Program-made: the position numbers and the translations under genes
The notes under the pieces: generated by a model
What the model was told of the DNA's origin: nothing
Seen by the model: only the letters and a program-made list of their open reading frames with translations
The model's database searches: none
Origin: Gracilimonas sp.
GTDB taxonomy: Bacteria > Bacteroidota > Rhodothermia > Balneolales > Balneolaceae
Assembly: GCF_040218225.1 (NCBI RefSeq)
Contig: NZ_JAVJQO010000002.1
Span: forward strand, 434,001-498,000
DNA length: 64,000 nt
Direction: 5' to 3'
In this document: in pieces, positions 1-64,000 of the stretch
Layout: every line of letters begins with the position of its first letter
Numbering within the stretch: the stretch's first letter is position 1

Positions 1-1
1 C

Positions 2-604
2 CGCGGACTCAATGACTGGGCCCGGAGTTTTGCCGATCAGCTGGCCGGAGAAGGTTTTATAGCGGTTGCACCTGATTTAATTTCAAATACGGTGGAAGGG
101 ATAGAGAAAACCAGCGATTTTGAGACTTCCGATGCTGCCCGACAAGCCATCTACAGTCTCAATCCGGATCAAGTAACCACCGACCTGCTGAACGTGCTCG
201 AATATGCCAAAACCATCGAGTCTGGAAACGGATCATTTGCCGTAGCCGGCTTTTGCTGGGGTGGTTCTCAATCCTTTCGGTTTGCCACCAATGCCGGAGA
301 TGCGATTGACGCTGCCCTGGTATTTTATGGGACCGGCCCCGAAGCTGAAGAAGCCTACCGTAACATTGAAGTTCCTGTTTATGGGTTCTATGGTGGCGAT
401 GACCAACGCGTAAATTCAACCATCGAGCGGTCGGAAACTGCAATGAAGAAGTTTAGCAAGATTTATAAATACGAAATTTATGAAGGCGCAGGCCATGCTT
501 TTATGAGGCGTGGAGATGATCCTGAGGCTACTTCTGAGGATCCAAATGTAATTGCACGAAATAAATCATGGGATCGTTTAGTTTCTATTTTAAGTGAGTT
601 TTAG
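2..604 (+). CDS. Dienelactone hydrolase family protein (5' end outside window)
   Basis: The reading frame is open from base 2, so the true start lies upstream of the window; the GTG at 92 is internal. The visible part is an alpha/beta hydrolase of the dienelactone hydrolase family (PF01738 type). It has the nucleophile elbow GFCWGG with Cys at bases 254-256, an acid residue in GGDDQRV and the catalytic His in GAGHAFMR. Family members hydrolyse dienelactones or other esters; the natural substrate here is unknown. There is no strong terminator downstream, and the next gene on the same strand starts 109 bases later. Confidence 0.9.
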   Translation, partial: RGLNDWARSFADQLAGEGFIAVAPDLISNTVEGIEKTSDFETSDAARQAIYSLNPDQVTTDLLNVLEYAKTIESGNGSFAVAGFCWGGSQSFRFATNAGDAIDAALVFYGTGPEAEEAYRNIEVPVYGFYGGDDQRVNSTIERSETAMKKFSKIYKYEIYEGAGHAFMRRGDDPEATSEDPNVIARNKSWDRLVSILSEF

Positions 605-713
605 AACTCTGTTTTAGAGCCAATACAACTTAATTTTATTTTCGTATTCATTAATGAACTAAAACTATTAAATTCATCTATCACTAATTTAGTTGTAACT
701 AAATCCTTTTGTT

Positions 714-1124
714 TTGAAAAGATACGCTACCATCATTTTAGCATTAACTTTGGGGATCGGGTGTTCATCCTCAGATAAAAAGAGTGCTTCATCAAATCAG
801 GAAACATCAACATCTCAAACAGAAATAGAATCAGGTAAAGAGGATACGACTATAATTTCCCGTCTTTATACACCCGGAGCAGACACTTCAGGACTCATTC
901 ACTTTACGGGCCAATTAAATTATACCGGGAACGAGCCATTCGCTGTTCCTGCCCTCTTCGTATCCGGAACTAAAACCGTGCGTTTAACAGGCGATTCCAC
1001 TTTCATACATCAAACTTATAAAACAATAAATGGTAAAAAAGCTACCATTTACGGGGAAATGAAAGATATGGGCATCGATTCGATGTTAGAAGTACATTAC
1101 TATGAACTAAGAGAATCTAACTGA
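714..1124 (+). CDS. Small lipoprotein of unknown function
   Basis: A 136-residue protein with a TTG start. It begins with a short hydrophobic signal and a lipobox ending LGIGC (Cys17), so it should be lipid-anchored in the cell envelope. A Ser/Thr/Glu-rich linker (about residues 18-45) is followed by a domain of about 85 residues rich in beta-strand-forming residues, with no motif I recognise. Its stop lies two bases before the start of the secreted metallopeptidase gene, so the two are almost certainly cotranscribed and may work together at the cell surface. No function is assigned. Confidence 0.75.
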   Translation: MKRYATIILALTLGIGCSSSDKKSASSNQETSTSQTEIESGKEDTTIISRLYTPGADTSGLIHFTGQLNYTGNEPFAVPALFVSGTKTVRLTGDSTFIHQTYKTINGKKATIYGEMKDMGIDSMLEVHYYELRESN

Positions 1125-1126
1125 CT

Positions 1127-3424
1127 ATGAAAAAACTATTATTAACAACCGTTCTAAGTATCATTTTTGCATCATCCACTGCTTTTGCTCAGAATGCAAA
1201 ATTCAAAGAAAATCAATCTTTGGATAAAGAGAGTTACCCGGTTCATGTAAGCGACCGGTTAAATAATAGCGAGGTAATGAAAAAACTAAAGGCTATTGAT
1301 TCTCAAACACCTACCCGTCAGAAATCTATGCTTGTAGTAGACGAAGTTGGTGACGAGCGTACTTTTTTCGTTAACAATTTTGAAACCAACGATTTTGACT
1401 CGTACAACTTCCGGCTTGTCAGAAAAGGCGAGCTCACTCAAATTTGGTTCGAAATAGGAGAAATCGAAAATGGACATCTCAATGATGCTGTAGCCGATAG
1501 TATCTTCAAATATCTTGAAGAAGAATCTAACCGATATTCTTTTAATCCTAACAAAGGAATTATAGAGCTGAGTAACGAATATCTTGGAACTCCTCCAAAC
1601 TACGACGGTGATAATCTGGTTGATTTTTTAATCACTGATGTCAGAGATGGCTGGTCTCCTGAAGAAGGTGGAGGTTATACCGCTGGTTTTTTCTATGGAG
1701 TTGACCAATTCACTGACCAGCAGGCACAAGCTTCCGGAGCGCGTTCAAATGAAAGAGATATTTTGTACATAGATTCATATCCCGGAATTTTCTCAAATGG
1801 TGAAGCCGATGCTACACGACCTTTGGGTACATTATCTCATGAATATCAGCATTTGATTCATTACAACTATGACAATAATGAACTGACATTTATTAATGAA
1901 GCACAATCCAACTTTGCTTCTCTGTTAAGTGGTTATGTTCCCTATTCTTTGTCTCAGTATTTGTCGAACACAAATGTACCTATCTTTCAGTGGGATAGAG
2001 AAGGCGATGTGTTTTCGGACTACAGCCGTGCTGCTATGTTTACAAGCTATATGTGGGATCAACTGGGTTTCGAAAACTCAGGAGAGCTAACTCAGAATGG
2101 CCAGCGTGGACGTTTTGGAGTTGAATCTGCTTTTTCAAATTTAAATGCTCCTTTCACATTTGAGGAATTTTTAGTGAACTGGGGAATAGCAAATCTCGTT
2201 AATGATAAAAGCCAGGATGAAAAATATGGATATGAGCATCCATTCCTTGAGAATGCAAAAGCTCAGGTAAGCTTCCAAACACCTAACCTTATAAACAGAT
2301 CTATTTCTGTTAAAGCCGGAGGAATAAAATATTATGGATTTCAGGAAGTAAAAGATGTCACAGTAAATGTCACAAGTGGTGCCCCCACAGGAGAGATGCG
2401 CGTAGTTGCAGTATCTGAGGGTGATGTAACCGTTACTACCCTCACCAGCGGTCAGGATTATACAACTCCGGCAGGCGCTTTATATAATCAATTTTACGTC
2501 ATGTTGGTAAACACAGATACTGAGAGTTCCAATTCAAGTTTTACTGTTAATGTAAACGGAGAACAATCTTACGAACTCACTACGGTTAAAACCTTTGGAC
2601 AAACTCCAAAATTTTACTGGGCTGTTCCTTACGAAAATGATTCTGGTGTAGGGCGCCTTGGGTTTAGTAATAAATTCACTGTTGGCTTTGATGCACTCGT
2701 TCACTCTTTACAGCTTTTTATTGTTAGCGGTGAAGATGGCAGTACAGGCGAAACTATTGGAGTAAAAGGTGAAGGAGACCTTCGAATTGCGGTTTACGAT
2801 GACTCTAATGGAAACCCGGGCACAGCGTTAGCTGCTGACACCGTGTCGTTTAGTGAAATCGGTTCTAACTGGCAAACTTTTAATGTAACCGATTGGGATC
2901 TTACGCTCGATCAAGGTCAGGTAATTCATGTTGTGTACGAACTTATAGTTCCCACACTTAATAGCGACATCAATTCTATTCCGCTTAGGTTAGATGATGG
3001 TAACGGACCACAAAGTGTTACAAAAATCGTTACTGCACCCGGAGAATTTGCTACCATGTTTACTGATAGTGAATCTGGTGGAGAACATGGTGTATGGAAT
3101 CGTCTGATTTTAGCTGAGTCTCTTGTTACAAGTACCGAGGATCCCGGAGTGAATCAACCGAACGCTTTTAAACTAAGTCAAAATTATCCTAACCCTTTTA
3201 ACCCAACTACCAATATCGATTTTAGCCTTCCGGCAGTCACGAACGTTCAAATAGATATTTACAGCATGCTTGGGCAAAAAGTCGCAACATTGGTCAATTC
3301 CCCTATGTCTGCAGGAACTCACTCTGTAACCTGGGATGCCAGCAACATGGCATCCGGAGTTTATATTTATAAGATCGTAGCAGGTGATTTCACTCAAACC
3401 CGAAAGATGTTGCTACTGAAATAA
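1127..3424 (+). CDS. Secreted HEYQH zinc metallopeptidase-like protein with T9SS sorting domain
   Basis: A 765-residue secreted protein. It has a Sec signal peptide (about residues 1-21, ending AFAQ), a central domain with a zinc-binding HEYQH motif at residues 238-242, and a following NEA segment whose Glu258 is a possible third ligand. This is an HExxH arrangement reminiscent of M30-type peptidases. About 250 residues of beta-rich sequence follow. The C-terminal 80 or so residues form a type A T9SS sorting domain with the NYPNPFNPTT motif. It would cross the inner membrane by Sec and the outer membrane by T9SS. The exact peptidase family is uncertain. A terminator lies 32 bases downstream. 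Confidence 0.82.
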   Translation: MKKLLLTTVLSIIFASSTAFAQNAKFKENQSLDKESYPVHVSDRLNNSEVMKKLKAIDSQTPTRQKSMLVVDEVGDERTFFVNNFETNDFDSYNFRLVRKGELTQIWFEIGEIENGHLNDAVADSIFKYLEEESNRYSFNPNKGIIELSNEYLGTPPNYDGDNLVDFLITDVRDGWSPEEGGGYTAGFFYGVDQFTDQQAQASGARSNERDILYIDSYPGIFSNGEADATRPLGTLSHEYQHLIHYNYDNNELTFINEAQSNFASLLSGYVPYSLSQYLSNTNVPIFQWDREGDVFSDYSRAAMFTSYMWDQLGFENSGELTQNGQRGRFGVESAFSNLNAPFTFEEFLVNWGIANLVNDKSQDEKYGYEHPFLENAKAQVSFQTPNLINRSISVKAGGIKYYGFQEVKDVTVNVTSGAPTGEMRVVAVSEGDVTVTTLTSGQDYTTPAGALYNQFYVMLVNTDTESSNSSFTVNVNGEQSYELTTVKTFGQTPKFYWAVPYENDSGVGRLGFSNKFTVGFDALVHSLQLFIVSGEDGSTGETIGVKGEGDLRIAVYDDSNGNPGTALAADTVSFSEIGSNWQTFNVTDWDLTLDQGQVIHVVYELIVPTLNSDINSIPLRLDDGNGPQSVTKIVTAPGEFATMFTDSESGGEHGVWNRLILAESLVTSTEDPGVNQPNAFKLSQNYPNPFNPTTNIDFSLPAVTNVQIDIYSMLGQKVATLVNSPMSAGTHSVTWDASNMASGVYIYKIVAGDFTQTRKMLLLK

Positions 3425-3456
3425 TTTTGAAATATTTAATTTATTTTATTTCAAAG

Positions 3457-3484
3457 GCCTGATAAAAAACCAGGCTTTTTTTAT
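3457..3484 (+). terminator. Rho-independent terminator of the metallopeptidase gene
   Basis: A 5-bp GC-rich stem (GCCTG 3457-3461 with CAGGC 3471-3475) around an A-rich loop is followed directly by a T-run. It sits 32 bases after the metallopeptidase stop and upstream of the tRNA. Confidence 0.8.
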
Positions 3485-3514
3485 TCACTTTATGTAATAA
3501 ATTCAAATTCTCTT

Positions 3515-3522
3515 TACCTTTG
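3515..3522 (+). promoter_or_regulatory. Bacteroidota-type -7 box (TACCTTTG) of tRNA-Leu
   Basis: TACCTTTG matches the Bacteroidota -7 consensus TAnnTTTG exactly and ends 14 bases before the mature tRNA 5' end, giving a short 5' leader. I do not see a clear TTTG -33 element at the usual spacing, so the call rests on the -7 box and its position. Confidence 0.5.
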
Positions 3523-3536
3523 TATCTAATCGAAAA

Positions 3537-3619
3537 GCCCGAGTGGCGGAATTGGTAGACGCGTGCGCTTCAGGTGCGTATGTCCTTCGGACGTGGAGGT
3601 TCAAGTCCTCTCTCGGGTA
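3537..3619 (+). tRNA. tRNA-Leu (anticodon CAG)
   Basis: An 83-nt class II tRNA. The acceptor stem is GCCCGAG (3537-3543) with CTCGGGT (3612-3618, one G-U pair), and the discriminator is A at 3619. It has a tRNA-Leu-type D-arm (GGCGGAATTGGTAGAC), an anticodon loop TTCAGGT giving CAG, a long variable arm (GTCCTTCGGAC) and a T-arm with loop TTCAAGT. The CCA tail is not encoded. It reads CUG codons. It has its own promoter box and terminator. Confidence 0.97.
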
Positions 3620-3621
3620 CA

Positions 3622-3659
3622 AAAGCCCTGTAAGAATTTTTGTCTTGCAGGGCTTTTTT
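3622..3659 (+). terminator. Terminator of tRNA-Leu
   Basis: A strong hairpin: AAAGCCCTG followed by AAGA pairs with TCTT and CAGGGCTTT, with one internal mismatch and a T-rich loop, and runs into a T-tract. It starts two bases after the tRNA. Confidence 0.85.
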
Positions 3660-3861
3660 ATTCCCTCCTTCCCGTTAAAATTTTTCGCAATCAGAACCAG
3701 GATTTTTTCTAATGCAGATGTTGCTATAAGCAAGCTGACCTGTTTAGCATAAAGGCATAGCCTTACCAAACCCACTCTGCACTAAGAACTTATAATTTTC
3801 ATAGGCTTGAGGGTAAAATCTGAGTAGTAATGTTTATGAAAATTAGTAAAAAGTGAGATTA

Positions 3862-3879
3862 TTAGGTATATTAGGTATA
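3862..3879 (+). repeat. Tandem 9-bp direct repeat upstream of the regulator gene
   Basis: TTAGGTATA occurs twice head to tail (3862-3870, 3871-3879), 31 bases upstream of the GntR/LacI-type regulator start. Its position suggests an operator or autoregulatory site, but this is inference. The rest of 3660-3910 is AT-rich and holds no gene I can support. Confidence 0.4.
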
Positions 3880-3910
3880 GAAATATATTAAACAGCTTAT
3901 AATATTAAAG

Positions 3911-5044
3911 ATGGCTATTGATTTTCAGGATTCCACCCCTCTCTACGTCCAGATTGTTAAGGACATAAAAACAAAAATATCTACTGGCAAACTTGAAACC
4001 GGACAGCAACTTAAAACGCACAAAGAATTAGCCAAAGAATATGATGTAAGCCTGATTACAGTTAAAAGTGCTTTATCATCTTTAATCGACGATGGGTATT
4101 TATTCAGTCGGGTCGGAAAGGGTACTTTTGTAGCGAACAAAGAGGACACTCCGACCATATCTCAGCATGATTCAGTTGGCTTGGTTCTACAGGATCTTAA
4201 AAACCCTTTCTTTTCTTTAATTGCACACATGGTTGAAGAGACCGCCTATTCAAAGCGATATAATTTGTTGCTTTCCAATAGTTCCAGCAAAATTGAAAAA
4301 GAAGAGGGACAAATTACTCATTTTAAAAAAATGGGAGTAAAAGGCTTAATCATTGCTACTTTTCGCAAAAAGCCACATGCACCGGAAATCATACGAAACC
4401 TTCACAATGAAGATTACCCATATGTGATGGTTTCCTATGTAGCTGATGAAGATATTTGGTATGTAGGAACTGATCATGAAGGTGGGGCCCATATGGGAAC
4501 CAAACATCTTATCGATTTAGGTTATACCAAAATTGGGTACATCAACAGTTATACAAATAATGCCCTGGGAGAGGTTAGGCATACCGGATTTAAACGTGCA
4601 TTAAGCGAATATGATATTCCCTATAACCCAGATTTTAATCTTCGCCCCTCTTTTCCCAATTCACTTAATGGCTTTGATACCGGATATCAGCTGGGTGATG
4701 TTTTTAACCAACTAGAGCATAAACCCGAGGCGTATTTTTCATACAATGACTTAACCGCCCTTGGATTTATAAAACGAATTCAGGAGCTGGGATATCGGGT
4801 GCCTGAAGATGTTGCCGTAGTCGGATTTGATGATATTGACCAGGCTGATTATGCCAATGTCCCTTTAACCACTATTCATCAGCCGGTTGAAAAAATCGGA
4901 GCTGCCGCCATTGACAAATTGATTAACAGGATTGAAGGAAGGCCAACCGAACACCGGACTATATTCCCTCCTACTCTGGTAATCAGAGAGTCCTGCGGAG
5001 CTTCCATTGCAGAAAGTGTAGAGTCAGATTTGAAAAGTCATTGA
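3911..5044 (+). CDS. GntR-type DNA-binding / LacI-type sensor transcriptional regulator
   Basis: A 377-residue fusion regulator. Residues 1 to about 75 form a GntR winged helix-turn-helix (PLYVQIVKDI... LAKEYDVSLITVKSAL... GKGTFV). Residues 85 to about 365 form a LacI/GalR-type periplasmic-binding-protein fold sensor (NPFFSLIA... GTDHEGGAHMG... VAVVGFDD... TTIHQP). This is the domain order of AraR-type regulators, which release DNA on binding a sugar. It converges on the catabolic locus (26 bases to the GH28 stop), so it most likely controls that locus in response to a released sugar. The effector is unknown. A tandem TTAGGTATA repeat upstream may be its own operator. Confidence 0.92.
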   Translation: MAIDFQDSTPLYVQIVKDIKTKISTGKLETGQQLKTHKELAKEYDVSLITVKSALSSLIDDGYLFSRVGKGTFVANKEDTPTISQHDSVGLVLQDLKNPFFSLIAHMVEETAYSKRYNLLLSNSSSKIEKEEGQITHFKKMGVKGLIIATFRKKPHAPEIIRNLHNEDYPYVMVSYVADEDIWYVGTDHEGGAHMGTKHLIDLGYTKIGYINSYTNNALGEVRHTGFKRALSEYDIPYNPDFNLRPSFPNSLNGFDTGYQLGDVFNQLEHKPEAYFSYNDLTALGFIKRIQELGYRVPEDVAVVGFDDIDQADYANVPLTTIHQPVEKIGAAAIDKLINRIEGRPTEHRTIFPPTLVIRESCGASIAESVESDLKSH

Positions 5045-5070
5045 TTATCGTTTAAGATTGGATATCTGAA

Positions 5071-6429
5071 TTAATTGGGCGGGAATTTAATGAGCTTGCC
5101 GTTAATACTAACATTTTTGAATTCCAGACCTTCAACATGAGCGATGTTTTGAGGTTTATCAGCATCAGCAATATTTAAGTTGATAACCGTAATATTTTTG
5201 GCGGGCATTTCAGGGATGCCTAAAATTTCAATTCCCACTCTGGCCTTTTTAGCTTCTACATTTTCAATGACAAAGTGTTCATATTCAGCCGGGAAATTCC
5301 CTCCACGGTGAGAATGATAGTTGGTATGAAAACGAAGCAGAATATCAGCTGCTTCAACCTTGGTATCTTTCACATACACATTCCGGATAAATCCACCCCG
5401 ATCCAGATTTGATTTGAAATAAATGGCTGAAGCAACCTTTCCTAATTCGTTATTCTCCATATAGATGTACTGTACTCCGCCAGACATTTCACTCCCTACT
5501 GCAAGTGCATTATGGCCTTCCATATAATTGTTACGGATTACAATATCCTCACTGGTTTTGGCTACTCGCCAGCCATCCTGATCCCGGCCGGATTTTATTA
5601 CGATACTATCGTCTCCGGTTGAAAAACTATTTCCCTCAATGAGAGCTTTTGTGGAGGAATCAAGCACTACCCCATCGTTGTTTAAGCGGTAGCTTTTTAC
5701 AGTTACATTTCGAAGTGTAATTTGAGTGCTATAAATAAAGTGATTTACCCACATGGGTGAATTTTTAATCGTAATCCCTTCTACCAAAATACTGGAGCTT
5801 GAAAAGAACTGTATAAAACTTGGCCGCAAATAATCATTTAAACCAAACACACGCTTATGTACCGGAGTACCTTCTGCCCCCATTTTCCTGAGCCTGTTCT
5901 GAGCTTCACTTTGTTTATCTCGCCAGGTCGCAAAACCATTTTCGGCATTGCCATTTAAGATTCCGCTACCGGTTATAGCCACATTATGTACCTGGTAAGC
6001 GTATATCAGGGGTGATAAATTGTACGCTTCTGTTCCTTCCCAGCGGGTCAATACCTGTGGCAAATAATCTGCAGGATTAGCACTAAAAACCAACTCCGCT
6101 CCATCTGAAATATGCAGGTTAACATTACTTTTGAGATGAATCGGACCTTTTACCAGCCACGTTCCTTTTGGGATAATAACTTTCCCCCCACCCTCATAAT
6201 TTGCCTTAATTATGGCATTTTGAATCGCAGGTAGTGCATCCCCGGAATCGGCACCGAAATCAGTGATAGTAAATGTTTGGTCAGGAAATGTAGGAAGCGT
6301 TATATCAGCTACAATTTTATCAGCTGCATTCCATACATCCGATTGGGCTTGTGCACCTTGATAACCAGCTAGCCCTATGAAGACCGTTAATAAAACTAAT
6401 AAGGCTAAGGATCTCTTTTTCATTATCAA
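5071..6429 (-). CDS. GH28 family glycoside hydrolase (polygalacturonase-like), secreted
   Basis: A 452-residue right-handed beta-helix enzyme with a Sec signal peptide (cleavage near AQAQ). GH28 landmarks are present: NND (250-252) in the place of NTD, GDDS (Asp273, Asp274), GHN (His306) in the place of GHG, GSEMSGGV, and FKSN followed by RGG in the RxK region. The family inverts and hydrolyses alpha-linked galacturonic acid and related uronic or rhamnosyl linkages, and the GSEMSGG segment resembles exo-acting members. The altered NTD and GHG motifs suggest a changed substrate subsite. It is the last gene of the locus, 6 bases after the SSS transporter stop. MKKR two codons in is an alternative start. 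Confidence 0.9.
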   Translation of the reverse strand: MIMKKRSLALLVLLTVFIGLAGYQGAQAQSDVWNAADKIVADITLPTFPDQTFTITDFGADSGDALPAIQNAIIKANYEGGGKVIIPKGTWLVKGPIHLKSNVNLHISDGAELVFSANPADYLPQVLTRWEGTEAYNLSPLIYAYQVHNVAITGSGILNGNAENGFATWRDKQSEAQNRLRKMGAEGTPVHKRVFGLNDYLRPSFIQFFSSSSILVEGITIKNSPMWVNHFIYSTQITLRNVTVKSYRLNNDGVVLDSSTKALIEGNSFSTGDDSIVIKSGRDQDGWRVAKTSEDIVIRNNYMEGHNALAVGSEMSGGVQYIYMENNELGKVASAIYFKSNLDRGGFIRNVYVKDTKVEAADILLRFHTNYHSHRGGNFPAEYEHFVIENVEAKKARVGIEILGIPEMPAKNITVINLNIADADKPQNIAHVEGLEFKNVSINGKLIKFPPN

Positions 6430-6435
6430 ATGTGT

Positions 6436-8208
6436 TTAAACAAAGCTTAAGAAATAGGCTAATAACAAGTATCCCATTACAATGATCCAGGAAATTCCAA
6501 AGCCTTTGAGATCTACTTCATAATTTTTGAAGCTGAATGTTTTCCTGAGATTCAGCAGATCAACAAGCAACAAACCTTCCCCGTTTTCTAATGCAGTCTT
6601 ATTATCCAGCATTTTGGTTTCTCCGGTTGCTTTGGGAATGTCGTCTGCCACATTGCTGTCATCTGAATCGGGAATCAGGGTTTTGTCATCCAGTTCACTT
6701 TCATCGACATCAGAAACTTTAATTCCAGCTTCTTTCAACCGGTCTTCGTGACCAACCGGTGTATTTAGCAAAGAATAGAATACATTCAATCTACGCTCTT
6801 CTTCAGGTTTTGTGAAGTAACTGACCGTGATCATGGTTGCGAAGCCAATGGGAAGATACAGGGCAACCTGTTCCGGAAATGTCCAGCCATAATAATCGGT
6901 GGTAAAAGCTAAAATGGCAGTAATAATCATCGATGACCACGCTCCATAGCGATTTGCCTTCTTCCAGAAAACGCCCATCCAGAAAGCAATCCCGAGAAAC
7001 GCCATGATCTTCCATATCAAAAATAATCCTTCAACAACAGAAGGAATATAAAGTGCGATACCAACTCCGGCTGCAACAACCGCCACAGAGCTTGCTCTGG
7101 CTACCGTCAGGTAATGTTTTTGATCTGCTCCCTTATTTAAAAAGCGCTGATAAAAATTCCTGGTGAATAAAGCCGATCCATTCACCATAAAGTTATTACA
7201 TGCTGCCACCACAGCGGCAACGATAGCAGCTATCATCAAACCTATAAAACCTGTGGGCAGTAATTCCAGGATCGCCAGGCCAAATGCCTGTTCCCTTTGC
7301 GATACATCAGCAATCATCAAAGAAGGGAAAACAACTGCAATAAAGATTCCACTGAATACCCAGCCCAGAGTTACAAACCGCTTAAGGAAGTTGCCATACG
7401 TCCACCCACTACGACAGCTGATTTCTGTTTTCCCGGAACCATTTATTGACATATGATGTGGTTGCACTACAACACCCACCAAACCATTCAGCACTGCCAT
7501 TACAATAAAGAACAGGGTTACCTCTTCATTCGCAACAAGACTAAACCAATCTTCTGGCAGGGCTTGATGTACAGCAGCCATTCCACCAGCCTGTTCCAGA
7601 GCAAAAGGTATAAGTAGAAAAGAAAGAAGTATGATGAAAAAACCCTGAATTAACTGAGTGCTCGCAGCGGCCACCAGCCCGCCCAACAGGCCATAAAGCA
7701 CAAAGAAAGCAACCATACCAAATACAGCCATTTCCGTAGAAATTACTCCCCCGCTAACTGCTTCAATAGTTACCCCTGTACCTTTAAGAACAACACCAAT
7801 GTTAGCTGCAAACCAGGCGAGGCCTACAAATGCGTAAGCTGCACCCATGCTGGTTCCGTACCTTTCTTCAAAAAAATCTCCGATTGTGATGTACCGCAAA
7901 CGACGGTAGATGGGAGATATCAGCCAGTAAAAAGGTGTAGAAAATAAATACAACCACTGATACCAAATACCGGCAAGTCCAATTTGAGAAGAAGCCCCGA
8001 TGACTGCCACTGCCTGATCAGCTCTTGTGCCTGCTCCGAATGCCTGTGCAATCATCAAAAGCTTTCCAAAGCGGCGACCTCCCATAAAATAATCGCCGGT
8101 TGATTTAACTGCCTTATTAGAATACCATCCTATAGCAGTGATTAAAACTATATATCCGGCTATTACCGTCCAGTCTAACAGGTTAATTCCAAGAAATACG
8201 TAATCCAT
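6436..8208 (-). CDS. Sodium:solute symporter (SSS family)
   Basis: A 590-residue integral membrane protein with an SSS/SGLT-type fold of about 13-14 membrane segments. The DYFMGGRR motif after TM1 and the FGAGTRADQ helix break are visible. A hydrophilic loop of about 100 acidic residues precedes a final TM helix. SSS carriers couple Na+ to uptake of sugars, sugar acids or amino acids. Placement between GH105 and GH28 suggests import of the mono- or oligosaccharide products. It starts two bases after the GH105 stop and is surely cotranscribed. The substrate cannot be read from the sequence. Confidence 0.93.
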   Translation of the reverse strand: MDYVFLGINLLDWTVIAGYIVLITAIGWYSNKAVKSTGDYFMGGRRFGKLLMIAQAFGAGTRADQAVAVIGASSQIGLAGIWYQWLYLFSTPFYWLISPIYRRLRYITIGDFFEERYGTSMGAAYAFVGLAWFAANIGVVLKGTGVTIEAVSGGVISTEMAVFGMVAFFVLYGLLGGLVAAASTQLIQGFFIILLSFLLIPFALEQAGGMAAVHQALPEDWFSLVANEEVTLFFIVMAVLNGLVGVVVQPHHMSINGSGKTEISCRSGWTYGNFLKRFVTLGWVFSGIFIAVVFPSLMIADVSQREQAFGLAILELLPTGFIGLMIAAIVAAVVAACNNFMVNGSALFTRNFYQRFLNKGADQKHYLTVARASSVAVVAAGVGIALYIPSVVEGLFLIWKIMAFLGIAFWMGVFWKKANRYGAWSSMIITAILAFTTDYYGWTFPEQVALYLPIGFATMITVSYFTKPEEERRLNVFYSLLNTPVGHEDRLKEAGIKVSDVDESELDDKTLIPDSDDSNVADDIPKATGETKMLDNKTALENGEGLLLVDLLNLRKTFSFKNYEVDLKGFGISWIIVMGYLLLAYFLSFV

Positions 8209-8210
8209 AA

Positions 8211-10007
8211 TTATTCCCCTTCCCCTTGCTGGTATCTTTCAACAGAAATGGCCGCATAAAGCAATGCTCCCAATCCGCGGGGATCACTTCGGCGCGTTCC
8301 CCAATTCGCATATTCTTCATCAGAAAACATAATGGGGGTACCGCGAACAATCCCTACAACATCGCCCTCTTCATTAATCTGCTGGGTTAAAGAACTCCAT
8401 CCTTTATTTATTGCTTCATCATATACAGATCGATCCAGCCAGCCTTCATTTACACCCGTTGCAAAGGCTCTCACAAACATAGCTGTGGCTGATGTTTCAA
8501 GGTAAGTAGATGGGTCATCCAGCACCTGATGCCAGCGTCCATCCTGTGATTGTACGGCTAACAATCCTTCAGCATGCTGGCTGAAAATATTACGTATTCT
8601 TTCTTTCTGAGGATGATCGTCAGGCATGGCTAGCAGCAACTCCGTTTTCGCCATCATCGTCCATCCATTGGCGCGTCCCCATTTTGTGGATGAATACTCT
8701 CCATGTCTTGAAAAGTATCCGTGCCAATAAATACCGGATGGCTCATCCAACAAGTACTCATCAAACTTAATGACCTGATGAATCACCTCATCCAGGTATT
8801 TTTCTTCACCCGTAAGTTCATGCATCTTGAGCAACACGATACTTGCCATAAATAAATCATCAGCCCATACCGACATGGTATCCGGTGTAAAGCGGGCAAA
8901 AGTACCGTCCGGAAGTCGCGAAGCATCATTCATAATATAATCAGTAACTCGCTCGGCCAGCTTATACTCTTGCGATTCTTTATCAATTTGATTCTGCGCA
9001 ATCAAACGATTTACAAATGGAACTGTCTGCATTCCCATATCATCCAGTAAGGAGAAGCGGAAATAATGGCCAAAAGGACTTTCAATCAAGCCATAATCTT
9101 CTCGCATTTGGGCAATATCATCAATGTTATTGAGGAAGAAATCCATGTGCTGATTGATATAATCGCTGTAATCAAGAGAAGAAAACTCGTTGGATACATT
9201 ATTTATGGCATCAAGGAAAGTACCCCCCGAATAGTGCCAGTTTTGGTAGGTCAGCCAGCCGGGTAAAGATTTCACCAAATGCTTTTTTGGAAGATCCCAT
9301 CGTATAATCTCCCCATTAACCGACGAAAACTCAGCTGTGACCAACTCCTGAGCACTTAGTTCAGGATTCATAAATGCAGATTCACCGGCTCCCTCCTGCA
9401 CGGGACCGATCCACCAATATCCATAGCCAGTCAATTCTTCTTCTGTGGAAGGTGCCTGCGCATGAACAGCAGGGTGACTCAGTCCATTATCAGAGCGCAC
9501 AACATTGAAGTAGATTCGGCTTGGTGCATCCGTACTGTTGGGAATAAATTTAATAGCCAGCTGATGCCCGCCATTATCTAACGAAACCGGAATCCGGTCC
9601 TCATATTCAAAGAGTCCATAGTCGATATAGTCAAAATGTCCTGCTGAATTTGTTGATTTTGAATAGATAGTTTTTCCGTCCAATTGAACTTTAATGGTTC
9701 CTGCAGGATAGGTGATAGCAAACTGAGGAGAAAAATCATACTCTCCGATTCCCTCTACCCTGAGCACCGAACGTGCGTAATAAATTCCACGGTCTCCGGC
9801 AGGAAACTCAACCATAAATATGCCATCTTGTTCGAATTCCTGAACAGCAGGTTCGAAATGAAATTCGGTTCCTTCCACAATTACATCCGAAACATGCCGG
9901 GCAAATTCCTCCGGAGACATAGCTGGGTCAGATTGCTGAGCACATCCGCCGAATATTGAAACAGTCATCAAAGCGGTTAAAAAAGATAGATATTTAAACA
10001 TATTCAT
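8211..10007 (-). CDS. GH105-type unsaturated uronyl hydrolase, lipoprotein
   Basis: A 598-residue lipoprotein (lipobox FGGC, Cys22). Residues of about 40-175 look like a beta-sandwich accessory domain. Residues of about 230-595 form the (alpha/alpha)6 barrel of GH88/GH105, with WADDLFM (likely catalytic Asp near residue 380), the diagnostic WGRANGW, and a C-terminal GRGT-like segment (VRGTPIMFS) before DPRGLGALL. The family removes 4,5-unsaturated uronic acids from lyase products of pectin or other polyuronides. That predicts that a lyase acts upstream, yet no clear lyase is seen in this locus. The lipid anchor suggests action in the periplasm or at the surface. The N-terminal domain is unusual for the shorter cytoplasmic members. 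Confidence 0.88.
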   Translation of the reverse strand: MNMFKYLSFLTALMTVSIFGGCAQQSDPAMSPEEFARHVSDVIVEGTEFHFEPAVQEFEQDGIFMVEFPAGDRGIYYARSVLRVEGIGEYDFSPQFAITYPAGTIKVQLDGKTIYSKSTNSAGHFDYIDYGLFEYEDRIPVSLDNGGHQLAIKFIPNSTDAPSRIYFNVVRSDNGLSHPAVHAQAPSTEEELTGYGYWWIGPVQEGAGESAFMNPELSAQELVTAEFSSVNGEIIRWDLPKKHLVKSLPGWLTYQNWHYSGGTFLDAINNVSNEFSSLDYSDYINQHMDFFLNNIDDIAQMREDYGLIESPFGHYFRFSLLDDMGMQTVPFVNRLIAQNQIDKESQEYKLAERVTDYIMNDASRLPDGTFARFTPDTMSVWADDLFMASIVLLKMHELTGEEKYLDEVIHQVIKFDEYLLDEPSGIYWHGYFSRHGEYSSTKWGRANGWTMMAKTELLLAMPDDHPQKERIRNIFSQHAEGLLAVQSQDGRWHQVLDDPSTYLETSATAMFVRAFATGVNEGWLDRSVYDEAINKGWSSLTQQINEEGDVVGIVRGTPIMFSDEEYANWGTRRSDPRGLGALLYAAISVERYQQGEGE

Positions 10008-10038
10008 AATTGGTCGGTTTCAGATGAGAAATCGTGGT

Positions 10039-10866
10039 TTAGCGTTTGTAAATGAGTGGGTTTAAGTCTGTTGCAGCTACATCTCCGGGTTCAAGTCCGG
10101 GTAAAAAAGCATCCCGGTCAGCATAATGTGCTTCCCGCTGAAATTCACTGACTTTCACTCCATCCTCCATGTAAATGATCGTCATTACAGCCCGGACTTT
10201 ATCTGACGTATTGGGGCCTGCCCGATGGAAAGTCCACCCACCATGGAAGCTTATTTCCCCGGCATCGAAACCTGAATCTACGAGTTCCAGATTTGCATCT
10301 GCCAGTTTTTGTTGGATTCTTGCTTCACTTTCGTCACTAATTTCCATATTACGACCAAAATCATATTTCTGGCTTTTTTTACTGAATGCAAGAGGCCCCA
10401 TATTTTGAGTGGTTTCCTGCAATGGAATCCAAGCGGTAATTGTATTATCCGTATCTAGTGGCCAATAGTATTGGTCGGCATGCCATGGAGTAATATTACT
10501 GGTTTTACCTGTTGGTTCTTTGTAAAGTGCCTGATCGTGATACAAACGCACACCTTCAACTTGCATTAAGTCTGCCGCAATTTTACCAAGTCTTTTGCTG
10601 AGTACCAGTTTTTTTATAATCTCATTGGAATTAAACAAGTTTCCAATTTGGATAAATGCTTTCTCAAAAGTTGAGCGCTCTTCCATGGGTTTCTTAATCA
10701 GCGGATTTTTCTCGTGTACCACTTTGGTGATTTCATCATTAAAATAGTCCAGTGTTTCCTGATCCAGAACATGCTTCAATTTTATGAACCCGTTTTCCTG
10801 ATAATATTCTATATCTCCGGGTTTCAATTCATAAGGTTCGCTTAATCTTTTCTCGATGTCATTCAT
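10039..10866 (-). CDS. Phytanoyl-CoA dioxygenase (PhyH) family Fe(II)/2-oxoglutarate oxygenase
   Basis: A 275-residue cytoplasmic protein. I chose the ATG at 10866 because it overlaps the nagB-like stop as ATGA; a longer frame from 10953 would run deep into that gene. PhyH landmarks are the iron-binding HxD (WHADQYYW), the distal His in FHGGWTFHRAGPN and a following Arg for 2-oxoglutarate. Family members hydroxylate or oxidatively demethylate small molecules. A role in a glycan locus is unusual; oxidative removal of a methyl or other substituent from a sugar is possible but is inference. It is followed by GH105 after 31 bases. Confidence 0.88.
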   Translation of the reverse strand: MNDIEKRLSEPYELKPGDIEYYQENGFIKLKHVLDQETLDYFNDEITKVVHEKNPLIKKPMEERSTFEKAFIQIGNLFNSNEIIKKLVLSKRLGKIAADLMQVEGVRLYHDQALYKEPTGKTSNITPWHADQYYWPLDTDNTITAWIPLQETTQNMGPLAFSKKSQKYDFGRNMEISDESEARIQQKLADANLELVDSGFDAGEISFHGGWTFHRAGPNTSDKVRAVMTIIYMEDGVKVSEFQREAHYADRDAFLPGLEPGDVAATDLNPLIYKR

Positions 10867-11627
10867 GATAGTTTCTCCATGATGTTTTTTGATGAGTGAG
10901 TGTCTAAGTAAAGTTTTGCATTCGGATGAAGCCGCAATACGGTAGATGGGCATTCTGTTGAAACAGGATGAAATACGGTTTTTGCAACCGCTTTGGCTTT
11001 AGCAGATCCGGGAACTACAACCGATAAGTAATCTGCCTTCATTAAAGTTGGGATGGTAAGTGTTACGGCAGTTTGCGGAACTTCATCCAGTGTTTTGAAT
11101 TGCCCGTCATTAACCTGTTGCTGTCTGCATATTTCATCCAGCTTTACTTCCTTAAACACTTCAGGGTCTTTAAAATCAGCTACAGGAGGATCATTAAATG
11201 CAAGATGCCCATTCTCTCCAATCCCAAGGCAGATAATATCGATATCCGCTTCGCTGATAAGGTTTGAGTAGGTTTCAAAATTGCTTTGTATGTAATGCAC
11301 TGCCCCAAATGGTTTGTACTGAAAAAGGTGTTCTTTTAGGAAATTACCAAACCTTTGAGGGGCTTCGTTTGTAATGGTATGATATTCATCCATATGAAAA
11401 GCGATAACCTTTTGCCATGGGATGTCATCAAACTCAAGCAGTTCTTCGAAGAATTCTTTTTGTGAAACAGCTGCTGCAAATACCATCCGAATGGATTCTT
11501 TCTCAGCTGAAACTTTCTTAATTCTTTCAGCTACCTCATGAGCAGCTTCCCTGCCCATAGTTTGCCGATCCTCTGCGATAGAGATTTTTAAATTACCTGC
11601 AATATGTTTTTTGATCGTACTCACCAC
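10863..11627 (-). CDS. nagB: Glucosamine-6-phosphate deaminase family protein (NagB-like)
   Basis: A 254-residue cytoplasmic protein of the NagB/SugP isomerase family. FHMDEYH corresponds to the NMDEY active-site loop, and LGIGENGHLAFNDPP corresponds to the GNDGHIAFNEP loop of E. coli NagB. Relative to E. coli, the Asp before Gly-His is Asn and the catalytic Glu of FNEP is Asp; the His is kept. True NagB converts glucosamine-6-phosphate to fructose-6-phosphate and ammonia. Following GH20 directly (9-base gap) fits hexosamine breakdown, though no NagA deacetylase is seen in the window. The variant loop leaves a related amino-sugar substrate possible. Confidence 0.85.
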   Translation of the reverse strand: MVSTIKKHIAGNLKISIAEDRQTMGREAAHEVAERIKKVSAEKESIRMVFAAAVSQKEFFEELLEFDDIPWQKVIAFHMDEYHTITNEAPQRFGNFLKEHLFQYKPFGAVHYIQSNFETYSNLISEADIDIICLGIGENGHLAFNDPPVADFKDPEVFKEVKLDEICRQQQVNDGQFKTLDEVPQTAVTLTIPTLMKADYLSVVVPGSAKAKAVAKTVFHPVSTECPSTVLRLHPNAKLYLDTHSSKNIMEKLS

Positions 11628-11636
11628 AATCTCGTC

Positions 11637-14201
11637 TTATTCAATAATTCTATATCGGTTCTTGTAACTGCGCATTTCCGAGTCCGGCAACCGAAAACTA
11701 AATGCCCAGTCACCGTTGCTGTTTGTTACTCTGATCATCAGGTGATTCCTTCCTTCACGAAGCGGTAAATACATCTCGTCTTCATCCAGTTTAAAATCTC
11801 TTTCCACATAATTTTTGTGCACCTGCTCTCCATTCACAAAAACTTCAATACCATCACTGCTTCCGGCCAATGCCCGAACTTTTCTGTCTTCAGGTACATC
11901 GATGTGGGCAAAAGCGTATCCAATTACATTTTCTGATCTGCCGTGAATTTCATCTAAATCAACTTTTGCAAAGTACGGTGTATTAACTCGTCTCCAGCGG
12001 TACTTCACATCATCATAGAAAAACTCTTCGGTCACATTAGGGAAAGTTTCTTCAATTCCGCTCATATCTTCCAGATGATCAACTCCCGGATCTTTATAGC
12101 CTCCCGGATTAGGAATGGGTTCAATCATCAGCCATCCCTGGAAATACCATCCTTCACTTTCTTCGATATCAAGACGGATTTCTGAAGGTGAAGGCAGCTC
12201 CTCTTCCTTATCAAAACCATAAGTTACGCTTAAAACAGAATCTCTTAATTCGGATAGGTTTGCAATCTGCATATCATACTTTTCAATTACCCGATCTAAG
12301 GCATACACTCTGTTTTCCATAGACCACAAGTGCTGATTCCGAGTCTTTAACTCAGTCAAATCAGTATAAGCTTCAGAAATAAGTCCATATGCTTTCACCA
12401 ATTTTGAACGGGCAGCCATTCTATCTTCATTCTGAATTGATAATGCCTCTGTATAATTAGAAGAAGCCTCCACCAATGCAGGGCGACTGGTAGCCATAAA
12501 CTTGTATAAATCGATGATGTGCTGGATGTATAAAAGATCTTCCTCATAGATCAGAGGGTCGTAGCTTTGTAGATGATCTTCTGCTTGCTGAGCTATGTCC
12601 ATCACCTTAGGCCAGTCCTGAATATTCATGAGAACAGTCTCTCCTTTTTCCGGAACTACTTTAGCCCAAATGATATCTTCATTCATCTTCTCTGTTGACT
12701 TCAAATTGGCCAACTCGTTTAGGGAATGAATAGCTTCAGAGAGTCCATTTCCTTCTGCTCCATATACCGCGCGGTTAAACCGGGTGTCATAAGTATCATC
12801 ATCGAAGTTACTGTGCCAGCTTTGGTCGGCCGCATAAGCTACTCCGTACCAATCTCTGGAGAACAGTGCAAAACCGCCATCATCCCAAACCGTATTTAAC
12901 ATACCCCAGGCACCTTGTTTTACTGTTTCTTCCATAAATCCACCGATATTTCCTCTAGCTACGTTAAAATCCGGAATAGTACTGTAGGAGTTCAGGATTC
13001 CTGTTGATACAAGTTGGGTAAAGCCCGCCTCTTTAAATGGAATAATTCTGTGGGAATAATCTTCCATAATGTCGTAACCCCACGTAATCAGGATGATATC
13101 TTTAGGAAGCAGTTCAAGCAGCTTGGGATGCTCGAGGGCAATATCTCCCCACATCATAACCTTCTTGCCCATGCCTGTAATAATCTTGTGTATTCTTTTG
13201 ATGTGATTTGCATACACCACTTCCATTCCCAAACTGTCCACCATTCCCTTAGAAGCGCCGGTGCCTAAATCAAAGGTTTCATCGGAATTGATGTGAAAGT
13301 AATCAGAGTGAAAAGCCGGGATCATTTCCGAATAAATATCTTCAAGGAGTTCATAACTTTCTTCAAAAGCCGGTGAAAGCAGCATCCCGCTTTCTCCCAA
13401 ATGTGCATACTCAGGATGCTTCAGGATCTGATCGAAGTGCCCAAATGATTGAAAGTTGCCAACCAGGTCAATGTGGAATTTTTTTGCGTAATCAGCTAAC
13501 TCTGCCCACTCGTCGATATCCAATGCACCGCCGGGAGGAGCAAATGCAGGGTGACTTTCTGTCTTCACCACATCCTGTGTATAGTACGTTAACAGATTGA
13601 TCTTCATCTCTGCCATACGCTCAATCTGCTGACGCATGTACTCTTTGGTTGGAACCGGACCACGACTTATATCATCCATCATGCCACGTATTTCCAGATC
13701 GGGCCAATCCGTAATCTTTAAAGCTGGTATTTCGCCTTCTTTTCGTTGGGTTCTCACCAATTGTTTTAAGGATTGAACGCCGTAAAAAGCACCTTTTATG
13801 GTATTTGAAGAGATTAAAATCAGATCCTTTGATACCATCAGTTGGTAGCCTTCATCTCCGATTTTGTCATTTGTACTTACTCCATACTTTTTAGCTAATC
13901 GATCAAATTTATTACTATCACCAAAAATCCCAACTACAATTTTATGGTCCGCTTTTGCGGAAATTTCCTTATCCAAGCTTTGCTGGAATTCCTTAGATAA
14001 TTGCTCAGCAAGAAAAGCTTCTTCTTCACTATCACTTAGATGAAATTCAATTGAAATATCCTCAGAAAGAGAAAACGTGCCCTGCATGAATTCAACCTGC
14101 TGGGGATTTGGAACCAGGTTTATATTCTGTTGAGCAACTACTGTATTTATACAGAGAGTAGTAAACAGAACTGCGAATAACGTATTTCGAATGGTTTTCA
14201 T
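11637..14201 (-). CDS. GH20 beta-N-acetylhexosaminidase-like enzyme, secreted
   Basis: An 854-residue secreted protein. I chose the ATG at 14201, which opens directly with a signal peptide (MKTIRNT... VVAQQ); a longer frame runs to 14237. Residues of about 30-160 are the GH20b-type N-terminal domain (LVPNPQQVEF). The TIM barrel covers about 160-490, with RGMMDDISRGPVPT, FGHFDQILKHPEY and the Asp307-Glu308 pair in HINSDET, which is the substrate-assisted catalytic pair. The C-terminal half adds helical and beta-sandwich regions, probably carbohydrate-binding. It should release N-acetylglucosamine or N-acetylgalactosamine from glycan ends. It begins 4 bases after the upstream TIM-barrel gene. 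Confidence 0.88.
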   Translation of the reverse strand: MKTIRNTLFAVLFTTLCINTVVAQQNINLVPNPQQVEFMQGTFSLSEDISIEFHLSDSEEEAFLAEQLSKEFQQSLDKEISAKADHKIVVGIFGDSNKFDRLAKKYGVSTNDKIGDEGYQLMVSKDLILISSNTIKGAFYGVQSLKQLVRTQRKEGEIPALKITDWPDLEIRGMMDDISRGPVPTKEYMRQQIERMAEMKINLLTYYTQDVVKTESHPAFAPPGGALDIDEWAELADYAKKFHIDLVGNFQSFGHFDQILKHPEYAHLGESGMLLSPAFEESYELLEDIYSEMIPAFHSDYFHINSDETFDLGTGASKGMVDSLGMEVVYANHIKRIHKIITGMGKKVMMWGDIALEHPKLLELLPKDIILITWGYDIMEDYSHRIIPFKEAGFTQLVSTGILNSYSTIPDFNVARGNIGGFMEETVKQGAWGMLNTVWDDGGFALFSRDWYGVAYAADQSWHSNFDDDTYDTRFNRAVYGAEGNGLSEAIHSLNELANLKSTEKMNEDIIWAKVVPEKGETVLMNIQDWPKVMDIAQQAEDHLQSYDPLIYEEDLLYIQHIIDLYKFMATSRPALVEASSNYTEALSIQNEDRMAARSKLVKAYGLISEAYTDLTELKTRNQHLWSMENRVYALDRVIEKYDMQIANLSELRDSVLSVTYGFDKEEELPSPSEIRLDIEESEGWYFQGWLMIEPIPNPGGYKDPGVDHLEDMSGIEETFPNVTEEFFYDDVKYRWRRVNTPYFAKVDLDEIHGRSENVIGYAFAHIDVPEDRKVRALAGSSDGIEVFVNGEQVHKNYVERDFKLDEDEMYLPLREGRNHLMIRVTNSNGDWAFSFRLPDSEMRSYKNRYRIIE

Positions 14202-14205
14202 AGTC

Positions 14206-15105
14206 TTATAGCTTTTCTTGAATAAATTTTGCGGCATGGGTATATGCTGAATCTAAATCGGCTACATCCGACTCATCTCCTCCGATATCAATCCCGAAAT
14301 GTCCTTTAAAACCAATTACATCTAAAGTCTCAAAGAAATCATCCCAACGGATTATTCCTTCTCCAATAGCCAGGTGTTCAACTTTTTTTCCTCTGTTATC
14401 CGAGATGTGGATGTAATCGATGTAATCTTTAAGTCTTCTTAGAGAAAGCTGGAGGTTATCCTTGAGGAAGTATTGATTGGCAGTATCGAAATTAAAACGA
14501 AGATTATCTCGCCCAACAGCATCATGAAAATGCAGAAAGGCATCTGTTGTAGAGGCTAAAACACCCAGAGCCGGATGCATTTGGTACGTAAGATTATAGT
14601 TTGCAGCAATGTCACATGCCTCCCGATACGTAGATGTAAGCTGCTCCCAATACTTTTTCCAATTCAGGTTTTCAGGGAATTTTGCTGCAAGAATTACATC
14701 TTCATGATAATGTCTTACAACCGGGATATCTTCCGGAAACTGATAGGGTGGTAAAGGAGCATTATCCAAAATTCCGACTGATCCTAAAGCAGAAGCAACT
14801 TCACAGCCTTTCTCAAATAACTCAAGATTGTGTTCTCTTTCTTTTGGATTATCTGATGAAAGTCCGGGCAATACCGCACAGAAATAGGGAACTTCCAGTT
14901 CCAGCTCTTTTACTTTTTTGCTGATGCCCTGACGCAATTCATACACCTCATTCAGGTGGTCTTCCCTGATACCTTCAAGCTCTATTGACTGAAAGCCCAT
15001 AGCTTTAAATTCATCCAGGTATTGGAGCGTATCTCCAGCTGGAGGGGGATACCCATACTTACTGATGGTATATAAATATGCACAAGTGATTCTTGAATTA
15101 ATCAT
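14206..15105 (-). CDS. Sugar phosphate isomerase/epimerase-like TIM barrel
   Basis: A 299-residue cytoplasmic protein of the xylose isomerase-like (AP endonuclease 2) superfamily. Likely metal ligands are visible in order: ELEGI (Glu), YQMHPALG (His), FNFDTANQ (Asp), HISDNRG (His/Asp) and the acidic IDIGGDE near the C-terminus. Relatives interconvert or epimerise keto sugars and inositols; the substrate here is open. Its start overlaps the 47-residue membrane-protein gene by 8 bases (ATGATTAA), implying translational coupling, and it is followed after 4 bases by GH20. Its role is probably conversion of an imported monosaccharide into central metabolism. Confidence 0.85.
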   Translation of the reverse strand: MINSRITCAYLYTISKYGYPPPAGDTLQYLDEFKAMGFQSIELEGIREDHLNEVYELRQGISKKVKELELEVPYFCAVLPGLSSDNPKEREHNLELFEKGCEVASALGSVGILDNAPLPPYQFPEDIPVVRHYHEDVILAAKFPENLNWKKYWEQLTSTYREACDIAANYNLTYQMHPALGVLASTTDAFLHFHDAVGRDNLRFNFDTANQYFLKDNLQLSLRRLKDYIDYIHISDNRGKKVEHLAIGEGIIRWDDFFETLDVIGFKGHFGIDIGGDESDVADLDSAYTHAAKFIQEKL

Positions 15106-15241
15106 TGTTCTGTAAATCGGGGTCGTTAAAAAGTTCTTTAATCTCAGCTATTCCTTTTACCGAAACAATTCCTGCAATCACAAAAAATATAATCGCAAAT
15201 ACTCCAAATATGATCATCCAAATCATGGTAGCTTCATTCAT
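15098..15241 (-). CDS. 47-residue single-span membrane protein, likely symporter accessory subunit
   Basis: A small protein with one strongly hydrophobic helix (about residues 6-27, MIWMIIFGVF... GIVSV) and a charged C-terminal tail ending DPDLQNND. I chose the ATG at 15241; a longer frame from 15304 has no support. It overlaps the SSS symporter stop by 8 bases (ATGAATGA) and the next gene by 8 bases (ATGATTAA), so it is translationally coupled on both sides. Small accessory proteins encoded beside SSS symporters are known from other bacteria, and that role is the best guess here. No function is proven. Confidence 0.7.
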   Translation of the reverse strand: MNEATMIWMIIFGVFAIIFFVIAGIVSVKGIAEIKELFNDPDLQNND

Positions 15242-16727
15242 AACTAATCTCCGCTTCGTTAATAATTTTGGCCGGATATTTCTTCTGTGTAGCCAACGAA
15301 CCAACTATCATACCTAAAGCTGCAAGAATAAAACTAAGAAACCCTGCGATGTTAACATCTGTTGCGAATGCAAGCCAAGACGGCAATTCAGATGAGAATT
15401 TTTCCAAAAGCAGAAAGGCTGCCGGAGTTACCGCTCCTAAAATTAATGCAGCCTGAGCCCCTACATCGTTCGCCTTTTTCCAATATAAACCGGCTGTAAC
15501 GGTGCCCAAAGCACCTGCTGTGTACATGGTCCCCGTTATAAATATGTACTGAAAAGCCGTTTCAGGAATTTGATACCATAGTCCAAATACGAGCAAGAAA
15601 AGCCCAATCAATCCTGATATAAATCTGGATATGAGCATTTTGGTTTGCTCACTAAATCCGCCCGGTTTCAAAATTGAAATAACATCCAAAGTTATCACCG
15701 AACTCCAGGCGAGTACATACGAACTATAGGTAGACATAGAAGCTGCTAACAAACCTGCTACCAACAAACCGAGTAAGCCAACCGGAACCAATTCACCAAG
15801 TAACATGGGCATGGCGGCTGCACTATTCTCGCCAGCACCGAAGTAGGCGAAAGCAGCAACTCCCCAGAACATTGGAATCATGGCTCTTCCGGCAAAAGTA
15901 AGTCCTGTAATCCAAAATACTTTCTTAGCTACTTCAGGACTTTCAGATGATAATGCCTTGGATGTACCCGGCTGCCATAGTGCAGCAGCGGCAACATTTG
16001 TCACCAGGATCCAGACTATAAAGCTCCAGCCAAACCTTGGATTTTCTATTGGATTAAAACCACCGCTGCCAAAACCTGACATTACGGATTCGGAAATCAG
16101 GCTTAGATCAACTTCCAGCAGAACGATTATAGTCGTAGCAAGCATTGCAAATGAAAGCACCACATATTGCATGAAATCTGTAATGACAACTGAAAACATT
16201 CCCCCGAGAATGGTGTACGACATTACCACAATTAGCATCAAGGTCATAATAAACCCCAAAGCCTGTGGCCCAAAACCCATTACTTCGGAAAGAAATATTC
16301 CGTCAAATTTCAAAAAGATTCCCATATTCAGCACACCTCCAACAAACAGAATCAGGCCGCCGGTTACCCGAACTTTCTTATTGAACCTGAGTTCATAGAA
16401 TTCAGGAATGGTCATCATTCCATAGTGCCGGAGTTTTTCAATAATAAAGCCAGTTTTCCCAACTGTTGTGTATGCTATCATAGCCAGAATTCCAATGACA
16501 AAGCATGAGAAACCTGTCACATATCCCAGTTCCCCAAAGTAAACGAAGGTTACCGTACCTAACTCAGTAGCGGTAAAAGTAGCCACGCCCAGCGAAACTT
16601 TAATCTTCCGGCCGGCTACCATATAACCACTAAGATTCTGAACATACCTCTTCACCCAGATACCCACATAGACGGTAACTGACAAATAGGTAATTAGTAT
16701 TATCCAGTCTATTGGTGTGAAATTCAT
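15234..16727 (-). CDS. Sodium:solute symporter (SSS family), second of the locus
   Basis: A 497-residue membrane protein with about 13 TM segments and the SSS signature around YMVAGRKIK and FTATELGTVTF. It is shorter than the other SSS carrier of this locus and lacks its acidic loop, so the two are not recent copies and may take different substrates. Its ATG overlaps the upstream GATase-like stop by 4 bases (ATGA), and its 3' end overlaps the small membrane protein gene. It probably imports a sugar or sugar acid released by the GH2/GH20 set; the substrate is not readable from the sequence. Confidence 0.93.
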   Translation of the reverse strand: MNFTPIDWIILITYLSVTVYVGIWVKRYVQNLSGYMVAGRKIKVSLGVATFTATELGTVTFVYFGELGYVTGFSCFVIGILAMIAYTTVGKTGFIIEKLRHYGMMTIPEFYELRFNKKVRVTGGLILFVGGVLNMGIFLKFDGIFLSEVMGFGPQALGFIMTLMLIVVMSYTILGGMFSVVITDFMQYVVLSFAMLATTIIVLLEVDLSLISESVMSGFGSGGFNPIENPRFGWSFIVWILVTNVAAAALWQPGTSKALSSESPEVAKKVFWITGLTFAGRAMIPMFWGVAAFAYFGAGENSAAAMPMLLGELVPVGLLGLLVAGLLAASMSTYSSYVLAWSSVITLDVISILKPGGFSEQTKMLISRFISGLIGLFLLVFGLWYQIPETAFQYIFITGTMYTAGALGTVTAGLYWKKANDVGAQAALILGAVTPAAFLLLEKFSSELPSWLAFATDVNIAGFLSFILAALGMIVGSLATQKKYPAKIINEAEISYE

Positions 16728-17521
16728 GCCTTGGGATTAAACAGTTGTGTCCAGAATTGCTGGTATTGTTCCCACTTCATGAAATTAATTCCCCAGTGAG
16801 GACTGGCACCGGTCATCCAGGTTGAAACCCTGCCTTTACCAAATTCATGCTCTGCTAGTAAAGGATGCCACTCCCCCATATTTTCAATTTCAACAATGGC
16901 AGTAGCAGATGATTTAAGCTTCGTTTCATTGAATCCCAGTATGGGAGGAACGGTATCCCAATCGAGTCCCTTAACGGCTCGGTGACTATCTTCTACCGTT
17001 CTTACTTTATAACTCGAAGTTGATTCTATCAAATCATCACCAACCAAACAGTCTACGGGTAGCACATTCTTGAACCGGGATCTGCCCCAGCCACCTTTAC
17101 CAAGTTCACCCGAAAAGCTTAGCCATCCTCCATTCATATGAAAATGGCCACCCTCTTCCACCCATTCTCTCAGCAGGTCAAACCGGTCCGGGAAGGTAAC
17201 ATAGGAATCTTCCCATTTCGTGCGGTTAAAGAAGTCAGGATGTAACATCAGGCATTTAGTTTCTACATCTGCAAAAATAATGATGTCGGCCCATTCCAGT
17301 CTCTCGTCAAACTCTTCCGGTGACATATGATACAATTCCCAGGACGGTTGTGTTATAACCTCAGCTGCAGGAATTTTCCGCAAAGTATCCACAAAAGGCT
17401 TTGCATAGTTCAGTACTTCTACATCTTTACTTGGAGCCTCAAAAGGAGATTCCACATACGTTTGGCCTATATGAATACACCAGTTTCCAACATGCCAAAT
17501 AGTTAATCGATCCGAACTCAT
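16724..17521 (-). CDS. Putative glutamine amidotransferase-like protein (GATase1_like, COG5426 type)
   Basis: A 265-residue protein without signal or TM segment, resembling the flavodoxin-like class I GATase family PF07090. Matching segments include WADIIIFADVETKCLMLHP, GGHFHMNGGWLSFSG and FGKGRVSTWMTGASPHWG. Family members are found beside sugar-utilisation genes, but their reaction is not established and many lack a working Cys-His-Glu triad; Cys in ETKCLML is the only clear nucleophile candidate. It is tightly coupled to the SSS symporter downstream (ATGA overlap) and sits 34 bases after the GH2 gene. An esterase- or hydrolase-like role on a sugar product is possible. Confidence 0.7.
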   Translation of the reverse strand: MSSDRLTIWHVGNWCIHIGQTYVESPFEAPSKDVEVLNYAKPFVDTLRKIPAAEVITQPSWELYHMSPEEFDERLEWADIIIFADVETKCLMLHPDFFNRTKWEDSYVTFPDRFDLLREWVEEGGHFHMNGGWLSFSGELGKGGWGRSRFKNVLPVDCLVGDDLIESTSSYKVRTVEDSHRAVKGLDWDTVPPILGFNETKLKSSATAIVEIENMGEWHPLLAEHEFGKGRVSTWMTGASPHWGINFMKWEQYQQFWTQLFNPKA

Positions 17522-17555
17522 ACTTCTATCCAGGACTTAATTTAATACTGCTTAT

Positions 17556-19403
17556 TTATTTTATATCGGGTATCAGGAATCCTGATTTAGGTTCCTTTGG
17601 GCGGTGGTCATCCAGAATCTTTTCAAATGAATTCCAATGATCTCTTAACTTGAATGCCACACTTTTTGGGTGACGGTCGCGTGTAAATACACCTTTCTTG
17701 TTTAGTACAACTCTGCGGAAATGCTGTGGCGTCATAAAATCGGCGAAGTTCCATACATGGGCTCCGGCAACAAAATCTCTCTGTTCCATGACCTCCAGAT
17801 ATTTAAAAATAAAAGCCGTCTGAAATTCTTCCGTAAACATTTGTGCAGTAGTAGCATGCAAGCCTTCCACTGTATCTGCACCAAACTCAGTAACCATCAT
17901 TGGCTTGCCATATTTTTCAAATGTGGCATCCAGTTCTCTGGCTAAATCTTTACCTGCCTGCTCCAGGTCTACCGGCTTTGTGTACCAACCATAGTATCTG
18001 TTTATTCCAATGATATCACACGATTCCAGCACTACATCTTCTTCTTTATGTGCTGCCATAGAAATTGACATGATGGGGCGGCTGTTATCTAATTCCTTTG
18101 TGAACTCATACAACTCTTTAAAATACTTTTTACTGGCATCATTTTGATAAAATTCTTCAGCCCATAGATTTGGTTCATTAGTAATGGACCATGAAATCAC
18201 ACTCGGGTGGTTCTTATCCCTTTTTATTAATTCCCTGATCGCTTTTTTATGATTATCGAGCAGTGGTTTTAATTCATTAAAATCATCTGACCAAAACCCC
18301 AGACTTACCGCCGGAACCTCGTCTATCACCAGGAAACCAAGCTTGTCTGCCAAACGCATCATTTCTTCATCGTAGGGATAATGACTTGTCCGGTATGAGT
18401 TGGCACCAATCCATCGCATTAATTCATGATCTTTAAGGTATGCCGGACGAAACTGGCCTCTCCCCACAATTGGAAAGTCTTCGTGCTTACCAAAACCACT
18501 CATAAAAAGCGGCTCATTGTTAAACATCACTTTTCCTCCTTCAACCCGAACTTCACGAATACCAAATTGCTCGTGATATTCATCTATAACCTTACCTTCT
18601 TTTATCAGAGAAATTGTAGCGGTGTACAGATAAGGATTTGAAGGAGACCACCAAACAGGGTCATCTATGGAAAGTTCACACTTTCCGTTTTTACTTTGGC
18701 TTTCAGCTATTTTTTGATCATCCGCAGACAAGATCTGGACATTATAGTCCAGATCCCCTTTTATGTCTGCGGTGATGGTTACTTGTCCTTCCAGAGTAGA
18801 AGTAATGGAGGTATCTTTAATAAACTCTTTGGGAGTTGTAACCAGTTGTACAGAGCGTGTGAGCCCGCCATACGGGAAAAAATCAAATCGGGTGGCCGGA
18901 TAAAGATGCCGGCGTTCATAGCTTGGCGTATTGTAAAGCGGTGATTCCGGGCTTACGTCCTGTGGAATGGTATGCATCGACAGAGAACTGTCTACACAAA
19001 CCACAAGGTGATTCTTCTGGCCTTTATCAGTAAGTGCGTCTGTTAAGTCTAATTCAAAAGGCAGAAACCCTCCTGAATGTTCACCTATAAAATGTCCATT
19101 CAGCCAGACTTCTGCCTTATGATCAGCAGCGGCAACACGCAGCCAAACTTTGTTTTTATCCTGAATTGCCTCGGGAATGGAAAAATATGTTTCATGCCAT
19201 GCTTTACCCACATAGTTGCGCAATCCTTGCTCTGCAAGCTGTTCATTCCAGGATCCCGGAATAGCTATAGAATGCACTTCCCCGGATAGTTTATTCTTAT
19301 ACCATTTTTCCTGATGACCTTTTGCATCAGGATCTGCTTTTAAATTCCAGTACCCACTTAAATCAAATACTGCGCGAAAATTATTTTGTTGTGGAAAGAG
19401 CAT
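17556..19403 (-). CDS. GH2 beta-glucuronidase, cytoplasmic
   Basis: A 615-residue GH2 enzyme with no signal peptide, so probably cytoplasmic. The domain order is a jelly-roll sugar-binding domain (about 1-190), an immunoglobulin-like domain (about 190-285) and a TIM barrel (about 285-600). The acid/base is Glu410 in TNEPN, the nucleophile is Glu506 in TEFGAD, and the NKKG motif at 568-571 recognises the glucuronate carboxylate. That motif separates beta-glucuronidases from beta-galactosidases. It releases glucuronic acid from imported oligosaccharides. This enzyme is the best evidence that the target glycan contains beta-linked glucuronic (or galacturonic) acid. It lies 33 bases after the Nramp-like gene. 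Confidence 0.92.
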   Translation of the reverse strand: MLFPQQNNFRAVFDLSGYWNLKADPDAKGHQEKWYKNKLSGEVHSIAIPGSWNEQLAEQGLRNYVGKAWHETYFSIPEAIQDKNKVWLRVAAADHKAEVWLNGHFIGEHSGGFLPFELDLTDALTDKGQKNHLVVCVDSSLSMHTIPQDVSPESPLYNTPSYERRHLYPATRFDFFPYGGLTRSVQLVTTPKEFIKDTSITSTLEGQVTITADIKGDLDYNVQILSADDQKIAESQSKNGKCELSIDDPVWWSPSNPYLYTATISLIKEGKVIDEYHEQFGIREVRVEGGKVMFNNEPLFMSGFGKHEDFPIVGRGQFRPAYLKDHELMRWIGANSYRTSHYPYDEEMMRLADKLGFLVIDEVPAVSLGFWSDDFNELKPLLDNHKKAIRELIKRDKNHPSVISWSITNEPNLWAEEFYQNDASKKYFKELYEFTKELDNSRPIMSISMAAHKEEDVVLESCDIIGINRYYGWYTKPVDLEQAGKDLARELDATFEKYGKPMMVTEFGADTVEGLHATTAQMFTEEFQTAFIFKYLEVMEQRDFVAGAHVWNFADFMTPQHFRRVVLNKKGVFTRDRHPKSVAFKLRDHWNSFEKILDDHRPKEPKSGFLIPDIK

Positions 19404-19436
19404 GCTATCCTTCTAATTGTTCAATGTTACTATTTT

Positions 19437-20693
19437 CTAAATCCCAAAAATCCCAATGATTCCCAGTACTGCCATTATGAGTGAAAAGAGAAAAATCACA
19501 CCCAAAACTACATTTTTGGCTGGTTTGAGAGCATGTTCTCCCACCACCTCTTTTCGATTCATAAGAATGATCATAAACAAAATGACAACCGGAGTAACTG
19601 TAGCGATAAACGCCTGGGACAATATCATTATGAAGACGGGTCTGCCTCCAAATAACGGCACCGTGAGAGTTAATAAAACGATGCCTAGTGAGATTAATCT
19701 GTTCGTCTTGGATTGAAAGTCAGGATTCACCCCCTGATAATCCGAAAGCAGCATGGGAGCCAGCATAATGTGGGGAAACAATGAAGAAAGTCCTGCAGCC
19801 AGAATACCACCCACAAAAATTGAAACAGCAAATCGTCCGGCAAAAGGCTCAAGAAGGCGTACCATATCTATGGCATTATCTACCTTCATACCCTGCTGAT
19901 GCAATGTGCCCGCTGCAGCTGCCATCACCGCAATACTTAATACAAACATCAAAATGGCTGATATCTTTGCGTCTCTTTTTTCGAGTTTAAACTGTTCGAC
20001 TCCCCATCCTTTTCCTTTAATAAGCACCGAGCGAACTACATAAATTACGGCCCCCATCGTTGTGCCAACCATACTTGCGATAAGCAAGAAGGCTCCAGAT
20101 TCATTAGGGACTCCGGAAACAATGCCCGCGATTACTTCCGATGGTTCAGGAATCACCATAAACATGGTAATTATGAAGCTCAGCCCCATCACTCCTACAA
20201 ATACCGCGAGCACTTTCTCGAAGAAGTTTTGCTTACCCTTCCAAAGCAAAGCATACAATGCCCCACCAAAGAAAATAGTTGAGTATAGCGGATCTATTCC
20301 TGCACCGGATGCTGTAAGTGGACGCGTCCACTCCTGAGTAACCTGGGTCACTATGGCCATGACCCCAATACATCCTACTGCCTCTGTAAATATTAAAGCA
20401 ATAAGTACAAACAAGCCTGCAGGTTTACCGAAGTGCTTTTTATAACTGTGAATAACTGTATCACCGGTCACAATTGTATACTTGCCAAAAAGAACAATAA
20501 GTATGTACGTAAAAATGCAGGAAAGCATTAACGGCCATGCCATTCTCATCCCATACTCAGCTCCGGTAGAAGCCATTGAAGTTACACTTCCGGTTCCAAT
20601 ATTGTAACCAATGATGAACAATCCCGGCCCAATAGAGATAATGAAAAGCTTAAACTTTTCCAGAAAACCTGTTTTTGATAGTGAATCTGACAT
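19437..20693 (-). CDS. Nramp-related transporter lacking the metal-binding motif
   Basis: A 418-residue membrane protein with about 11 TM segments and overall Nramp (SLC11) resemblance. In TM1, the canonical metal-binding DPGN is replaced (GPGLFIIGYNIGTGS). In TM6, the canonical Met-Pro-His stretch is replaced (GAVIYVVRS). It therefore should not be a classical Mn2+/Fe2+ transporter. It sits between the large lipoprotein (6-base gap) and the GH2 gene (33-base gap), suggesting that it carries an organic substrate such as a uronic acid or glycoside. That is inference from context. A second non-canonical Nramp-like gene lies with the 5-oxoprolinase genes. Confidence 0.85.
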   Translation of the reverse strand: MSDSLSKTGFLEKFKLFIISIGPGLFIIGYNIGTGSVTSMASTGAEYGMRMAWPLMLSCIFTYILIVLFGKYTIVTGDTVIHSYKKHFGKPAGLFVLIALIFTEAVGCIGVMAIVTQVTQEWTRPLTASGAGIDPLYSTIFFGGALYALLWKGKQNFFEKVLAVFVGVMGLSFIITMFMVIPEPSEVIAGIVSGVPNESGAFLLIASMVGTTMGAVIYVVRSVLIKGKGWGVEQFKLEKRDAKISAILMFVLSIAVMAAAAGTLHQQGMKVDNAIDMVRLLEPFAGRFAVSIFVGGILAAGLSSLFPHIMLAPMLLSDYQGVNPDFQSKTNRLISLGIVLLTLTVPLFGGRPVFIMILSQAFIATVTPVVILFMIILMNRKEVVGEHALKPAKNVVLGVIFLFSLIMAVLGIIGIFGI

Positions 20694-20699
20694 CTACAC

Positions 20700-23285
20700 T
20701 TATTTAGAAATTTGTTGAATAGAAATATTGACTAACTGTTTAGATGGCAGCTTTAACCGGATTCTATCACCACCTTTATTTATGGTGATATCCCTTGATT
20801 CGAAAGTCTCTCCCCGGGTGATTAATTTCATTTTGTAGTTCCCTTTCGAAAGTTGCCAGGAGCGCATGGTTAGTTCTTCATCCTTCTCTGAAAAAGAATA
20901 AAGATCTGCTTCCAGCATTGTCGAATCACTATCTGTAACCAAATAGGTAATATCCCTGCTGGCATCTTCCCAGCTTACCGCTATATAAGGTGAGGAGCTT
21001 TCAGCAATACCGTATCCCGTAACCATACCTTGTACAATGCCTATTTCTCGTGCATTACCTGGCCCGATATGAATACGATCGGTATGGATTGCTTCCGTAG
21101 TAAATAGCGGATAGTTGTAGCGGATAGTTTCCAGGTAGGGTTGAATACCCTCAACCAAATAACTGGTATTACCAGAAAGTCTGTATTTAATGAATGGAGT
21201 GCCATGAGCAATGATTAAATCATCATAGTCTGTATAGCCAGTAAGCAATCGCCAGGTACCAACTACATTCCAAAACCCATCACTGTTACCCAGCTGATAA
21301 GCAGCCCAGCCTTCAGAACCCTCTTCAAAAGGATTATCCGACTTCATCAGATAGCTGTCATACTTTGAAACCAAATCTAAATGCTGAACAAAAGGCTTCA
21401 GGTACTTATCGTTGCCTGTCATTGTCCAGGTAAATAGCAGCTGATCCAGAATAGCGCTCCCTCCGCTCCAGTCGAAGTAATCCCAAAACATATTTGCCGT
21501 ATACCAGTTGTCTTCACTTCCGTTAAATTCTTCAGACGGAAATGCTACAGAAGCTGGTATTATACCCAAAGGTTTACCCTTATCGGTTTTTTGAGATACA
21601 GCCAGCCAGCCATCTGCCCATTCTTTAAGAGCTGTTACAGTAGGTTCATCCTGTGTTTTCCAGGCATAATACCGAACTGCTTTTGCAGCACGTGTGGTAT
21701 ATGGAACATCCCGGTTTTTGGGCGGTTCTGTTTCTATTTCTGTTGAGCTAAACCACGCTGATTTAAAAAAGCGGTGGTTATTATCATTAAACCCTGTCCA
21801 CAAGTCCTTAAAATATTTTGCAGAATAGGATAATCGCTCTTCATATTTGGTATCGTCATTATACAAAACCATAAGAGGAGCTGTATCAGAAATAAATTCT
21901 GAGGAGTGTTCTACATCACTTGGGTTCTTGGCATATCCCTTATATACTTTTGAGCTGTTCCAAACGCCATCGGCCAACTTCTTCCATCCCTGATACACCA
22001 CAGAATCACCCGATAATATCAACGGTGACCAAAAGCGCAGAATCTCAACATCATCGCCGTATTTTCCTCCAAATTCACCTCGTTCGTCCTGCTGCTCCAG
22101 CACCCACCAGTCGGCAATATGCTTCAACCGATTGGTTACTTCCCATTGGGCAAAAGCCCAATCAGGAGCATTCGATGGCTTTTTAACATTATCAAAAGGA
22201 TCTCCGTTATCAATTTTCTCTCCGTTGTACATTCGAACCAACTCATTCTGAGGATGAAGCTCTAGCATTTTAGCTAAATCTCTTTCGGCCGCATCCTTCT
22301 CATAATGAATTCCTCTTTCGAGCCATAACCAGTACAGCAATCTCCCTCTGTACCAAAGTTCCCGTTCATAGAGTGGGTTTTCATCTGCTCCTTCGTAATT
22401 TAGGAGTCCATCGTAAAGCATTACCGTTTGATGCAGGTGATCAAACAGCCCTAATTCAGTTTGTTCGGTGTATTTGCTCCAACCCCGGTACCAAAAGTAT
22501 TTCTCTGCTTTCTTCAAGATTTGGAGCTGTAGTTTCCAGAATGCTGCAAAGTTCTCGTATTCTTCTTGTTGAGCCAACCGATCCAGTTTTTCTATCATTG
22601 GCTCCAGTTTTTCTTCACTATCAAAACCACCGGCAGATTTCATTTCTTCATAAATCTCTGCTGCCTTTCCCTTTGGTTCTGAATCCGGAATTACTGAAAA
22701 TCCGAGAAGCCGAAATACATCTTCATTCCCTACAAAGTCTAATTGAAGACCCTGATCTTCTACCGTCACTTTTTGCTGGATCACACGATATATTTTCTGA
22801 ATGCTTTCCCGCTCTTCAGAATTGGGAGTAAATGTTTGTAGCCAGGGAGTAATATTTTTACCATTAGCTATTATGTTTGCTGTGCTTGAATCTTCTAGCC
22901 CTGCTTCAAACCAAACGGTAACCCACCATTCTCCCTTGGAAATATCCGCTTTGAAATTTAGCTCATCCCCTGCAATTCCATCTATCAGGAAAGCGTCTCG
23001 GGAAGGTTCCCAACCTTCATGAAAAAAGCTTTCGCCTTTATTATTACTGAGCCAGCCATATCCATTTTCTTTGGAATACTGCCAGCTTGCCGTCAAAGGA
23101 ACACCATTATCTGAAAGCTCAGACTGAGCTGCTCCCGCATCAAAAAAATAGGGTTGCTGTTGAAAAGATATGGGTTCGGGTTGGTTTACTGATTTGCATG
23201 ATCCGAATACAACGAGCATACAAGCCAAACACCACCAGAAATGTATATAGCTTTTGTACAAATTCTTTTTCGACTTCTTAAACAT
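20700..23285 (-). CDS. Large lipoprotein of unknown family, probably glycan-active
   Basis: An 861-residue protein with a lipobox VFGSC (Cys30). About residues 40-180 form a beta-rich domain beginning YFFDAGAA, resembling the binding modules seen at the N-terminus of polysaccharide-degrading enzymes. The rest (about 200-800) is helix-rich, full of Trp/Tyr and repeated helical segments (for example WFSSTEIETEPP, FVQHLDLVSKYDSYL, GIGPGN-like HIGPGNAREIG), compatible with an (alpha/alpha) toroid. A small beta domain ends the protein. I do not recognise the family and see no certain catalytic residues. Its operon position makes a lyase or hydrolase role attractive, especially as GH105 needs a lyase product. 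Confidence 0.6.
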   Translation of the reverse strand: MFKKSKKNLYKSYIHFWWCLACMLVVFGSCKSVNQPEPISFQQQPYFFDAGAAQSELSDNGVPLTASWQYSKENGYGWLSNNKGESFFHEGWEPSRDAFLIDGIAGDELNFKADISKGEWWVTVWFEAGLEDSSTANIIANGKNITPWLQTFTPNSEERESIQKIYRVIQQKVTVEDQGLQLDFVGNEDVFRLLGFSVIPDSEPKGKAAEIYEEMKSAGGFDSEEKLEPMIEKLDRLAQQEEYENFAAFWKLQLQILKKAEKYFWYRGWSKYTEQTELGLFDHLHQTVMLYDGLLNYEGADENPLYERELWYRGRLLYWLWLERGIHYEKDAAERDLAKMLELHPQNELVRMYNGEKIDNGDPFDNVKKPSNAPDWAFAQWEVTNRLKHIADWWVLEQQDERGEFGGKYGDDVEILRFWSPLILSGDSVVYQGWKKLADGVWNSSKVYKGYAKNPSDVEHSSEFISDTAPLMVLYNDDTKYEERLSYSAKYFKDLWTGFNDNNHRFFKSAWFSSTEIETEPPKNRDVPYTTRAAKAVRYYAWKTQDEPTVTALKEWADGWLAVSQKTDKGKPLGIIPASVAFPSEEFNGSEDNWYTANMFWDYFDWSGGSAILDQLLFTWTMTGNDKYLKPFVQHLDLVSKYDSYLMKSDNPFEEGSEGWAAYQLGNSDGFWNVVGTWRLLTGYTDYDDLIIAHGTPFIKYRLSGNTSYLVEGIQPYLETIRYNYPLFTTEAIHTDRIHIGPGNAREIGIVQGMVTGYGIAESSSPYIAVSWEDASRDITYLVTDSDSTMLEADLYSFSEKDEELTMRSWQLSKGNYKMKLITRGETFESRDITINKGGDRIRLKLPSKQLVNISIQQISK

Positions 23286-23305
23286 GAGTGAGCGTGCAAT
23301 TAATA

Positions 23306-23333
23306 CCGGAGGGCTCTTTCACCCGCCCTCCGG
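23306..23333 (-). repeat. 9-bp perfect hairpin between the T9SS beta-helix and lipoprotein genes
   Basis: CCGGAGGGC (23306-23314) pairs perfectly with GCCCTCCGG (23325-23333) around a 10-base loop. It lies in the 73-base gap inside the minus-strand operon. No T-run follows on the minus strand, so it is more likely an mRNA-stabilising or processing hairpin, or a partial attenuator, than a full terminator. Confidence 0.6.
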
Positions 23334-23358
23334 CTATTTTATGGAATCAATTTTGATC

Positions 23359-24948
23359 TTACTTGATAAGAGTCATTCTTCCGGTTTTCACAAAACTATT
23401 GTTACCAGCATTAGCTGTAACTCTGTAAATGTATAACCCGGATGTGAGACTGGAAGCATCAATCTTAATATTTTGGTTACTTCCTGCACTCATTCTTTGA
23501 GCAGGAATAGTCATCACCCGCTGACCAATCACACTAAATACATCAACACTTACATTAGCAGCTTCTGACAGGTTGAATGAAATATTGGTAGTTGGGTTGA
23601 ATGGATTTGGATAATTACCATTTAGCTTAAATGATTGAGGAGCATCTTTTCCAGGCTCTTCAACTTCATTGCTTACGGTCATACCGCCATGCCAGATTAA
23701 TGAACCAAGTTGCTGACCTGAGGTACCCGCAGTATAAGAATCAAAGGTAGCTGCGTATCCAAAGTCGAATGGTTCGCCATCAGTTGGCATATCCGGTTGA
23801 GAAGCATCCGGAGTTGCGTAGAATGAAGTCATAACATCTACAGGAACTGCCGGACCATTTGTAAAGGTGACATCCTCTGAGATGTTTGAACTTCCGGTAC
23901 CCGCAGCCTCAATATAAGACACAGCGTTGGCATTAAAATCCACTGCTGGAAGAACGGAGTCAGGATAGGCATCGGTTAATGACTGATCTCTGTAAATGTT
24001 ATTATTGCTGATAGTTACCGAGGCTTCACCCAGAGAATCTATCTGCGCCTGTGAAAGAGGATCAACACGTACTACGAACAATGATTCCTCTGCAACCTCA
24101 GATTCCGGTCTTCCCATGAAGGCACCATTAATAACCAGGTTATTGGTAAAGTATGCTTCAACAACTTGTCCAAATTCGAAGGCACCATTTTTTCCAATAT
24201 TCACAACTGTGTTATGGTTAATATTGGCATAGTTTATTTCTCCACCAGCATCTCGTAATACCTGACTGGTAATATTATAGAATGTGTTGTTCTCCATAAC
24301 AAGAGTATCAATCTGACTTCCTCGGTCATCAATTACGCGTCCATTATCCAAACTGGCTGTAGTACCGATGTTGCTAATTGTAGAATTGGTTATAAAAATC
24401 CGATTCCCCGAATTGTCAATTCGGAATGCAGCCTGTCCATCTTTGTCAAGATGACAATCATCAACTGTGATGGTAACATCATTTTCACTTACGCGAATAA
24501 TTCTCAAATCACCATTTAAGGCACCGGTATTATCTTCTCCGGTAATATAAAGTCCTCGTACAGTTAAGTCTCCACGTGCACGAATGGGGCGGCTAGAAAC
24601 TCCTCCCTCTCCAGCGGCAGGAACAAGCATTGGTCGCTCTCCTTCGCCTTCTTCAGCAACAATGGATAGATGATATCCTCTATTCTGTATACTTCCTTCC
24701 AAAGCATAAAATCCACCACGCTCAAGAACATAAACGGTATTCGAATCCACACGTGCACCTGTTTCGGTAGTATCACTGGCAATTGCCTCATTTAAGGTTC
24801 CTAAACCAGGCTCTACATTTACTGTTCGCTGTGCAAATACATCATTACTCGCAAACAACATCACTGCTGCTACTAGCAACAGTTTCGATATAAACCCTAA
24901 TAGTTTTTTACTATTTATGGGCCTCCTTGTAGTATAAGTAGTATTCAT
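23359..24948 (-). CDS. Secreted beta-helix protein with T9SS sorting domain (DUF4957/DUF5123-like)
   Basis: A 529-residue protein with a signal peptide (cleavage near VFAQ) and a parallel beta-helix (about 45-300) with repeated NNTFYNITS / NHNTVVNIG / TNNLVINGAF rungs, as in pectate-lyase-like folds of DUF4957/DUF5123 proteins. A linker follows, then a type A T9SS sorting domain (last 80 or so residues, NYPNPFNPTT). Its position right after the TonB receptor suggests a surface glycan-binding or lyase-like role, perhaps replacing the missing SusD. I cannot point to lyase catalytic residues. The ATG at 24948 has a strong AAGGAGG ribosome-binding site. Confidence 0.8.
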   Translation of the reverse strand: MNTTYTTRRPINSKKLLGFISKLLLVAAVMLFASNDVFAQRTVNVEPGLGTLNEAIASDTTETGARVDSNTVYVLERGGFYALEGSIQNRGYHLSIVAEEGEGERPMLVPAAGEGGVSSRPIRARGDLTVRGLYITGEDNTGALNGDLRIIRVSENDVTITVDDCHLDKDGQAAFRIDNSGNRIFITNSTISNIGTTASLDNGRVIDDRGSQIDTLVMENNTFYNITSQVLRDAGGEINYANINHNTVVNIGKNGAFEFGQVVEAYFTNNLVINGAFMGRPESEVAEESLFVVRVDPLSQAQIDSLGEASVTISNNNIYRDQSLTDAYPDSVLPAVDFNANAVSYIEAAGTGSSNISEDVTFTNGPAVPVDVMTSFYATPDASQPDMPTDGEPFDFGYAATFDSYTAGTSGQQLGSLIWHGGMTVSNEVEEPGKDAPQSFKLNGNYPNPFNPTTNISFNLSEAANVSVDVFSVIGQRVMTIPAQRMSAGSNQNIKIDASSLTSGLYIYRVTANAGNNSFVKTGRMTLIK

Positions 24949-25006
24949 ATAAGCCTCCTTTTTGGCTGTATGATTTATTGTTATCTCATTTTGGTATTAG
25001 TTAACA

Positions 25007-27865
25007 CTAAAATCTATATCTAACCCCAACATCTGCGGTTAAACCAAAAACTTCATTCTCTCCCGTAAACTGCCTTGCACCTGTAAAAGAGCTTTCTGAT
25101 TCGCGAGTGAAGTTGTTGACGTTTAGGAAAAACACAAATGAATCCAGGCTTTTGAATTGCTGATTAATTACCAAATCCCAGTATCCGTAAGCATCTGCCA
25201 CTATATCTGACTCTGGAAGCCGGCCTACACGCTCAAGAATTTCACGCTGGTAGGAGTAGGAGACACGTCCGGAAAATCCACCTTTTTCATAACCGATTGT
25301 CAAACTGGATACGAAGTCTGGCTGTCCGGGAAGTTTTCCTGCCCGGGAAGAATCTTTATAGATAGGGTTGAACGGCGGCTCCGGATTATTACCGGCCACC
25401 ACTAATAATGGAAAGAACGTCTCCGATTCTATAAAAGAAACGTTGGCATTCAGTATTAAACCATCCAGAGGTTTGGGTAAAAACCTGAAGTCTGTTTGCA
25501 AATCCAATTCTACACCACGAACGGTAGATTCACTCCCATTTATGGGTTCTGTTAAACTAAAACCGGCAAATTCTCCTTCCCGAACCCTGGTTTCTGCAAT
25601 GTAGTCGATGTCGTCTAGTTCTTTATAGAACGCTCCGACTGAGAAATAACCAAGGCTGCTTTTATAGAATGAAAGGAATACGTCATAGTTTATAGCTTTG
25701 GTATGCTTAATGTTTGGATTACCGCGGCTAATGGTAAACTCTGCCTCATTTATAAATTCAGATGGAATCAAATTATAATAATCAGGACGAGACAAGGTTC
25801 TGGTAACAGCTAGTCTCAGATCAATTCCTTCAATAATGTTTAATTTGAGATGAGCCATGGGCAGTAGCTCTCCATAGTTTTGCCCACCCGTTGTATCTCT
25901 GAGGGTTCCGCTTCTGCCAAGGTTATTAAACAGATTGCCATAATACCCTTCATAATAATTTTCGGTGTATTCATAGCGAACACCTGGAAGAAACATCAAC
26001 TTAGAACCCAAATTGATTTCTGTCATTATATAGGCTGCTGAAATATTCTCTCCCGCCGTGTAATCTGATAGTTCTACATAACGATTGGGATCATACTGGT
26101 CTTTATAATTTCTATAAAACTGGTTCAAGAGATTGTCATCTAACCCAGGACCAAAATCGTATTCACCATCCAAGAAGCCATTGGCTTTAAAATCCGGATC
26201 CAAGAAATTACTAATCAGTATATGCTCATCATTATATAATTCATATTGATCACTATTCGCTTGTCCAATATCACTTATCACTCCAAAATCTGTTTGATAG
26301 GAGTCTATATCTTGTATTCTTTTTTTATCCCTGTATTTCGCTCCAAATTTCAGATACCCCGAAGTATTGCCAAAGAGTTCATATGGAATCTCCATATTTA
26401 ATTCTCCCGTTACGTCTCTATCACTCCCTTCTTTAGGATCAAAAGTGCTGTACAAAAAGTAGGTTTCACTCAACTCATTTCTGGCGAACTGTGGAATAGG
26501 TTCTGGACCTTGATTATCAACCAGGCCATTCTCATAAGCTGTTAATTCCTGGAATCTGGAATACACTGAATATGGGCGCTCTGTAAGCGTATAAGAATGC
26601 GCTGCCTGCCAATCTAGTTTTGCCCAGCCCAGTTCATGCTCGCCTCTTAAAGAATTGGAAAATACTTGTTCATTGATTTGCCGATCTCTTAAATCGTACT
26701 CAACACGCCCATTTCCTACTCTGTATCTTTTTCGTCTTCTCAGTTCATCCCGGTCCGTTCTCCCCCAAAAACTGCTGAAGAAAAATTGAGAGTCTTCAGA
26801 TAAGTCATAATCCAAAGAAACACTGGCACCGTACCTCTCTCGTGTTTCATAAGTATCAGCCAGGTTAAGGTTCTCAATTTCCACACTTCCCGACTCTTGC
26901 CGGTACACGTAATCAGCTTCTAATAGATCAGAACTTCGATTTACCTTTTGAATACTACCTGTAACCAATAAGCCAAGCTTATCGTCGAAAAAACGGTCAC
27001 TTAAGTTAATACTAGCCTTATATTGCCCAAATTCATTTTCTAAATCATTATATCCTGTTTGGACACGAGCACTACCGCTGAAATCAGATTGAGCTTCTCT
27101 TACCAAAAGATTAACTGTACCCCCAATAGCATCGCCATCTTTATCTGGTGTAAGTGCCTTAAACACTTCAATCCCTCCTAATACATCAGGTGGAATTAAA
27201 CTAAGATCAACAGATCGGTTATTCTCATCTGTTCCGGGAATACGCACCCCATTAACTGTAATAGAGTTAAATTTTGGGGATAAACCTCTTACCACTACTT
27301 TTTGTGCCTCACCAGCATTTCGCTGCACTGAAACCCCAGGCAATCTCCCTACCGATTCAGCTGCATTTTGATCAGGCAATTCATTTATTCGTTCCGCTGA
27401 CACAACATTTACAATTGTGTTAGATTGAATCTGGTCTTTTATTGCAGCTGCCTGACCTGCTGCCTGCGCCAATACCTGAACCTCTTCACCGGTAATAAAA
27501 TCGGGTAATAAAGAAATGTTGAGAATGGTTGTGCCACCACCAGAAATAACTATACTAAAAACTTGTGTTTTATAACCCAGGTAAGAGAAACGCACATCAT
27601 ATTCACCTTCAGGGATTGATTCTATTCTATAATTTCCATCACTATCAGTGGCAGCCCCTCTGGAAATTTCTGCTATATATATATTAGCCCCTAAAATTGC
27701 CTCATTATTAGTTGAGTCTACCACCTGCCCTTCCAGAACACCTACAGACTGCGCTTGAATAGCCACAGGAAGGCTCAATGCAAAAACTAACATGACTATT
27801 TGTATTACGGGAGGCATCACACCTTTAGAGTTATCTAAAAGCTCGGTTTTTACAGTCCAACTCAT
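25007..27865 (-). CDS. TonB-dependent outer-membrane receptor with carboxypeptidase-regulatory-like domain
   Basis: A 952-residue TonB-dependent receptor. It has a signal peptide ending AIQAQ, a carboxypeptidase regulatory-like (CNA-B-type) domain (about 42-125), a plug domain (about 140-260, with NELPDQNAAESVGRLPGVSVQR and VVVRGLSP) and a 22-strand barrel ending in the C-terminal Phe (VGVRYRF). The IKDQIQSN and AESVGRLPG segments resemble carbohydrate-type receptors that work without SusD. It is the first gene of the catabolic operon and would import oligosaccharides over the outer membrane. An alternative start at 27817 (MPPVIQ) is preceded by AAAGG. The 291 bases upstream are AT-rich, with no supported gene. 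Confidence 0.92.
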   Translation of the reverse strand: MSWTVKTELLDNSKGVMPPVIQIVMLVFALSLPVAIQAQSVGVLEGQVVDSTNNEAILGANIYIAEISRGAATDSDGNYRIESIPEGEYDVRFSYLGYKTQVFSIVISGGGTTILNISLLPDFITGEEVQVLAQAAGQAAAIKDQIQSNTIVNVVSAERINELPDQNAAESVGRLPGVSVQRNAGEAQKVVVRGLSPKFNSITVNGVRIPGTDENNRSVDLSLIPPDVLGGIEVFKALTPDKDGDAIGGTVNLLVREAQSDFSGSARVQTGYNDLENEFGQYKASINLSDRFFDDKLGLLVTGSIQKVNRSSDLLEADYVYRQESGSVEIENLNLADTYETRERYGASVSLDYDLSEDSQFFFSSFWGRTDRDELRRRKRYRVGNGRVEYDLRDRQINEQVFSNSLRGEHELGWAKLDWQAAHSYTLTERPYSVYSRFQELTAYENGLVDNQGPEPIPQFARNELSETYFLYSTFDPKEGSDRDVTGELNMEIPYELFGNTSGYLKFGAKYRDKKRIQDIDSYQTDFGVISDIGQANSDQYELYNDEHILISNFLDPDFKANGFLDGEYDFGPGLDDNLLNQFYRNYKDQYDPNRYVELSDYTAGENISAAYIMTEINLGSKLMFLPGVRYEYTENYYEGYYGNLFNNLGRSGTLRDTTGGQNYGELLPMAHLKLNIIEGIDLRLAVTRTLSRPDYYNLIPSEFINEAEFTISRGNPNIKHTKAINYDVFLSFYKSSLGYFSVGAFYKELDDIDYIAETRVREGEFAGFSLTEPINGSESTVRGVELDLQTDFRFLPKPLDGLILNANVSFIESETFFPLLVVAGNNPEPPFNPIYKDSSRAGKLPGQPDFVSSLTIGYEKGGFSGRVSYSYQREILERVGRLPESDIVADAYGYWDLVINQQFKSLDSFVFFLNVNNFTRESESSFTGARQFTGENEVFGLTADVGVRYRF

Positions 27866-27944
27866 TGCATACTGATTTAATTAATTCCTTCTTTTTTAGC
27901 TTTACTACTCACAAAAGCGCTTTCAAAACACATGCTCAATATGC

Positions 27945-27952
27945 TAGGTATA
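27945..27952 (-). promoter_or_regulatory. TAGGTATA site upstream of the TonB receptor gene (possible operator)
   Basis: TAGGTATA here, inside a TAGGTATAC with palindromic core GTATAC, matches the tandem sites upstream of the GntR/LacI-type regulator. It lies about 80 bases upstream of the receptor start, where an operator would be expected. The match is short and the region AT-rich, so chance is possible. Confidence 0.25.
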
Positions 27953-28156
27953 CTTTATATATGCAATATTTTTTTTATTTGTTTTTTGTAAAGCAAACAA
28001 GTGAATGGAAAATATACATTTATAGAATCACTAAATGCGAGCTCTTTAAGTTTAAAATATTTAAAAAGCAATTAAAGGCTACAAAGTATTGGCCAAGATT
28101 TAGTGTTAAAGAATCAAAAGTGAAGAGGAAAAATCGGGTGTTGTTGAAAAAACGGA

Positions 28157-30040
28157 CTACAAATTCGAATGGGCTCCCCTGCCTTTGGCCTCAAAATAGA
28201 AAGTGAATTTAAACCCCTCTACTGACTGTATTGTATAATCTGCATTCAACTGGTCTATCAAAGTTCGGATGAGAGTAACACCCAGAGTATTGGAATGTTC
28301 AAAAATATCCTTATCAAAACCTTTGCCGTTGTCTTGGTATACAACTTCAATTGATTCTCCCTTTTCCTTAAAGCTTATAAAGATCTTCCCCTCATTCTGT
28401 TCATTAAAGGCGTGTTTAAATGAATTCGTTATTAGCTCATTCATGAGCAGGCCCAATGGAATAGCCTGATTTATATTTAACCCTCTTGATTCAAATTGAT
28501 GTTCTATACTGATGTTCCTTTCCCCGCTGTCAAACATACTCCTGATCCGGTCTATCAGCTTAACGGCATATTCCCCAAAGGTGATCTCTGTAAAACTTTC
28601 TGTATTATAGAGCAACTCATGAACTCCGGAAATGGAATATATCCGGTTTTGTGTCTCCTTCAGAATCATTTGGAGTTTCTTATCAGGCACACCTTCCTTT
28701 TGCAGCTCAATTAGCCCAACAATAATAGCGAGATTATTCTTTACCCGGTGATGAACTTCCGAGAGTAAGACCTCTTTTTCGTGAACCGAGTTTTCAAGCT
28801 GTTTTTTATACTCTGTCTCTTTGGTGATATCCTCAACAATTGCCAACATCTGTTGGTTTTCACTTCCATTCCCTACAAGCTTACTCACATTTAAGCGCAT
28901 GTGTATGGGGGAGCCGTCCTTTCGCTGTCGTACAATTTCTTTGTTTTTGATTTCTCCTTCCTTCAGGCTTATATCCATCAGCTCTTTAAAATCATCTTTC
29001 CATTCCTGCCCTATGTGAGGCATAAATCGTCCTATAGCCTCTTCCTGGCGCCAGCCCAGCATTTCTTCAGCAGCTTTATTCCAGAAATCCCTGACCACTC
29101 CATTTGTATCTATAGCGTAAATACCCATTGGTGAAGACTCAATTAACGCACGTATTTTCTCGTTGGCATGCCGGGATGATTTCTGTGCCGTAAACGCCGT
29201 TTGCATATAGTAAAATATGACCGAGATAAGTATGCTTAGTGCCAAACCCAGCACAAGATTCAGGTATGAGCCTAATGAGGAATTTGCTGTTTCAAAAATT
29301 GTGTTCGGATACACGTGTATGACCCATGACCCAGAATCCGTGTTGTTCAACTCAATTGGATTCTCGATAGTATAGCTTGGAAAGTTTTCTGCTCTGGCGC
29401 TTTCTCCATACTGATAGAATAATGTTCCTTTGTCATCAAGTATTTCAACGTGATACTGATCCAGGCCCTGCATTACCAAATCGAACTGAGAAGTAAAATT
29501 CATACCTGCAGTGATTGTCCCCTGGAAAGTACCGTCATAAAAAACGGGAGCATCAATCAAAAAAGCCTGGGGGCCCTGAACCAAACCAAGCCAGTGTGTA
29601 AAATTGATAATGGAATCTTTTTTGGTTTTGAGCCAATCCTCGCGCCGGTAGTCCAGCTTTGAAATATCCAGACCAATGGCCTCTTCGTTCCCTTCAAATG
29701 GCTGCACTTTTTGAATAACCATTGTACTATCGATCCACTCAATGAAAAGAAATGAGGGATCCTGCTCAACAATTAGCCCTGCATCATATTCCCAATAATC
29801 AAAATAACTGCCATTCGTAATTTGCAGTCTATTCTTGAGATTTTGAAGGGTATTAATATTCCCCTGAACAGCTTTTTCAAACTGAAGTGTTACAAGTTGC
29901 GCCGTTTCTTCAACCTTTTTTTTATGTGTTTGTTCAATGTCTTTCTGATTTCCAAGCCACATAATAACAACCAAAATGCTTAAGAAAACACCTATAAGAA
30001 ACGAACTGGCCAACCTGTATTTTTCAAAAAACTTTTCCAA
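28157..30040 (-). CDS. Membrane sensor histidine kinase (CHASE-like, PAS, HisKA_2)
   Basis: A 627-residue orphan kinase. TM1 lies at about residues 10-30, followed by an extracytoplasmic sensor of about 220 residues (CHASE-like: VEQDPSFLFIEWID, GLVQGPQAFLIDAPVF) and TM2 at about 258-280. A PAS domain (about 290-415) and a HisKA_2 dimerisation domain with phospho-acceptor His430 in EVHHRVKNN follow. The HATPase_c domain has an N-box (MNELITNSFKHAF) and a G-box (DNGKGFD). No response regulator is encoded nearby. The HisKA_2 type often partners with diffusible or PAS-linked regulators elsewhere on the genome. Its stop lies 291 bases from the TonB receptor start, in the same direction. Confidence 0.92.
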   Translation of the reverse strand: MEKFFEKYRLASSFLIGVFLSILVVIMWLGNQKDIEQTHKKKVEETAQLVTLQFEKAVQGNINTLQNLKNRLQITNGSYFDYWEYDAGLIVEQDPSFLFIEWIDSTMVIQKVQPFEGNEEAIGLDISKLDYRREDWLKTKKDSIINFTHWLGLVQGPQAFLIDAPVFYDGTFQGTITAGMNFTSQFDLVMQGLDQYHVEILDDKGTLFYQYGESARAENFPSYTIENPIELNNTDSGSWVIHVYPNTIFETANSSLGSYLNLVLGLALSILISVIFYYMQTAFTAQKSSRHANEKIRALIESSPMGIYAIDTNGVVRDFWNKAAEEMLGWRQEEAIGRFMPHIGQEWKDDFKELMDISLKEGEIKNKEIVRQRKDGSPIHMRLNVSKLVGNGSENQQMLAIVEDITKETEYKKQLENSVHEKEVLLSEVHHRVKNNLAIIVGLIELQKEGVPDKKLQMILKETQNRIYSISGVHELLYNTESFTEITFGEYAVKLIDRIRSMFDSGERNISIEHQFESRGLNINQAIPLGLLMNELITNSFKHAFNEQNEGKIFISFKEKGESIEVVYQDNGKGFDKDIFEHSNTLGVTLIRTLIDQLNADYTIQSVEGFKFTFYFEAKGRGAHSNL

Positions 30041-30070
30041 AGCAAAAGAGCCCCATCAGTTTTAACCTTT

Positions 30071-30078
30071 CAAAAATA
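30071..30078 (-). promoter_or_regulatory. Possible -7 box (TATTTTTG) of the histidine kinase gene
   Basis: On the minus strand TATTTTTG fits TAnnTTTG, 30 bases upstream of the kinase start. No clear -33 element is seen at the normal spacing and the region is AT-rich, so the call is weak. Nothing else is seen in 30041-30240. Confidence 0.3.
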
Positions 30079-30240
30079 TGCCCTTATTATTACACATTAT
30101 TTATGTGAAAAACATCCCTTTTATAAAGTCCGGCATTCTACTATTTATCGTATTATCGGCTTAAATAGAAGAGAGTCAAACAAAAAAATGTTGATGCCAA
30201 ATTAGAAAACAGAGATCAACACTTATTTCAACCCTTAAAT

Positions 30241-31161
30241 CTAAACAAATAATGCTCTATTTAAGCTGCTAAGCTTACCAGCCTCTTCCCTGTTTATTTT
30301 GTTGAAGTTAATCTTCATTTCTCCCCAAAATTGCCCCACCCTCCACAGATCAGCATCCGCAACCTTGGCTATCCTCGGGTATCCACCCACAGCCTGTCCG
30401 TCCTTCATAATAATAATGGGATTTCCACTTTCAGGTAACTGAATAATTCCTGGTATAACCGGAGCTGAAGTCATTTGTACTTTTTCTGATTTAATGTTTT
30501 GCCCCGACAACCTGACTCCCATCCTGTTACTTTTGGAACTAACCTGATACTCTGCATTCAAAAGTTGCGACTGCTGTTTCTTAGTCAACCAATCCCATTC
30601 CGGACCTTCCAAAATCCGCAATGTTACTTTAGAAGAATAGTATGGCAATTTATCTTTTGGAACTTCCTTTAAAGAAAAATCTTCTGTGATTTCATCCCAA
30701 AAAAGCTCATCTCCCTGAGCCAGCTTACGGCCTTCAAACCCTCCGAAGTTACCCGTCAAATACGTTGAATACGAACCCAGCACTTTTTGGATATCAAGTT
30801 GGCCGCGTATAGCAAGATAACTTCTGCATCCTCTTTTACAGTAGCCCAAAGATAATACATCTCCTGCTTTGACTTCCACAGAGACATTCATCTCAACCTT
30901 CTTATCATTTACCTTTGGCTTCATATAAGCGCCGGTAATAGCAATAATAGAGTTTGAATTGAACTGGTATGTTCCCCCTTTAAGTGTCATTTCCAAAACT
31001 GGCGAGCCTTCCGGATTTCCTACAAGCCAGTTCGCAAGTCTGCAGGCATAATCATCCATTGCTCCTGAAACAGGCACACCATATTGTCTGTACCCAAACC
31101 GGCCATTATCCTGAATAGTGGTTAGTAATCCGCCGTCTATTACTTCCAGGCTATTTTTCAT
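30241..31161 (-). CDS. pxpC: 5-oxoprolinase subunit C (biotin-dependent carboxyltransferase-like, KipA type)
   Basis: A 306-residue cytoplasmic protein of the AHS2/KipA family. It opens with EVIDGGLLTTIQDNGRFGYRQYGVPVSGAMDD, the family signature, and has RMGVRLSG and the C-terminal GGYPRIAKVADADLWRVGQ. With PxpA and PxpB it forms the ATP-dependent prokaryotic 5-oxoprolinase, which opens 5-oxoproline (a damage product of glutamine and glutamate) to glutamate. Its start overlaps the pxpB stop by 4 bases. It is last in a four-gene operon. Confidence 0.95.
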   Translation of the reverse strand: MKNSLEVIDGGLLTTIQDNGRFGYRQYGVPVSGAMDDYACRLANWLVGNPEGSPVLEMTLKGGTYQFNSNSIIAITGAYMKPKVNDKKVEMNVSVEVKAGDVLSLGYCKRGCRSYLAIRGQLDIQKVLGSYSTYLTGNFGGFEGRKLAQGDELFWDEITEDFSLKEVPKDKLPYYSSKVTLRILEGPEWDWLTKKQQSQLLNAEYQVSSKSNRMGVRLSGQNIKSEKVQMTSAPVIPGIIQLPESGNPIIIMKDGQAVGGYPRIAKVADADLWRVGQFWGEMKINFNKINREEAGKLSSLNRALFV

Positions 31162-31859
31162 ACCTCCTCTTTCTTGAAGTTTGTAAACTGTACTTCAGGG
31201 ATACGCTTGAAAACAATGGTATCCCCAGCTCTAACTTTAATTGGCGGGTCTTTTCGCACATCAAAAAAAGAGAGCGGAGTTCTGCCAATAATTTGCCACC
31301 CCCCCGGACTTTCAAGCGAGTAAACCCCCGTTTGATTTCCTCCAATACCAACCGATCCAGCGGGTATACTGGTTCTTGGTTCTGCCTTACGTGGACAAGC
31401 AATTTCCTCCTTTAAACCTGACAGGTACAAAAAGCCGGGAATGAACCCCATCATGGCTACTTTATAGGATACTGATAAATGCTTTTGAATTACTTCTTCT
31501 TTTTCAAAACCGGTTTTCTCTTCTACTTCTCTCCAGTCTAACCCCAACTCATAGCAAACCGGAATCTCACAAGTTTGGGATGAATACGTTTCAACTGTTT
31601 TCTCTTCTACAGCTTTTGATATAATTTCAATCTCTTCATCAAGATTACCCAAAAGCCTGCTGTAAACTATTGCTATGCTGTCGTAAGCCGGTATAATATC
31701 TACAACAACTGGAATTGATGCAGCTTCAATAATTCTCACTGACTCATGAATGACCGAAAGCGGAATTTCATCCAGCTTGGGTTTTAGCAGAAGCGCCTTT
31801 TCCCCAAGTACAGAAACCAGCCAGTTTGTGTCATTAAGCGGAAGTAATTTCGATTCCAT
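31158..31859 (-). CDS. pxpB: 5-oxoprolinase subunit B (KipI type)
   Basis: A 233-residue cytoplasmic protein of the AHS1/KipI family, with the typical GFIPGFLYLSGL, PRTSIPAGSVGIGGNQTGVY and SPGGWQIIGRTPL segments. It is a subunit of the PxpABC 5-oxoprolinase. The B. subtilis homologue KipI also inhibits the sporulation kinase KinA, a role not expected in this non-sporulating lineage. Its 5' end overlaps the pxpA 3' end by 26 bases, implying coupling. Confidence 0.95.
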   Translation of the reverse strand: MESKLLPLNDTNWLVSVLGEKALLLKPKLDEIPLSVIHESVRIIEAASIPVVVDIIPAYDSIAIVYSRLLGNLDEEIEIISKAVEEKTVETYSSQTCEIPVCYELGLDWREVEEKTGFEKEEVIQKHLSVSYKVAMMGFIPGFLYLSGLKEEIACPRKAEPRTSIPAGSVGIGGNQTGVYSLESPGGWQIIGRTPLSFFDVRKDPPIKVRAGDTIVFKRIPEVQFTNFKKEEV

Positions 31860-32589
31860 TTTTCTCCAGAAAATCGTGAATCTCTTTCGCTAATTCAGCT
31901 GCTCCTTCAGTATCGCTGTGAAGACAAATAGTTTCAGCTGTAATGGGTAAATCCAGTCCGCCATACGTATGAACCACTCCATCCATAAAGGCCGAAAGTT
32001 GTTTTAAAACCGCTTTCTTTTCATCCAGAACTGCTCCTTCGAGGGAACGTGATCTCAGGCTGAGATCATCTTCATATTGCCGGTCTGCGAATACTTCACT
32101 TTTTACCTTAAGCCCTACATCTTTGGCAACTTCAGCCAGTTTAGATTGCGCTGGTGCATAAATCATCATGTCTTTTTGAATCTTTACAATCGCTTTAGCT
32201 ATTCCGAGTGCCAAATCTTCATTTTTAGCGGCATGATTGTATAAAGCACCATGCGGTTTTACGTGGTGAAGTTTCCCTCCTAATGATTCCGTCATTCCCT
32301 TCAGTGCAGACACCTGATACAGCACGCAAGCTTCCAGTTCTTCGGAAGAAAGGTTCATAATCCGGCGGCCAAAGCCTTGCAAATCCGGATAGGAAGGGTG
32401 TGCCCCTATAGCAACATTATTTTCCAGAGCTAATTGAATGGTTTTGGAAATGGTAACCGGATCACCGGAATGAAACCCACAGGCAATATTACAACTGGAA
32501 ATGAACGGCATAATTTTAGAGTCACGACGTTCATCATACATGCCGTAAAATTCACCTAAATCACAATTCAAATCAATTTTGTTCTTCAT
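31834..32589 (-). CDS. pxpA: 5-oxoprolinase subunit A (LamB/YcsF family)
   Basis: A 251-residue cytoplasmic protein of the LamB/YcsF family, with DLNCDLGEFYG, SCNIACGFHSGDP, GAHPSYPDLQGFGRR, VKPHGALYNHA and EVFADRQYEDDLSLRSR in the expected order. It is the subunit that, with PxpBC, hydrolyses 5-oxoproline to glutamate with ATP. It follows the Nramp-like transporter gene after two bases, the same pairing as ycsF-ycsG in B. subtilis. Confidence 0.95.
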   Translation of the reverse strand: MKNKIDLNCDLGEFYGMYDERRDSKIMPFISSCNIACGFHSGDPVTISKTIQLALENNVAIGAHPSYPDLQGFGRRIMNLSSEELEACVLYQVSALKGMTESLGGKLHHVKPHGALYNHAAKNEDLALGIAKAIVKIQKDMMIYAPAQSKLAEVAKDVGLKVKSEVFADRQYEDDLSLRSRSLEGAVLDEKKAVLKQLSAFMDGVVHTYGGLDLPITAETICLHSDTEGAAELAKEIHDFLEKNGIEITSA

Positions 32590-32591
32590 AG

Positions 32592-33827
32592 CTAAAAGAA
32601 ATTAAAGACTGAATTCAGGCTTCTGAACCCAATTAAAATCGTAACTATAATTACAATTACACCAAAAATGTTTTGCCGGTTTGAATTGGAGTTGGTCCCA
32701 AGCAGCAACGGCTTATTCATAATGTACAATAAGAAAACAGCAATCACCGGTAATGTGATTCCATTGGCAATTTGAGCAAACTCAATAAGCCTGACCGGAT
32801 TAAAACTAATGGCAGAAAAAACAACCCCGGTGAAAAGTACAATCATCCATATGAGACGAAATTTGAAATCCTTGAGATCATCTTTCCACCCAAACATTCC
32901 CTTAGCTGCATAAGCAGCTGCAAGCGGAGCTGTTACCGCAGATGTAATTCCTGCAGCAAAAAGCCCTATTCCCATGAATGTTTTTGCCCAGCTTCCCAAT
33001 AAGGGTTCTAGTTGTTCAGCCATATCTGCTGCACTGGTTATATTACCCAATGAACCATCTGAAGCTGCAGCACTGGTAATTACAATACACATCGAGATCA
33101 GCCCTCCCAAAATAATCCCTACTGCATTTTCAATCCGCATATCACGCAGCTGCGAGAAGCTCGAATAACGTTCCTGAACCGTAGAAGCATGCAAGAACAG
33201 GTTATATGGAACTACGGTCGTTCCAATCAAAGCGATCACAGTAAGGAGTTCATCTGGTGAGGCCGATGGAATAAATAGACCTTTAAGGATAGCCACCATA
33301 TCAGGCTGAATAAGTACTGCAGTGGTCACAAATACAATACTCATTATGCCCACGAGGGCGGTCATTACATTTACAATCCGCTTAAAATTCCCGGAAAATA
33401 ATAACCAAAAAGCTACAGCCCCTATTACTACAGAAGTAATCCGGATATTTAACCCATTAATAGTAAAATCCAGACCAATGAAAAACTCTTCCCATCCCAA
33501 TACAGCCCCGGATATATTCCCTCCTTCATAGGCTATGTTTCCGACTATAATGGCACTGAAAACTAATAGTATTGCCATTATTCTAATTACCGGACTCTCA
33601 AGCTGCTCACGAATTGCTTCTCCAAATCCTTTGCGGGTAATAATCCCTAAACGTCCGGTCATTTCCTGCAAAACAATTGTGGCTATTACAGAAAAAAGCA
33701 GCGCCCAAAGCAATACATACCCGGACCTTACGCCCGCCAGTGTACATACCGTAACCGTTCCCGGACCTATAAATGCGGCAGCCACTAATGTGCTGGGACC
33801 AAAATACTTTCTAAACGGATTGTTCAT
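32592..33827 (-). CDS. Nramp-like transporter of the 5-oxoprolinase operon (YcsG-like)
   Basis: A 411-residue membrane protein with about 11 TM segments. I chose the ATG at 33827 (MNNPFRKYFGPS); a longer frame begins with TTG at 33863. TM1 has GPGTVTVCT in place of the metal-binding DPGN, while TM6 keeps VPYNLFLHAS but with Val where the metal-ligand Met should be. It is therefore unlikely to carry divalent metals. B. subtilis ycsG is a similar Nramp-like gene beside pxpABC, suggesting 5-oxoproline or a related acid as cargo. It is the first gene of the pxp operon. Confidence 0.88.
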   Translation of the reverse strand: MNNPFRKYFGPSTLVAAAFIGPGTVTVCTLAGVRSGYVLLWALLFSVIATIVLQEMTGRLGIITRKGFGEAIREQLESPVIRIMAILLVFSAIIVGNIAYEGGNISGAVLGWEEFFIGLDFTINGLNIRITSVVIGAVAFWLLFSGNFKRIVNVMTALVGIMSIVFVTTAVLIQPDMVAILKGLFIPSASPDELLTVIALIGTTVVPYNLFLHASTVQERYSSFSQLRDMRIENAVGIILGGLISMCIVITSAAASDGSLGNITSAADMAEQLEPLLGSWAKTFMGIGLFAAGITSAVTAPLAAAYAAKGMFGWKDDLKDFKFRLIWMIVLFTGVVFSAISFNPVRLIEFAQIANGITLPVIAVFLLYIMNKPLLLGTNSNSNRQNIFGVIVIIVTILIGFRSLNSVFNFF

Positions 33828-33982
33828 ATTTGAGTATATAGTACCTAACTCATAAAATCCCAAACGGATTTACGCTTCTAAACAAAATGAAATTTGAGTT
33901 ATCTTAAGAAACGCCCTAAACAATTAGATAAAAATTAGTGTTGAGGGATAAATTATAATTCAAAAAAATCTTTCACCTCAAT

Positions 33983-34174
33983 ATGGACGGCAAAAATAGA
34001 GCAGATATCAGGCCTGGCATGCAGGTGGGTATAGTGCTCAAGAAAGACCAAAGAAGTGGTAAAATCACCAACGGAGTAGTACAAAATATTTTAACTAATT
34101 CAGCTACTCATCCTCATGGAATTAAAGTAAGACTAACAGACGGACAGGTGGGACGGGTTAAAAAGTTTATATGA
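33983..34174 (+). CDS. ywbE: YwbE family protein
   Basis: A 63-residue protein matching the YwbE (DUF2196) family over its whole length: RADIRPGMQVGIVLKKDQRSG, then THPHGIKVRLTDGQVGRVKKF. It looks like a small beta-rich domain resembling nucleic-acid-binding KOW/SH3-like folds. The function is unknown. Its stop codon overlaps the start of the alpha/beta hydrolase gene by 4 bases (ATGA). It is divergent from the pxp operon. Confidence 0.9.
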   Translation: MDGKNRADIRPGMQVGIVLKKDQRSGKITNGVVQNILTNSATHPHGIKVRLTDGQVGRVKKFI

Positions 34175-35112
34175 ATTCAATGAACATCGGGGATTTTTCG
34201 GAGCAAACGCTTGAGCTCAAAGAAGACTACGAGGGCGAAGTAATTGCTACATTGGTCCGGTCTCCTGAAAATGATACAGCAAGACCTTCCGTGTTATATA
34301 TTCATGGATTGAGTGATTATTTCTTCCAGGTTCATGTTGCTGAAGCCTTCCATGCACAAGGATATAATTTTTATGCCCTTGATTTAAGGAAACATGGCCG
34401 GTCTCTTCTTCCACATCAAACCCCAAACTACTGTCGCTCTGTTGAAGAGTATTTTCCGGAGATAGATCGTGCTCTTCAAATTATTGACTCCGAAAATAAG
34501 GGCGGTATTATTCTTTTTGGTCATTCCACCGGGGGACTTACCAGCAGCTTATACCTGAATGAAGGCTCTAATCGTAAACTGGTAACAAAACTCATCCTGA
34601 ATTCGCCTTTTCTACAATTTAATCTGAGTTTTTTTCAGCGAGCTTTTTTACTACCCGCCGCTGGTATTATCTCATGGTTTTTGCCTTATGCATCTCTTGA
34701 AAAACCATTCCCACATTTGTATGGAGCAAGCATTTCCAGCAAAAAATACGGAGAATGGGATTATAACACGGACTGGAAACCCCTGAATGGTTTTCCGGCT
34801 TACCTGAAATGGGTTTCTGCAATGAATAAAGCTCAAAAAAAGCTACACCATAGTTCAGATATCAATATTCCCATTCTGATACTTCATTCAGATAAATCGA
34901 GCAGAAATCAGACCTGGAATGAGAGCATCCTGAAAACCGATATGGTCCTGGATGTGGAGCACATGAAAGCCCTTGGAAAGAAATTAGGTCCGGATGTATC
35001 ACTTGCGGAAATACCCAATGCCATACATGATGTATTTCTTTCCAAAAAAGAAGTAAGAGAGTTGGCTTTTGACCACATGTTTGAATGGCTGGAAAAAACT
35101 TTCGACGACTGA
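34171..35112 (+). CDS. Alpha/beta hydrolase (serine aminopeptidase S33 / lysophospholipase type)
   Basis: A 313-residue soluble protein of the Hydrolase_4 family. It shows an oxyanion segment (YIHGLSDYF), LDLRKHGRS, the nucleophile elbow GHSTGGL (Ser), ILHSDKSS with a likely Asp nearby, and a late His in PNAIHDVFLS. Relatives cleave monoacylglycerols or lysophospholipids; the substrate here is unknown. It is translationally coupled to ywbE (4-base overlap). Confidence 0.88.
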   Translation: MNSMNIGDFSEQTLELKEDYEGEVIATLVRSPENDTARPSVLYIHGLSDYFFQVHVAEAFHAQGYNFYALDLRKHGRSLLPHQTPNYCRSVEEYFPEIDRALQIIDSENKGGIILFGHSTGGLTSSLYLNEGSNRKLVTKLILNSPFLQFNLSFFQRAFLLPAAGIISWFLPYASLEKPFPHLYGASISSKKYGEWDYNTDWKPLNGFPAYLKWVSAMNKAQKKLHHSSDINIPILILHSDKSSRNQTWNESILKTDMVLDVEHMKALGKKLGPDVSLAEIPNAIHDVFLSKKEVRELAFDHMFEWLEKTFDD

Positions 35113-35149
35113 TATCCTTTCAGCTTGCAAATCTCGAAAAAATCCTTTT

Positions 35150-35173
35150 ATTACAAGTACAGCCAATTGTAAT
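35150..35173. repeat. Inverted repeat upstream of the CBS gene
   Basis: ATTACAA (35150-35156) and TTGTAAT (35167-35173) form a perfect 7-bp inverted repeat with a 10-base spacer, directly before the GGGAGG ribosome-binding site of the CBS gene. It could be a dimeric-regulator operator or a weak 5' hairpin. Confidence 0.4.
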
Positions 35174-35190
35174 TAAGGGAGGTACGGAAT

Positions 35191-35628
35191 ATGCAGGTAA
35201 AAGAAATTTTAAATCAGAAAGGACGGGATATATTTGCCGTAAAGCCTGATTCGACGGTTTATGAAGCCATAGCTAAAATGGCTGAATTTAACATCGGGGC
35301 TTTACTGGTGATGGAAGATTCAAAGCTCGAAGGGATTATCTCAGAAAGGGATTATCGAAATAAGGTGATTCTTGAAGGACGCACGTCAAAAACGACCAAA
35401 GTTCAGAAAATCATGACAAAGAATGTCATTCGGGTTGAGCCCACAGATACAGTAAACCTTTGTATGCAGCTTATGACGGAAAAGAAAATTCGTCACCTGC
35501 CTGTTGTAGATAATGAAAAGGTTGTTGGGGTAATTTCGATTGGTGATGTGGTCAAAACAGTAATCGCCAACCAAAAATCGGAAATTGATTCGCTCCGCAA
35601 CTATATAGGCGGAGGATATCCTACATAG
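35191..35628 (+). CDS. CBS domain-pair protein
   Basis: A 145-residue protein made of two CBS domains (about 1-60 and 70-135), with ALLVMEDSKLEGIISERDYRN and RHLPVVDNEKVVGVISIGDVVK. It has a strong GGGAGG ribosome-binding site 9 bases upstream. Stand-alone CBS pairs bind adenine nucleotides and act as energy sensors; the ERDY motif resembles those of the IMPDH-like and hypoxic-response CBS group. The partner is unknown. Confidence 0.93.
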   Translation: MQVKEILNQKGRDIFAVKPDSTVYEAIAKMAEFNIGALLVMEDSKLEGIISERDYRNKVILEGRTSKTTKVQKIMTKNVIRVEPTDTVNLCMQLMTEKKIRHLPVVDNEKVVGVISIGDVVKTVIANQKSEIDSLRNYIGGGYPT

Positions 35629-35748
35629 TAATAAGCCAGATTTCTTAGAACTTCCGGTTTTTTTATATACCCAGTGTCCAACTCTCTTGAATTGAATGTT
35701 TGGCAAATTCTTACGGTTCCACTATCAACTTCCAACTAATTATATATT

Positions 35749-36498
35749 ATGATTCGAGCGGTTTCTATATTCTTTTTTTTAGGATTATTCACTTTCAGTA
35801 CAGCCTTTGCCCAACTGGATAACAATCCTGATCGGGTTGAAACTGATGAGGGTGAACTGGTGATTCATCCCATATTACACGGCACGGTAATTTTTGAATG
35901 GAATGGACGAACAGTTTATATGGATCCGTGGGGGCAAGCAAATTTATATGATGATAAACCAGCTCCTGATGTCATCCTTATTACTCATCCACATGGTGAT
36001 CATCTTAGTCCTGAAACACTGGCCAGCTTAGATACGGAGAACACTTCATTTTATGTCCCTCAAGCTGTTGCAGATCAAATGCCGGAAGAATATTTAGCTC
36101 AAACTACAGTAATCGCCAACGGTGAGACTATGGAATATGAAGGCATCACCATTCGGGCTGTCCCGATGTATAATCTTCCCGAAAAAGATGCAAGGCATGC
36201 CAAAGGCTGGGGCAATGGCTATGTACTTACCATGGGTGGAAAAGATGTCTATGTCTCCGGAGATACCGAAGGAATTCCTGAAATGAGGAACCTGGAAGGT
36301 ATCGATATTGCCTTTGTTTGCATGAATCTACCGTACACCATGGATATAAATCAGGCTTCTGATGCTGTCTTAGACTTTGAGCCCGCCATCGTTTATCCCT
36401 ATCACCACCGGGGACAGGATATACAGGAGTTCAAAAAACTGGTTGATGCCGGCGATAAGAACATCGAAGTGAGGCTGAAAAACTGGTATCCAAGATAG
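35749..36498 (+). CDS. Secreted metallo-beta-lactamase-fold hydrolase (UlaG-like)
   Basis: A 249-residue protein with a signal peptide (ending AFAQ) and the MBL fold. The zinc motif is ITHPHGDHLS (HxHxDH), with further ligands in VYVSGDTEG and YPYHHRGQ. It belongs to the UlaG-like beta-lactamase superfamily group, and export means it acts in the periplasm. Homologues hydrolyse lactones or phosphodiesters; the substrate cannot be told. The methyltransferase gene follows after 45 bases. Confidence 0.88.
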   Translation: MIRAVSIFFFLGLFTFSTAFAQLDNNPDRVETDEGELVIHPILHGTVIFEWNGRTVYMDPWGQANLYDDKPAPDVILITHPHGDHLSPETLASLDTENTSFYVPQAVADQMPEEYLAQTTVIANGETMEYEGITIRAVPMYNLPEKDARHAKGWGNGYVLTMGGKDVYVSGDTEGIPEMRNLEGIDIAFVCMNLPYTMDINQASDAVLDFEPAIVYPYHHRGQDIQEFKKLVDAGDKNIEVRLKNWYPR

Positions 36499-36543
36499 AG
36501 CTTAACATCTGATGGGAAGAACTCCTACCTTCCTTCAAAAAGA

Positions 36544-37179
36544 ATGATGAAGTGTACGCTCTGTTCATCCAAGACAGAACCGTTCTATTATTATGAGAAT
36601 GAAGACCGGCAGTATCACCGATGCACCAACTGCCGGGCGGTTCTCATGGATACCGACGATTATCCAACTCCTGAAGAAGAGATATTCAGGTATGAAAGTC
36701 ATGATAATGATGTGGAAGATCCCCGATATCAGGAGTTCGTGTCACCGCTGGTGGAAAAAATTATGGAGAGGTTTAACCCAGATTCACTTGGGCTGGATTT
36801 TGGTTCCGGAACCGGGCCCGTTATCACTAAAATGCTTACCGACAAGGGATATTCCATCAACACCTTTGATCCCTTCTTTGATAATAACCCGGACGTTCTG
36901 GACTTGAACTATGACTATATCGTCAGTTGCGAGGTAATGGAACATTTTCATCATCCTCATAAGGAATTTCTGAAGCTGAAAGAAATGCTCAAACCAAAAG
37001 GTGCTCTATTTCTGAAGACCGATGTATTTACAGACGACATTGATTTCCATGCCTGGTATTACAAAAGTGATGAGACACACGTCATCTTCTACCACCCCGA
37101 TACGCTCCACTGGATGAAATCTGAGTTCAGCTTTAGTGGCTTAGATATCGACGGAAGACATATTACCTTCCTGATTTAG
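36544..37179 (+). CDS. Class I SAM-dependent methyltransferase with N-terminal zinc ribbon
   Basis: A 211-residue cytoplasmic protein. A four-Cys zinc ribbon (CTLCSS ... CTNC) opens it. A Rossmann methyltransferase domain follows, with motif I LDFGSGTGPV, an acidic residue in NTFDPFF, and VSCEVMEHFHHP as motif IV/post-IV. The layout resembles Methyltransf_23-type enzymes such as those acting on metabolites or lipids. The substrate is unknown. MKC one codon in is an equally good start. Confidence 0.88.
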   Translation: MMKCTLCSSKTEPFYYYENEDRQYHRCTNCRAVLMDTDDYPTPEEEIFRYESHDNDVEDPRYQEFVSPLVEKIMERFNPDSLGLDFGSGTGPVITKMLTDKGYSINTFDPFFDNNPDVLDLNYDYIVSCEVMEHFHHPHKEFLKLKEMLKPKGALFLKTDVFTDDIDFHAWYYKSDETHVIFYHPDTLHWMKSEFSFSGLDIDGRHITFLI

Positions 37180-37310
37180 GACTTTTCCCCACACTTTTAT
37201 CCATAGTAGAAAATCACCCTTTTTTTATGCAAATTAGTCCCAATCCTATGGGGCTTTTGGGTTTAAAGAAAAAGGGGTACCAAAGCTTCTCTAACTACAA
37301 ATGTAATGCT

Positions 37311-38297
37311 ATGAAAAAGTTATTAATGGTGCTGGGTGTGCTATTTCTAATTGTGATTGTCGGGGTAGCTGGTTTATTGACATATGTATCGAATGCCCTT
37401 CCAAATGTCGGTCCGGCTCCGGACATTCAAATTGAACAAACGACGGAACGTATCGAACGGGGCAAGTATCTGGCCAACTCCGTTATGCTATGTACCCATT
37501 GCCACTCTCCTCAGGAGAAAACAAAGTTTACGCATCCAATAGACAAAACTATGCTGGGCGCAGGGGGAAATCGTTTTGGAGCAGAAGAAGGATTTCCAGG
37601 CAATTATTACGCTTCAAATTTGACCCCTGCCAATCTGGACAATTGGACGGATGGTGAAATTTACCGCGCAGTTACCGAAGGTGTAAGTAAAGATGGGCGG
37701 GCGCTATTCCCAATTATGCCTTATCCAAACTACGCTAAAATGAACAAAGAAGACATTTACTCAATCATTGCTTATCTCCGTACTCTCGATCCTGTCGAAA
37801 ATGAAGTGCCTGTTTCAGAATCTTTCTTTCCGATGAATTTGATCATTAACACCATCCCTATGGAAAGTGAGCTTGCTGAAGAAGAGCCAGACAAAACGGA
37901 TCCGGTATCATGGGGTAAATATTTAGTCACTGCAGCCAGTTGTATGGATTGCCACACTCCGATGGAACAGGGTACTCCCATTCCCGGGATGACTCTTGCA
38001 GGGGGCATGGAATTTCCTATGGAAGATGGCAGTATTGTCAGAACGGCCAACATCACTCCGGACATAAAAACAGGTATTGGTTCCTGGACAGAGCAGCAGT
38101 TCGTAAGTCGATTTAAATATTACGCTGATTCCACTTTTAATTTTCACGAAGTGGCCCATGGGGAATTTAACACAGCAATGCCATGGAGTATGTATGCCCA
38201 GATGTCGGAAGATGAGCTAAAAGCTATTTATGCTTACCTGAGAACCGCCGAACCGGTAGATCATTTAGTTACAAGGTTTACACCTGTCGTAGACTAA
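37311..38297 (+). CDS. Membrane-anchored diheme cytochrome c
   Basis: A 328-residue protein. I chose the ATG at 37311, where a TM/signal anchor begins (KKLLMVLGVLFLIVIVGVAG); the longer frame from 37227 adds an implausible leader. Two cytochrome c domains each have a CxxCH heme site (CTHCH and CMDCH) and distal Met candidates in PIMPYP and AMPWSMY. It resembles the cytochrome subunits that take electrons from PQQ- or FAD-linked dehydrogenases, although no dehydrogenase is nearby. A strong terminator follows. Confidence 0.9.
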   Translation: MKKLLMVLGVLFLIVIVGVAGLLTYVSNALPNVGPAPDIQIEQTTERIERGKYLANSVMLCTHCHSPQEKTKFTHPIDKTMLGAGGNRFGAEEGFPGNYYASNLTPANLDNWTDGEIYRAVTEGVSKDGRALFPIMPYPNYAKMNKEDIYSIIAYLRTLDPVENEVPVSESFFPMNLIINTIPMESELAEEEPDKTDPVSWGKYLVTAASCMDCHTPMEQGTPIPGMTLAGGMEFPMEDGSIVRTANITPDIKTGIGSWTEQQFVSRFKYYADSTFNFHEVAHGEFNTAMPWSMYAQMSEDELKAIYAYLRTAEPVDHLVTRFTPVVD

Positions 38298-38317
38298 CAA
38301 TCAGATCGTTTAACAAG

Positions 38318-38346
38318 AGGTTCAGGTTTGTCCTGAACCTTTTTTA
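38318..38346 (+). terminator. Rho-independent terminator of the cytochrome c gene
   Basis: AGGTTCAGG (38318-38326) pairs perfectly with CCTGAACCT (38332-38340) around a 5-base loop, followed by a T-run. It ends at the stop codon of the convergent M1 peptidase gene. Confidence 0.92.
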
Positions 38347-40011
38347 ATTTCCAAGCAGATTAAAACTTCCCACATAATAATTCGGATCAACAGTAAGAGT
38401 GTACGACTCATTGGATTCCAGGGAAATAGTCTTCCAGCCGGTGCCTGGCTGTAGTCTCCGCTTTTCTCCGTTCAATGTGACATCGACAGGCAGGTTAAAT
38501 CCATCTACTGCATTTCCCCATCTGTACATCAGCGTGTTATTTCTGAACGCATATTCAAGTGTGGGAATGCGAATATCCCGTAAGTACTGATCAAAAACAG
38601 GGTCTAAATTCATTCCAAACTTATCGCTGATGTAGTTTTCTATTTGGGTGGTTGTTACGGTTTGATGATAGAATTCCCGGTTCAAACCTCGTAAGGTTTC
38701 CCGCCACAGAGAATCATTGTCTGCCACCTGTCGCAACGTATGCAGCAGATTTCCGCCTTTGTTATACATATCACTCGACCCTTCGTGATGCACCCCGTAA
38801 ACCCCTATTAATGGACTATTATTTTGAATTCCGAGCCTGAGTCCCTGTACATATTCATTGGCCGCTTTTTCACCATAATGATAATCCAGATACAGACTTT
38901 CGGAATAATTGGTGAATCCTTCATGAATCCACATATCAGCTACATCGGCATAAGTGATGTTATTGGAAAACCATTCATGGCCGGTTTCATGGATAATGAT
39001 GAAGTCGAATTTCAGTCCCCAGCCCGAACCACTTAAATCCCTGCCCAAATATCCGTTCTGATATCCGTTTCCATAAGTAACCGAACTCTGATGTTCCATA
39101 CCCAGATAAGGAACTTCCACCAGTTTGTATCCATCCTCATAAAAAGGGTAAGGACCAAACCAGTACTCAAAAGCATCCATCATAGGTTTCACCTGTTTGA
39201 ACTGCTCTTTGGCTTTCTCCAGGTTTTCCCTAAGCACGTAATAATCGAGATCCAGGATCCCTTTTTCCCCTTCGTATTCTTCCCCGAAATGCACATAGTC
39301 GCCAATATTAATATTCACCCCATAACTGTTGATGGGATTTGACACAAACCAATGCCAGGTTTTTGTCCCGTTTTGGTGCTCGTCAACCCCTCGCAATCTT
39401 CCGTTCGAAACATCCATCAGAGAATCAGGGGCATTTACGCTGATCAGCAAACTGTCCACTTCATCATAAGGATGATCTTTGTTTGGCCACCAAATACTGG
39501 CTCCTATACCCTGATTGGAAGTGGCAACGAATGGCCGGCCATTACTGTCTTGTGTCCAGGTAAAACCTCCATCCCACGGTGGACGAACAGCAACTTTGGG
39601 TTTTCCTGAAAAATGAACAACAACCTCATTGATATCTCCGGTTCTTTGCCTTTTCTCAAGTGTAATAAAAAAGGCATTTCCATCCCTTTCGAACTCAAGG
39701 TCACTTCCACCCTGAGTTATCTTTGTAATATTCATTGGCGGCTGAAGATCGATCTGCATGGTTTGATAGGGCTTCAGCACTCTATACTGAACCTCGTTCC
39801 ATCCAGAAATTGAACTGTCCGGGATATTCACCTCAACGTTCAGGTGATAATAGGTCAAGTCCCACCATTCCCTTTCTTCTGTAATGGAACCCCTAAGGCT
39901 ATCCTGATGAGTGAACCCGGTTTGCGGAGCAAATATTTGGGCATTCACATCCGAAAATCCAGACGCAATAATTAGTGAAAAAACAAGAACCAAAATTCTG
40001 AACGTTTTCAA
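38344..40011 (-). CDS. M1 family aminopeptidase-like metalloprotease, secreted
   Basis: A 555-residue protein with a signal peptide (ending VNAQ). The N-terminal beta-saddle domain (about 30-215) is followed by the catalytic domain with LGMEHQS (the exopeptidase GxMEN counterpart), zinc motif HETGHEW and the third ligand Glu in WIHEGFTNYSES. It is a family M1 aminopeptidase and probably acts in the periplasm or outside. The C-terminal region is short for M1 and ends with a small beta domain. Confidence 0.93.
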   Translation of the reverse strand: MKTFRILVLVFSLIIASGFSDVNAQIFAPQTGFTHQDSLRGSITEEREWWDLTYYHLNVEVNIPDSSISGWNEVQYRVLKPYQTMQIDLQPPMNITKITQGGSDLEFERDGNAFFITLEKRQRTGDINEVVVHFSGKPKVAVRPPWDGGFTWTQDSNGRPFVATSNQGIGASIWWPNKDHPYDEVDSLLISVNAPDSLMDVSNGRLRGVDEHQNGTKTWHWFVSNPINSYGVNINIGDYVHFGEEYEGEKGILDLDYYVLRENLEKAKEQFKQVKPMMDAFEYWFGPYPFYEDGYKLVEVPYLGMEHQSSVTYGNGYQNGYLGRDLSGSGWGLKFDFIIIHETGHEWFSNNITYADVADMWIHEGFTNYSESLYLDYHYGEKAANEYVQGLRLGIQNNSPLIGVYGVHHEGSSDMYNKGGNLLHTLRQVADNDSLWRETLRGLNREFYHQTVTTTQIENYISDKFGMNLDPVFDQYLRDIRIPTLEYAFRNNTLMYRWGNAVDGFNLPVDVTLNGEKRRLQPGTGWKTISLESNESYTLTVDPNYYVGSFNLLGN

Positions 40012-40321
40012 TTTTATATCCTTTTTAATAGCCGATGAGGTTAAGCTGTATCCAGCTCAACAACCAATTTTTTCTGATTACTATGCTTAGGTTAATGGTT
40101 TTATGACATTAACTGAACAGATAATACTTGAAACTGAGTCTCAGCTTGTTACCTTGAAGTGATTTAACTAACAGATTTTTAAAATCTTAAGTAAAAACAC
40201 TTATTAAAGTGAAGTTAATTTCCTATAAAACTTCTCAGTGTTCTCTCCCAAAGCTTCGGGACGAGTTTCTTTATTCAACTAACTACGTAATGGTAACTAA
40301 TTTTAATTTTCAGAGCTAATC
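40012..40321. other. Divergent intergenic region between the M1 peptidase and porin genes
   Basis: 310 bases without a gene, AT-rich, expected to hold both promoters. A palindrome CTGAGTCTCAG (40134-40144) is the only regular element. I see no exact TAnnTTTG box and no riboswitch. Confidence 0.5.
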
Positions 40322-41479
40322 ATGAAATACTTAAGCTTACTCGTTACTTCCTTTTTATTGCTTTTTTCAACTTTCGCTTTCGCTCAGGAAGATGAATCTT
40401 CGTTATCGGTAGGCGGAGCTGTACGATATAATGTACTGCTAACCGACTATGAAGACGGTAATATCGATAATAACGATGCCCAGTTCACATGGGATACCTG
40501 GCGACTGAATGTAAATGCCGAAAAGAACGGAGTGAAACTTAATTTTGAGTACCGCTTCTACCCTACTTTTAACACACACTTTGTGAAACAGGGGTGGTTA
40601 GGATATGACTTTAATGAAAAGAATAATATCCAGCTTGGAGTAACCCAGGTTCCATTCGGCAATCTCCAGTACAATTCTCATAACTGGTGGTTCCAGGGAC
40701 CTTATTATGTGGGCCTTGAAGATGATCACGACATGGGACTGAAGTACACGCATACCGCAGAGAACTGGGACTTGATGGCAGCATATTTCTTCCAGCCCGA
40801 ACCTGCAGGTCCGGCCGGTGGTAGCGGATCGTTTGGTTTTGGTGGATCAGGTCGCTATTCCTATGATATTGTTCCCTCAGGTAATCAAACCAACTATGAA
40901 CGTAATCAGTTGAACCTCCGTGTTACGCGCACCATTGATATCGAACGGGGAAGCATTGAGTTCGGTGCCAGTGGTGAAGTTGGGCAAATCTGGAATCAGC
41001 CGCTGGATGAAACATCATCCCGATATGCACTCGCGGCCCATACAGATATCGACTATGGCAACTGGAATTTCAAAGGGCAATTTATCAATTATGGAATGGA
41101 TGCCCAGAATAATAGCGGACAGAGCGTTGACATCGTCAATATGGGGGCATACGGAACTCCATATTCGGTAGCTACAGAAATGAATATCTACTCTGCCGGC
41201 TTAAGCTACAGCTACGATGTGGACTGGGGCCCCATCACAAACCTTAATTTCTACAATGACTATACCTACTTCCAGAAGAATATTGATGGTTTCTACGATG
41301 CCCAGCAAAATGTAATTGGCTTTCTACTCTCGGCTGGAAATGTGTATACCTACTTCGACATTGCCCGGGGAAGTAATCAGCCCTGGATCACACAAAACTT
41401 TGGTAGCGGACTTGGCCAGGGAGTAAGTGATGCCCGCTGGAACACCCGGTTCAACATAAACATTGGGTACTACTTCTAA
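40322..41479 (+). CDS. Outer-membrane beta-barrel porin-like protein
   Basis: A 385-residue protein with a signal peptide (ending AFAQ), alternating amphipathic strands, Gly/Ser-rich loops (GPAGGSGSFGFGGSG) and a C-terminal aromatic (IGYYF), as in outer-membrane porins. YRFYPTF, YDFNEKNNIQLGVTQVPFG and similar segments recall phosphate-selective or long-chain porins. Its position upstream of ProVWX suggests a channel serving betaine uptake. It is separated from proV by a 99-base leader with two competing hairpins. Confidence 0.8.
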   Translation: MKYLSLLVTSFLLLFSTFAFAQEDESSLSVGGAVRYNVLLTDYEDGNIDNNDAQFTWDTWRLNVNAEKNGVKLNFEYRFYPTFNTHFVKQGWLGYDFNEKNNIQLGVTQVPFGNLQYNSHNWWFQGPYYVGLEDDHDMGLKYTHTAENWDLMAAYFFQPEPAGPAGGSGSFGFGGSGRYSYDIVPSGNQTNYERNQLNLRVTRTIDIERGSIEFGASGEVGQIWNQPLDETSSRYALAAHTDIDYGNWNFKGQFINYGMDAQNNSGQSVDIVNMGAYGTPYSVATEMNIYSAGLSYSYDVDWGPITNLNFYNDYTYFQKNIDGFYDAQQNVIGFLLSAGNVYTYFDIARGSNQPWITQNFGSGLGQGVSDARWNTRFNINIGYYF

Positions 41480-41494
41480 GCTATAACGAACATA

Positions 41495-41561
41495 CATCCT
41501 GCTTGATGCGGGATGTCCTGAAAACGGAACCGAATTCCTTTTTGAGGAGATCCCGGACATC
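41495..41561 (+). promoter_or_regulatory. Overlapping alternative hairpins between porin and proV genes
   Basis: CATCCTGC (41495-41502) can pair with GCGGGATG (41508-41515, one wobble). GATGTCC (41512-41518) can instead pair with GGACATC (41555-41561). The two share bases 41512-41515 and cannot coexist. This could be an attenuator or processing site, but no T-run follows either hairpin. Confidence 0.4.
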
Positions 41562-41593
41562 ATATAACTCAATAATTTTTGAACGAAGGACAT

Positions 41594-42826
41594 ATGGCCG
41601 CTATAACCGTAAAAAATCTCTTTAAAATTTTCGGGAAGAACCCTGAAAAGGCCTTTCCCTTAATAGAAGAAGGCAAATCCAAAGACGAAATCCTGAATGA
41701 AACAGGAAATACCATCGGTATTAATAATGCCAGCTTTGAGGTAAAAGAGAAAGAGATGTTTGTGATCATGGGACTTTCCGGAAGTGGAAAGTCTACCGTG
41801 CTGCGCTGCCTGAACCGACTAATAGAACCCACCAAAGGTCAGGTACTGATTGGCGATGAAGACATTACCGAAGTGGATAAGGACAGGTTGCTGGAAATGC
41901 GCCGCAAAAAAATGTCGATGGTGTTTCAGAACTTTGGCTTATTTCCCCATCGCACCGTTTCTGAAAATGTACAATACGGGTTGGAAATAAGTGGCATGGA
42001 TAAAGATCAGCGAAAGAAGAAAGCGTATGAAGCTATCGAGAAAGTTGGACTGAAAGGATATGAAGAGCAGAAGCCTGACGAACTCAGTGGCGGCATGCAG
42101 CAGCGTGTTGGATTGGCGCGGGCATTAGCCAACGACCCTGAAATCCTGCTGATGGATGAAGCATTCAGTGCCCTCGACCCCCTTATCCGCGCCGATATGC
42201 AGGACGAGCTGCTGGAACTTCAGGCGGAAGTCCACAAAACGGTCGTTTTTATTACACATGACCTGGATGAGGCTCTTAAAATCGGAGACCGGATTGCCAT
42301 TATGAAAGACGGATATGTAGTTCAGGTAGGAACTCCTGAAGAAATTTTAACCAATCCAGCTGATGATTATGTGAAAGCTTTTGTGCAAAATGTAGATCGC
42401 ACCAAGATCATCACAGCTCAGGCTATAATGAGAAAAGCACCAACCGTTCAGGTACCTAAAGACGGTCCATCGGTAGCTATACGAAATATGGAAAAAGTGG
42501 GGGTTTCAACCACCTATGTGGTTGATGAAAACCGTCACCTCAAAGGAATTGTCAAAATTGATGACGCGATTAAGCTGAAGGAACACGGGGTGAAGGATCT
42601 CGAAGAAATCATCATTTCTGACATTGAAGTCTGCGGTCCGGAAACCCCCATCAACCAATTACTGCCCAAAGCCATCGAAGCCAAGTACCCGATTGCGGTT
42701 ATTGAAGCCGACAGCAGCCTGCTTGGCATTGTTGATCGTGCTACCATTATGGCAGAGCTCAACGAAAATGGCTTAGATACCCAAAAGAAAGAAACCAAGA
42801 ATAACGAAGAAACTACTACATCCTGA
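41594..42826 (+). CDS. proV: Glycine betaine/proline ABC transporter ATP-binding protein
   Basis: A 410-residue ATPase. I chose the ATG at 41594 with GAAGGA just upstream; a TTG at 41579 would add five residues. Walker A (GLSGSGKST), Q-loop (VFQNFG), signature LSGGMQQR and Walker B (ILLMDEAFSALD) are present. Two CBS domains (about 280-395) sense ionic strength in OpuA/ProV relatives. It energises uptake of glycine betaine for osmoprotection and is cotranscribed with proW two bases downstream. Confidence 0.96.
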   Translation: MAAITVKNLFKIFGKNPEKAFPLIEEGKSKDEILNETGNTIGINNASFEVKEKEMFVIMGLSGSGKSTVLRCLNRLIEPTKGQVLIGDEDITEVDKDRLLEMRRKKMSMVFQNFGLFPHRTVSENVQYGLEISGMDKDQRKKKAYEAIEKVGLKGYEEQKPDELSGGMQQRVGLARALANDPEILLMDEAFSALDPLIRADMQDELLELQAEVHKTVVFITHDLDEALKIGDRIAIMKDGYVVQVGTPEEILTNPADDYVKAFVQNVDRTKIITAQAIMRKAPTVQVPKDGPSVAIRNMEKVGVSTTYVVDENRHLKGIVKIDDAIKLKEHGVKDLEEIIISDIEVCGPETPINQLLPKAIEAKYPIAVIEADSSLLGIVDRATIMAELNENGLDTQKKETKNNEETTTS

Positions 42827-42828
42827 TT

Positions 42829-43653
42829 ATGTTTGACCTACCTGTTGGAGATGCATTTGAATTTGCAATCAACTGGCTGACCGATAACCTGAGCGGATTC
42901 TTTGACCTTGTTACCCTCGTGGTTGACTCTTTTCTGGTGGGGATAGAAAACCTGCTTTTATTTCCTCACCCCATCATAATGATTGTGCTGTTCAGCGCCC
43001 TTGCCTGGTATGTATCAGGAAAGGGAGTCGGTATTTTCACCGTACTCGGACTGTTCGTCATTGAGGGAATGGATATGTGGGACGGAACCATGGAAACGCT
43101 GGCTTTGATCATCACCGCGGTGGTTATCGCTTTGTTGATTGGTATTCCACTCGGAATCTGGGCTTCCAAAAGTAAGACTGTGGAAAAGGTTGTTCGGCCG
43201 ATTTTGGATTTTATGCAGACCATGCCCGCCTTTGTGTACCTGATTCCGGCTGTATTATTTTTTGGGTTAGGTCAGGTTCCGGGAGTGATTGCTACGCTCA
43301 TTTTTGCTATGCCACCGGCTGTACGGCTTACGAATTTGGGAATCCGGCAGGTACCGGAAGAAATCAGGGAAGCTGCCCTGGCTTTTGGATCTGATTCTAA
43401 ACAAATGCTTATGAAAGTTGAATTACCGGTCGCCCTGCCAACCATTTTAGCAGGTGTAAATCAGACTATTATGCTGGCTCTTTCGATGGTAGTTATCGCT
43501 GCATTAATTGGCGCCGGTGGATTGGGACAACCCGTAGTGACCGGATTACAGCAACTGGATATTGGACTGGGGTTTGAAGGCGGACTCGCTATTGTAATAC
43601 TGGCTGTGTTTTTGGACAGAGTCACCCAATCGTTAGGAGCTTCGACAGGATAA
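42829..43653 (+). CDS. proW: Glycine betaine/proline ABC transporter permease
   Basis: A 274-residue membrane protein with about 7 TM segments and the EAA-loop region (EIREAALAFGSDSKQMLMKVELP) that contacts ProV. It has the QTMPAFVYLIPAVLFFGLG signature of OpuA/ProW permeases. It is the membrane channel of the betaine importer. It sits between proV (2 bases) and proX (45 bases). Confidence 0.96.
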   Translation: MFDLPVGDAFEFAINWLTDNLSGFFDLVTLVVDSFLVGIENLLLFPHPIIMIVLFSALAWYVSGKGVGIFTVLGLFVIEGMDMWDGTMETLALIITAVVIALLIGIPLGIWASKSKTVEKVVRPILDFMQTMPAFVYLIPAVLFFGLGQVPGVIATLIFAMPPAVRLTNLGIRQVPEEIREAALAFGSDSKQMLMKVELPVALPTILAGVNQTIMLALSMVVIAALIGAGGLGQPVVTGLQQLDIGLGFEGGLAIVILAVFLDRVTQSLGASTG

Positions 43654-43698
43654 GAATTTAAGATTTAAACAGAACCATAACATCAAACCAAAAGAACC

Positions 43699-44601
43699 AT
43701 GAGAACGAATAACAGAATATGGAACATGCTATCAAAGCTGGGGATATTCGTCCTGGCTTTTGGGCTGATTACAGCATGTAGTCAAAAATCAGAAAATGAA
43801 ACCAAAACAGCCGACTTAGTGTATGTTAATTGGGCTGAAGGGATTGCTTACACCAATCTGGCAAAAGTAGTTTTAGAAGATAAGATGGACTATGAGGTTG
43901 AAATTACATCGGCCGGAGTAGGACCTGCTTACACAGCCGTAGCCAATGGAGACTCTGATGCCTTTATGGAAACCTGGCTGCCCACGCTACATGCCGACTA
44001 TGTAGAACAATACAAAGAGGATATTGTTGATTTAGGTACGGTTTACGAAGGAACCCAAAGTGGCCTGGTAGTACCTGCTTACGTTGAGATTAACAAAATA
44101 TCGGAGTTGAATGCTGTACGTAACCAATTCAATGGTGAAATCACCGGCATTGATGCAGGCGCCGGGATCATGAAAACAACCAATGAAGTAATTGAGGACT
44201 ATAATCTTGATTACGAATTGATTCAATCAAGCGGACCTGCCATGACCTCAGCTTTAAAGAAAGCTTATGAGAATCAGGAACCGATTGTAGTAACGGGTTG
44301 GAAACCTCATTGGATGTTTGGAAGCTTTGACCTGAAGTTTCTTGAACAAGACGAAGACATGATGAAGTGGAAAACAGGCAGTATCCACATCATGGGTCGT
44401 AAAAATCTGGAAGAAGACAAACCTGAACTGGCAGCATTTCTTACAAACATGCACTTAACGGATGCTGAACTTGCTGACTTAATGGTTCAAATCAATGAGT
44501 CGGATATGTCGGAAGAAGAAGTTGCGAAGGAATGGTTAACCAATAATGAAGATGTGGTTGCTGACTGGATTCCTGAAGATGAAATGCAGGCAGGAATGTA
44601 A
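43699..44601 (+). CDS. proX: Glycine betaine-binding lipoprotein
   Basis: A 300-residue lipoprotein (lipobox LITAC, Cys27) of the OpuAC/ProX family. Aromatic cage candidates are in VNWAEGIAYTN, METWLPTLHADY and TGWKPHWMF, as in betaine-binding proteins. It is probably the periplasmic substrate receptor for ProVW, tethered to the membrane. A terminator lies 27 bases after the stop. Confidence 0.95.
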   Translation: MRTNNRIWNMLSKLGIFVLAFGLITACSQKSENETKTADLVYVNWAEGIAYTNLAKVVLEDKMDYEVEITSAGVGPAYTAVANGDSDAFMETWLPTLHADYVEQYKEDIVDLGTVYEGTQSGLVVPAYVEINKISELNAVRNQFNGEITGIDAGAGIMKTTNEVIEDYNLDYELIQSSGPAMTSALKKAYENQEPIVVTGWKPHWMFGSFDLKFLEQDEDMMKWKTGSIHIMGRKNLEEDKPELAAFLTNMHLTDAELADLMVQINESDMSEEEVAKEWLTNNEDVVADWIPEDEMQAGM

Positions 44602-44627
44602 CTTCAACCACTTTTTAATGAGACTAG

Positions 44628-44659
44628 AGGAAATGCGTTAGCTCGTGTTTCCTTTTTTT
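44628..44659 (+). terminator. Rho-independent terminator of proVWX
   Basis: AGGAAATGCG (44628-44637) pairs with CGTGTTTCCT (44644-44653), with two G-U wobbles and a 6-base loop, and is followed by a T-run. It overlaps the 3' end of the convergent hypothetical gene by two bases. Confidence 0.85.
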
Positions 44660-44984
44660 ATGCGATCACTTTTTTTACTGACCCAGCTACGGTATCAATA
44701 ATAGCGAGCTTTAGCTTATCCAATTTAACCTGAGCCAGTCCCCTTTGTTTGAGTGCTTCCATTTCGGCGAGGTCTTTTTTGGCTTTTATCAGAAATTCAA
44801 AATCCTCAGGACTAAGATCGCCATCTTTAAGCTGCTTCGACCATCTGATCAGATCGTCTTTGGTACTTAGAGCGAAACTTTTGGCATCTTTTAGCAGATC
44901 ATCCTTCAAATCTTCTCCAAAGTCCGTAACCAGTTCTGAGAGATCCGTTTTCAAGGTTTTCAGAAAAGCATCAAAATCGAACAT
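44658..44984 (-). CDS. Hypothetical helical protein
   Basis: A 108-residue charged, heptad-rich, all-alpha protein without signal or TM segment; LTDLSEL-like, KDDLLKDAKSF and KKDLAEMEALKQRG segments suggest coiled-coil helices. I do not recognise a family. Its start lies two bases after the stop of the lipoprotein gene, so the two form a small operon. A membrane-associated or stress-related role is possible but unsupported. Confidence 0.65.
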   Translation of the reverse strand: MFDFDAFLKTLKTDLSELVTDFGEDLKDDLLKDAKSFALSTKDDLIRWSKQLKDGDLSPEDFEFLIKAKKDLAEMEALKQRGLAQVKLDKLKLAIIDTVAGSVKKVIA

Positions 44985-44986
44985 AG

Positions 44987-45445
44987 CTATTCTACCTCAC
45001 CCGGTTTTATTTTTCCACTCTCCAGCCCAATAATAGTATCAAAGGCATCCGCAACTACTCCGCTATATTCCCCTATAAAAGCGGGTGAAAGAGTTTGCTG
45101 TTCTTCCCAGCGGGCCAGAAATCCTCCCATTAGATTCCGGTCTGGATCTACCATGATTTCCCACTGCCTGGCACTTATGTCATTTTTGGGACGGCCCTTC
45201 GCATATTCAAAAGCAGTAAGCATGTCTTGCTTCAGTTGCTGAGCTGCTTCTTCATGTCCCGAATAAGGCTCATCCGCCCTATCAATCAACGACATCGACC
45301 TGACTTTAAGCTCAACCGCCTGTTGGTAAGCTGTCTCATTAAACTGAGAGATCGTTGGCGCACAGGCATTTATTATGAACCCAAAGGCCACTAAAATGGC
45401 CAAACCTGATATGGTTTTGATATGACAAGTGATTCTTGATTTCAT
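44987..45445 (-). CDS. Lipoprotein of unknown function
   Basis: A 152-residue protein with a lipobox (INAC, Cys28). The mature part is helical with conserved-looking RQWEIMVDPDRNLMGGFLARWEEQ and QLKQDMLTAFEYAKGR segments, and I know no family for it. It precedes the 108-residue helical protein with a two-base gap. It is likely anchored in an envelope membrane; the partner may be the helical protein. Confidence 0.7.
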   Translation of the reverse strand: MKSRITCHIKTISGLAILVAFGFIINACAPTISQFNETAYQQAVELKVRSMSLIDRADEPYSGHEEAAQQLKQDMLTAFEYAKGRPKNDISARQWEIMVDPDRNLMGGFLARWEEQQTLSPAFIGEYSGVVADAFDTIIGLESGKIKPGEVE

Positions 45446-45504
45446 ATATCAATCTGCAAAAAATTAGCGAGAAATTCCTTGCCTTTTCAGAACCTGGTAA
45501 AAGA

Positions 45505-47439
45505 TTATTCCTGTATTAGCTTCAGAATTTCTTCAACCGCTTCATCCACAGAAATTGAATCTGTGTCGATCGTTAAAGCCGGGTCTTCTGATACTTCATA
45601 ATCCGCATCGTAGCCTGTCAGGCCAGTGATCTCGCCTTCCTGAGCTTTTTTATACAAGCCTTTAGGGTCTCTTTCCTGGGCAGTTTTTGGATCACATGTG
45701 ATATGAATTTCCTTGAAATCTCCTTCAGGAAATAGTTGCTTAGCCGCTTCACGGTCTTCCGTATAAGGCGATACAAAGGTGCAAAGCACGATGTTGCCGT
45801 GTTCAAAGAATAATCGGGCTACTTCGCCAACACGACGTATATTCTCGGTTCTGTCAGCAGGGCTAAATCCAAGATCACCATTTAGTCCATGGCGCACCTG
45901 ATCTCCATCAAGAAGCACCGTTTGTTTGCCTTCTTCCCAAAGCTTTCTTTCCAGCTCTTTGGCAATCGTACTCTTGCCTGCTCCGGAAATTCCGGTAAAC
46001 CAGAGAAGCTGCGCCTTATGGCCATTTCTTTTCTCCCGTAATTCGCGGGGAATATTCCAGGGTTCCCAAACTACATTTGGAGATTTTTGCCGGGTTTTCT
46101 TGTCTTTAATGCCAGCTTCAGAAGTGTCTTTTGAAGATTTGGATTCTGTTGAACCTGCCCGAATCATTCCAGCACCTATAGTCACATTGGTAGCCGGGTC
46201 AATAATGATAAAACTACCGGTTTTCTGGTTTACCTGATAAGGATCATAGAAAATAGGCTGGCTGGTTTTTAGTTTTACGCGACCAATTTCATTCAGTCCT
46301 AATTTAGTAGCATCTTCACGGGTCAATGAATCCACATTCATTCGATAGAGCAGGTCTTCCATAAAAACCTGTACTGTACGTGTAGTATGTTGCAGCACAT
46401 ATTGCTTGTTCAGCTCCATGTCCTTCTCATTCATCCAGCAAATGTAAGCTTCGAATTCATTGCTGACCGCCGGCACGTTATTCTTTCGGACAATCATATC
46501 CCCACGGCTGGTATCAATTTCGTCCTCAATGGTGAGGGTAATAGAATCTCCCGGATACGCAATGTCAAGATCTTCATCCCGGGTTACAATTCTCTTCACT
46601 TTTGATGAAAGTCCGGATGGAAGCACCGTAACTTCATCTCCCGGCCGGACGTGCCCTGAAGCCACCCTGCCAGAGAATCCCCTGAAGTTCTGATTCGGGC
46701 GAATCACATATTGAACCGGGAAACGAAAGTCTACAATATTATCAGAAGCATCTACTTTTACGGTTTCCAGATGGTGCAATAATGTAGAACCGTTGTACCA
46801 ATCTGTGTTGTCGCTTTTTTCTACAACATTATCGCCTTTCAAAGCCGATATCGGAATGTACGTGATATCGCTTACATTCAGTTTCTTGGCAAAACTTCTG
46901 AATTCTCCAACGATCTCATTAAACACTTTTTCATCATACCCCACCAAATCCATTTTATTTACGGCTACCACCAAATGTGGAATCCTGAGCAGCGACGAAA
47001 TGAAAGCATGCCGGCGGGACTGTGTCAATAATCCTTTTGAAGCATCAACAAGGATAATGGCTAAATCGGCTGTAGATGCGCCAGTGACCATATTTCGGGT
47101 ATACTGAGTATGACCCGGGGTATCGGCAATAATGAATTTTCGCTTTGGAGTTGCAAAATAACGGTACGCAACATCAATGGTAATTTTCTGCTCACGTTCT
47201 GCTTTTAAACCATCGGTTAACAATGCAAGGTTAACGTTCTCTTCACCGCTACTCTTACTGGATTTTTCAATGGCTTCCATCTGATCTTCAAAGATAGATT
47301 TTGAATCGTAGAACAGCCGCCCGATCAGCGTGCTTTTTCCATCATCCACACTTCCGGCTGTAGTAAACCGGAGCAGATCCATATCCAGGTATTTATTATC
47401 AGTGTTAGGGTTGTTTGATTGTCCGTTGCTTTCGCTCAT
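45505..47439 (-). CDS. cysNC: Bifunctional sulfate adenylyltransferase subunit 1 / APS kinase
   Basis: A 644-residue fusion. Residues of about 1-440 form the EF-Tu-like CysN GTPase, with GSVDDGKST, DTPGHTQYTRN and NKMDL boxes, plus two beta-barrel domains. Residues of about 465-644 form APS kinase, with P-loop GISGAGKST, LDGDQVRHGLN and ENIRRVGEVARLF. With CysD, CysN makes APS from sulfate and ATP driven by GTP, and the CysC part phosphorylates APS to PAPS. PAPS feeds either reductive assimilation or sulfotransferases. It is last of the cys cluster, 54 bases after cysD. Confidence 0.97.
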   Translation of the reverse strand: MSESNGQSNNPNTDNKYLDMDLLRFTTAGSVDDGKSTLIGRLFYDSKSIFEDQMEAIEKSSKSSGEENVNLALLTDGLKAEREQKITIDVAYRYFATPKRKFIIADTPGHTQYTRNMVTGASTADLAIILVDASKGLLTQSRRHAFISSLLRIPHLVVAVNKMDLVGYDEKVFNEIVGEFRSFAKKLNVSDITYIPISALKGDNVVEKSDNTDWYNGSTLLHHLETVKVDASDNIVDFRFPVQYVIRPNQNFRGFSGRVASGHVRPGDEVTVLPSGLSSKVKRIVTRDEDLDIAYPGDSITLTIEDEIDTSRGDMIVRKNNVPAVSNEFEAYICWMNEKDMELNKQYVLQHTTRTVQVFMEDLLYRMNVDSLTREDATKLGLNEIGRVKLKTSQPIFYDPYQVNQKTGSFIIIDPATNVTIGAGMIRAGSTESKSSKDTSEAGIKDKKTRQKSPNVVWEPWNIPRELREKRNGHKAQLLWFTGISGAGKSTIAKELERKLWEEGKQTVLLDGDQVRHGLNGDLGFSPADRTENIRRVGEVARLFFEHGNIVLCTFVSPYTEDREAAKQLFPEGDFKEIHITCDPKTAQERDPKGLYKKAQEGEITGLTGYDADYEVSEDPALTIDTDSISVDEAVEEILKLIQE

Positions 47440-47493
47440 TTGAGAAATAAAATTCGATGTTCAGTATTCTTTAGTAGATCTTGAAGGGGTTGC

Positions 47494-48402
47494 TTAGAAG
47501 TATCCCTGTCGTTTTCGGTCTTCCATTGCGGTTTCACTTCGCTTGTCATCGTGGCGATTTCCACGCTCTGTTTGTCGTGCAGAAGCCACTTCCTGTATAA
47601 TCTCTTCCATATTTGAAGCATCTGACAAAACAGCCCCCGTACAGGTAGCATCTCCAATAGTTCTGAAGCGAACCGTTTTTGTTTCCAGCTCCTCTTCTTC
47701 CATTCTATTTACATAATCGGTATCAGCAAGCCACACTCCCCGACGGTTAAATACCTTGCGTTCATGTGCAAAATAGAGCTCTGGAATGTCGATATCTTCC
47801 TGGGCTATATATTGCCAAACATCCATCTCTGTCCAGTTACTGAGTGGAAATACCCTGAAGTTTTCACCCGGATTTTTTCTTCCGTTGAAGAGATTCCAAA
47901 GCTCGGGTCGTTGATTTTTTGGGTCCCATTGCCCAAATACATCTCTGTGAGAGAAAAACCGTTCTTTAGCACGAGCTTTTTCTTCATCGCGACGTCCACC
48001 GCCTAAAGCGGCATCTACCTGATATTCCTTCAGAGTATCCAGCAAAGTAGTTGTTTGAAGCGCATTTCTACTTGCATCAGGTCCGGTTTCTTCTTCCACC
48101 TTTCCTTCATCAATAGATTTCTGAACACTCCCTACAATTAATTCAACTCCGTATTTTTCAACGAGTTTGTCTCTGAACTCAATCGTTTCCGGGAAATTAT
48201 GTCCCGTATCGATATGCATTAACGGAAAAGGAACTTTGCCGGGATGAAACGCCTTCAGTGCCAGGTGAAACATAACTATGGAATCTTTTCCACCTGAGAA
48301 AAGCAATACCGGACGCTCGAACTGAGCGGCTACTTCTCTCATTACATAGATTCCTTCGTCTTCCAGCTCTTTAAGGTGTGAATGTGATCTTTTTTCACTC
48401 AT
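47494..48402 (-). CDS. cysD: Sulfate adenylyltransferase subunit 2
   Basis: A 302-residue cytoplasmic PP-loop protein with SGGKDSIVM (ATP-binding), HIDTGHNFPET and RRDEEKARAKE, as in CysD. It adenylates sulfate with CysN. It stands between cysQ and cysNC in the same direction. The C-terminal ERGNRHDDKRSETAMEDRKRQGYF tail is typical of CysD. Confidence 0.97.
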   Translation of the reverse strand: MSEKRSHSHLKELEDEGIYVMREVAAQFERPVLLFSGGKDSIVMFHLALKAFHPGKVPFPLMHIDTGHNFPETIEFRDKLVEKYGVELIVGSVQKSIDEGKVEEETGPDASRNALQTTTLLDTLKEYQVDAALGGGRRDEEKARAKERFFSHRDVFGQWDPKNQRPELWNLFNGRKNPGENFRVFPLSNWTEMDVWQYIAQEDIDIPELYFAHERKVFNRRGVWLADTDYVNRMEEEELETKTVRFRTIGDATCTGAVLSDASNMEEIIQEVASARQTERGNRHDDKRSETAMEDRKRQGYF

Positions 48403-48448
48403 TTTTCTAAAAAAGTATAATGTGAATTTTTCTGATGGTCAGGCTTCC

Positions 48449-49225
48449 TTATAAACTCTCAACATCAACGTGTTCATTTAATCCCAATAGAAAATAAGGA
48501 TTTTTAAGGGATTCTTTATTATAGACCAAAGGCGAGTATTTCTCTCCATTTTTTGAAGAATACCGGTAAATGGCATCCGCGGCAGCAGTATCCCATTCCA
48601 TGGTTGGGCCAAAACGGGGGTATAAGTCTGCTTTTCCTTCTGCAACCAAACAAAACTTGATGGAGCTTCCTGACGGCACCTCTTCTATAACCTCTATTCC
48701 GATATCGGAAAGCTTTTTAGCTGTTTGATCATCACCGTGAGAGCGACTCACCACAATTCTTGCTTCTCCCGGTTTTTCAAACGAATCGCTTTCCAGCTTT
48801 TCGGCTTCTTTGTCTGCCTCTTTCTTAAATGCCCCTATGCTTTGTTCAGCGTAGTACATGACATCTTTGGCTGGAACATATACAACCCCAAGAATGGGCT
48901 TCTCATCTTCAATAAGAGCTATATTAACCGTAAATTCTCCATTCTTCTTGATGAACTCTTTGGTGCCATCAAGTGGGTCTACAAGCCAAAATTTGTCCCA
49001 TTCTTTTCTTTCTTCAAAATCAGGAATTCCAGACTCTTCGGATATTATTGGCGTTCCGGGGTCAATCTCTTTAAGAGCATCAACAATGATATGATGTGCA
49101 GCCAGATCCGCCTTGGTAAGTGGGGAGTCATCGTCTTTTGTAATGACTTCTACATCCGTCTGGTAAAATTCTAATATTTTTTTTCCTGCCTCTTCTGCCG
49201 TCTTAATGACTCGATTTAGCATCAA
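48449..49225 (-). CDS. cysQ: 3'(2'),5'-bisphosphate nucleotidase
   Basis: A 258-residue inositol-monophosphatase-fold enzyme with the metal motifs EESG, DPLDGTKEFIK and WDTAAADAI. CysQ removes the 3'-phosphate from PAP and PAPS, balancing PAPS levels in sulfate use. It follows the SLC13-type permease after 12 bases, fitting a sulfate uptake and activation cluster. Confidence 0.95.
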   Translation of the reverse strand: MMLNRVIKTAEEAGKKILEFYQTDVEVITKDDDSPLTKADLAAHHIIVDALKEIDPGTPIISEESGIPDFEERKEWDKFWLVDPLDGTKEFIKKNGEFTVNIALIEDEKPILGVVYVPAKDVMYYAEQSIGAFKKEADKEAEKLESDSFEKPGEARIVVSRSHGDDQTAKKLSDIGIEVIEEVPSGSSIKFCLVAEGKADLYPRFGPTMEWDTAAADAIYRYSSKNGEKYSPLVYNKESLKNPYFLLGLNEHVDVESL

Positions 49226-49237
49226 ACTAATTTATTT

Positions 49238-51007
49238 TTAAAAATTCCATATGTGAGGAATCAAAGATACGGCTACTGTAGCTACGATCAAATTTAAAGG
49301 GAGGCCTATTCTGGCAAAATCCGTGAATTTATATCCGCCTGGTCCATATACCATAAGATTTGTCTGATAACCAATCGGTGTAGAGAAACTGGAAGATGCA
49401 GCAATAATCATAACCATGGCAAAAGGCATAAAATCAACGCCCATCGACTGTGCAAGTGATAAAGCTATTGGAAATATCAGAACCGCAGCTGCATTATTAG
49501 TTATCATTTCGGTAAGTAACCACGTAGCGAGGTAAGTAGCTAACAGGGCTAATGTGGGGTCATTAGCAGCAAGCGACAAAAGATTTGCAGCTAAATGTTC
49601 TGCCACACCGGTGTACTGAAGCGCACTTCCCAAACCTAATGCAGAAGCAATAGCAATAAGAACACGCCAATCGACACTTTCAAGAGCGGTTGTATATCTG
49701 AAGCATTTTGTAACGAGCAGTAAGCCCCCCGCAAAAATAGCAGCCTGAAGCATGCTTAGTACGCCAGTAGCTGCCAGCACTACCATTCCTAATAAAGAAA
49801 GTGCTGCAACCCAGGCCTTTTCATAGGTAACCGGTGAAGAATCTTCTATGGAACTAACCAGGTAAAAGTCGTTGGAGTTTCGGTATTTCTGTACAAAATT
49901 AGGATGTGCTTCCAATAACAATACATCACCACTTTTGAGGGTAATATCGCCAATTTTCTCGTTGATTCGCTCGCCACTCCGGGAAACTGCCAATACTACA
50001 GCGTCATACCTGTCTCTGAAATTCCCGTCTCTGATGGTTCTTCCCATTAATGGATTTGATCTCGAAACTACAGCCTCAATCATCTGTCGTTCATTTCTGG
50101 GCGCATTCAGTTTAAAAACCTGATTGGTAGCTGGCTCTAATCCTGTAATCTGTTGTAAATCTATGATAGAATCTACGATACCCGTAAAAATGAGCCGGTC
50201 TTCCCCTCTCAACTTTTCATATGGTCCCGGAGCTGGAATAGCGCGGCCATTACGCTGTATTTCAATAAGGAATAAGCCGGGCAGATTCCTGAGTCCGGCA
50301 TCTTCTATGGTTTTACCAGACAATACTGCACTGTCTTTTACAATCATCTCTATGGTGTATTCTCTGGGGTCCTGAAAGGTATCCATACTTGAACCCCTTT
50401 CCGGAAGCAGCTTATCTCCAAAAATAACCAGATAGATAAAACCTGCTATTGCACAGGGAATGCCAATAAGTGCAGGCTCAAGAATCCCAATTGCCCGGGT
50501 TGAAGCTTCTTCAATCATTAAACCATTAAGAATCAGGTTGGTGCTTGTACCAATGAGAGTACAGGTACCTCCTAAAATTGCTGCATAACTAAGTGGGATC
50601 AAAATTTTTGAAACGGGAATTTGAGAAATACGACTCCATCGCTCAAGTGCTGGTATAAAGGAAGCAACAATTGGAGTATTGTTTAAGAAGGCACTCATTA
50701 CCATAACAGGACTCATTATCCGTAGCTGAGCTTTCTTTACCGTACGGGCATTACCCATTACTTTCTGCACAATGAAGTGTATGGCGCCGGTCTCTTTTAA
50801 TCCGGCCGCAACAATATAAAGTGCCCCTACAGTCAGCATACCCTCATTAGAGAAACCTGAAAGTGCTTCTTCTGCTGGAATAATGCCAGATATGAAAAGG
50901 ATGGCAAGTCCTCCGAATAGAACAATATCAACTGATATTGAAGTGCTGACCAGTAGGATTAAACAAACCAGAATTACACCTAATACCGCAATTCCTGCAA
51001 TTGTCAT
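49238..51007 (-). CDS. SLC13/DASS-type permease with two RCK_C (TrkA-C) domains
   Basis: A 589-residue membrane protein with about 11-12 TM segments and a central cytosolic insert of two TrkA-C domains (about 205-375, for example GKTIEDAGLRNL and GRTIRDGNFRDRYDAVVLAV). This matches the SAC1/SLT sulfate transporters and related anion carriers. The location with cysQ, cysD and cysNC makes sulfate the likely substrate. The DASS-type motifs TNNAAAVLIFP and ATNLILNG are visible. It follows the SLBB exporter gene after 12 bases. Confidence 0.9.
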   Translation of the reverse strand: MTIAGIAVLGVILVCLILLVSTSISVDIVLFGGLAILFISGIIPAEEALSGFSNEGMLTVGALYIVAAGLKETGAIHFIVQKVMGNARTVKKAQLRIMSPVMVMSAFLNNTPIVASFIPALERWSRISQIPVSKILIPLSYAAILGGTCTLIGTSTNLILNGLMIEEASTRAIGILEPALIGIPCAIAGFIYLVIFGDKLLPERGSSMDTFQDPREYTIEMIVKDSAVLSGKTIEDAGLRNLPGLFLIEIQRNGRAIPAPGPYEKLRGEDRLIFTGIVDSIIDLQQITGLEPATNQVFKLNAPRNERQMIEAVVSRSNPLMGRTIRDGNFRDRYDAVVLAVSRSGERINEKIGDITLKSGDVLLLEAHPNFVQKYRNSNDFYLVSSIEDSSPVTYEKAWVAALSLLGMVVLAATGVLSMLQAAIFAGGLLLVTKCFRYTTALESVDWRVLIAIASALGLGSALQYTGVAEHLAANLLSLAANDPTLALLATYLATWLLTEMITNNAAAVLIFPIALSLAQSMGVDFMPFAMVMIIAASSSFSTPIGYQTNLMVYGPGGYKFTDFARIGLPLNLIVATVAVSLIPHIWNF

Positions 51008-51019
51008 ATTGTAAACTCA

Positions 51020-53455
51020 CTAATTAAAAGCTCTTTCTGCGAGTATAATAATAGTCAATGCGCTGGTAAGTGTAGCAACAGATTTTTGCAAAATTTCTCC
51101 TGCGCTCTGTCTTTCTGCTACTGGCTCAGGTGCCTCATAAATTACATTTATACGGGCTCCATCCTCAACTTTCGGGTTTTGCTTGAATAATCCTTTTCGC
51201 TTCACCTGATAAATAGCACCGTTTGCTTGTGTTAGCTGAACGTACTTGTAACTGTCTTGCTGCATACCACCGGCCTGGTCTAAGTAATAGGTCAAGCGTT
51301 CGCCTTCTTTGAATTTTATAAATCCGTCAAGTGCAACATTCCCGGTAACTAAAACGGTATTTGGCACTTGAGGCACCCGAATGGAATCTCCGGACTTTAC
51401 AAAGATTTCCTGGGTTCGGTCTCCATTTAATAATTCTTCAAGATTTATGATCACTTCCTGATCTCCTCTAAACAACCGTGCTCCGGCAGCATAAGCCTCT
51501 CGGGTTAATCCTCCAGCTCTCTCTATGACTGCAGTGAGCCTTTCATTTTCTGAAAGAATAGTGTAGGTGCCGGGAAATTCCACTTCTCCTTCAATAGAAA
51601 TAAACCGCTGTTCATTAAATCGGGGATTTCGTCTTATGTATACCTGATCTCTATGGTCAAGCTCAAACCTTTTAGCGTTATCAAGTATCGCCCAGAAATA
51701 GTCTACTGAATAGAAATCATCTTTTTTATCGGAATCAGAGATTAATCCATGAGTAAGTTTACTGGTCAACATATTCTTACTAGGAGTTTTCTCTGTCCTC
51801 GTTATCTCTGCATCTCCTATGTAAGCAGCTTCGGTGAATCCACCAGCCTTCAGAATTAAATCTTCCAGACTCATATTCTCGCTATATCGAAATCTTCCGG
51901 GATTATTCACCTCTCCGGTTATGTTTACATATCTTTGATCTATAAGTTCTACTGTATTCCTGAAAACCTGAAGGTTATCTCTTTTTTGAAGCGTAAAATT
52001 CTGGCTGGAACCTTCATCTTTCATCACTTCTTCAAGAACAACACTATAGATTGTTGTTGTAGAATCGTCGTTGGTTCGTGTAAGTATTGCTCTTCCTATA
52101 AAGGCATCATCCTGTAAACTGTCTGCAGCTAAAACCAGGTCTCTTACAGTCTGTATTTGTCCGGATAACTCATAGGTGCCGGGTTGATTGACTAAACCTG
52201 AGATTTGAACATAGTCATCAGACACCTCTGATATCTTGAATAACTTCACTTTGTCCTGATCAAAGAGTTTCACTTCTCTTTGTCCGGAAAGCACCTCTTT
52301 CAGAGGATAATCAAGTATTTCCCTTGCGAAACTTGGATCAAGCCTTTCTTCAATTGGTATCACCCTGCTGATTTGGAACCGATCTCCATAAACTTCAGGC
52401 CTTACTCCTCCAGCAAACTCAATTAATTTGCTTAATCCCTCATTTGTTTTCAGTTCATATATTGCCGGTCTTCGAACCTGTCCCTGAATGCTTACCGTAC
52501 TTTCACGCGGGGGGATAAATATTCTGTCGTTATTAAGTAAAGGCACATTTTGATTATCTGTACCTCTCAGCAAAAGATCATACAAATCGATCGTAGCAAC
52601 CTGCTTACCCTCTCTGATTACCCGGATATCCCTTAATGAACCAGAAATCTTAGGCCCCCCAACACCATAGAGAACATTGAAAATGGTAGAATTGTGAGTG
52701 AATGAGTATCCACCTGGATTTTTAACTTCCCCTAACACAAATAACTGGATAGGTCGAAGACGAGTAACCGTCAGATCAATAAAAATAGTTGGAGGATTTC
52801 TCAGCAATCCTGAATAGCTTTTTCCAAGCCTGACTTTTAAAGATTCTCTTAAATCAGAAAGCTTTTGTCCTGCCACCGTCACAAGGCCGATGTTAGGAAT
52901 CAATATCCTTCCTTCCACATCAACCTGAAGTTCGTATTGAAATTCTGTTGCTCCCCAAACGGTAAGCCGGAGCTGATCTTCGGGCCCTACAACGTATCCA
53001 TCACCAACAGGTCCGATTGTTTTAGGTTTGAATGGATCTGGTGTATCGGAAAAAATATTATACCCGAAATATTCCAAACCAGAAGTATCCTTTAAGGTGG
53101 AAGTTCTGGGTTTCTTGTCCTGATCTGCTTCTGCACTTAGTTCAATATCATCTGCACTAGTTACATTTCCACTCAGATCTTCTAACCCGCTTCCACTGGT
53201 ATCGCTCCCATTCTTTAGTCTCAGGTCAATCAGCCATTCCTGAATTTGTTCTTCTGAAACTCCTCTCGCTCTTGCAACCCGGGCTATCTGATCCGGATCA
53301 TTGGGATTAATTCCAGCCTGCCTGGCTAACTCCTGAGCCTGAGATAGCGTTAAATTTCTTCTAGATAACTCCTCCTGCACCGAACTTTGAGCGTTCACAG
53401 AAACAGTTAAAAATAGTAACCCAACCAATAAAAAAAATATACTTCTAATACCCAT
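51020..53455 (-). CDS. SLBB-domain polysaccharide export protein (Wza-like)
   Basis: An 811-residue protein with a signal peptide (ending VNAQ), an N-terminal helical region (about 25-110) and a Poly_export domain (about 155-245, DQLRLTVWG). Several SLBB repeats follow (LGEVKNPGGY, ISGLVNQPGTY, ITGEVNNPGRF, IEGEVEFPGTY, VTGNVALDGFI), with a C-terminal amphipathic or TM helix. Proteins of this type form the outer-membrane channel for capsule or exopolysaccharide. No glycosyltransferases lie within the window, so the rest of the pathway is elsewhere. It is directly upstream of the sulfate-activation genes (12 bases). Confidence 0.93.
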   Translation of the reverse strand: MGIRSIFFLLVGLLFLTVSVNAQSSVQEELSRRNLTLSQAQELARQAGINPNDPDQIARVARARGVSEEQIQEWLIDLRLKNGSDTSGSGLEDLSGNVTSADDIELSAEADQDKKPRTSTLKDTSGLEYFGYNIFSDTPDPFKPKTIGPVGDGYVVGPEDQLRLTVWGATEFQYELQVDVEGRILIPNIGLVTVAGQKLSDLRESLKVRLGKSYSGLLRNPPTIFIDLTVTRLRPIQLFVLGEVKNPGGYSFTHNSTIFNVLYGVGGPKISGSLRDIRVIREGKQVATIDLYDLLLRGTDNQNVPLLNNDRIFIPPRESTVSIQGQVRRPAIYELKTNEGLSKLIEFAGGVRPEVYGDRFQISRVIPIEERLDPSFAREILDYPLKEVLSGQREVKLFDQDKVKLFKISEVSDDYVQISGLVNQPGTYELSGQIQTVRDLVLAADSLQDDAFIGRAILTRTNDDSTTTIYSVVLEEVMKDEGSSQNFTLQKRDNLQVFRNTVELIDQRYVNITGEVNNPGRFRYSENMSLEDLILKAGGFTEAAYIGDAEITRTEKTPSKNMLTSKLTHGLISDSDKKDDFYSVDYFWAILDNAKRFELDHRDQVYIRRNPRFNEQRFISIEGEVEFPGTYTILSENERLTAVIERAGGLTREAYAAGARLFRGDQEVIINLEELLNGDRTQEIFVKSGDSIRVPQVPNTVLVTGNVALDGFIKFKEGERLTYYLDQAGGMQQDSYKYVQLTQANGAIYQVKRKGLFKQNPKVEDGARINVIYEAPEPVAERQSAGEILQKSVATLTSALTIIILAERAFN

Positions 53456-53589
53456 CTTAAATAAAGTTTAGTCTAACCTAATTCTCCCCGAAATTTTTAT
53501 TCCTTCGCAGAATGTTTTCAAAATAAAAAATAACCTTCAACTAGCAATGGTAGATTCTTAAATATTTTGATTTGTTAATAAACATGAAT

Positions 53590-55656
53590 TTATAACTGAA
53601 GCCGGATTTGCAAACCCACAGAGTTCCTTACACTTCCTTTAATCTCACTTAACCCGCTGCCAATTACCTGTGTATCTTCAAAAATAGTTATCCCATATTT
53701 AAACCAAACATCAAAATATTCTGTTAACTCATATTTTACAGTAACATATGCGCGTTGACCTTGATCATACAAAACCGTATTTGACAATACATAAAGCAAG
53801 TCACTTTCAAATTGGTATACCCTTGTTGAGAAACTTTCTGTATCAAATACAGAAATTCTTCCATCAATTCTAAGTTCATTTGTTGGCTCTATTCGAATAT
53901 CCTGATACAACAAAAACCCTTTTTCCCAACTTGCTCCTGCTTCTTTATTGCGCACAAACTCTATTCTTGAGCGTAAACGAACATCAGGACTTACCTGATA
54001 CTCAAAATTTGCCCTGATGCTTGCTCGCTTCTCTTCTCCCATCAGTAATTCCTGAGCACCGCGTACATTTATAATCTCAAATTCCTGATCTTGAATTTCA
54101 TTTCTGATTAGTAAGTAAACATTCAGTTTAGGAGTGAATTCCAGTTCAGCTAACCCCAGCATATCAAAACCTCCTGTAGCTTGTGAGGTTCCAAAACGGG
54201 GAGAAGCAAACCGATACTGATCGATATAACCGCTTAGTGTAATTAGCGAATTGAGTTGATGACGAGCTCCAACATAAAAACCTTCTTCATTCTGAGGAGC
54301 TGAGGAACGTTCCCCAAAGCCACTCGACAAAAAGGATTGAAAATCTTTCTGGTAATTACGATAGGACAAAGCCAAGTCAGTATTATCGGTCACAGGTGTC
54401 TCAATTCCAGCTACCGCTCCCAAGCCCCCATTCTGACTCCTCGCTACCTCTCCAAATACAAAAGCATTCCCAACCAAACCCCGATAATCAATCCCCAAAA
54501 CCGAATTTTCAGATCCTTCAAAATCATATAAATTGCTAAGCGATGTACCTTTGGCTATGTAGCTGCTGAATTCATTGTAATACCCGCTAACCCCAATCAA
54601 ACCAACGGGTGTATCCAACCGAGCCCGTCCGCCTACAACCATTTGATCAATATTATTTCTTCGCTCTAACTCATTTTCTGTTCTGTGAAAACCTGCTGAT
54701 GTTGGAAAGCGTGTGGTATCACCGCTTATGACAGAGGCCGTTCTGGGGCGATTTGAGTAGAATGCCGTTATTTCCAGCTTCTCTCCATAAGTTGCAGCCA
54801 CACCTCTAAAGAAATCCGTTTCCTGGGCAGAAGAATATGCCTTAACTCCCCGTTCATTCTTACTGATGGTCCCTGTTACCTCCCTTCCTTTCCCGAAGGC
54901 GCCACCTGTCCAAAGTACAAGCCCCTGACCAAAGCTCAGGCTGTAATCCCCAATTACAAAATCTTTGAGTTTTCCATTATCTGTAAGAGCAACATGACCT
55001 GAATTATAGTCAAAGCCGGTTACACCCTGCAAGGTTTCACCCGGATCTTTCTCCTGTGTCAGATTTAAAGATAAATGGTTACTGGTTATCCGAAATCGCT
55101 GGTAGTATTTAGCCGGACTACCAAGATACCCTCCTGCAGAGTCTGGCTCCCTGAACCCTTCCCTCATTTGCAGATTCTGCTGGTAACGTGAAAACACTTC
55201 TACCTTTCGGTTGGCCATCCAGTACTCAGGTCTCATATACATATCCCGAAACCTGGACTCTGCGCCACCAATGGTAATATAGGGCACCATTCTCTGATAA
55301 GTTGCCTCTCCGATACCCCGTACTTCAAGAAGTTCACTTTTTTCCTCAAATGGTTTTGAGCTTCGAAACTCAATGATTGCTCGTGCTATTTTCAGGTTGA
55401 TGCCCGGCACCTGCAGTAAATCATCCAATCCACTACTATTGATATTAACAGGGTTTGCAGCCAGATCTTCAAGGAATTGAGTGAGTTGCTCACCGGCTTC
55501 TCCAACTTCTTCGGAATCTAATTCTTCAAATGCTTTTTCGAGTTGTTCTTCTACCTGAGTTGCTGTGGTATCCTGCTGAGCATGTGCTGATTCAGGCTTG
55601 AAAAGCATTAGCCCGAAAATCATCAAAAGCGCTATGCCAATCTCACCACCTTTCAT
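53590..55656 (-). CDS. Helix-hairpin-helix plus beta-barrel envelope protein
   Basis: A 688-residue protein with a signal peptide (ending AHAQ). Two helix-hairpin-helix motifs of ComEA type follow (about 70-130; NINSSGLDDLLQVPGINLKIARAI, then LLEVRGIGEATYQRMVPY), then about 540 residues of barrel-like alternating strands ending in LQIRLQL. The same layout is common in Bacteroidota helix-hairpin-helix envelope proteins of unknown function. Its start overlaps the PorV-like stop by one base (TGATG), so the two are coupled. DNA uptake is one idea because ComEA binds DNA, but it is unproven. Confidence 0.85.
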   Translation of the reverse strand: MKGGEIGIALLMIFGLMLFKPESAHAQQDTTATQVEEQLEKAFEELDSEEVGEAGEQLTQFLEDLAANPVNINSSGLDDLLQVPGINLKIARAIIEFRSSKPFEEKSELLEVRGIGEATYQRMVPYITIGGAESRFRDMYMRPEYWMANRKVEVFSRYQQNLQMREGFREPDSAGGYLGSPAKYYQRFRITSNHLSLNLTQEKDPGETLQGVTGFDYNSGHVALTDNGKLKDFVIGDYSLSFGQGLVLWTGGAFGKGREVTGTISKNERGVKAYSSAQETDFFRGVAATYGEKLEITAFYSNRPRTASVISGDTTRFPTSAGFHRTENELERRNNIDQMVVGGRARLDTPVGLIGVSGYYNEFSSYIAKGTSLSNLYDFEGSENSVLGIDYRGLVGNAFVFGEVARSQNGGLGAVAGIETPVTDNTDLALSYRNYQKDFQSFLSSGFGERSSAPQNEEGFYVGARHQLNSLITLSGYIDQYRFASPRFGTSQATGGFDMLGLAELEFTPKLNVYLLIRNEIQDQEFEIINVRGAQELLMGEEKRASIRANFEYQVSPDVRLRSRIEFVRNKEAGASWEKGFLLYQDIRIEPTNELRIDGRISVFDTESFSTRVYQFESDLLYVLSNTVLYDQGQRAYVTVKYELTEYFDVWFKYGITIFEDTQVIGSGLSEIKGSVRNSVGLQIRLQL

Positions 55657-56474
55657 CAGAAATAAATCATGAAATCGAGACCGGGGCTAAACCCAAGCAA
55701 CTCGTGCTTTTGTACTGCAAAATTAACATCCCATTGTTCCCTCCCATAACCAAACCCAAGAGAATAAGTCAAAGGTTCTGTGGTAATGCCAACCCTTCCT
55801 TTCAGATTTTCGATAACTTTAATCTCAATTCCTGATCGGTATGCCACTGGAAAGTTGACATCTTTCACTACATCAAAAGCGAATAAAGCCAACTCATTTA
55901 GTTCATAAGAGAATCCGATACCGGTTTCACGGGGTAAATCTTCATTAATACCTCTATAAGAAGACCGGTTTATGTTTACTGTTTTTGCCCCTACCCAAAG
56001 ATTATTGGATACTTTGGCAGCTACTCCTACATCTATCCCAATAGCTCCACCTGAACCGTAATCTCCTCCAAAAGAAATGTGACTGTAATTGCCAACAATT
56101 CCGAAGTGCAACATTCGCCAGTCGTTTTTATAACCAAGCCTGAGCCTCGTTTCGTTAAACAAATTAGCGCCATACCGATGAAAGCCCACAGACGTAACCC
56201 CCAATCGGGTGGGCACACTTGCGATTGCAGACATATCGGTAAGCTCGGCAAAGCCATAATTTCGAAGACCATAAAATCCAACGGAGATATCTTCGTTGTT
56301 TAAAAGGGCAGGATTTGAAAACAATGCCCAATCGTATTGAGGAAGTGCTAGATTGGCTTGGCCCATACCTAATCCTCTTGCGCCCATCGAAAGCTGGCCG
56401 TAAACAGGAATGGAAATCAACCCCAGAATAATTCCCAAAGAAAATTTATTTAGAACGTGTCGTATTCGTATCAT
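55656..56474 (-). CDS. PorV/PorQ-like outer-membrane barrel protein
   Basis: A 272-residue protein. I chose the ATG at 56474; the frame extends with a TTG at 56495. A signal peptide (ending PVYGQ) is followed by MGARGLGMGQANLALPQYDWALFSNPALL, the hallmark N-terminus of the PorV/PorQ (FadL-like) family, and about 14 amphipathic strands ending with aromatic YF. PorV and PorQ help T9SS attachment; this member is shorter and its role is not fixed. It is divergent from the DUF4835 gene with only 27 bases between starts. Confidence 0.82.
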   Translation of the reverse strand: MIRIRHVLNKFSLGIILGLISIPVYGQLSMGARGLGMGQANLALPQYDWALFSNPALLNNEDISVGFYGLRNYGFAELTDMSAIASVPTRLGVTSVGFHRYGANLFNETRLRLGYKNDWRMLHFGIVGNYSHISFGGDYGSGGAIGIDVGVAAKVSNNLWVGAKTVNINRSSYRGINEDLPRETGIGFSYELNELALFAFDVVKDVNFPVAYRSGIEIKVIENLKGRVGITTEPLTYSLGFGYGREQWDVNFAVQKHELLGFSPGLDFMIYF

Positions 56475-56501
56475 TAGGACCCCAAATGTCGACAAAAAAA
56501 T

Positions 56502-57431
56502 ATGATCTCTCTCAGTAATTATATTTCTAAAATAATAAAGCCCATCATTTTATGTGGGATAATTTTCCTGTTTACCCCCTTTTCGTTAAAAGCACAGGAA
56601 TTTGAATGTACGGTTACCGTTAATATTGACCAGCTTGAAGGGTCTTCTTTCAGTTATCTTGAGAATCTTAAACCCACACTGGAAAATTATATTAATGAAT
56701 ATCAGTGGACAGATCAGGATTTTGAGGAAGAAGAGCGGCTCAATTGTCAGATTCAAATTGCAATAACAACAGGAACTTCTGATTATACTTTTTCAGCTGA
56801 AGTCGTCTTTCAGGTTCAGCGACCCATTTATAATACAACTGCAAAAACAACTACTGTTTTACTTAGCGATAACGCCTGGCAGTTTAGCTATCCTGAAGGG
56901 AAAAGTTTGATTCATGACGAGCTTCAGTTTGATGCCCTTACCGGTTTTATCGATTTCTACTGTTATACCATGCTTGGCTTTGATTTTGATACATTCTCTG
57001 AACATGGAGGAGATCCCTATTTTGGCAAGGCTCAGAACATTTTAAACCTGGCTGAAAGCACATCAGCTCTTGGGTGGACGCGAAGCACCAATAATCGCAG
57101 AAACAGAAATAATATGATTACTGATCTGGTTTCTTCGAATTACAGGCCTTTGCGTTCCGCTTACTATCGATATCACCGGCTTGGGCTCGACCAATTCGTA
57201 ACCGATCCTGAACTAGCCCGGCAAGAAGTTTTATCTGCTCTCAAAACCATACAGGAGACAAAACGAAGATCTACCAGCAACTTCCTCTTTGATATTTTCT
57301 TTGATACAAAAGCACGGGAAATTGCAGCCATTTTTGATGAAGCAAAAACCGATGTTCGCCTTGAAGCATATGATGTTTTACAAAACACCGACCAGGGTCA
57401 TTTATCCGAATACGAAAGCTTGCAGAACTAA
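56502..57431 (+). CDS. DUF4835 family protein (PorD-type T9SS component)
   Basis: A 309-residue protein with a signal peptide (ending LKAQ). It matches the DUF4835 family over its length: FECTVTVN, NDQ-like LENYINEYQWTDQDF, RPIYNTTAKTTTVLLSDNAW, FIDFYCYTMLGFDFDTFSEHGGDPYF and the late Asn/Arg-rich helix. Family members include PorD, needed for type IX secretion in some Bacteroidota; I am fairly, not fully, sure of that link. The gene is divergent from the PorV-like gene and precedes the etf-fix operon by 84 bases. Confidence 0.83.
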   Translation: MISLSNYISKIIKPIILCGIIFLFTPFSLKAQEFECTVTVNIDQLEGSSFSYLENLKPTLENYINEYQWTDQDFEEEERLNCQIQIAITTGTSDYTFSAEVVFQVQRPIYNTTAKTTTVLLSDNAWQFSYPEGKSLIHDELQFDALTGFIDFYCYTMLGFDFDTFSEHGGDPYFGKAQNILNLAESTSALGWTRSTNNRRNRNNMITDLVSSNYRPLRSAYYRYHRLGLDQFVTDPELARQEVLSALKTIQETKRRSTSNFLFDIFFDTKAREIAAIFDEAKTDVRLEAYDVLQNTDQGHLSEYESLQN

Positions 57432-57515
57432 AATATTTATCTGCTGGTTTTGTATATTAGCCGCCCAAAAAAGCGGTTCCATAACTGAATTTATTAAGAC
57501 GAAAAATTATATCGA

Positions 57516-58286
57516 ATGAAATTTTACGTATGTATTAAAATGGTGCCAGATGTTAACGCACCTCTTCAAATAAAAGACGGACAATTAATTCAGGATGCCG
57601 ACCGGATGATTCTCAATGCCTATGATGCTTCAGCAGTTGAAGAAGCCCTGGTTTTAAAGGAAAAGCACGGTGGCGAAGTTGAAGTTGTTTGTATCGGCTC
57701 AGCGAAAGCATCCGAGACTATTCGAAAAGCATTGGCTATGGGAGCTGATAAAGCAACCCATATTCAGACATCCGGTGACGAACAGTATGATTCCGGATCT
57801 TACGCTCGCATACTTGCTAAATTTTTCGGAGACAAAGAATACGATGTGCTTTCTCTGGGTAAGCAATCTCAGGATACCGATTCTGGTTTAACGGGTAGCA
57901 TGGTGGCTGAACTTCTGGAGCTTCCCTACACCACCAACGCGGTAGGACTTGAGGCCGAGGACGGCAAACTTATCGTAAAGCGACAGGGCGATTCCGGCCA
58001 GGAGATGATTGAACTGCCTACTCCATGTGCTGTTACCTGTTCTAATGATATGAATGAGCCCCGCATCCCGAACCTGAAAGGAATCATGGCTTCCAAACGG
58101 AAACCAGTAGACCAGATTGAGCTTTCTTCGTTAGGATTAAGCGATGATGAATTGACTCCTAATACTTCCGTTAAGGGATATGAAGAGAAACCCGGACGTG
58201 AACCTGGTAAGAAATTTGAGGGTGAACCTGATGAGATAGCCCGCGAAGTAGCCCAGCTTCTGGATACCGAAGCTAACGTACTTTAA
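57516..58286 (+). CDS. etfB: Electron transfer flavoprotein beta subunit (FixA-like)
   Basis: A 256-residue protein of the ETF beta/FixA family, with CIKMVPDVNAPLQIKDG, DADRMILNAYDASAVEEAL and the AMP/FAD-binding LSLGKQSQDTDSGLTGSMVAELLELP. It forms a heterodimer with EtfA. With FixC and FixX encoded downstream, it belongs to the ETF-quinone oxidoreductase (FixABCX) electron path, which in some bacteria bifurcates electrons from NADH. No fixJ-type regulation is visible here. Confidence 0.96.
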   Translation: MKFYVCIKMVPDVNAPLQIKDGQLIQDADRMILNAYDASAVEEALVLKEKHGGEVEVVCIGSAKASETIRKALAMGADKATHIQTSGDEQYDSGSYARILAKFFGDKEYDVLSLGKQSQDTDSGLTGSMVAELLELPYTTNAVGLEAEDGKLIVKRQGDSGQEMIELPTPCAVTCSNDMNEPRIPNLKGIMASKRKPVDQIELSSLGLSDDELTPNTSVKGYEEKPGREPGKKFEGEPDEIAREVAQLLDTEANVL

Positions 58287-58345
58287 AGTTCTCAGCTTAA
58301 GCCAAAACCAAATTCAAGCAAAAGAAAAGAAATTAAATCAAACTC

Positions 58346-59320
58346 ATGAGCACAATTCTCACACATATTGCAATTTCAGATGGTAAAATTAAGCGTTCAT
58401 CTCTTGAAGTTTTATCACACTGCAAAAAGATAGCTGAATCTGGCGGACATTCTGTTGAAGCGGTTATTATTGACGAAAAAGCCTCTTCCTATGTGGATGG
58501 AGTAAAAAAATATGGAGCTTCAAAAATTTATACTGTTGAAGATCCAGTATTTAAAAATCACATGAATACGCCTTTGCTAAAAGCATTAGCAAAAGTAATG
58601 GAAACGGCTAACCCATTTGTATTTGCTTTCGCCTCCACAGAAGGAACTAAAGATATTTTAGGGGCTCTCGCTGCCAATCAGGATGCTTCCGTTCTTCCCG
58701 ATGTTTCTTCCTTCGAACTCATTGATGGAGGTATCAAGGCCAAACGTCCGGTTATGGCCGCTAAGATTGTCGCCAATACCGAAGCCAAAGGTGACAAAAT
58801 TTTGGTTTCCGTTCGATCCGGGTCTTATGATTTGGTTGAAAGTGAAACTGATGCTGAAGTTGTGAACATAGATTTCAATTTGGATGACAGTGACCTTAAA
58901 GCTACGCTTAAAGAGATTATTTCTGCTTCCGGTGACACCATCGACCTGAACGAAGCGGAAGCCATTGTTGCAGCCGGACGTGGTGTAAAAGACGAAGAAG
59001 GACAAAACCTGATTTCAGAATTGGCTTCGGTGCTTAATGCAGGTATTGGGGCTTCCCGTGCCTTAACCGAAGCTGGAGTTTACGATCCAAGTTTACAGAT
59101 CGGCCAGACCGGAAAGGTTGTTTCTCCACAATTGTACATTGCCGTTGGTATTTCAGGAGCTATACAGCATGTGGCCGGGATGGCCAACTCAAAGGTGATC
59201 GTAGCCATTAACAAAGATCCGGATGCCCCTATTTTCGAAGTAGCGGACTACGGGATTGTGGGAGACTTGTATAAGGTACTCCCTCCCTTCATCGAAGAAA
59301 TCAAAAAAATTAAGAATTAG
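58346..59320 (+). CDS. etfA: Electron transfer flavoprotein alpha subunit (FixB-like)
   Basis: A 324-residue ETF alpha/FixB protein. The C-terminal FAD-binding domain (about 195-310) shows [50 protein letters not shown] and [21 protein letters not shown]. It carries the ETF FAD between dehydrogenases and the quinone oxidoreductase FixC. It lies 59 bases after etfB and before a 78-base spacer holding an inverted repeat. Confidence 0.97.
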
Positions 59321-59332
59321 CAGAGAGCTATG

Positions 59333-59391
59333 AGTTTTGAGTGATGAGTTTAACTCTTTCACACAAAACTCCAGACTCCTAACTCAAAACT
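59333..59391. repeat. Inverted-repeat spacer between etfA and fixC
   Basis: AGTTTTGAGT (59333-59342) is repeated inverted as ACTCAAAACT (59382-59391), with partly similar TGAGTTT / AAACTCC blocks inside. The 78-base spacer has no gene. Its style (imperfect GAGTTT repeats) resembles dispersed intergenic repeats of this group and could be an empty relative of the cassette found after fixC. Confidence 0.6.
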
Positions 59392-59398
59392 GATCCAT

Positions 59399-60724
59399 AT
59401 GGACGAAAAGTTTGATTGTATTGTAATTGGTGGTGGTGTAGCCGGGCTGGCTGCAGCCATGACCCTCGCCCGAAACAACATGAAGTTCCTCTTAATTGAA
59501 CGGGGAGAATTTGCCGGATCAAAAAATGTATCTGGTGGAGTTTTGTGGGGAAGCGACCTGGCTAAACTCGTTCCAAACTACTGGGAAGAAGAAGACGGTG
59601 GCTGGGAGCGGTTTATCAATCATCGCCGGCTTACTTTTATGGACGAACAATCGACGTTTTCTCTGGACTTCAAGTCATCTCACTTTAATGAACCGCCTTA
59701 CTCAGGCGTTGTTGTGCTTAGATCAAAGTTTGATAACTGGCTCTCAGGTAAAGTGCAGGAGGCCATCGATGCTTCTGACTACGCTATGGACTCCTTCATT
59801 GCTACCAACATTAAGGTGGATGAAGTACTCATGGAGAACGGCAAAGCGGTGGGCATCAAAACCGGTGAGGATGAATTTCATGCCGATTCCGTCATCATTG
59901 CAGAAGGTGTCAATAATTTACTTACCCGTCAGGTAGGCCTTCAGGACAAATACGTGCCAGCCGACCATATGCTGACCGGAATCAAAGAAATTATCCGCTT
60001 TGACCAAGACGTTTTGGAACAGAAGTTTCAGCTTAATGGACTCAGCGGAATGAGCAATGAATTTGTTGGCTGGGCTACTGATGGCGTAGAAGGCGGTGGA
60101 TTCTTGTATACCAATCGTGATACGATCTCACTTGGTCTTGTTCTTGGAATCAAAGATATGCGGGAAAAGAATAAGAGTCCGCATGATATTCTGAATCACT
60201 TCAAAACACACCCTACCATCGCTGATATTATCAAGGATGGTGAAATCGTAGAGTATTCAGCGCATGTTGTTTCATCCGGTGATAAGCGGGCCATGCCCAA
60301 AGAATTGTATAAAGATGGAATTCTGCTGGCAGGAGAGTCCGCTAATTTGCTGATGAATGCAGGTAAAGCAATTCAGGGAATGGATTATGCAATGCGATCA
60401 GGAATATTGGCTGCTGAGACTATTGTGAAAGCAAAGGAGAAAGGCGACTTCACTTCAGCTACCCTGAAAGAATACCGCAAAGTGATGGATGAAAGTTATG
60501 TGATGAAAGACATCAACGGTTTCCAGGATGCCGTTCATCTTCTTCATACCGAAACCATGCAACAAAAAGTACCTAACTTAGTTTGTGACTTTGGACGGCA
60601 GTTCTTCACTATCAAGAACGAGCCTACTCCTAAATCAAAAGACATGCTTAAGGGAGCCATCAAACGACATTCATCTATCTGGGAATTAGCAAAACTCGGA
60701 TTTAAAGCAGGAAAATCTCTTTAA
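59399..60724 (+). CDS. fixC: ETF-quinone oxidoreductase flavoprotein (FixC-like)
   Basis: A 441-residue FAD protein with the dinucleotide fold CIVIGGGVAGLAAAMTLARN at the N-terminus, GSKNVSGGVLWG, and the FAD-closing segment DGILLAGESANLLMNAGKAIQGMDYAM. It passes electrons from EtfAB to quinone, with FixX supplying the 4Fe-4S cluster. Its C-terminal half has the expected quinone-site region. fixX is separated from it by a 489-base insertion carrying a minus-strand four-helix-bundle gene. Confidence 0.95.
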   Translation: MDEKFDCIVIGGGVAGLAAAMTLARNNMKFLLIERGEFAGSKNVSGGVLWGSDLAKLVPNYWEEEDGGWERFINHRRLTFMDEQSTFSLDFKSSHFNEPPYSGVVVLRSKFDNWLSGKVQEAIDASDYAMDSFIATNIKVDEVLMENGKAVGIKTGEDEFHADSVIIAEGVNNLLTRQVGLQDKYVPADHMLTGIKEIIRFDQDVLEQKFQLNGLSGMSNEFVGWATDGVEGGGFLYTNRDTISLGLVLGIKDMREKNKSPHDILNHFKTHPTIADIIKDGEIVEYSAHVVSSGDKRAMPKELYKDGILLAGESANLLMNAGKAIQGMDYAMRSGILAAETIVKAKEKGDFTSATLKEYRKVMDESYVMKDINGFQDAVHLLHTETMQQKVPNLVCDFGRQFFTIKNEPTPKSKDMLKGAIKRHSSIWELAKLGFKAGKSL

Positions 60725-61200
60725 GTGAAAAGGCAAAAGTGAAAGATGAAAAGTGTCTAAACCATATTTGATAACATTGCAAATACCTCGTTTGCCAGTT
60801 TTTCGACCTTCTTTGTTTTATTATTAGTTAGATATTTGAGATTAATTGAAATTTCGAGTTGGGTATCAAGTTCTACTAACGAAGACCTCGATATTCGATA
60901 AAATCGTTTTCGGTCTTTGTCAGATTTCCTGGAAGCACCTTCTGATAAGTTCGAAGGAATTGAAACCGCAGCGCGTCTCATTTGACTTGATAAGCCAAAA
61001 GTTTCTGTCTTTGGAAAGTTTTCAGTTAGCCGATAAATTTCGCTAACCAGTTCAATGCTTTTTTTATAAACGTTTAAATCTTTGTGATTTAATTTAATCA
61101 TGGTACCCCATTAAGATTGTTTTTCACAAATAAATACCAAAAAAATTAGAAATCTGGAAAGCTGAAAATGATCTTTCACTTTTGCCTTTTCCCCTTTCAC
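60725..61200. repeat. Inverted-repeat cassette carrying a four-helix-bundle gene
   Basis: AAAAGGCAAAAGTGAAAGAT (60728-60747) recurs inverted, without mismatch, at 61171-61190, and the outer GTGAAA ends (60725, 61200) also match with a 7-base gap. The repeats bracket the four-helix-bundle gene and split fixC from fixX. I see no target-site duplication or transposase. Confidence 0.8.
60757..61101 (-). CDS. Four-helix bundle protein (S23/IVP-type)
   Basis: A 114-residue all-helical protein of the four-helix-bundle (23S rRNA intervening sequence, S23/IVP) family, with LNVYKKSIELVSEIY, FPKTETFGLSSQMRRAAVSIPSNLSEGASR and SLVELDTQLEISINL. Relatives sit in rRNA intervening sequences or resemble the Avd protein of diversity-generating retroelements. 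Here there is no rRNA or reverse transcriptase nearby. It is antisense to the fix operon, inside the 20-bp inverted repeat, and may be the cargo of a small mobile cassette. Confidence 0.88.
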   Translation of the reverse strand: MIKLNHKDLNVYKKSIELVSEIYRLTENFPKTETFGLSSQMRRAAVSIPSNLSEGASRKSDKDRKRFYRISRSSLVELDTQLEISINLKYLTNNKTKKVEKLANEVFAMLSNMV

Positions 61201-61213
61201 AAATAGTAACGAT

Positions 61214-61516
61214 ATGAAGAACTTAAAACTCACAGAACGTCTTGGACTTGTAAGCTATCGTAATCAGGCTAAATCCGAGATCAAGCCGCATATTATTGTT
61301 GACACCGACATTTGTAACTCAACATGCCCTCATAAGTGTACTACCTATGTTTGTCCTGCAAATTGTTATACCATGGATGACAACGGAAAAGTACATTTCC
61401 AGGTAGAAGACTGCATAGAATGCGGAACATGCATGTATGCCTGTGATCAGGGTGCCGTAGACTGGAATTACCCAGACCCTGAAATTGGTCGTGGCGTTAC
61501 CTGGAACTTCGGATAA
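61214..61516 (+). CDS. fixX: Ferredoxin-like protein FixX
   Basis: A 100-residue iron-sulfur protein with CPHKCTTYVCPANCY and DCIECGTCMYACDQGAVDWNYP, the FixX signature, binding one 4Fe-4S cluster. It completes the EtfBA-FixCX path. Its stop abuts the convergent toxin gene with no gap, so no separate terminator is visible. Being downstream of the four-helix-bundle cassette, it depends on read-through from fixC or on a promoter within the insertion. Confidence 0.96.
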   Translation: MKNLKLTERLGLVSYRNQAKSEIKPHIIVDTDICNSTCPHKCTTYVCPANCYTMDDNGKVHFQVEDCIECGTCMYACDQGAVDWNYPDPEIGRGVTWNFG

Positions 61517-61897
61517 TCAAAAACCGAGATTTTGCAGCTTCTCATCTTTTGTAGCTAAAGGAAACTCATTTAATAGCGCCGTTGCTACAATGAGGCGGTC
61601 GGCTGGATCATCCGGAAAATCTGACGGAAGTTTTTCCTGAGCTAGGATTACCTCTTTATCGATGGGGATAACCTCGCAAATTTCAGGTTTTGTTGCCACT
61701 TCGATCCATTTTTTAAAGTTAGGCTGAAGATCAATAACCCCTTTTCGAGCCAGCATTTCCGTTTCCCAAATCGAAGCTGCTGAAATAGCTATTTCCTTTT
61801 TTGAAGCCGACTCATCCAGAGTCTTTCTCTCCTCTTCGCTCAAAGGACCTTCATCTAAAAGCCACCATAACCAAACATGTGTATCAAGTATAATCAT
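61517..61897 (-). CDS. vapC: PIN-domain toxin (VapC-type)
   Basis: A 126-residue PIN-domain RNase with acidic residues in the expected places: ILDTHVWLW (Asp5), AASIWETEM (Glu) and FPDDPADRLIVATAL (Asp). VapC-type toxins cut tRNA or rRNA. Its gene is 17 bases downstream of the antitoxin gene and ends directly at the fixX stop. It matches the longer PIN toxins commonly found with RHH antitoxins. Confidence 0.9.
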   Translation of the reverse strand: MIILDTHVWLWWLLDEGPLSEEERKTLDESASKKEIAISAASIWETEMLARKGVIDLQPNFKKWIEVATKPEICEVIPIDKEVILAQEKLPSDFPDDPADRLIVATALLNEFPLATKDEKLQNLGF

Positions 61898-61914
61898 CCT
61901 ATTCTGTGAATATC

Positions 61915-62127
61915 CTATTTATCAAAACCTGACTTATTTGCTGAAAGTCCTGAAGTCGTTCCTTTACCTTTTAGGTCTTTCCAGGGAGTTCCTTCAACTT
62001 CATTTTTAAGCTCAAGCTCTTTAGTTAAAGACCGGATGATTAGATCTTTCAGACTAATTCCTTCTTCCACTGCCTTTATCTTGGCTTTCTTCATTAAATC
62101 ATCGGGTATATCTACAGAAGTTCTCAT
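61915..62127 (-). CDS. vapB: Ribbon-helix-helix antitoxin (VapB-type)
   Basis: A 70-residue protein with an N-terminal ribbon-helix-helix DNA-binding domain (MRTSVDIPDDLMKKAKIKA, then GISLKDLIIRSL) and a Gly/Lys-rich flexible tail (GTPWKDLKGKG) that should bind and neutralise the toxin. It is upstream of the toxin gene, as usual. A palindrome and Bacteroidota promoter boxes lie directly upstream; the predicted transcription start falls at or next to the ATG. Confidence 0.85.
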   Translation of the reverse strand: MRTSVDIPDDLMKKAKIKAVEEGISLKDLIIRSLTKELELKNEVEGTPWKDLKGKGTTSGLSANKSGFDK

Positions 62128-62131
62128 AAAC

Positions 62132-62163
62132 CAAAACTATGCATATTTATGCTTATATGTCAA
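62132..62163 (-). promoter_or_regulatory. vapBC promoter with operator palindrome
   Basis: On the minus strand TTG (62163-62161) and TAGTTTTG (62139-62132) are 21 bases apart, matching the Bacteroidota -33 and -7 elements. Between them lies GCATAAATATGC (62152-62141), an inverted repeat of GCATA arms suited to an RHH dimer. The start of transcription should be at or very near the vapB ATG (62127). Confidence 0.5.
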
Positions 62164-62235
62164 TGAGTATAACATAGCAGAATTTTTTGAGTAGAAAAGA
62201 GGATTGTGTATCCTTCAAAAAAAGACAAAGCTACA

Positions 62236-64000
62236 ATGAATATGAAAGTTTTGAATATCGGCTGTTTATTCTTGATGATTTTCATCCTGAACATCTTCAC
62301 GAGTGCTGTTCAGGCCAAAGAGTATTCCATTCCGGAATTAAAAATTGAAGTTACAATTAACCCTGATGGAACAGTAACCATAACCGAACACAGAACCTAT
62401 GTGTTTGATGGTGACTTCTCCTGGGCAAATTACGAACTCCCAAAATCAGGGTTTTCAGCTATTCGGAATATTCAGGTCTCGGAAAACGGCACAAATTACA
62501 CTAACCTGAATGCAGAAGAACCCGGGACTTTCCTGGTAGAAGAATCAAACAGAGCCTTCAATATAAAATGGTTCTATAATGCAGAAGACGAAGAGCGGAT
62601 ATTTACGATTTCCTATACCTTTGAAGGCGCGGTTGTTACCGGACCCGAGTGGAGTGAATTCTTTTGGAATTACGCAGCTGCCGGAAGAGAAAAATCGACC
62701 GAAGAGATAACCATTCAGGTACAACTTCCAGAGACGTTGCCCGATTCCAGCTTACATTCCTGGGTTCGTGAACCCAGTTGGGTGATAGAATCCGCAACTT
62801 TAGAAAATGGTTTCCAATTCACTGGTTCTGATATTAGCCGAGGTCAGGCCGTTATCATCCGAACAGTGTTTCCTGCTTCCGTCTTTAATTCATCTGCTGT
62901 TAGTATTACTGATCCCGAATTCTCTCTCTTGTGGGCTCAAAATGATGAGATAAATTATCGTCAGCAAAAGATCGCAGAAGCTGAAGAAAGAGAGCAAATG
63001 ATGAATTACGCTATTGAATTGTCTGTAGTTATCGCTGGGTTGAGTCTCCTTTGTTTTATCTTTTTCTACCGTAAATACGGAACCAGGCATCAGATTAACT
63101 TATCGAGAAATGAAAGCCTGATGATTCCCGGAAATCAAAAACCAGCGGCTATAGGCTGGTTGCTTATGCATCGTACCATTACCGGTGGGCATGTTACTGC
63201 TACCCTTCTTGACCTTGCCCGTCGGGGATATTTAGTAGTCAATGAAGTAGAACCTGAAGAAGATAAGAGCTGGTTCTCCGCTTCCAGCGACCAGAACACC
63301 TTTGCAATCACTCTCAATGAAAAAGAACCGGAATCTAACATGCCTGAATGGGAGTTATCCTTATTGAATTTTGTGAAAGACCGAATATCTGATGGAAATA
63401 CTGAGATCAAGGAAATCTTCAAATTCAGTGACAGTAATGTTTCCAAATGGTACTATAGCTGGAAAGATGAGCTCAATAAATTCACCAAAAAACAGTATTG
63501 GATAGACTCAGAGAGTTACAAAGGTGCTTGGTGGAATTTTGGTATTCAGCTAATATTTATGTTGGTAGCCGTTGCGGGTATATTCATTCTTCATCCCATT
63601 GTTGGGATAGCAACATTCATTGTTTTCGTAGCATCAGTTCTATCACTCGCTATAATCAGAAGAACTCCTAAAGGGGAAGAACTTTATCAGAGCTGGAAGA
63701 ACTATCATAACGCCTTAAAAAATGCGAAGGAATATTCTATCCCAGAAAACCACCTTGGACGGCATTTCATCTATAGCATTGCATTTGGATTGAGTAAAGA
63801 TCACATAGAGCAAATCTTTGAACAAAACCCAGCGGCTGTTTCACATATCACATGGATTATCATACTGCCTGGAAGCAACAGTACTCCGGCTAGTATCGCA
63901 TCATCATTTGGTAATCTTGCAGCTACAGGAACAATTTCGGCCGGAGGCGGGAGCGCAGGAGCAGGGGCTTCGGCTGGGGCAGCAGGCGGAGGGGCTTCAG
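62236..64000 (+). CDS. DUF2207 membrane protein (3' end outside window)
   Basis: The frame is open for 588 codons to the window end, so the stop lies beyond it. A signal peptide (ending VQAKE) is followed by a DUF2207 domain (about 25-240) with ITINPDG-like and VTITEHRTYVFDG repeats. A TM helix lies at about 258-277, then a cytosolic domain (PAAIGWLLMHRTITGGHVTATLLDLARRGYL), two more TM helices (about 437-477) and a Gly/Ala/Ser-rich tail beginning near residue 560 (SAGGGSAGAGAS). DUF2207 proteins are widespread envelope proteins without a known function. It begins 108 bases upstream of vapB, divergently. Confidence 0.88.
   Translation, partial: MNMKVLNIGCLFLMIFILNIFTSAVQAKEYSIPELKIEVTINPDGTVTITEHRTYVFDGDFSWANYELPKSGFSAIRNIQVSENGTNYTNLNAEEPGTFLVEESNRAFNIKWFYNAEDEERIFTISYTFEGAVVTGPEWSEFFWNYAAAGREKSTEEITIQVQLPETLPDSSLHSWVREPSWVIESATLENGFQFTGSDISRGQAVIIRTVFPASVFNSSAVSITDPEFSLLWAQNDEINYRQQKIAEAEEREQMMNYAIELSVVIAGLSLLCFIFFYRKYGTRHQINLSRNESLMIPGNQKPAAIGWLLMHRTITGGHVTATLLDLARRGYLVVNEVEPEEDKSWFSASSDQNTFAITLNEKEPESNMPEWELSLLNFVKDRISDGNTEIKEIFKFSDSNVSKWYYSWKDELNKFTKKQYWIDSESYKGAWWNFGIQLIFMLVAVAGIFILHPIVGIATFIVFVASVLSLAIIRRTPKGEELYQSWKNYHNALKNAKEYSIPENHLGRHFIYSIAFGLSKDHIEQIFEQNPAAVSHITWIIILPGSNSTPASIASSFGNLAATGTISAGGGSAGAGASAGAAGGGAS

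Follow-up and report, generated by a model that had tools for sequence, protein, structure and literature searches.

What does a protein of the Nramp fold carry when the residues that hold the metal are missing and its gene lies among enzymes of glycan breakdown? The question is raised by one gene (19437-20693, reverse strand) in a 64,000-nucleotide stretch of a Gracilimonas sp. genome, referred to here as the window. The gene is an intact open reading frame of 418 amino acids without an internal stop. Its product was matched by the Pfam Nramp profile (PF01566, the Nramp/SLC11 fold family) over residues 37-389 at 183.9 bits against a cut-off of 29.8, with positions 1-355 of the 357 in the profile covered; at an E value of 6e-54 the family assignment is not due to chance, and the reading frame and fold given in a preliminary description of the window hold. 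The best PDB sequence matches were Nramp-type metal carriers at remote levels (10ky, E 1.8e-15; 7qia, E 1.1e-14; MntH chains from 6e-11), and the NCBIfam “divalent metal transporter” model scored 60.9 bits with a cut-off of 50. The Gracilimonas genome held two further PF01566 matches above cut-off, one of them also in the window (32592-33863). An AlphaFold model, made from an alignment of four rows (the window protein, its relatives L005 and L006, and the second Nramp of the window), had a pLDDT of 52.5 and was too poor for use.

The substrate site and the gene cluster

Site residues were read from an alignment of the window protein to E. coli MntH and are given in DraNramp numbering, partly after PMC6398981 and PMC12873925. 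In TM1, D56, P57, G58, and N59 correspond to G33, T34, G35, and S36, such that the metal-binding DPGN is replaced by GTGS (codons at 20586-20597, reverse strand). The TM3 positions D131, E134, and E124 were C, V, and I, and the canonical proton path lacks its TM3 portion; the Gln of TM10 was kept (Q360). In TM6, M230, P231, H232, and H237 correspond to G214, A215, V216, and R221: the unwound region reads GTTMGAV (residues 210-216; 20046-20066, reverse strand) in place of GATIMPH, and Arg221 (20031-20033, reverse strand) falls in the column of H237, which sits further along TM6b (PMC6398981, in part). None of the positions compared with MntH held an acidic ligand, and no displaced but intact metal site was seen in that alignment. 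The preliminary description was thus right that DPGN and the Met of TM6 are missing. The protein lacks the DPGN, the MPH, and the TM3 acids of canonical metal Nramps and, with TM1, TM3, and TM6 scored, belongs with the “Nramp-related” proteins, which have neither the canonical TM1/TM6 nor the TM3 motif. The Arg of TM6, its clade-wide pattern, and the lack of DPGN in the window's second Nramp (32592-33863) as well are points beyond that description.

The gene lies within a run of 14 genes (5071-27865), all on the reverse strand and separated by no more than 128 bp. A SusC-like TonB-dependent receptor (25007-27865) heads the cluster; before the Nramp gene come a protein with a type IX secretion sorting tail (23359-24948) and an 861-amino-acid protein (20700-23285) that has no Pfam, NCBIfam, or PDB sequence match and is possibly a new family of glycan-active enzymes. 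Next after the Nramp gene, and 33 bp from it, comes a GH2 beta-glucuronidase (17556-19403; Pfam and NCBIfam), which scored 625 bits against the NCBIfam cut-off of 544, so that the neighbor named in the preliminary description is confirmed. There follow a GATase1-like protein (PF07090; 16724-17521), an SSF-family symporter as the second carrier of the cluster (15234-16727; Pfam and NCBIfam), a TIM-barrel sugar isomerase/epimerase-like protein (14206-15105; Pfam), a GH20/hexosaminidase-like protein (11637-14237; Pfam), a glucosamine-6-phosphate deaminase-like protein (PF01182; 10863-11627), a PhyH-type dioxygenase-like protein (10039-10953), a GH88/GH105-like unsaturated glycuronyl hydrolase (8211-10007; Pfam), a second SSF-family symporter (6436-8208), and a GH28-like protein (5071-6429). 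This order was largely common to six distinct relatives (L005, L006, L038, L040, L041, and L042), which share the SusC-like receptor, the secreted protein, the 861-amino-acid protein as the conserved immediate upstream neighbor, the Nramp, and the GH2 beta-glucuronidase, and further on the TIM-barrel epimerase, the GH20-like and NagB-like proteins, and PhyH. In these window-like loci an SSF symporter lies 4 kb from the Nramp; the window has another further on.

The second Nramp of the window has different surroundings. At 30241-33863, pxpC, pxpB, and pxpA are followed in a row by a GPGT-class Nramp (32592-33863), and from its gene content this stretch reads as a unit for 5-oxoproline uptake and breakdown of the PxpT/YcsG kind. 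The pxp genes (30241-32589) adjoin this Nramp and not the one at 19437-20693. At least two pxp genes were found beside 23 of the 29 GPGT-class proteins sampled; among GTGS-class loci, pxp genes were in view only in the window and its near relative L038.

The GTGS/Arg clade and its neighborhoods

A search of genome contigs with the window protein alone yielded only two close relatives. In a sample of the phylum, 186 of 296 genomes gave at least one match at E ≤ 1e-5, and the identities fell into two clearly separated sets: 20 places lay at 38-100%, and the other matches listed were at 29% or below. The close class (E ≤ 1e-40) was present in 43 of 249 genomes of family f26, 43 of 150 of f29, and 20 of 244 of the window's class. 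Flanks were taken for 80 loci of the GTGS class (2 + 78; two duplicates) and for 42 loci with other Nramps. Two loci, L039 and L106, were dropped because their proteins exactly duplicate those of L005 and L006, and the locus comparison left out the window, L037, L058, and the second Nramp of L083. The latter locus holds a tandem of differing Nramp-fold genes (6657-7907 and 7989-9230), one of the GPGS class and one of the GTGS class.

Alignment of 125 Nramp proteins, 79 with GTGS and 46 others, placed Arg in the 221 column of all 79 GTGS rows from the sampled Bacteroidota and of none of the 46 others, which had H (27), M (5), Y (4), E (4), Q (3), G (2), or F (1) there. The TM1 classes of the others were GPGT (29), DAGG (5), GSGS (4), GPGS (3), DPGN (2), GAGD (2), and GGGS (1). 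Rows labelled by the GTGS string were the same set as that found by score, and R221 was not used in the labelling. In our trees, which are unrooted, the 79 GTGS proteins formed one side of a single branch (SH-aLRT 99); this clade was recovered with the motif columns removed and under a mixture model with 55 of the 126 rows (UFBoot 100/SH-aLRT 98). The window protein, with GTGS, the TM6 Arg, and its place on this branch (Pfam, alignment, and trees agreeing), is therefore confirmed as part of a separate Nramp clade with an invariant TM6 Arg.

The clade extends to E. coli. A protein of an accessory operon, annotated in RefSeq as a divalent metal transporter, fell inside it nearest to group III (52% identity), with GTGS in TM1 and Arg in TM6. 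The operon was present at 80% of its length or more in 546 of 5426 complete genomes, and the Nramp gene itself in 545. In the dnaB-qorA interval (L166, 2526-8223), the Nramp gene (4947-6176) lies between genes for a CoA-transferase and an enoyl-CoA hydratase on one side and an FAD-oxidoreductase on the other, beside a LacI-type regulator; this arrangement suggests acid catabolism. The frame of the Nramp gene is broken in one record (CP054241, L037), and in one E. coli genome an IS5 lies in or by the gene. CP054241.1 was deposited as an 834-kb E. coli plasmid, yet the part examined carries ordinary chromosomal genes (tyrB, alr, dnaB, dusA), which suggests an error of assembly or labelling in the record.

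Marker genes (alginate lyase, uronate pathway, NagA/NagB, TIM epimerase, and GH20) were found in 55 of 78 clade loci versus none of the 42 loci of other Nramps (Fisher 6e-16), a contrast that is partly post hoc because UxuA, NagA, a ManA-like protein, and PL17 joined the marker set only once loci had been inspected. Alginate lyase or uronate genes alone gave 28 of 78 versus 0 of 42 (8e-7). With the first marker set, single-marker contrasts were modest: 7 of 78 versus 0 of 42 for KDPG aldolase (p 0.044) and 10 of 78 versus 2 of 42 for SusC (p 0.14).

The preliminary description had proposed a phylogeny read against neighboring genes; here, tree groups I to V each carried sugar markers, and the control loci had none (0 of 42) for each group's marker set. 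Many loci end early at contig ends. Group I (13 loci) had the TIM epimerase in all 13, GH20 in 9, NagA/B in 6, and alginate lyase in none. Group II (16 loci) had alginate lyases in 9, the uronate pathway (UxuA, UxaC, ManA-like, KdgK, or KDPG aldolase) in 5, and either in 10. That pathway marked 12 of the 19 loci of group III, including UxuA in 8, UxaC in 3, and the ManA-like protein in 6. Group IV (22 loci) had NagA or NagB in 16, both in 14, and alginate lyase in none; uronate or lyase genes were found in 4 of the 6 group V loci. No sugar marker was seen in 23 of the 78 loci, including both of group VI, one of which (L055) has histidine kinase and HerA-like neighbors. In five loci (L100, L096, L091, L104, and L119) a ManA-like protein of 364-409 amino acids, of the mannose-6-phosphate isomerase type, occurs with UxuA near the clade carrier, UxaC was not found, and the ManA-like protein may take the place of glucuronate isomerase. 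A glycosylasparaginase-like gene (PF01112) directly adjoins the clade carrier in two loci (L047, 10780-11784; L109, 9426-10433), which raises GlcNAc-Asn as a possible cargo for some members of group IV.

Co-location was also examined by coordinates alone, within 15 kb of 55 clade places in 43 f26 genomes. Alginate lyase lay within this radius of 25 places (0.60 expected from genome coverage), KDPG aldolase of 13 (0.73 expected), and glucosamine isomerase of 12 (0.91 expected). For the 32 members whose flanks had not been seen, alginate lyase was within 15 kb in 22 (0.47 expected), such that most adjoin alginate lyases, and KDPG aldolase in 11 (0.41 expected); glucosamine isomerase was not enriched near these members (1 of 32; 0.42 expected). 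The expected counts treat each place as a random position, and since relatives share history the effective number in this test is smaller.

Within 5.5 kb, the clade Nramp was the only polytopic protein (at least six membrane segments, counted from a simple hydropathy profile) in 58 of the 76 loci of groups I to V; the window-like loci, with their nearby SSF symporter, are among the exceptions. As a general hexuronate carrier the clade was rejected: among 40 f26 uxuA loci fetched, none had a clade Nramp within 8 kb and 13 had a TRAP DctM, so the clade is not the usual carrier of hexuronates.

Candidate cargoes

With no recognizable metal site and with sugar-polymer gene clusters across its clade, the window protein is probably an inner-membrane importer of glycan-derived monosaccharides and not of metals. 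Judging from its neighbors, its cargo would most likely be a glucuronate-type sugar (hexuronate) or an N-acetylhexosamine. We infer the following route. The SusC-like receptor would let a polymer into the periplasm, and the glucuronidase, GH88/105, GH28, and hexosaminidase enzymes would cut it; the Nramp-fold carrier, beside the two SSF symporters, would move the released sugar into the cytoplasm, where the TIM-barrel isomerase and the deaminase-like enzyme would receive it. The two symporters could carry the same sugars. Within the carrier, the substrate may be held by the broken TM1 helix on one side and, on the other, by a stretch of small TM6 residues that Arg221 follows, with the Gly-Thr-Gly-Ser loop offering backbone amides and hydroxyls and Arg221 pairing with a carboxylate or carbonyl of the substrate. 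Such a site, made of backbone amides, Thr/Ser hydroxyls, small TM6 residues, and an Arg, would suit a hydroxylated and often anionic sugar rather than a bare dication, although an Arg for carboxylates does not obviously fit GlcNAc. APC amino-acid carriers have Gly-x-Gly loops that bind carboxylates, and these resemble the TM1 Gly-x-Gly of both the GPGT and the GTGS/Arg classes, two noncanonical Nramp classes that point to organic cargo. Neighbors differ between the groups of the clade (uronates, amino sugars, and a CoA-linked acid), so no single cargo fits the whole of it.

The preliminary description had suggested a change of cargo from metals to an organic acid or sugar. The organic cargo is supported by the contrast in neighborhoods with other Nramps, the whole-genome co-location, the frequent status as sole polytopic protein, and the acid-free site with its invariant Arg. 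The direction of change is not supported: rooted trees in the available part of PMC12873925 place Nramp-related proteins as a paraphyletic set outside the metal-binding canonical Nramps, so that the metal site looks like the derived state.

The main rival is metal supply for neighboring enzymes, in which Mn2+, Mg2+, or Fe2+ would pass through a remodelled site to serve UxuA, NagA, and the TIM-barrel isomerases of the operons; we consider it unlikely. The enzyme families beside clade carriers are often metal-dependent, which counts in its favor. EleNRMT moves Mg2+ and Mn2+ without DPGN (PMC8806188, in part), and overexpression of B. subtilis YcsG/MntG, which is reported to import Mn2+, increases the Mn2+ content of the cell (PMC10448178, in part), so a missing DPGN is by itself no proof of a non-metal cargo; Nramp-related proteins of this DPGN-less kind are also taken for likely metal transporters in PMC13060092 (in part). 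However, EleNRMT retains the Asp of TM1, a residue described as universally conserved across SLC11 (PMC8806188, in part), whereas the clade has Gly there in all 79 rows, no acid at the TM3 positions compared, and the invariant TM6 Arg. Moreover, where the clade Nramp is the sole polytopic protein near catabolic genes, as in most loci, a metal cargo would leave the sugar without a local importer.

Somewhat more doubtful is a cargo of small carboxylates or amino-acid-like compounds, with the glycan neighbors reflecting by-products such as sugar-linked amino acids and short acids. Such a cargo would accord with PxpT, which carries 5-oxoproline (PMC13274462, in part), with the CoA-transferase genes beside the E. 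coli member, with the glycosylasparaginase-like gene adjoining two group IV members, and with the likeness of the GXG loop to that of APC carriers; yet the loci of groups II and III belong to sugar-acid pathways, the gene families recognized there include none for amino acids, and group IV has NagA and NagB. Export or balancing during polymer breakdown (e.g., of divalent cations freed from gelled uronate polymers, alginate and pectin being binders of Ca2+), or sensing without transport, would agree with the co-location with alginate lyases but is very improbable, given that groups I and IV had no such lyase (0 of 13 and 0 of 22), that cations freed outside the cell would need no inner-membrane carrier, and that the characterized family members covered here are importers.

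Import of glycan-derived sugars thus remains our preferred reading for the window protein. We extend it only tentatively to the proposal that a Bacteroidota-wide branch of the Nramp/SLC11 family, found also in about one in ten complete E. coli genomes, consists of sugar-acid and amino-sugar importers with a TM1 Gly-x-Gly and a TM6 Arg, which together with PxpT would imply an organic-solute origin of the fold and a later metal site. If these proteins do carry sugars, the label “divalent metal transporter” (NCBIfam, E. coli RefSeq) misnames a large set of proteins, many clusters for alginate, uronates, and amino sugars gain the importer they lacked, and proximity to Nramp over NSS can no longer be assumed to denote a metal carrier (PMC13060092, in part). 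The clade also opens to testing the long-standing question of how a LeuT-fold site was converted between binding an organic anion or sugar and binding a bare metal ion.

Comparison with known systems

Searches of the open literature turned up neither a paper in which a protein of the Nramp fold is assigned a sugar or uronate as cargo nor an assay of a member of the GTGS/Arg clade; Salmonella papers considered as leads mention mouse Nramp only and were dropped. Motif-less Nramp-related proteins are already known, all but two of their groups being called “entirely uncharacterized” in the available part of PMC12873925. An Nramp in an alginate cluster is known as well: one is drawn among the alginolytic systems of Alteromonas sp. 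76-1 (PMC6431674, in part), a setting like that of group II as far as its description goes, but there it is named a metal-ion transporter.

Several known systems share features with the window protein. Canonical Nramp/MntH proteins (DraNramp, E. coli MntH, and BfraNramp) share its fold family and the TM10 Gln, but all of their tested metal and TM3 proton residues are replaced in it and the sequence match is remote only. The NRMT-like Mg2+ carriers are likewise Nramp-related, without canonical DPGN/MPH and with altered proton-path residues; they keep the TM1 Asp, however, and the five control rows with DAGG belong to another branch, with no sugar marker in any of their loci, whereas the window protein has Gly33 and not the DxxG signature. 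The ExuT-type MFS and TRAP (DctM) hexuronate carriers match the proposed role and operon slot, and their folds are unrelated to that of Nramp; some group II and uxuA loci carry MFS/TRAP carriers instead of, or alongside, the clade Nramp.

PxpT of Corynebacterium, a likely counterpart of the GPGT class with 50% identity to YcsG, proved necessary for growth on 5-oxoproline in deletion and complementation experiments (PMC13274462, in part); YcsG/MntG itself is placed in “G-motif 3” (PMC12873925, in part). Like these, the GTGS clade has the Nramp fold, Gly for the TM1 Asp, and genes beside enzymes that break down organic compounds. Unlike it, PxpT/YcsG proteins form a separate branch with GPGT in TM1, no Arg in the TM6 column, and a tie to pxpABC; the protein at 19437-20693 has neither their TM1 motif, their branch, nor their neighbors. 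Against these systems, what appears new, as far as the open literature shows, is the definition of a clade by GTGS and a TM6 Arg, its statistical link with the catabolism of sugar acids and amino sugars, the fact that it is usually the sole polytopic protein in its neighborhood, and its presence in E. coli.

Follow-up and report, generated by a model that had tools for sequence, protein, structure and literature searches.

Between fixC and fixX of this Gracilimonas genome lies a small four-helix-bundle gene enclosed by inverted repeats, and we asked what kind of element it belongs to and how it came to stand in the fix operon. Positions below are those of the window, meaning the whole 64,000-nucleotide stretch that was analyzed (Table 1). 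The inverted repeat is real and has a perfect core of 21 nt (60727-60747 and 61171-61191), one longer than the 20 bp of the original prediction; with as many as three mismatches allowed, a 20-mer of the arm matches the window in exactly two places, against 0.01 expected by chance. It is not, however, a fixed terminal repeat. Read by sevens, each arm is a degenerate array of four to five units such as AGTGAAA and AGGCAAA, the two arms converge, and the word differs from one protein clade to the next. Since there is no fixed terminal repeat and the arms differ among copies, a classical TIR transposon or MITE is ruled out. Only four period-7 arrays occur in the 64 kb, and they make up two inverted pairs, one at fixC-fixX and the other a gene-less hairpin of the same heptamer construction in the fixB-fixC junction (59321-59398). 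The PF05635 gene is antisense between fixC and fixX, as had been claimed, but the rest of the operon is not tight at every junction. Folded in silico as RNA, the cassette reached -118.2 versus -92.4 +/- 6.0 kcal/mol (z -4.3), which supports the earlier suggestion of a long hairpin in the fix transcript. Directly after fixX (61517-62127, minus strand) stand a PIN-domain gene of 126 aa and an upstream antitoxin-like partner of 70 aa, likely a type II toxin-antitoxin pair.

Table 1. Features of the cassette and its surroundings in the window
Feature	Position	Strand	Remark
Empty hairpin in fixB-fixC, left arm	59319..59352	+	word AGTTTTG
Empty hairpin in fixB-fixC, right arm	59361..59395	-	word AGTTTTG
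fixC (ETF-quinone oxidoreductase type)	59399..60724	+	left neighbor; stop codon abuts left array
Left heptamer array	60722..60756	+	AGTGAAA AGGCAAA AGTGAAA GATGAAA AGTG; period-7 scan; begins at fixC stop codon
Four-helix-bundle gene, 114 aa	60757..61101	-	PF05635 / TIGR02436 (23S-IVP)
Upstream region of PF05635 gene	61102..61168	-	contains TTTTTTGGTA...CTTAA stretch
Right heptamer array	61169..61202	-	inverted copy of left-array word; period-7 scan
fixX (ferredoxin-like)	61214..61516	+	right neighbor

The assignment of the gene to the S23/IVP family was confirmed by profile scores of 131.3 bits for PF05635 (cutoff, 33.8) and 117.9 bits for TIGR02436 (cutoff, 24), while bAvd (PF22296) and NF033474 gave subthreshold matches. 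The nearest solved structures by sequence, 2gsc (XCC0516) and 2rld, were each deposited with five chains, and Avd, the related four-helix bundle of diversity-generating retroelements, is a pentamer. Unlike an Avd gene, the window gene has fixC and fixX as neighbors, with neither a reverse transcriptase nor a template/variable repeat seen next to it, and the locus is not a diversity-generating retroelement. The cassette yielded no match to a nuclease, transposase or polymerase domain. A known RNA family was ruled out, with no Rfam match in 59200-61300, and a defense system was rejected, with no convincing match in PADLOC (E values of 0.0035 and 0.009; 14 to 15 bits).

We compared the flanks of PF05635 genes in two sets, one of ten genomes of the genus (labeled G000 to G009; 117 matches, 116 testable) and one of 80 distant relatives, of which 77 were counted, from bacteria and archaea (Bacteroidota, Nitrospirae, Elusimicrobia, Proteobacteria, Planctomycetes, Acidobacteria, SAR324, Chloroflexi, Gracilibacteria and Methanophagales). 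Arms were defined by an inverted-repeat score of at least 15, with mismatched pairs of left and right flanks as the control, and were picked by complementarity rather than by periodicity before the lag test. They were present at 72 of 116 genes in the genus (2.6% expected from mismatched pairs) and at 53 of 77 in the distant set (1.9% expected), leaving about a third of family members without detectable arms. Base identity within the arms at lags of 7, 14 and 21 was 0.60, 0.60 and 0.59 in the genus, compared to 0.31 after shuffling, and 0.58, 0.56 and 0.51 in the distant set, compared to about 0.31; coding sequence and distant flanks, used as controls in the genus set, gave no period 7. Some arms have a period of 8. 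In both sets array size peaks at four to five units, with a median of 33 nt, and in the distant set 79 of 90 arrays have the strand carrying the constant G of the unit directed inward, toward the gene (other strand, 30 of 90). The same anatomy therefore recurs across phyla. Heptamer arrays as a trait of any gene between inverted repeats were ruled out by the GIY-YIG (0.21) and Y1/RAYT (0.25) genes of the same genomes, which have inverted-repeat flanks and no period 7. Inverted REP-like palindromes such as AAAGCCT...AGGCTTT enclose many lone small GIY-YIG nuclease genes of the genus (L227-L256), a layout like that of RAYT but with another nuclease.

The original prediction had presented a free-standing cassette as a new form of a family best known from rRNA. 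This did not hold: the free-standing form is the usual state of PF05635 in the sampled lineages, and no checked locus lay in rRNA, loci inside 23S rRNA being represented by isolated motif matches, none of them convincing. The window's own genome has 11 PF05635 matches, most of them between inverted repeats and each repeat of a different sequence. Words differ among the cassettes of one genome and are common only within a protein clade. Arm similarity between sites without shared flanks (4-mer cosine) fell with protein identity, from 0.86 at 80% or above to 0.68 at 70 to 80%, 0.35 at 60 to 70% and 0.15 at 50 to 60%, the background being about 0.1, although some of these pairs may represent one site with diverged flanks. 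Pairs within a genome (L045 and L053 in G006, and two in G002) show the same agreement of word and protein. Such a correlation would equally arise if gene and arms merely traveled together.

Mobility without a transposase gene, as originally proposed, was borne out by copies, empty sites and differently filled sites. The two G006 cassettes are 84% identical over 469 nt, and their homology is limited to the promoter motif, left arm, gene and right arm. The L053 site is also filled in G009 and is a short, hairpin-free intergenic stretch in G000, G001, G003, G004 and G007. Likewise, DNA shared between Flavobacterium L170 and L160/L183, at another site, ends at the outer ends of the arms. At the L053 and L120 sites, where flanks are too diverged, no clear target-site duplication was seen. 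Comparison of fixC-fixX among the ten genomes, which the original prediction had proposed, found the junction empty or differently filled: the window-type cassette is present in G000, G002, G003 and G009, a gene-less CAGCTAT hairpin in G005, G006 and G007, and 29 nt in G001 and G008, while the genes overlap without a gap in G004. These alleles reappear in distant clades. Neither the gene fixed at this place without repeats in all relatives nor a lack of repeat copies elsewhere was found; the exact 20-mer was searched for in the window, and its word is found again in congeners.

Turnover is rapid even between sister species, and gene and arms are transferred as one unit. G003 and G007, whose fixC genes are 97.2% identical, differ at fixC-fixX and ten more sites, 11 in all, usually by the swap of one hairpin word for another. 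At one of these (L122) the arms are retained and the gene alone is missing; at another (L035/L065) each species has its own, unrelated cassette, and the two point in opposite directions. At two of the differing sites G007 has gene-less hairpins with the same word as its cassette L035, and at one G003 has a gene-less hairpin with that of its L065. Where G007 has the four-helix cassette L070, G003 has a two-gene module (L330), apparently a toxin-antitoxin system, with a remnant of the left heptamer array still visible. The sisters G001 and G008 have at fixB-fixC an AGTTTTG hairpin and a relative of the window cassette, respectively. On each side of this swap 200 nt are 100% identical, compared to 98.2% for fixC as a whole, and thus no diverged donor tract is seen in G008. 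The G008 array supplies the last fixB codons and the stop codon, changing DELKKIKN to DELRKVKS before the stop. In the window, the fixC stop codon directly adjoins the first unit of the array (60715-61205); given these two cases, it is possible that arrays make new gene ends or take the place of old ones.

Gene-less arrays of a resident word are dispersed in two distant genomes. With a query of three units and at most two mismatches, we found 88 overlapping matches to the word AGTTCTC, spread over about 17 places of the acidobacterial genome of L195, and 30 to AGGTCRT, over about 14 places of the Planctomycetales genome of L197, with none in either reversed control. The L195 word was not found in 8 of 10 other PF05635-bearing genomes, and the two exceptions are both Acidobacteria. 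Some dispersed arrays are gene-less convergent pairs (L397-L400 and L409), while others are single and form no hairpin. A common TTTTCCGTTTTTCCCTA stretch precedes the gene-less AGGTCRT arrays L409, L410, L412 and L415 (G011), so these copies share more than their heptamers. The window's own genome has few gene-less hairpins (one in the window and about three in 620 kb; 684 kb counted), and the words of two of these four match no resident cassette.

PF05635 genes of the genus share a promoter-like motif, TTTGTAAGG-N15-GCTCTWAC, which has 116 copies of invariant spacing in the ten genomes and none in the reversed control (e.g., G000:C4:107863, C4:182064, C4:596214 and C7:16759, with 112 other places in the genus). 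Thirty copies precede PF05635 matches, at a distance of 42 to 204 nt, while 11 precede RAYT genes and 4 precede GIY-YIG genes; other motif-bearing genes, named from reading their translations, include comM, comEC, recA, recQ, recF and an integron-type integrase. Given this position upstream of recombination, competence, RAYT, GIY-YIG and PF05635 genes, we infer that the motif defines a recombination/transformation (competence) regulon, apparently undescribed. The exact motif is absent upstream of the window gene, where the TTTTTTGGTA...CTTAA stretch may, judging by eye, be a degenerate form of it.

Three known systems resemble parts of this picture. Intervening sequences of 23S rRNA with an S23p/IVP open reading frame, as in Coxiella, Leptospira and Salmonella, share the protein family and terminal inverted repeats that form a stem; that of Coxiella has a 28-bp terminal stem, tandem GACAGAT heptamers before the S23p gene and excision by RNase III (PMC4990558). 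The window cassette differs in lying antisense in a protein-coding operon rather than in rRNA, in its word and in recurring at many sites. REP/REPIN sequences and their RAYT (TnpA-REP) likewise combine a single-gene factor between inverted, genome-specific short repeats with dispersed gene-less copies, a dispersal seen here in the two distant genomes and sparse in the window's own. However, the window gene belongs to PF05635 and lacks the Y1 (PF01797) HuH nuclease, and its arms are heptamer arrays, not single palindromes. Finally, tandem heptamer families, including cyanobacterial STRR, have a period of 7 and about four units, often in convergent pairs in Xanthomonas. In the available portions of their descriptions, which cover GGGAATC of Xanthomonas and Nostoc (PMC4692102), TAACTGA (PMC4679880) and the Geobacter heptanucleotide elements (PMC2700814), all words fit the form N-G-(A/G/T)-NNNN and, unlike here, none is tied to a gene. 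We found no paper in the open-licence literature linking heptamer repeats to PF05635.

We consider it probable that the cassette is a REP/RAYT-like mobile element recognized by its heptamer word and kin to the 23S intervening sequences. The stem of a hairpin would be formed by two arrays, each of some five degenerate heptamers, that converge on a loop carrying the PF05635 gene. Its protein, probably a pentamer like its solved relatives, may recognize its own word in single-stranded nucleic acid in steps of 7 nt, one for each unit; the peak of four to five units and the five-chain crystals suggest a five-subunit ring in contact with about five heptamers. The word-bound protein might then protect the hairpin, anneal it or deliver it for insertion, in a manner comparable to the action of RAYT on REP/REPIN, with insertion itself presumably left to host functions. 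In this genus, RecA, ComM and ComEC would be likely partners, since their genes have the promoter motif in common with PF05635 genes. Transcription from the fix side may expose the stem to cleavage by RNase III, as happens to 23S intervening sequences, and the insertion would then be tolerable.

It is also conceivable, if somewhat unlikely, that the element acts mainly at the RNA level, the arms serving as an RNA stem from which RNase III excises the cassette out of the host transcript and the protein binding heptamers of its own mRNA for self-control, with movement incidental. The stable predicted fold and the excised, heptamer-bearing Coxiella intervening sequence are consistent with this, and a ring protein with ordered repeats is reminiscent of TRAP. 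Nevertheless, many cassettes sit where no transcription through them is obligatory, the scattered gene-less arrays are often single rather than hairpins, and the arms move with the cassette. Mobility could instead be owed to a RAYT (Y1) transposase or another enzyme that moves heptamer hairpins in trans, making the four-helix gene mere cargo. The promoter motif common to RAYT, GIY-YIG and PF05635 genes would fit such a division of labor, as would the action of RAYTs on palindromic REPs described in the available part of PMC8266576. Yet the palindromes beside RAYT genes of the genus are of an ordinary kind with no period 7, and the word tracks the PF05635 protein, a tie to be expected of cargo only in so far as gene and arms travel together; we therefore think this quite unlikely.

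Recent differences might also arise with no mobility of the element at all, if transformation and homologous recombination had swapped intergenic alleles in their entirety. The recurrence of fixC-fixX alleles in distant clades and the promoter motif on competence genes speak for such exchange. The identical flanks in G008, set against its more diverged fixC, speak against it while leaving room for a close conspecific donor, and new sites such as L053 are left unexplained, making this distinctly improbable as the whole account. That low-complexity intergenic DNA merely happens to flank the gene, by chance or slippage, is hardly credible: the arrays are indeed short and degenerate, but their excess over mismatched pairs and shuffles is strong in two independent sets, and the window's period-7 arrays occur solely as inverted pairs.

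Operon junctions, fixB-fixC and fixC-fixX among them, have been rewritten between sister species through hairpin exchange. More broadly, and more tentatively, it is possible that such cassettes form a class of mobile element widespread among bacteria and also present in some archaea. Its sole protein would be a ring-forming four-helix bundle reading 7-nt steps in lineage-specific words, and its nonautonomous offspring would be the scattered heptamer repeats that have been familiar for decades. This would offer one origin for two old puzzles, the role of the PF05635/S23 protein and the source of the tandem heptamer repeats of cyanobacteria, xanthomonads, Geobacter, Beggiatoaceae and Bacteroidetes. 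If each protein prefers its own word, the family would amount to a natural library of sequence-specific ring binders of single-stranded DNA or RNA, covering many 7-nt words.
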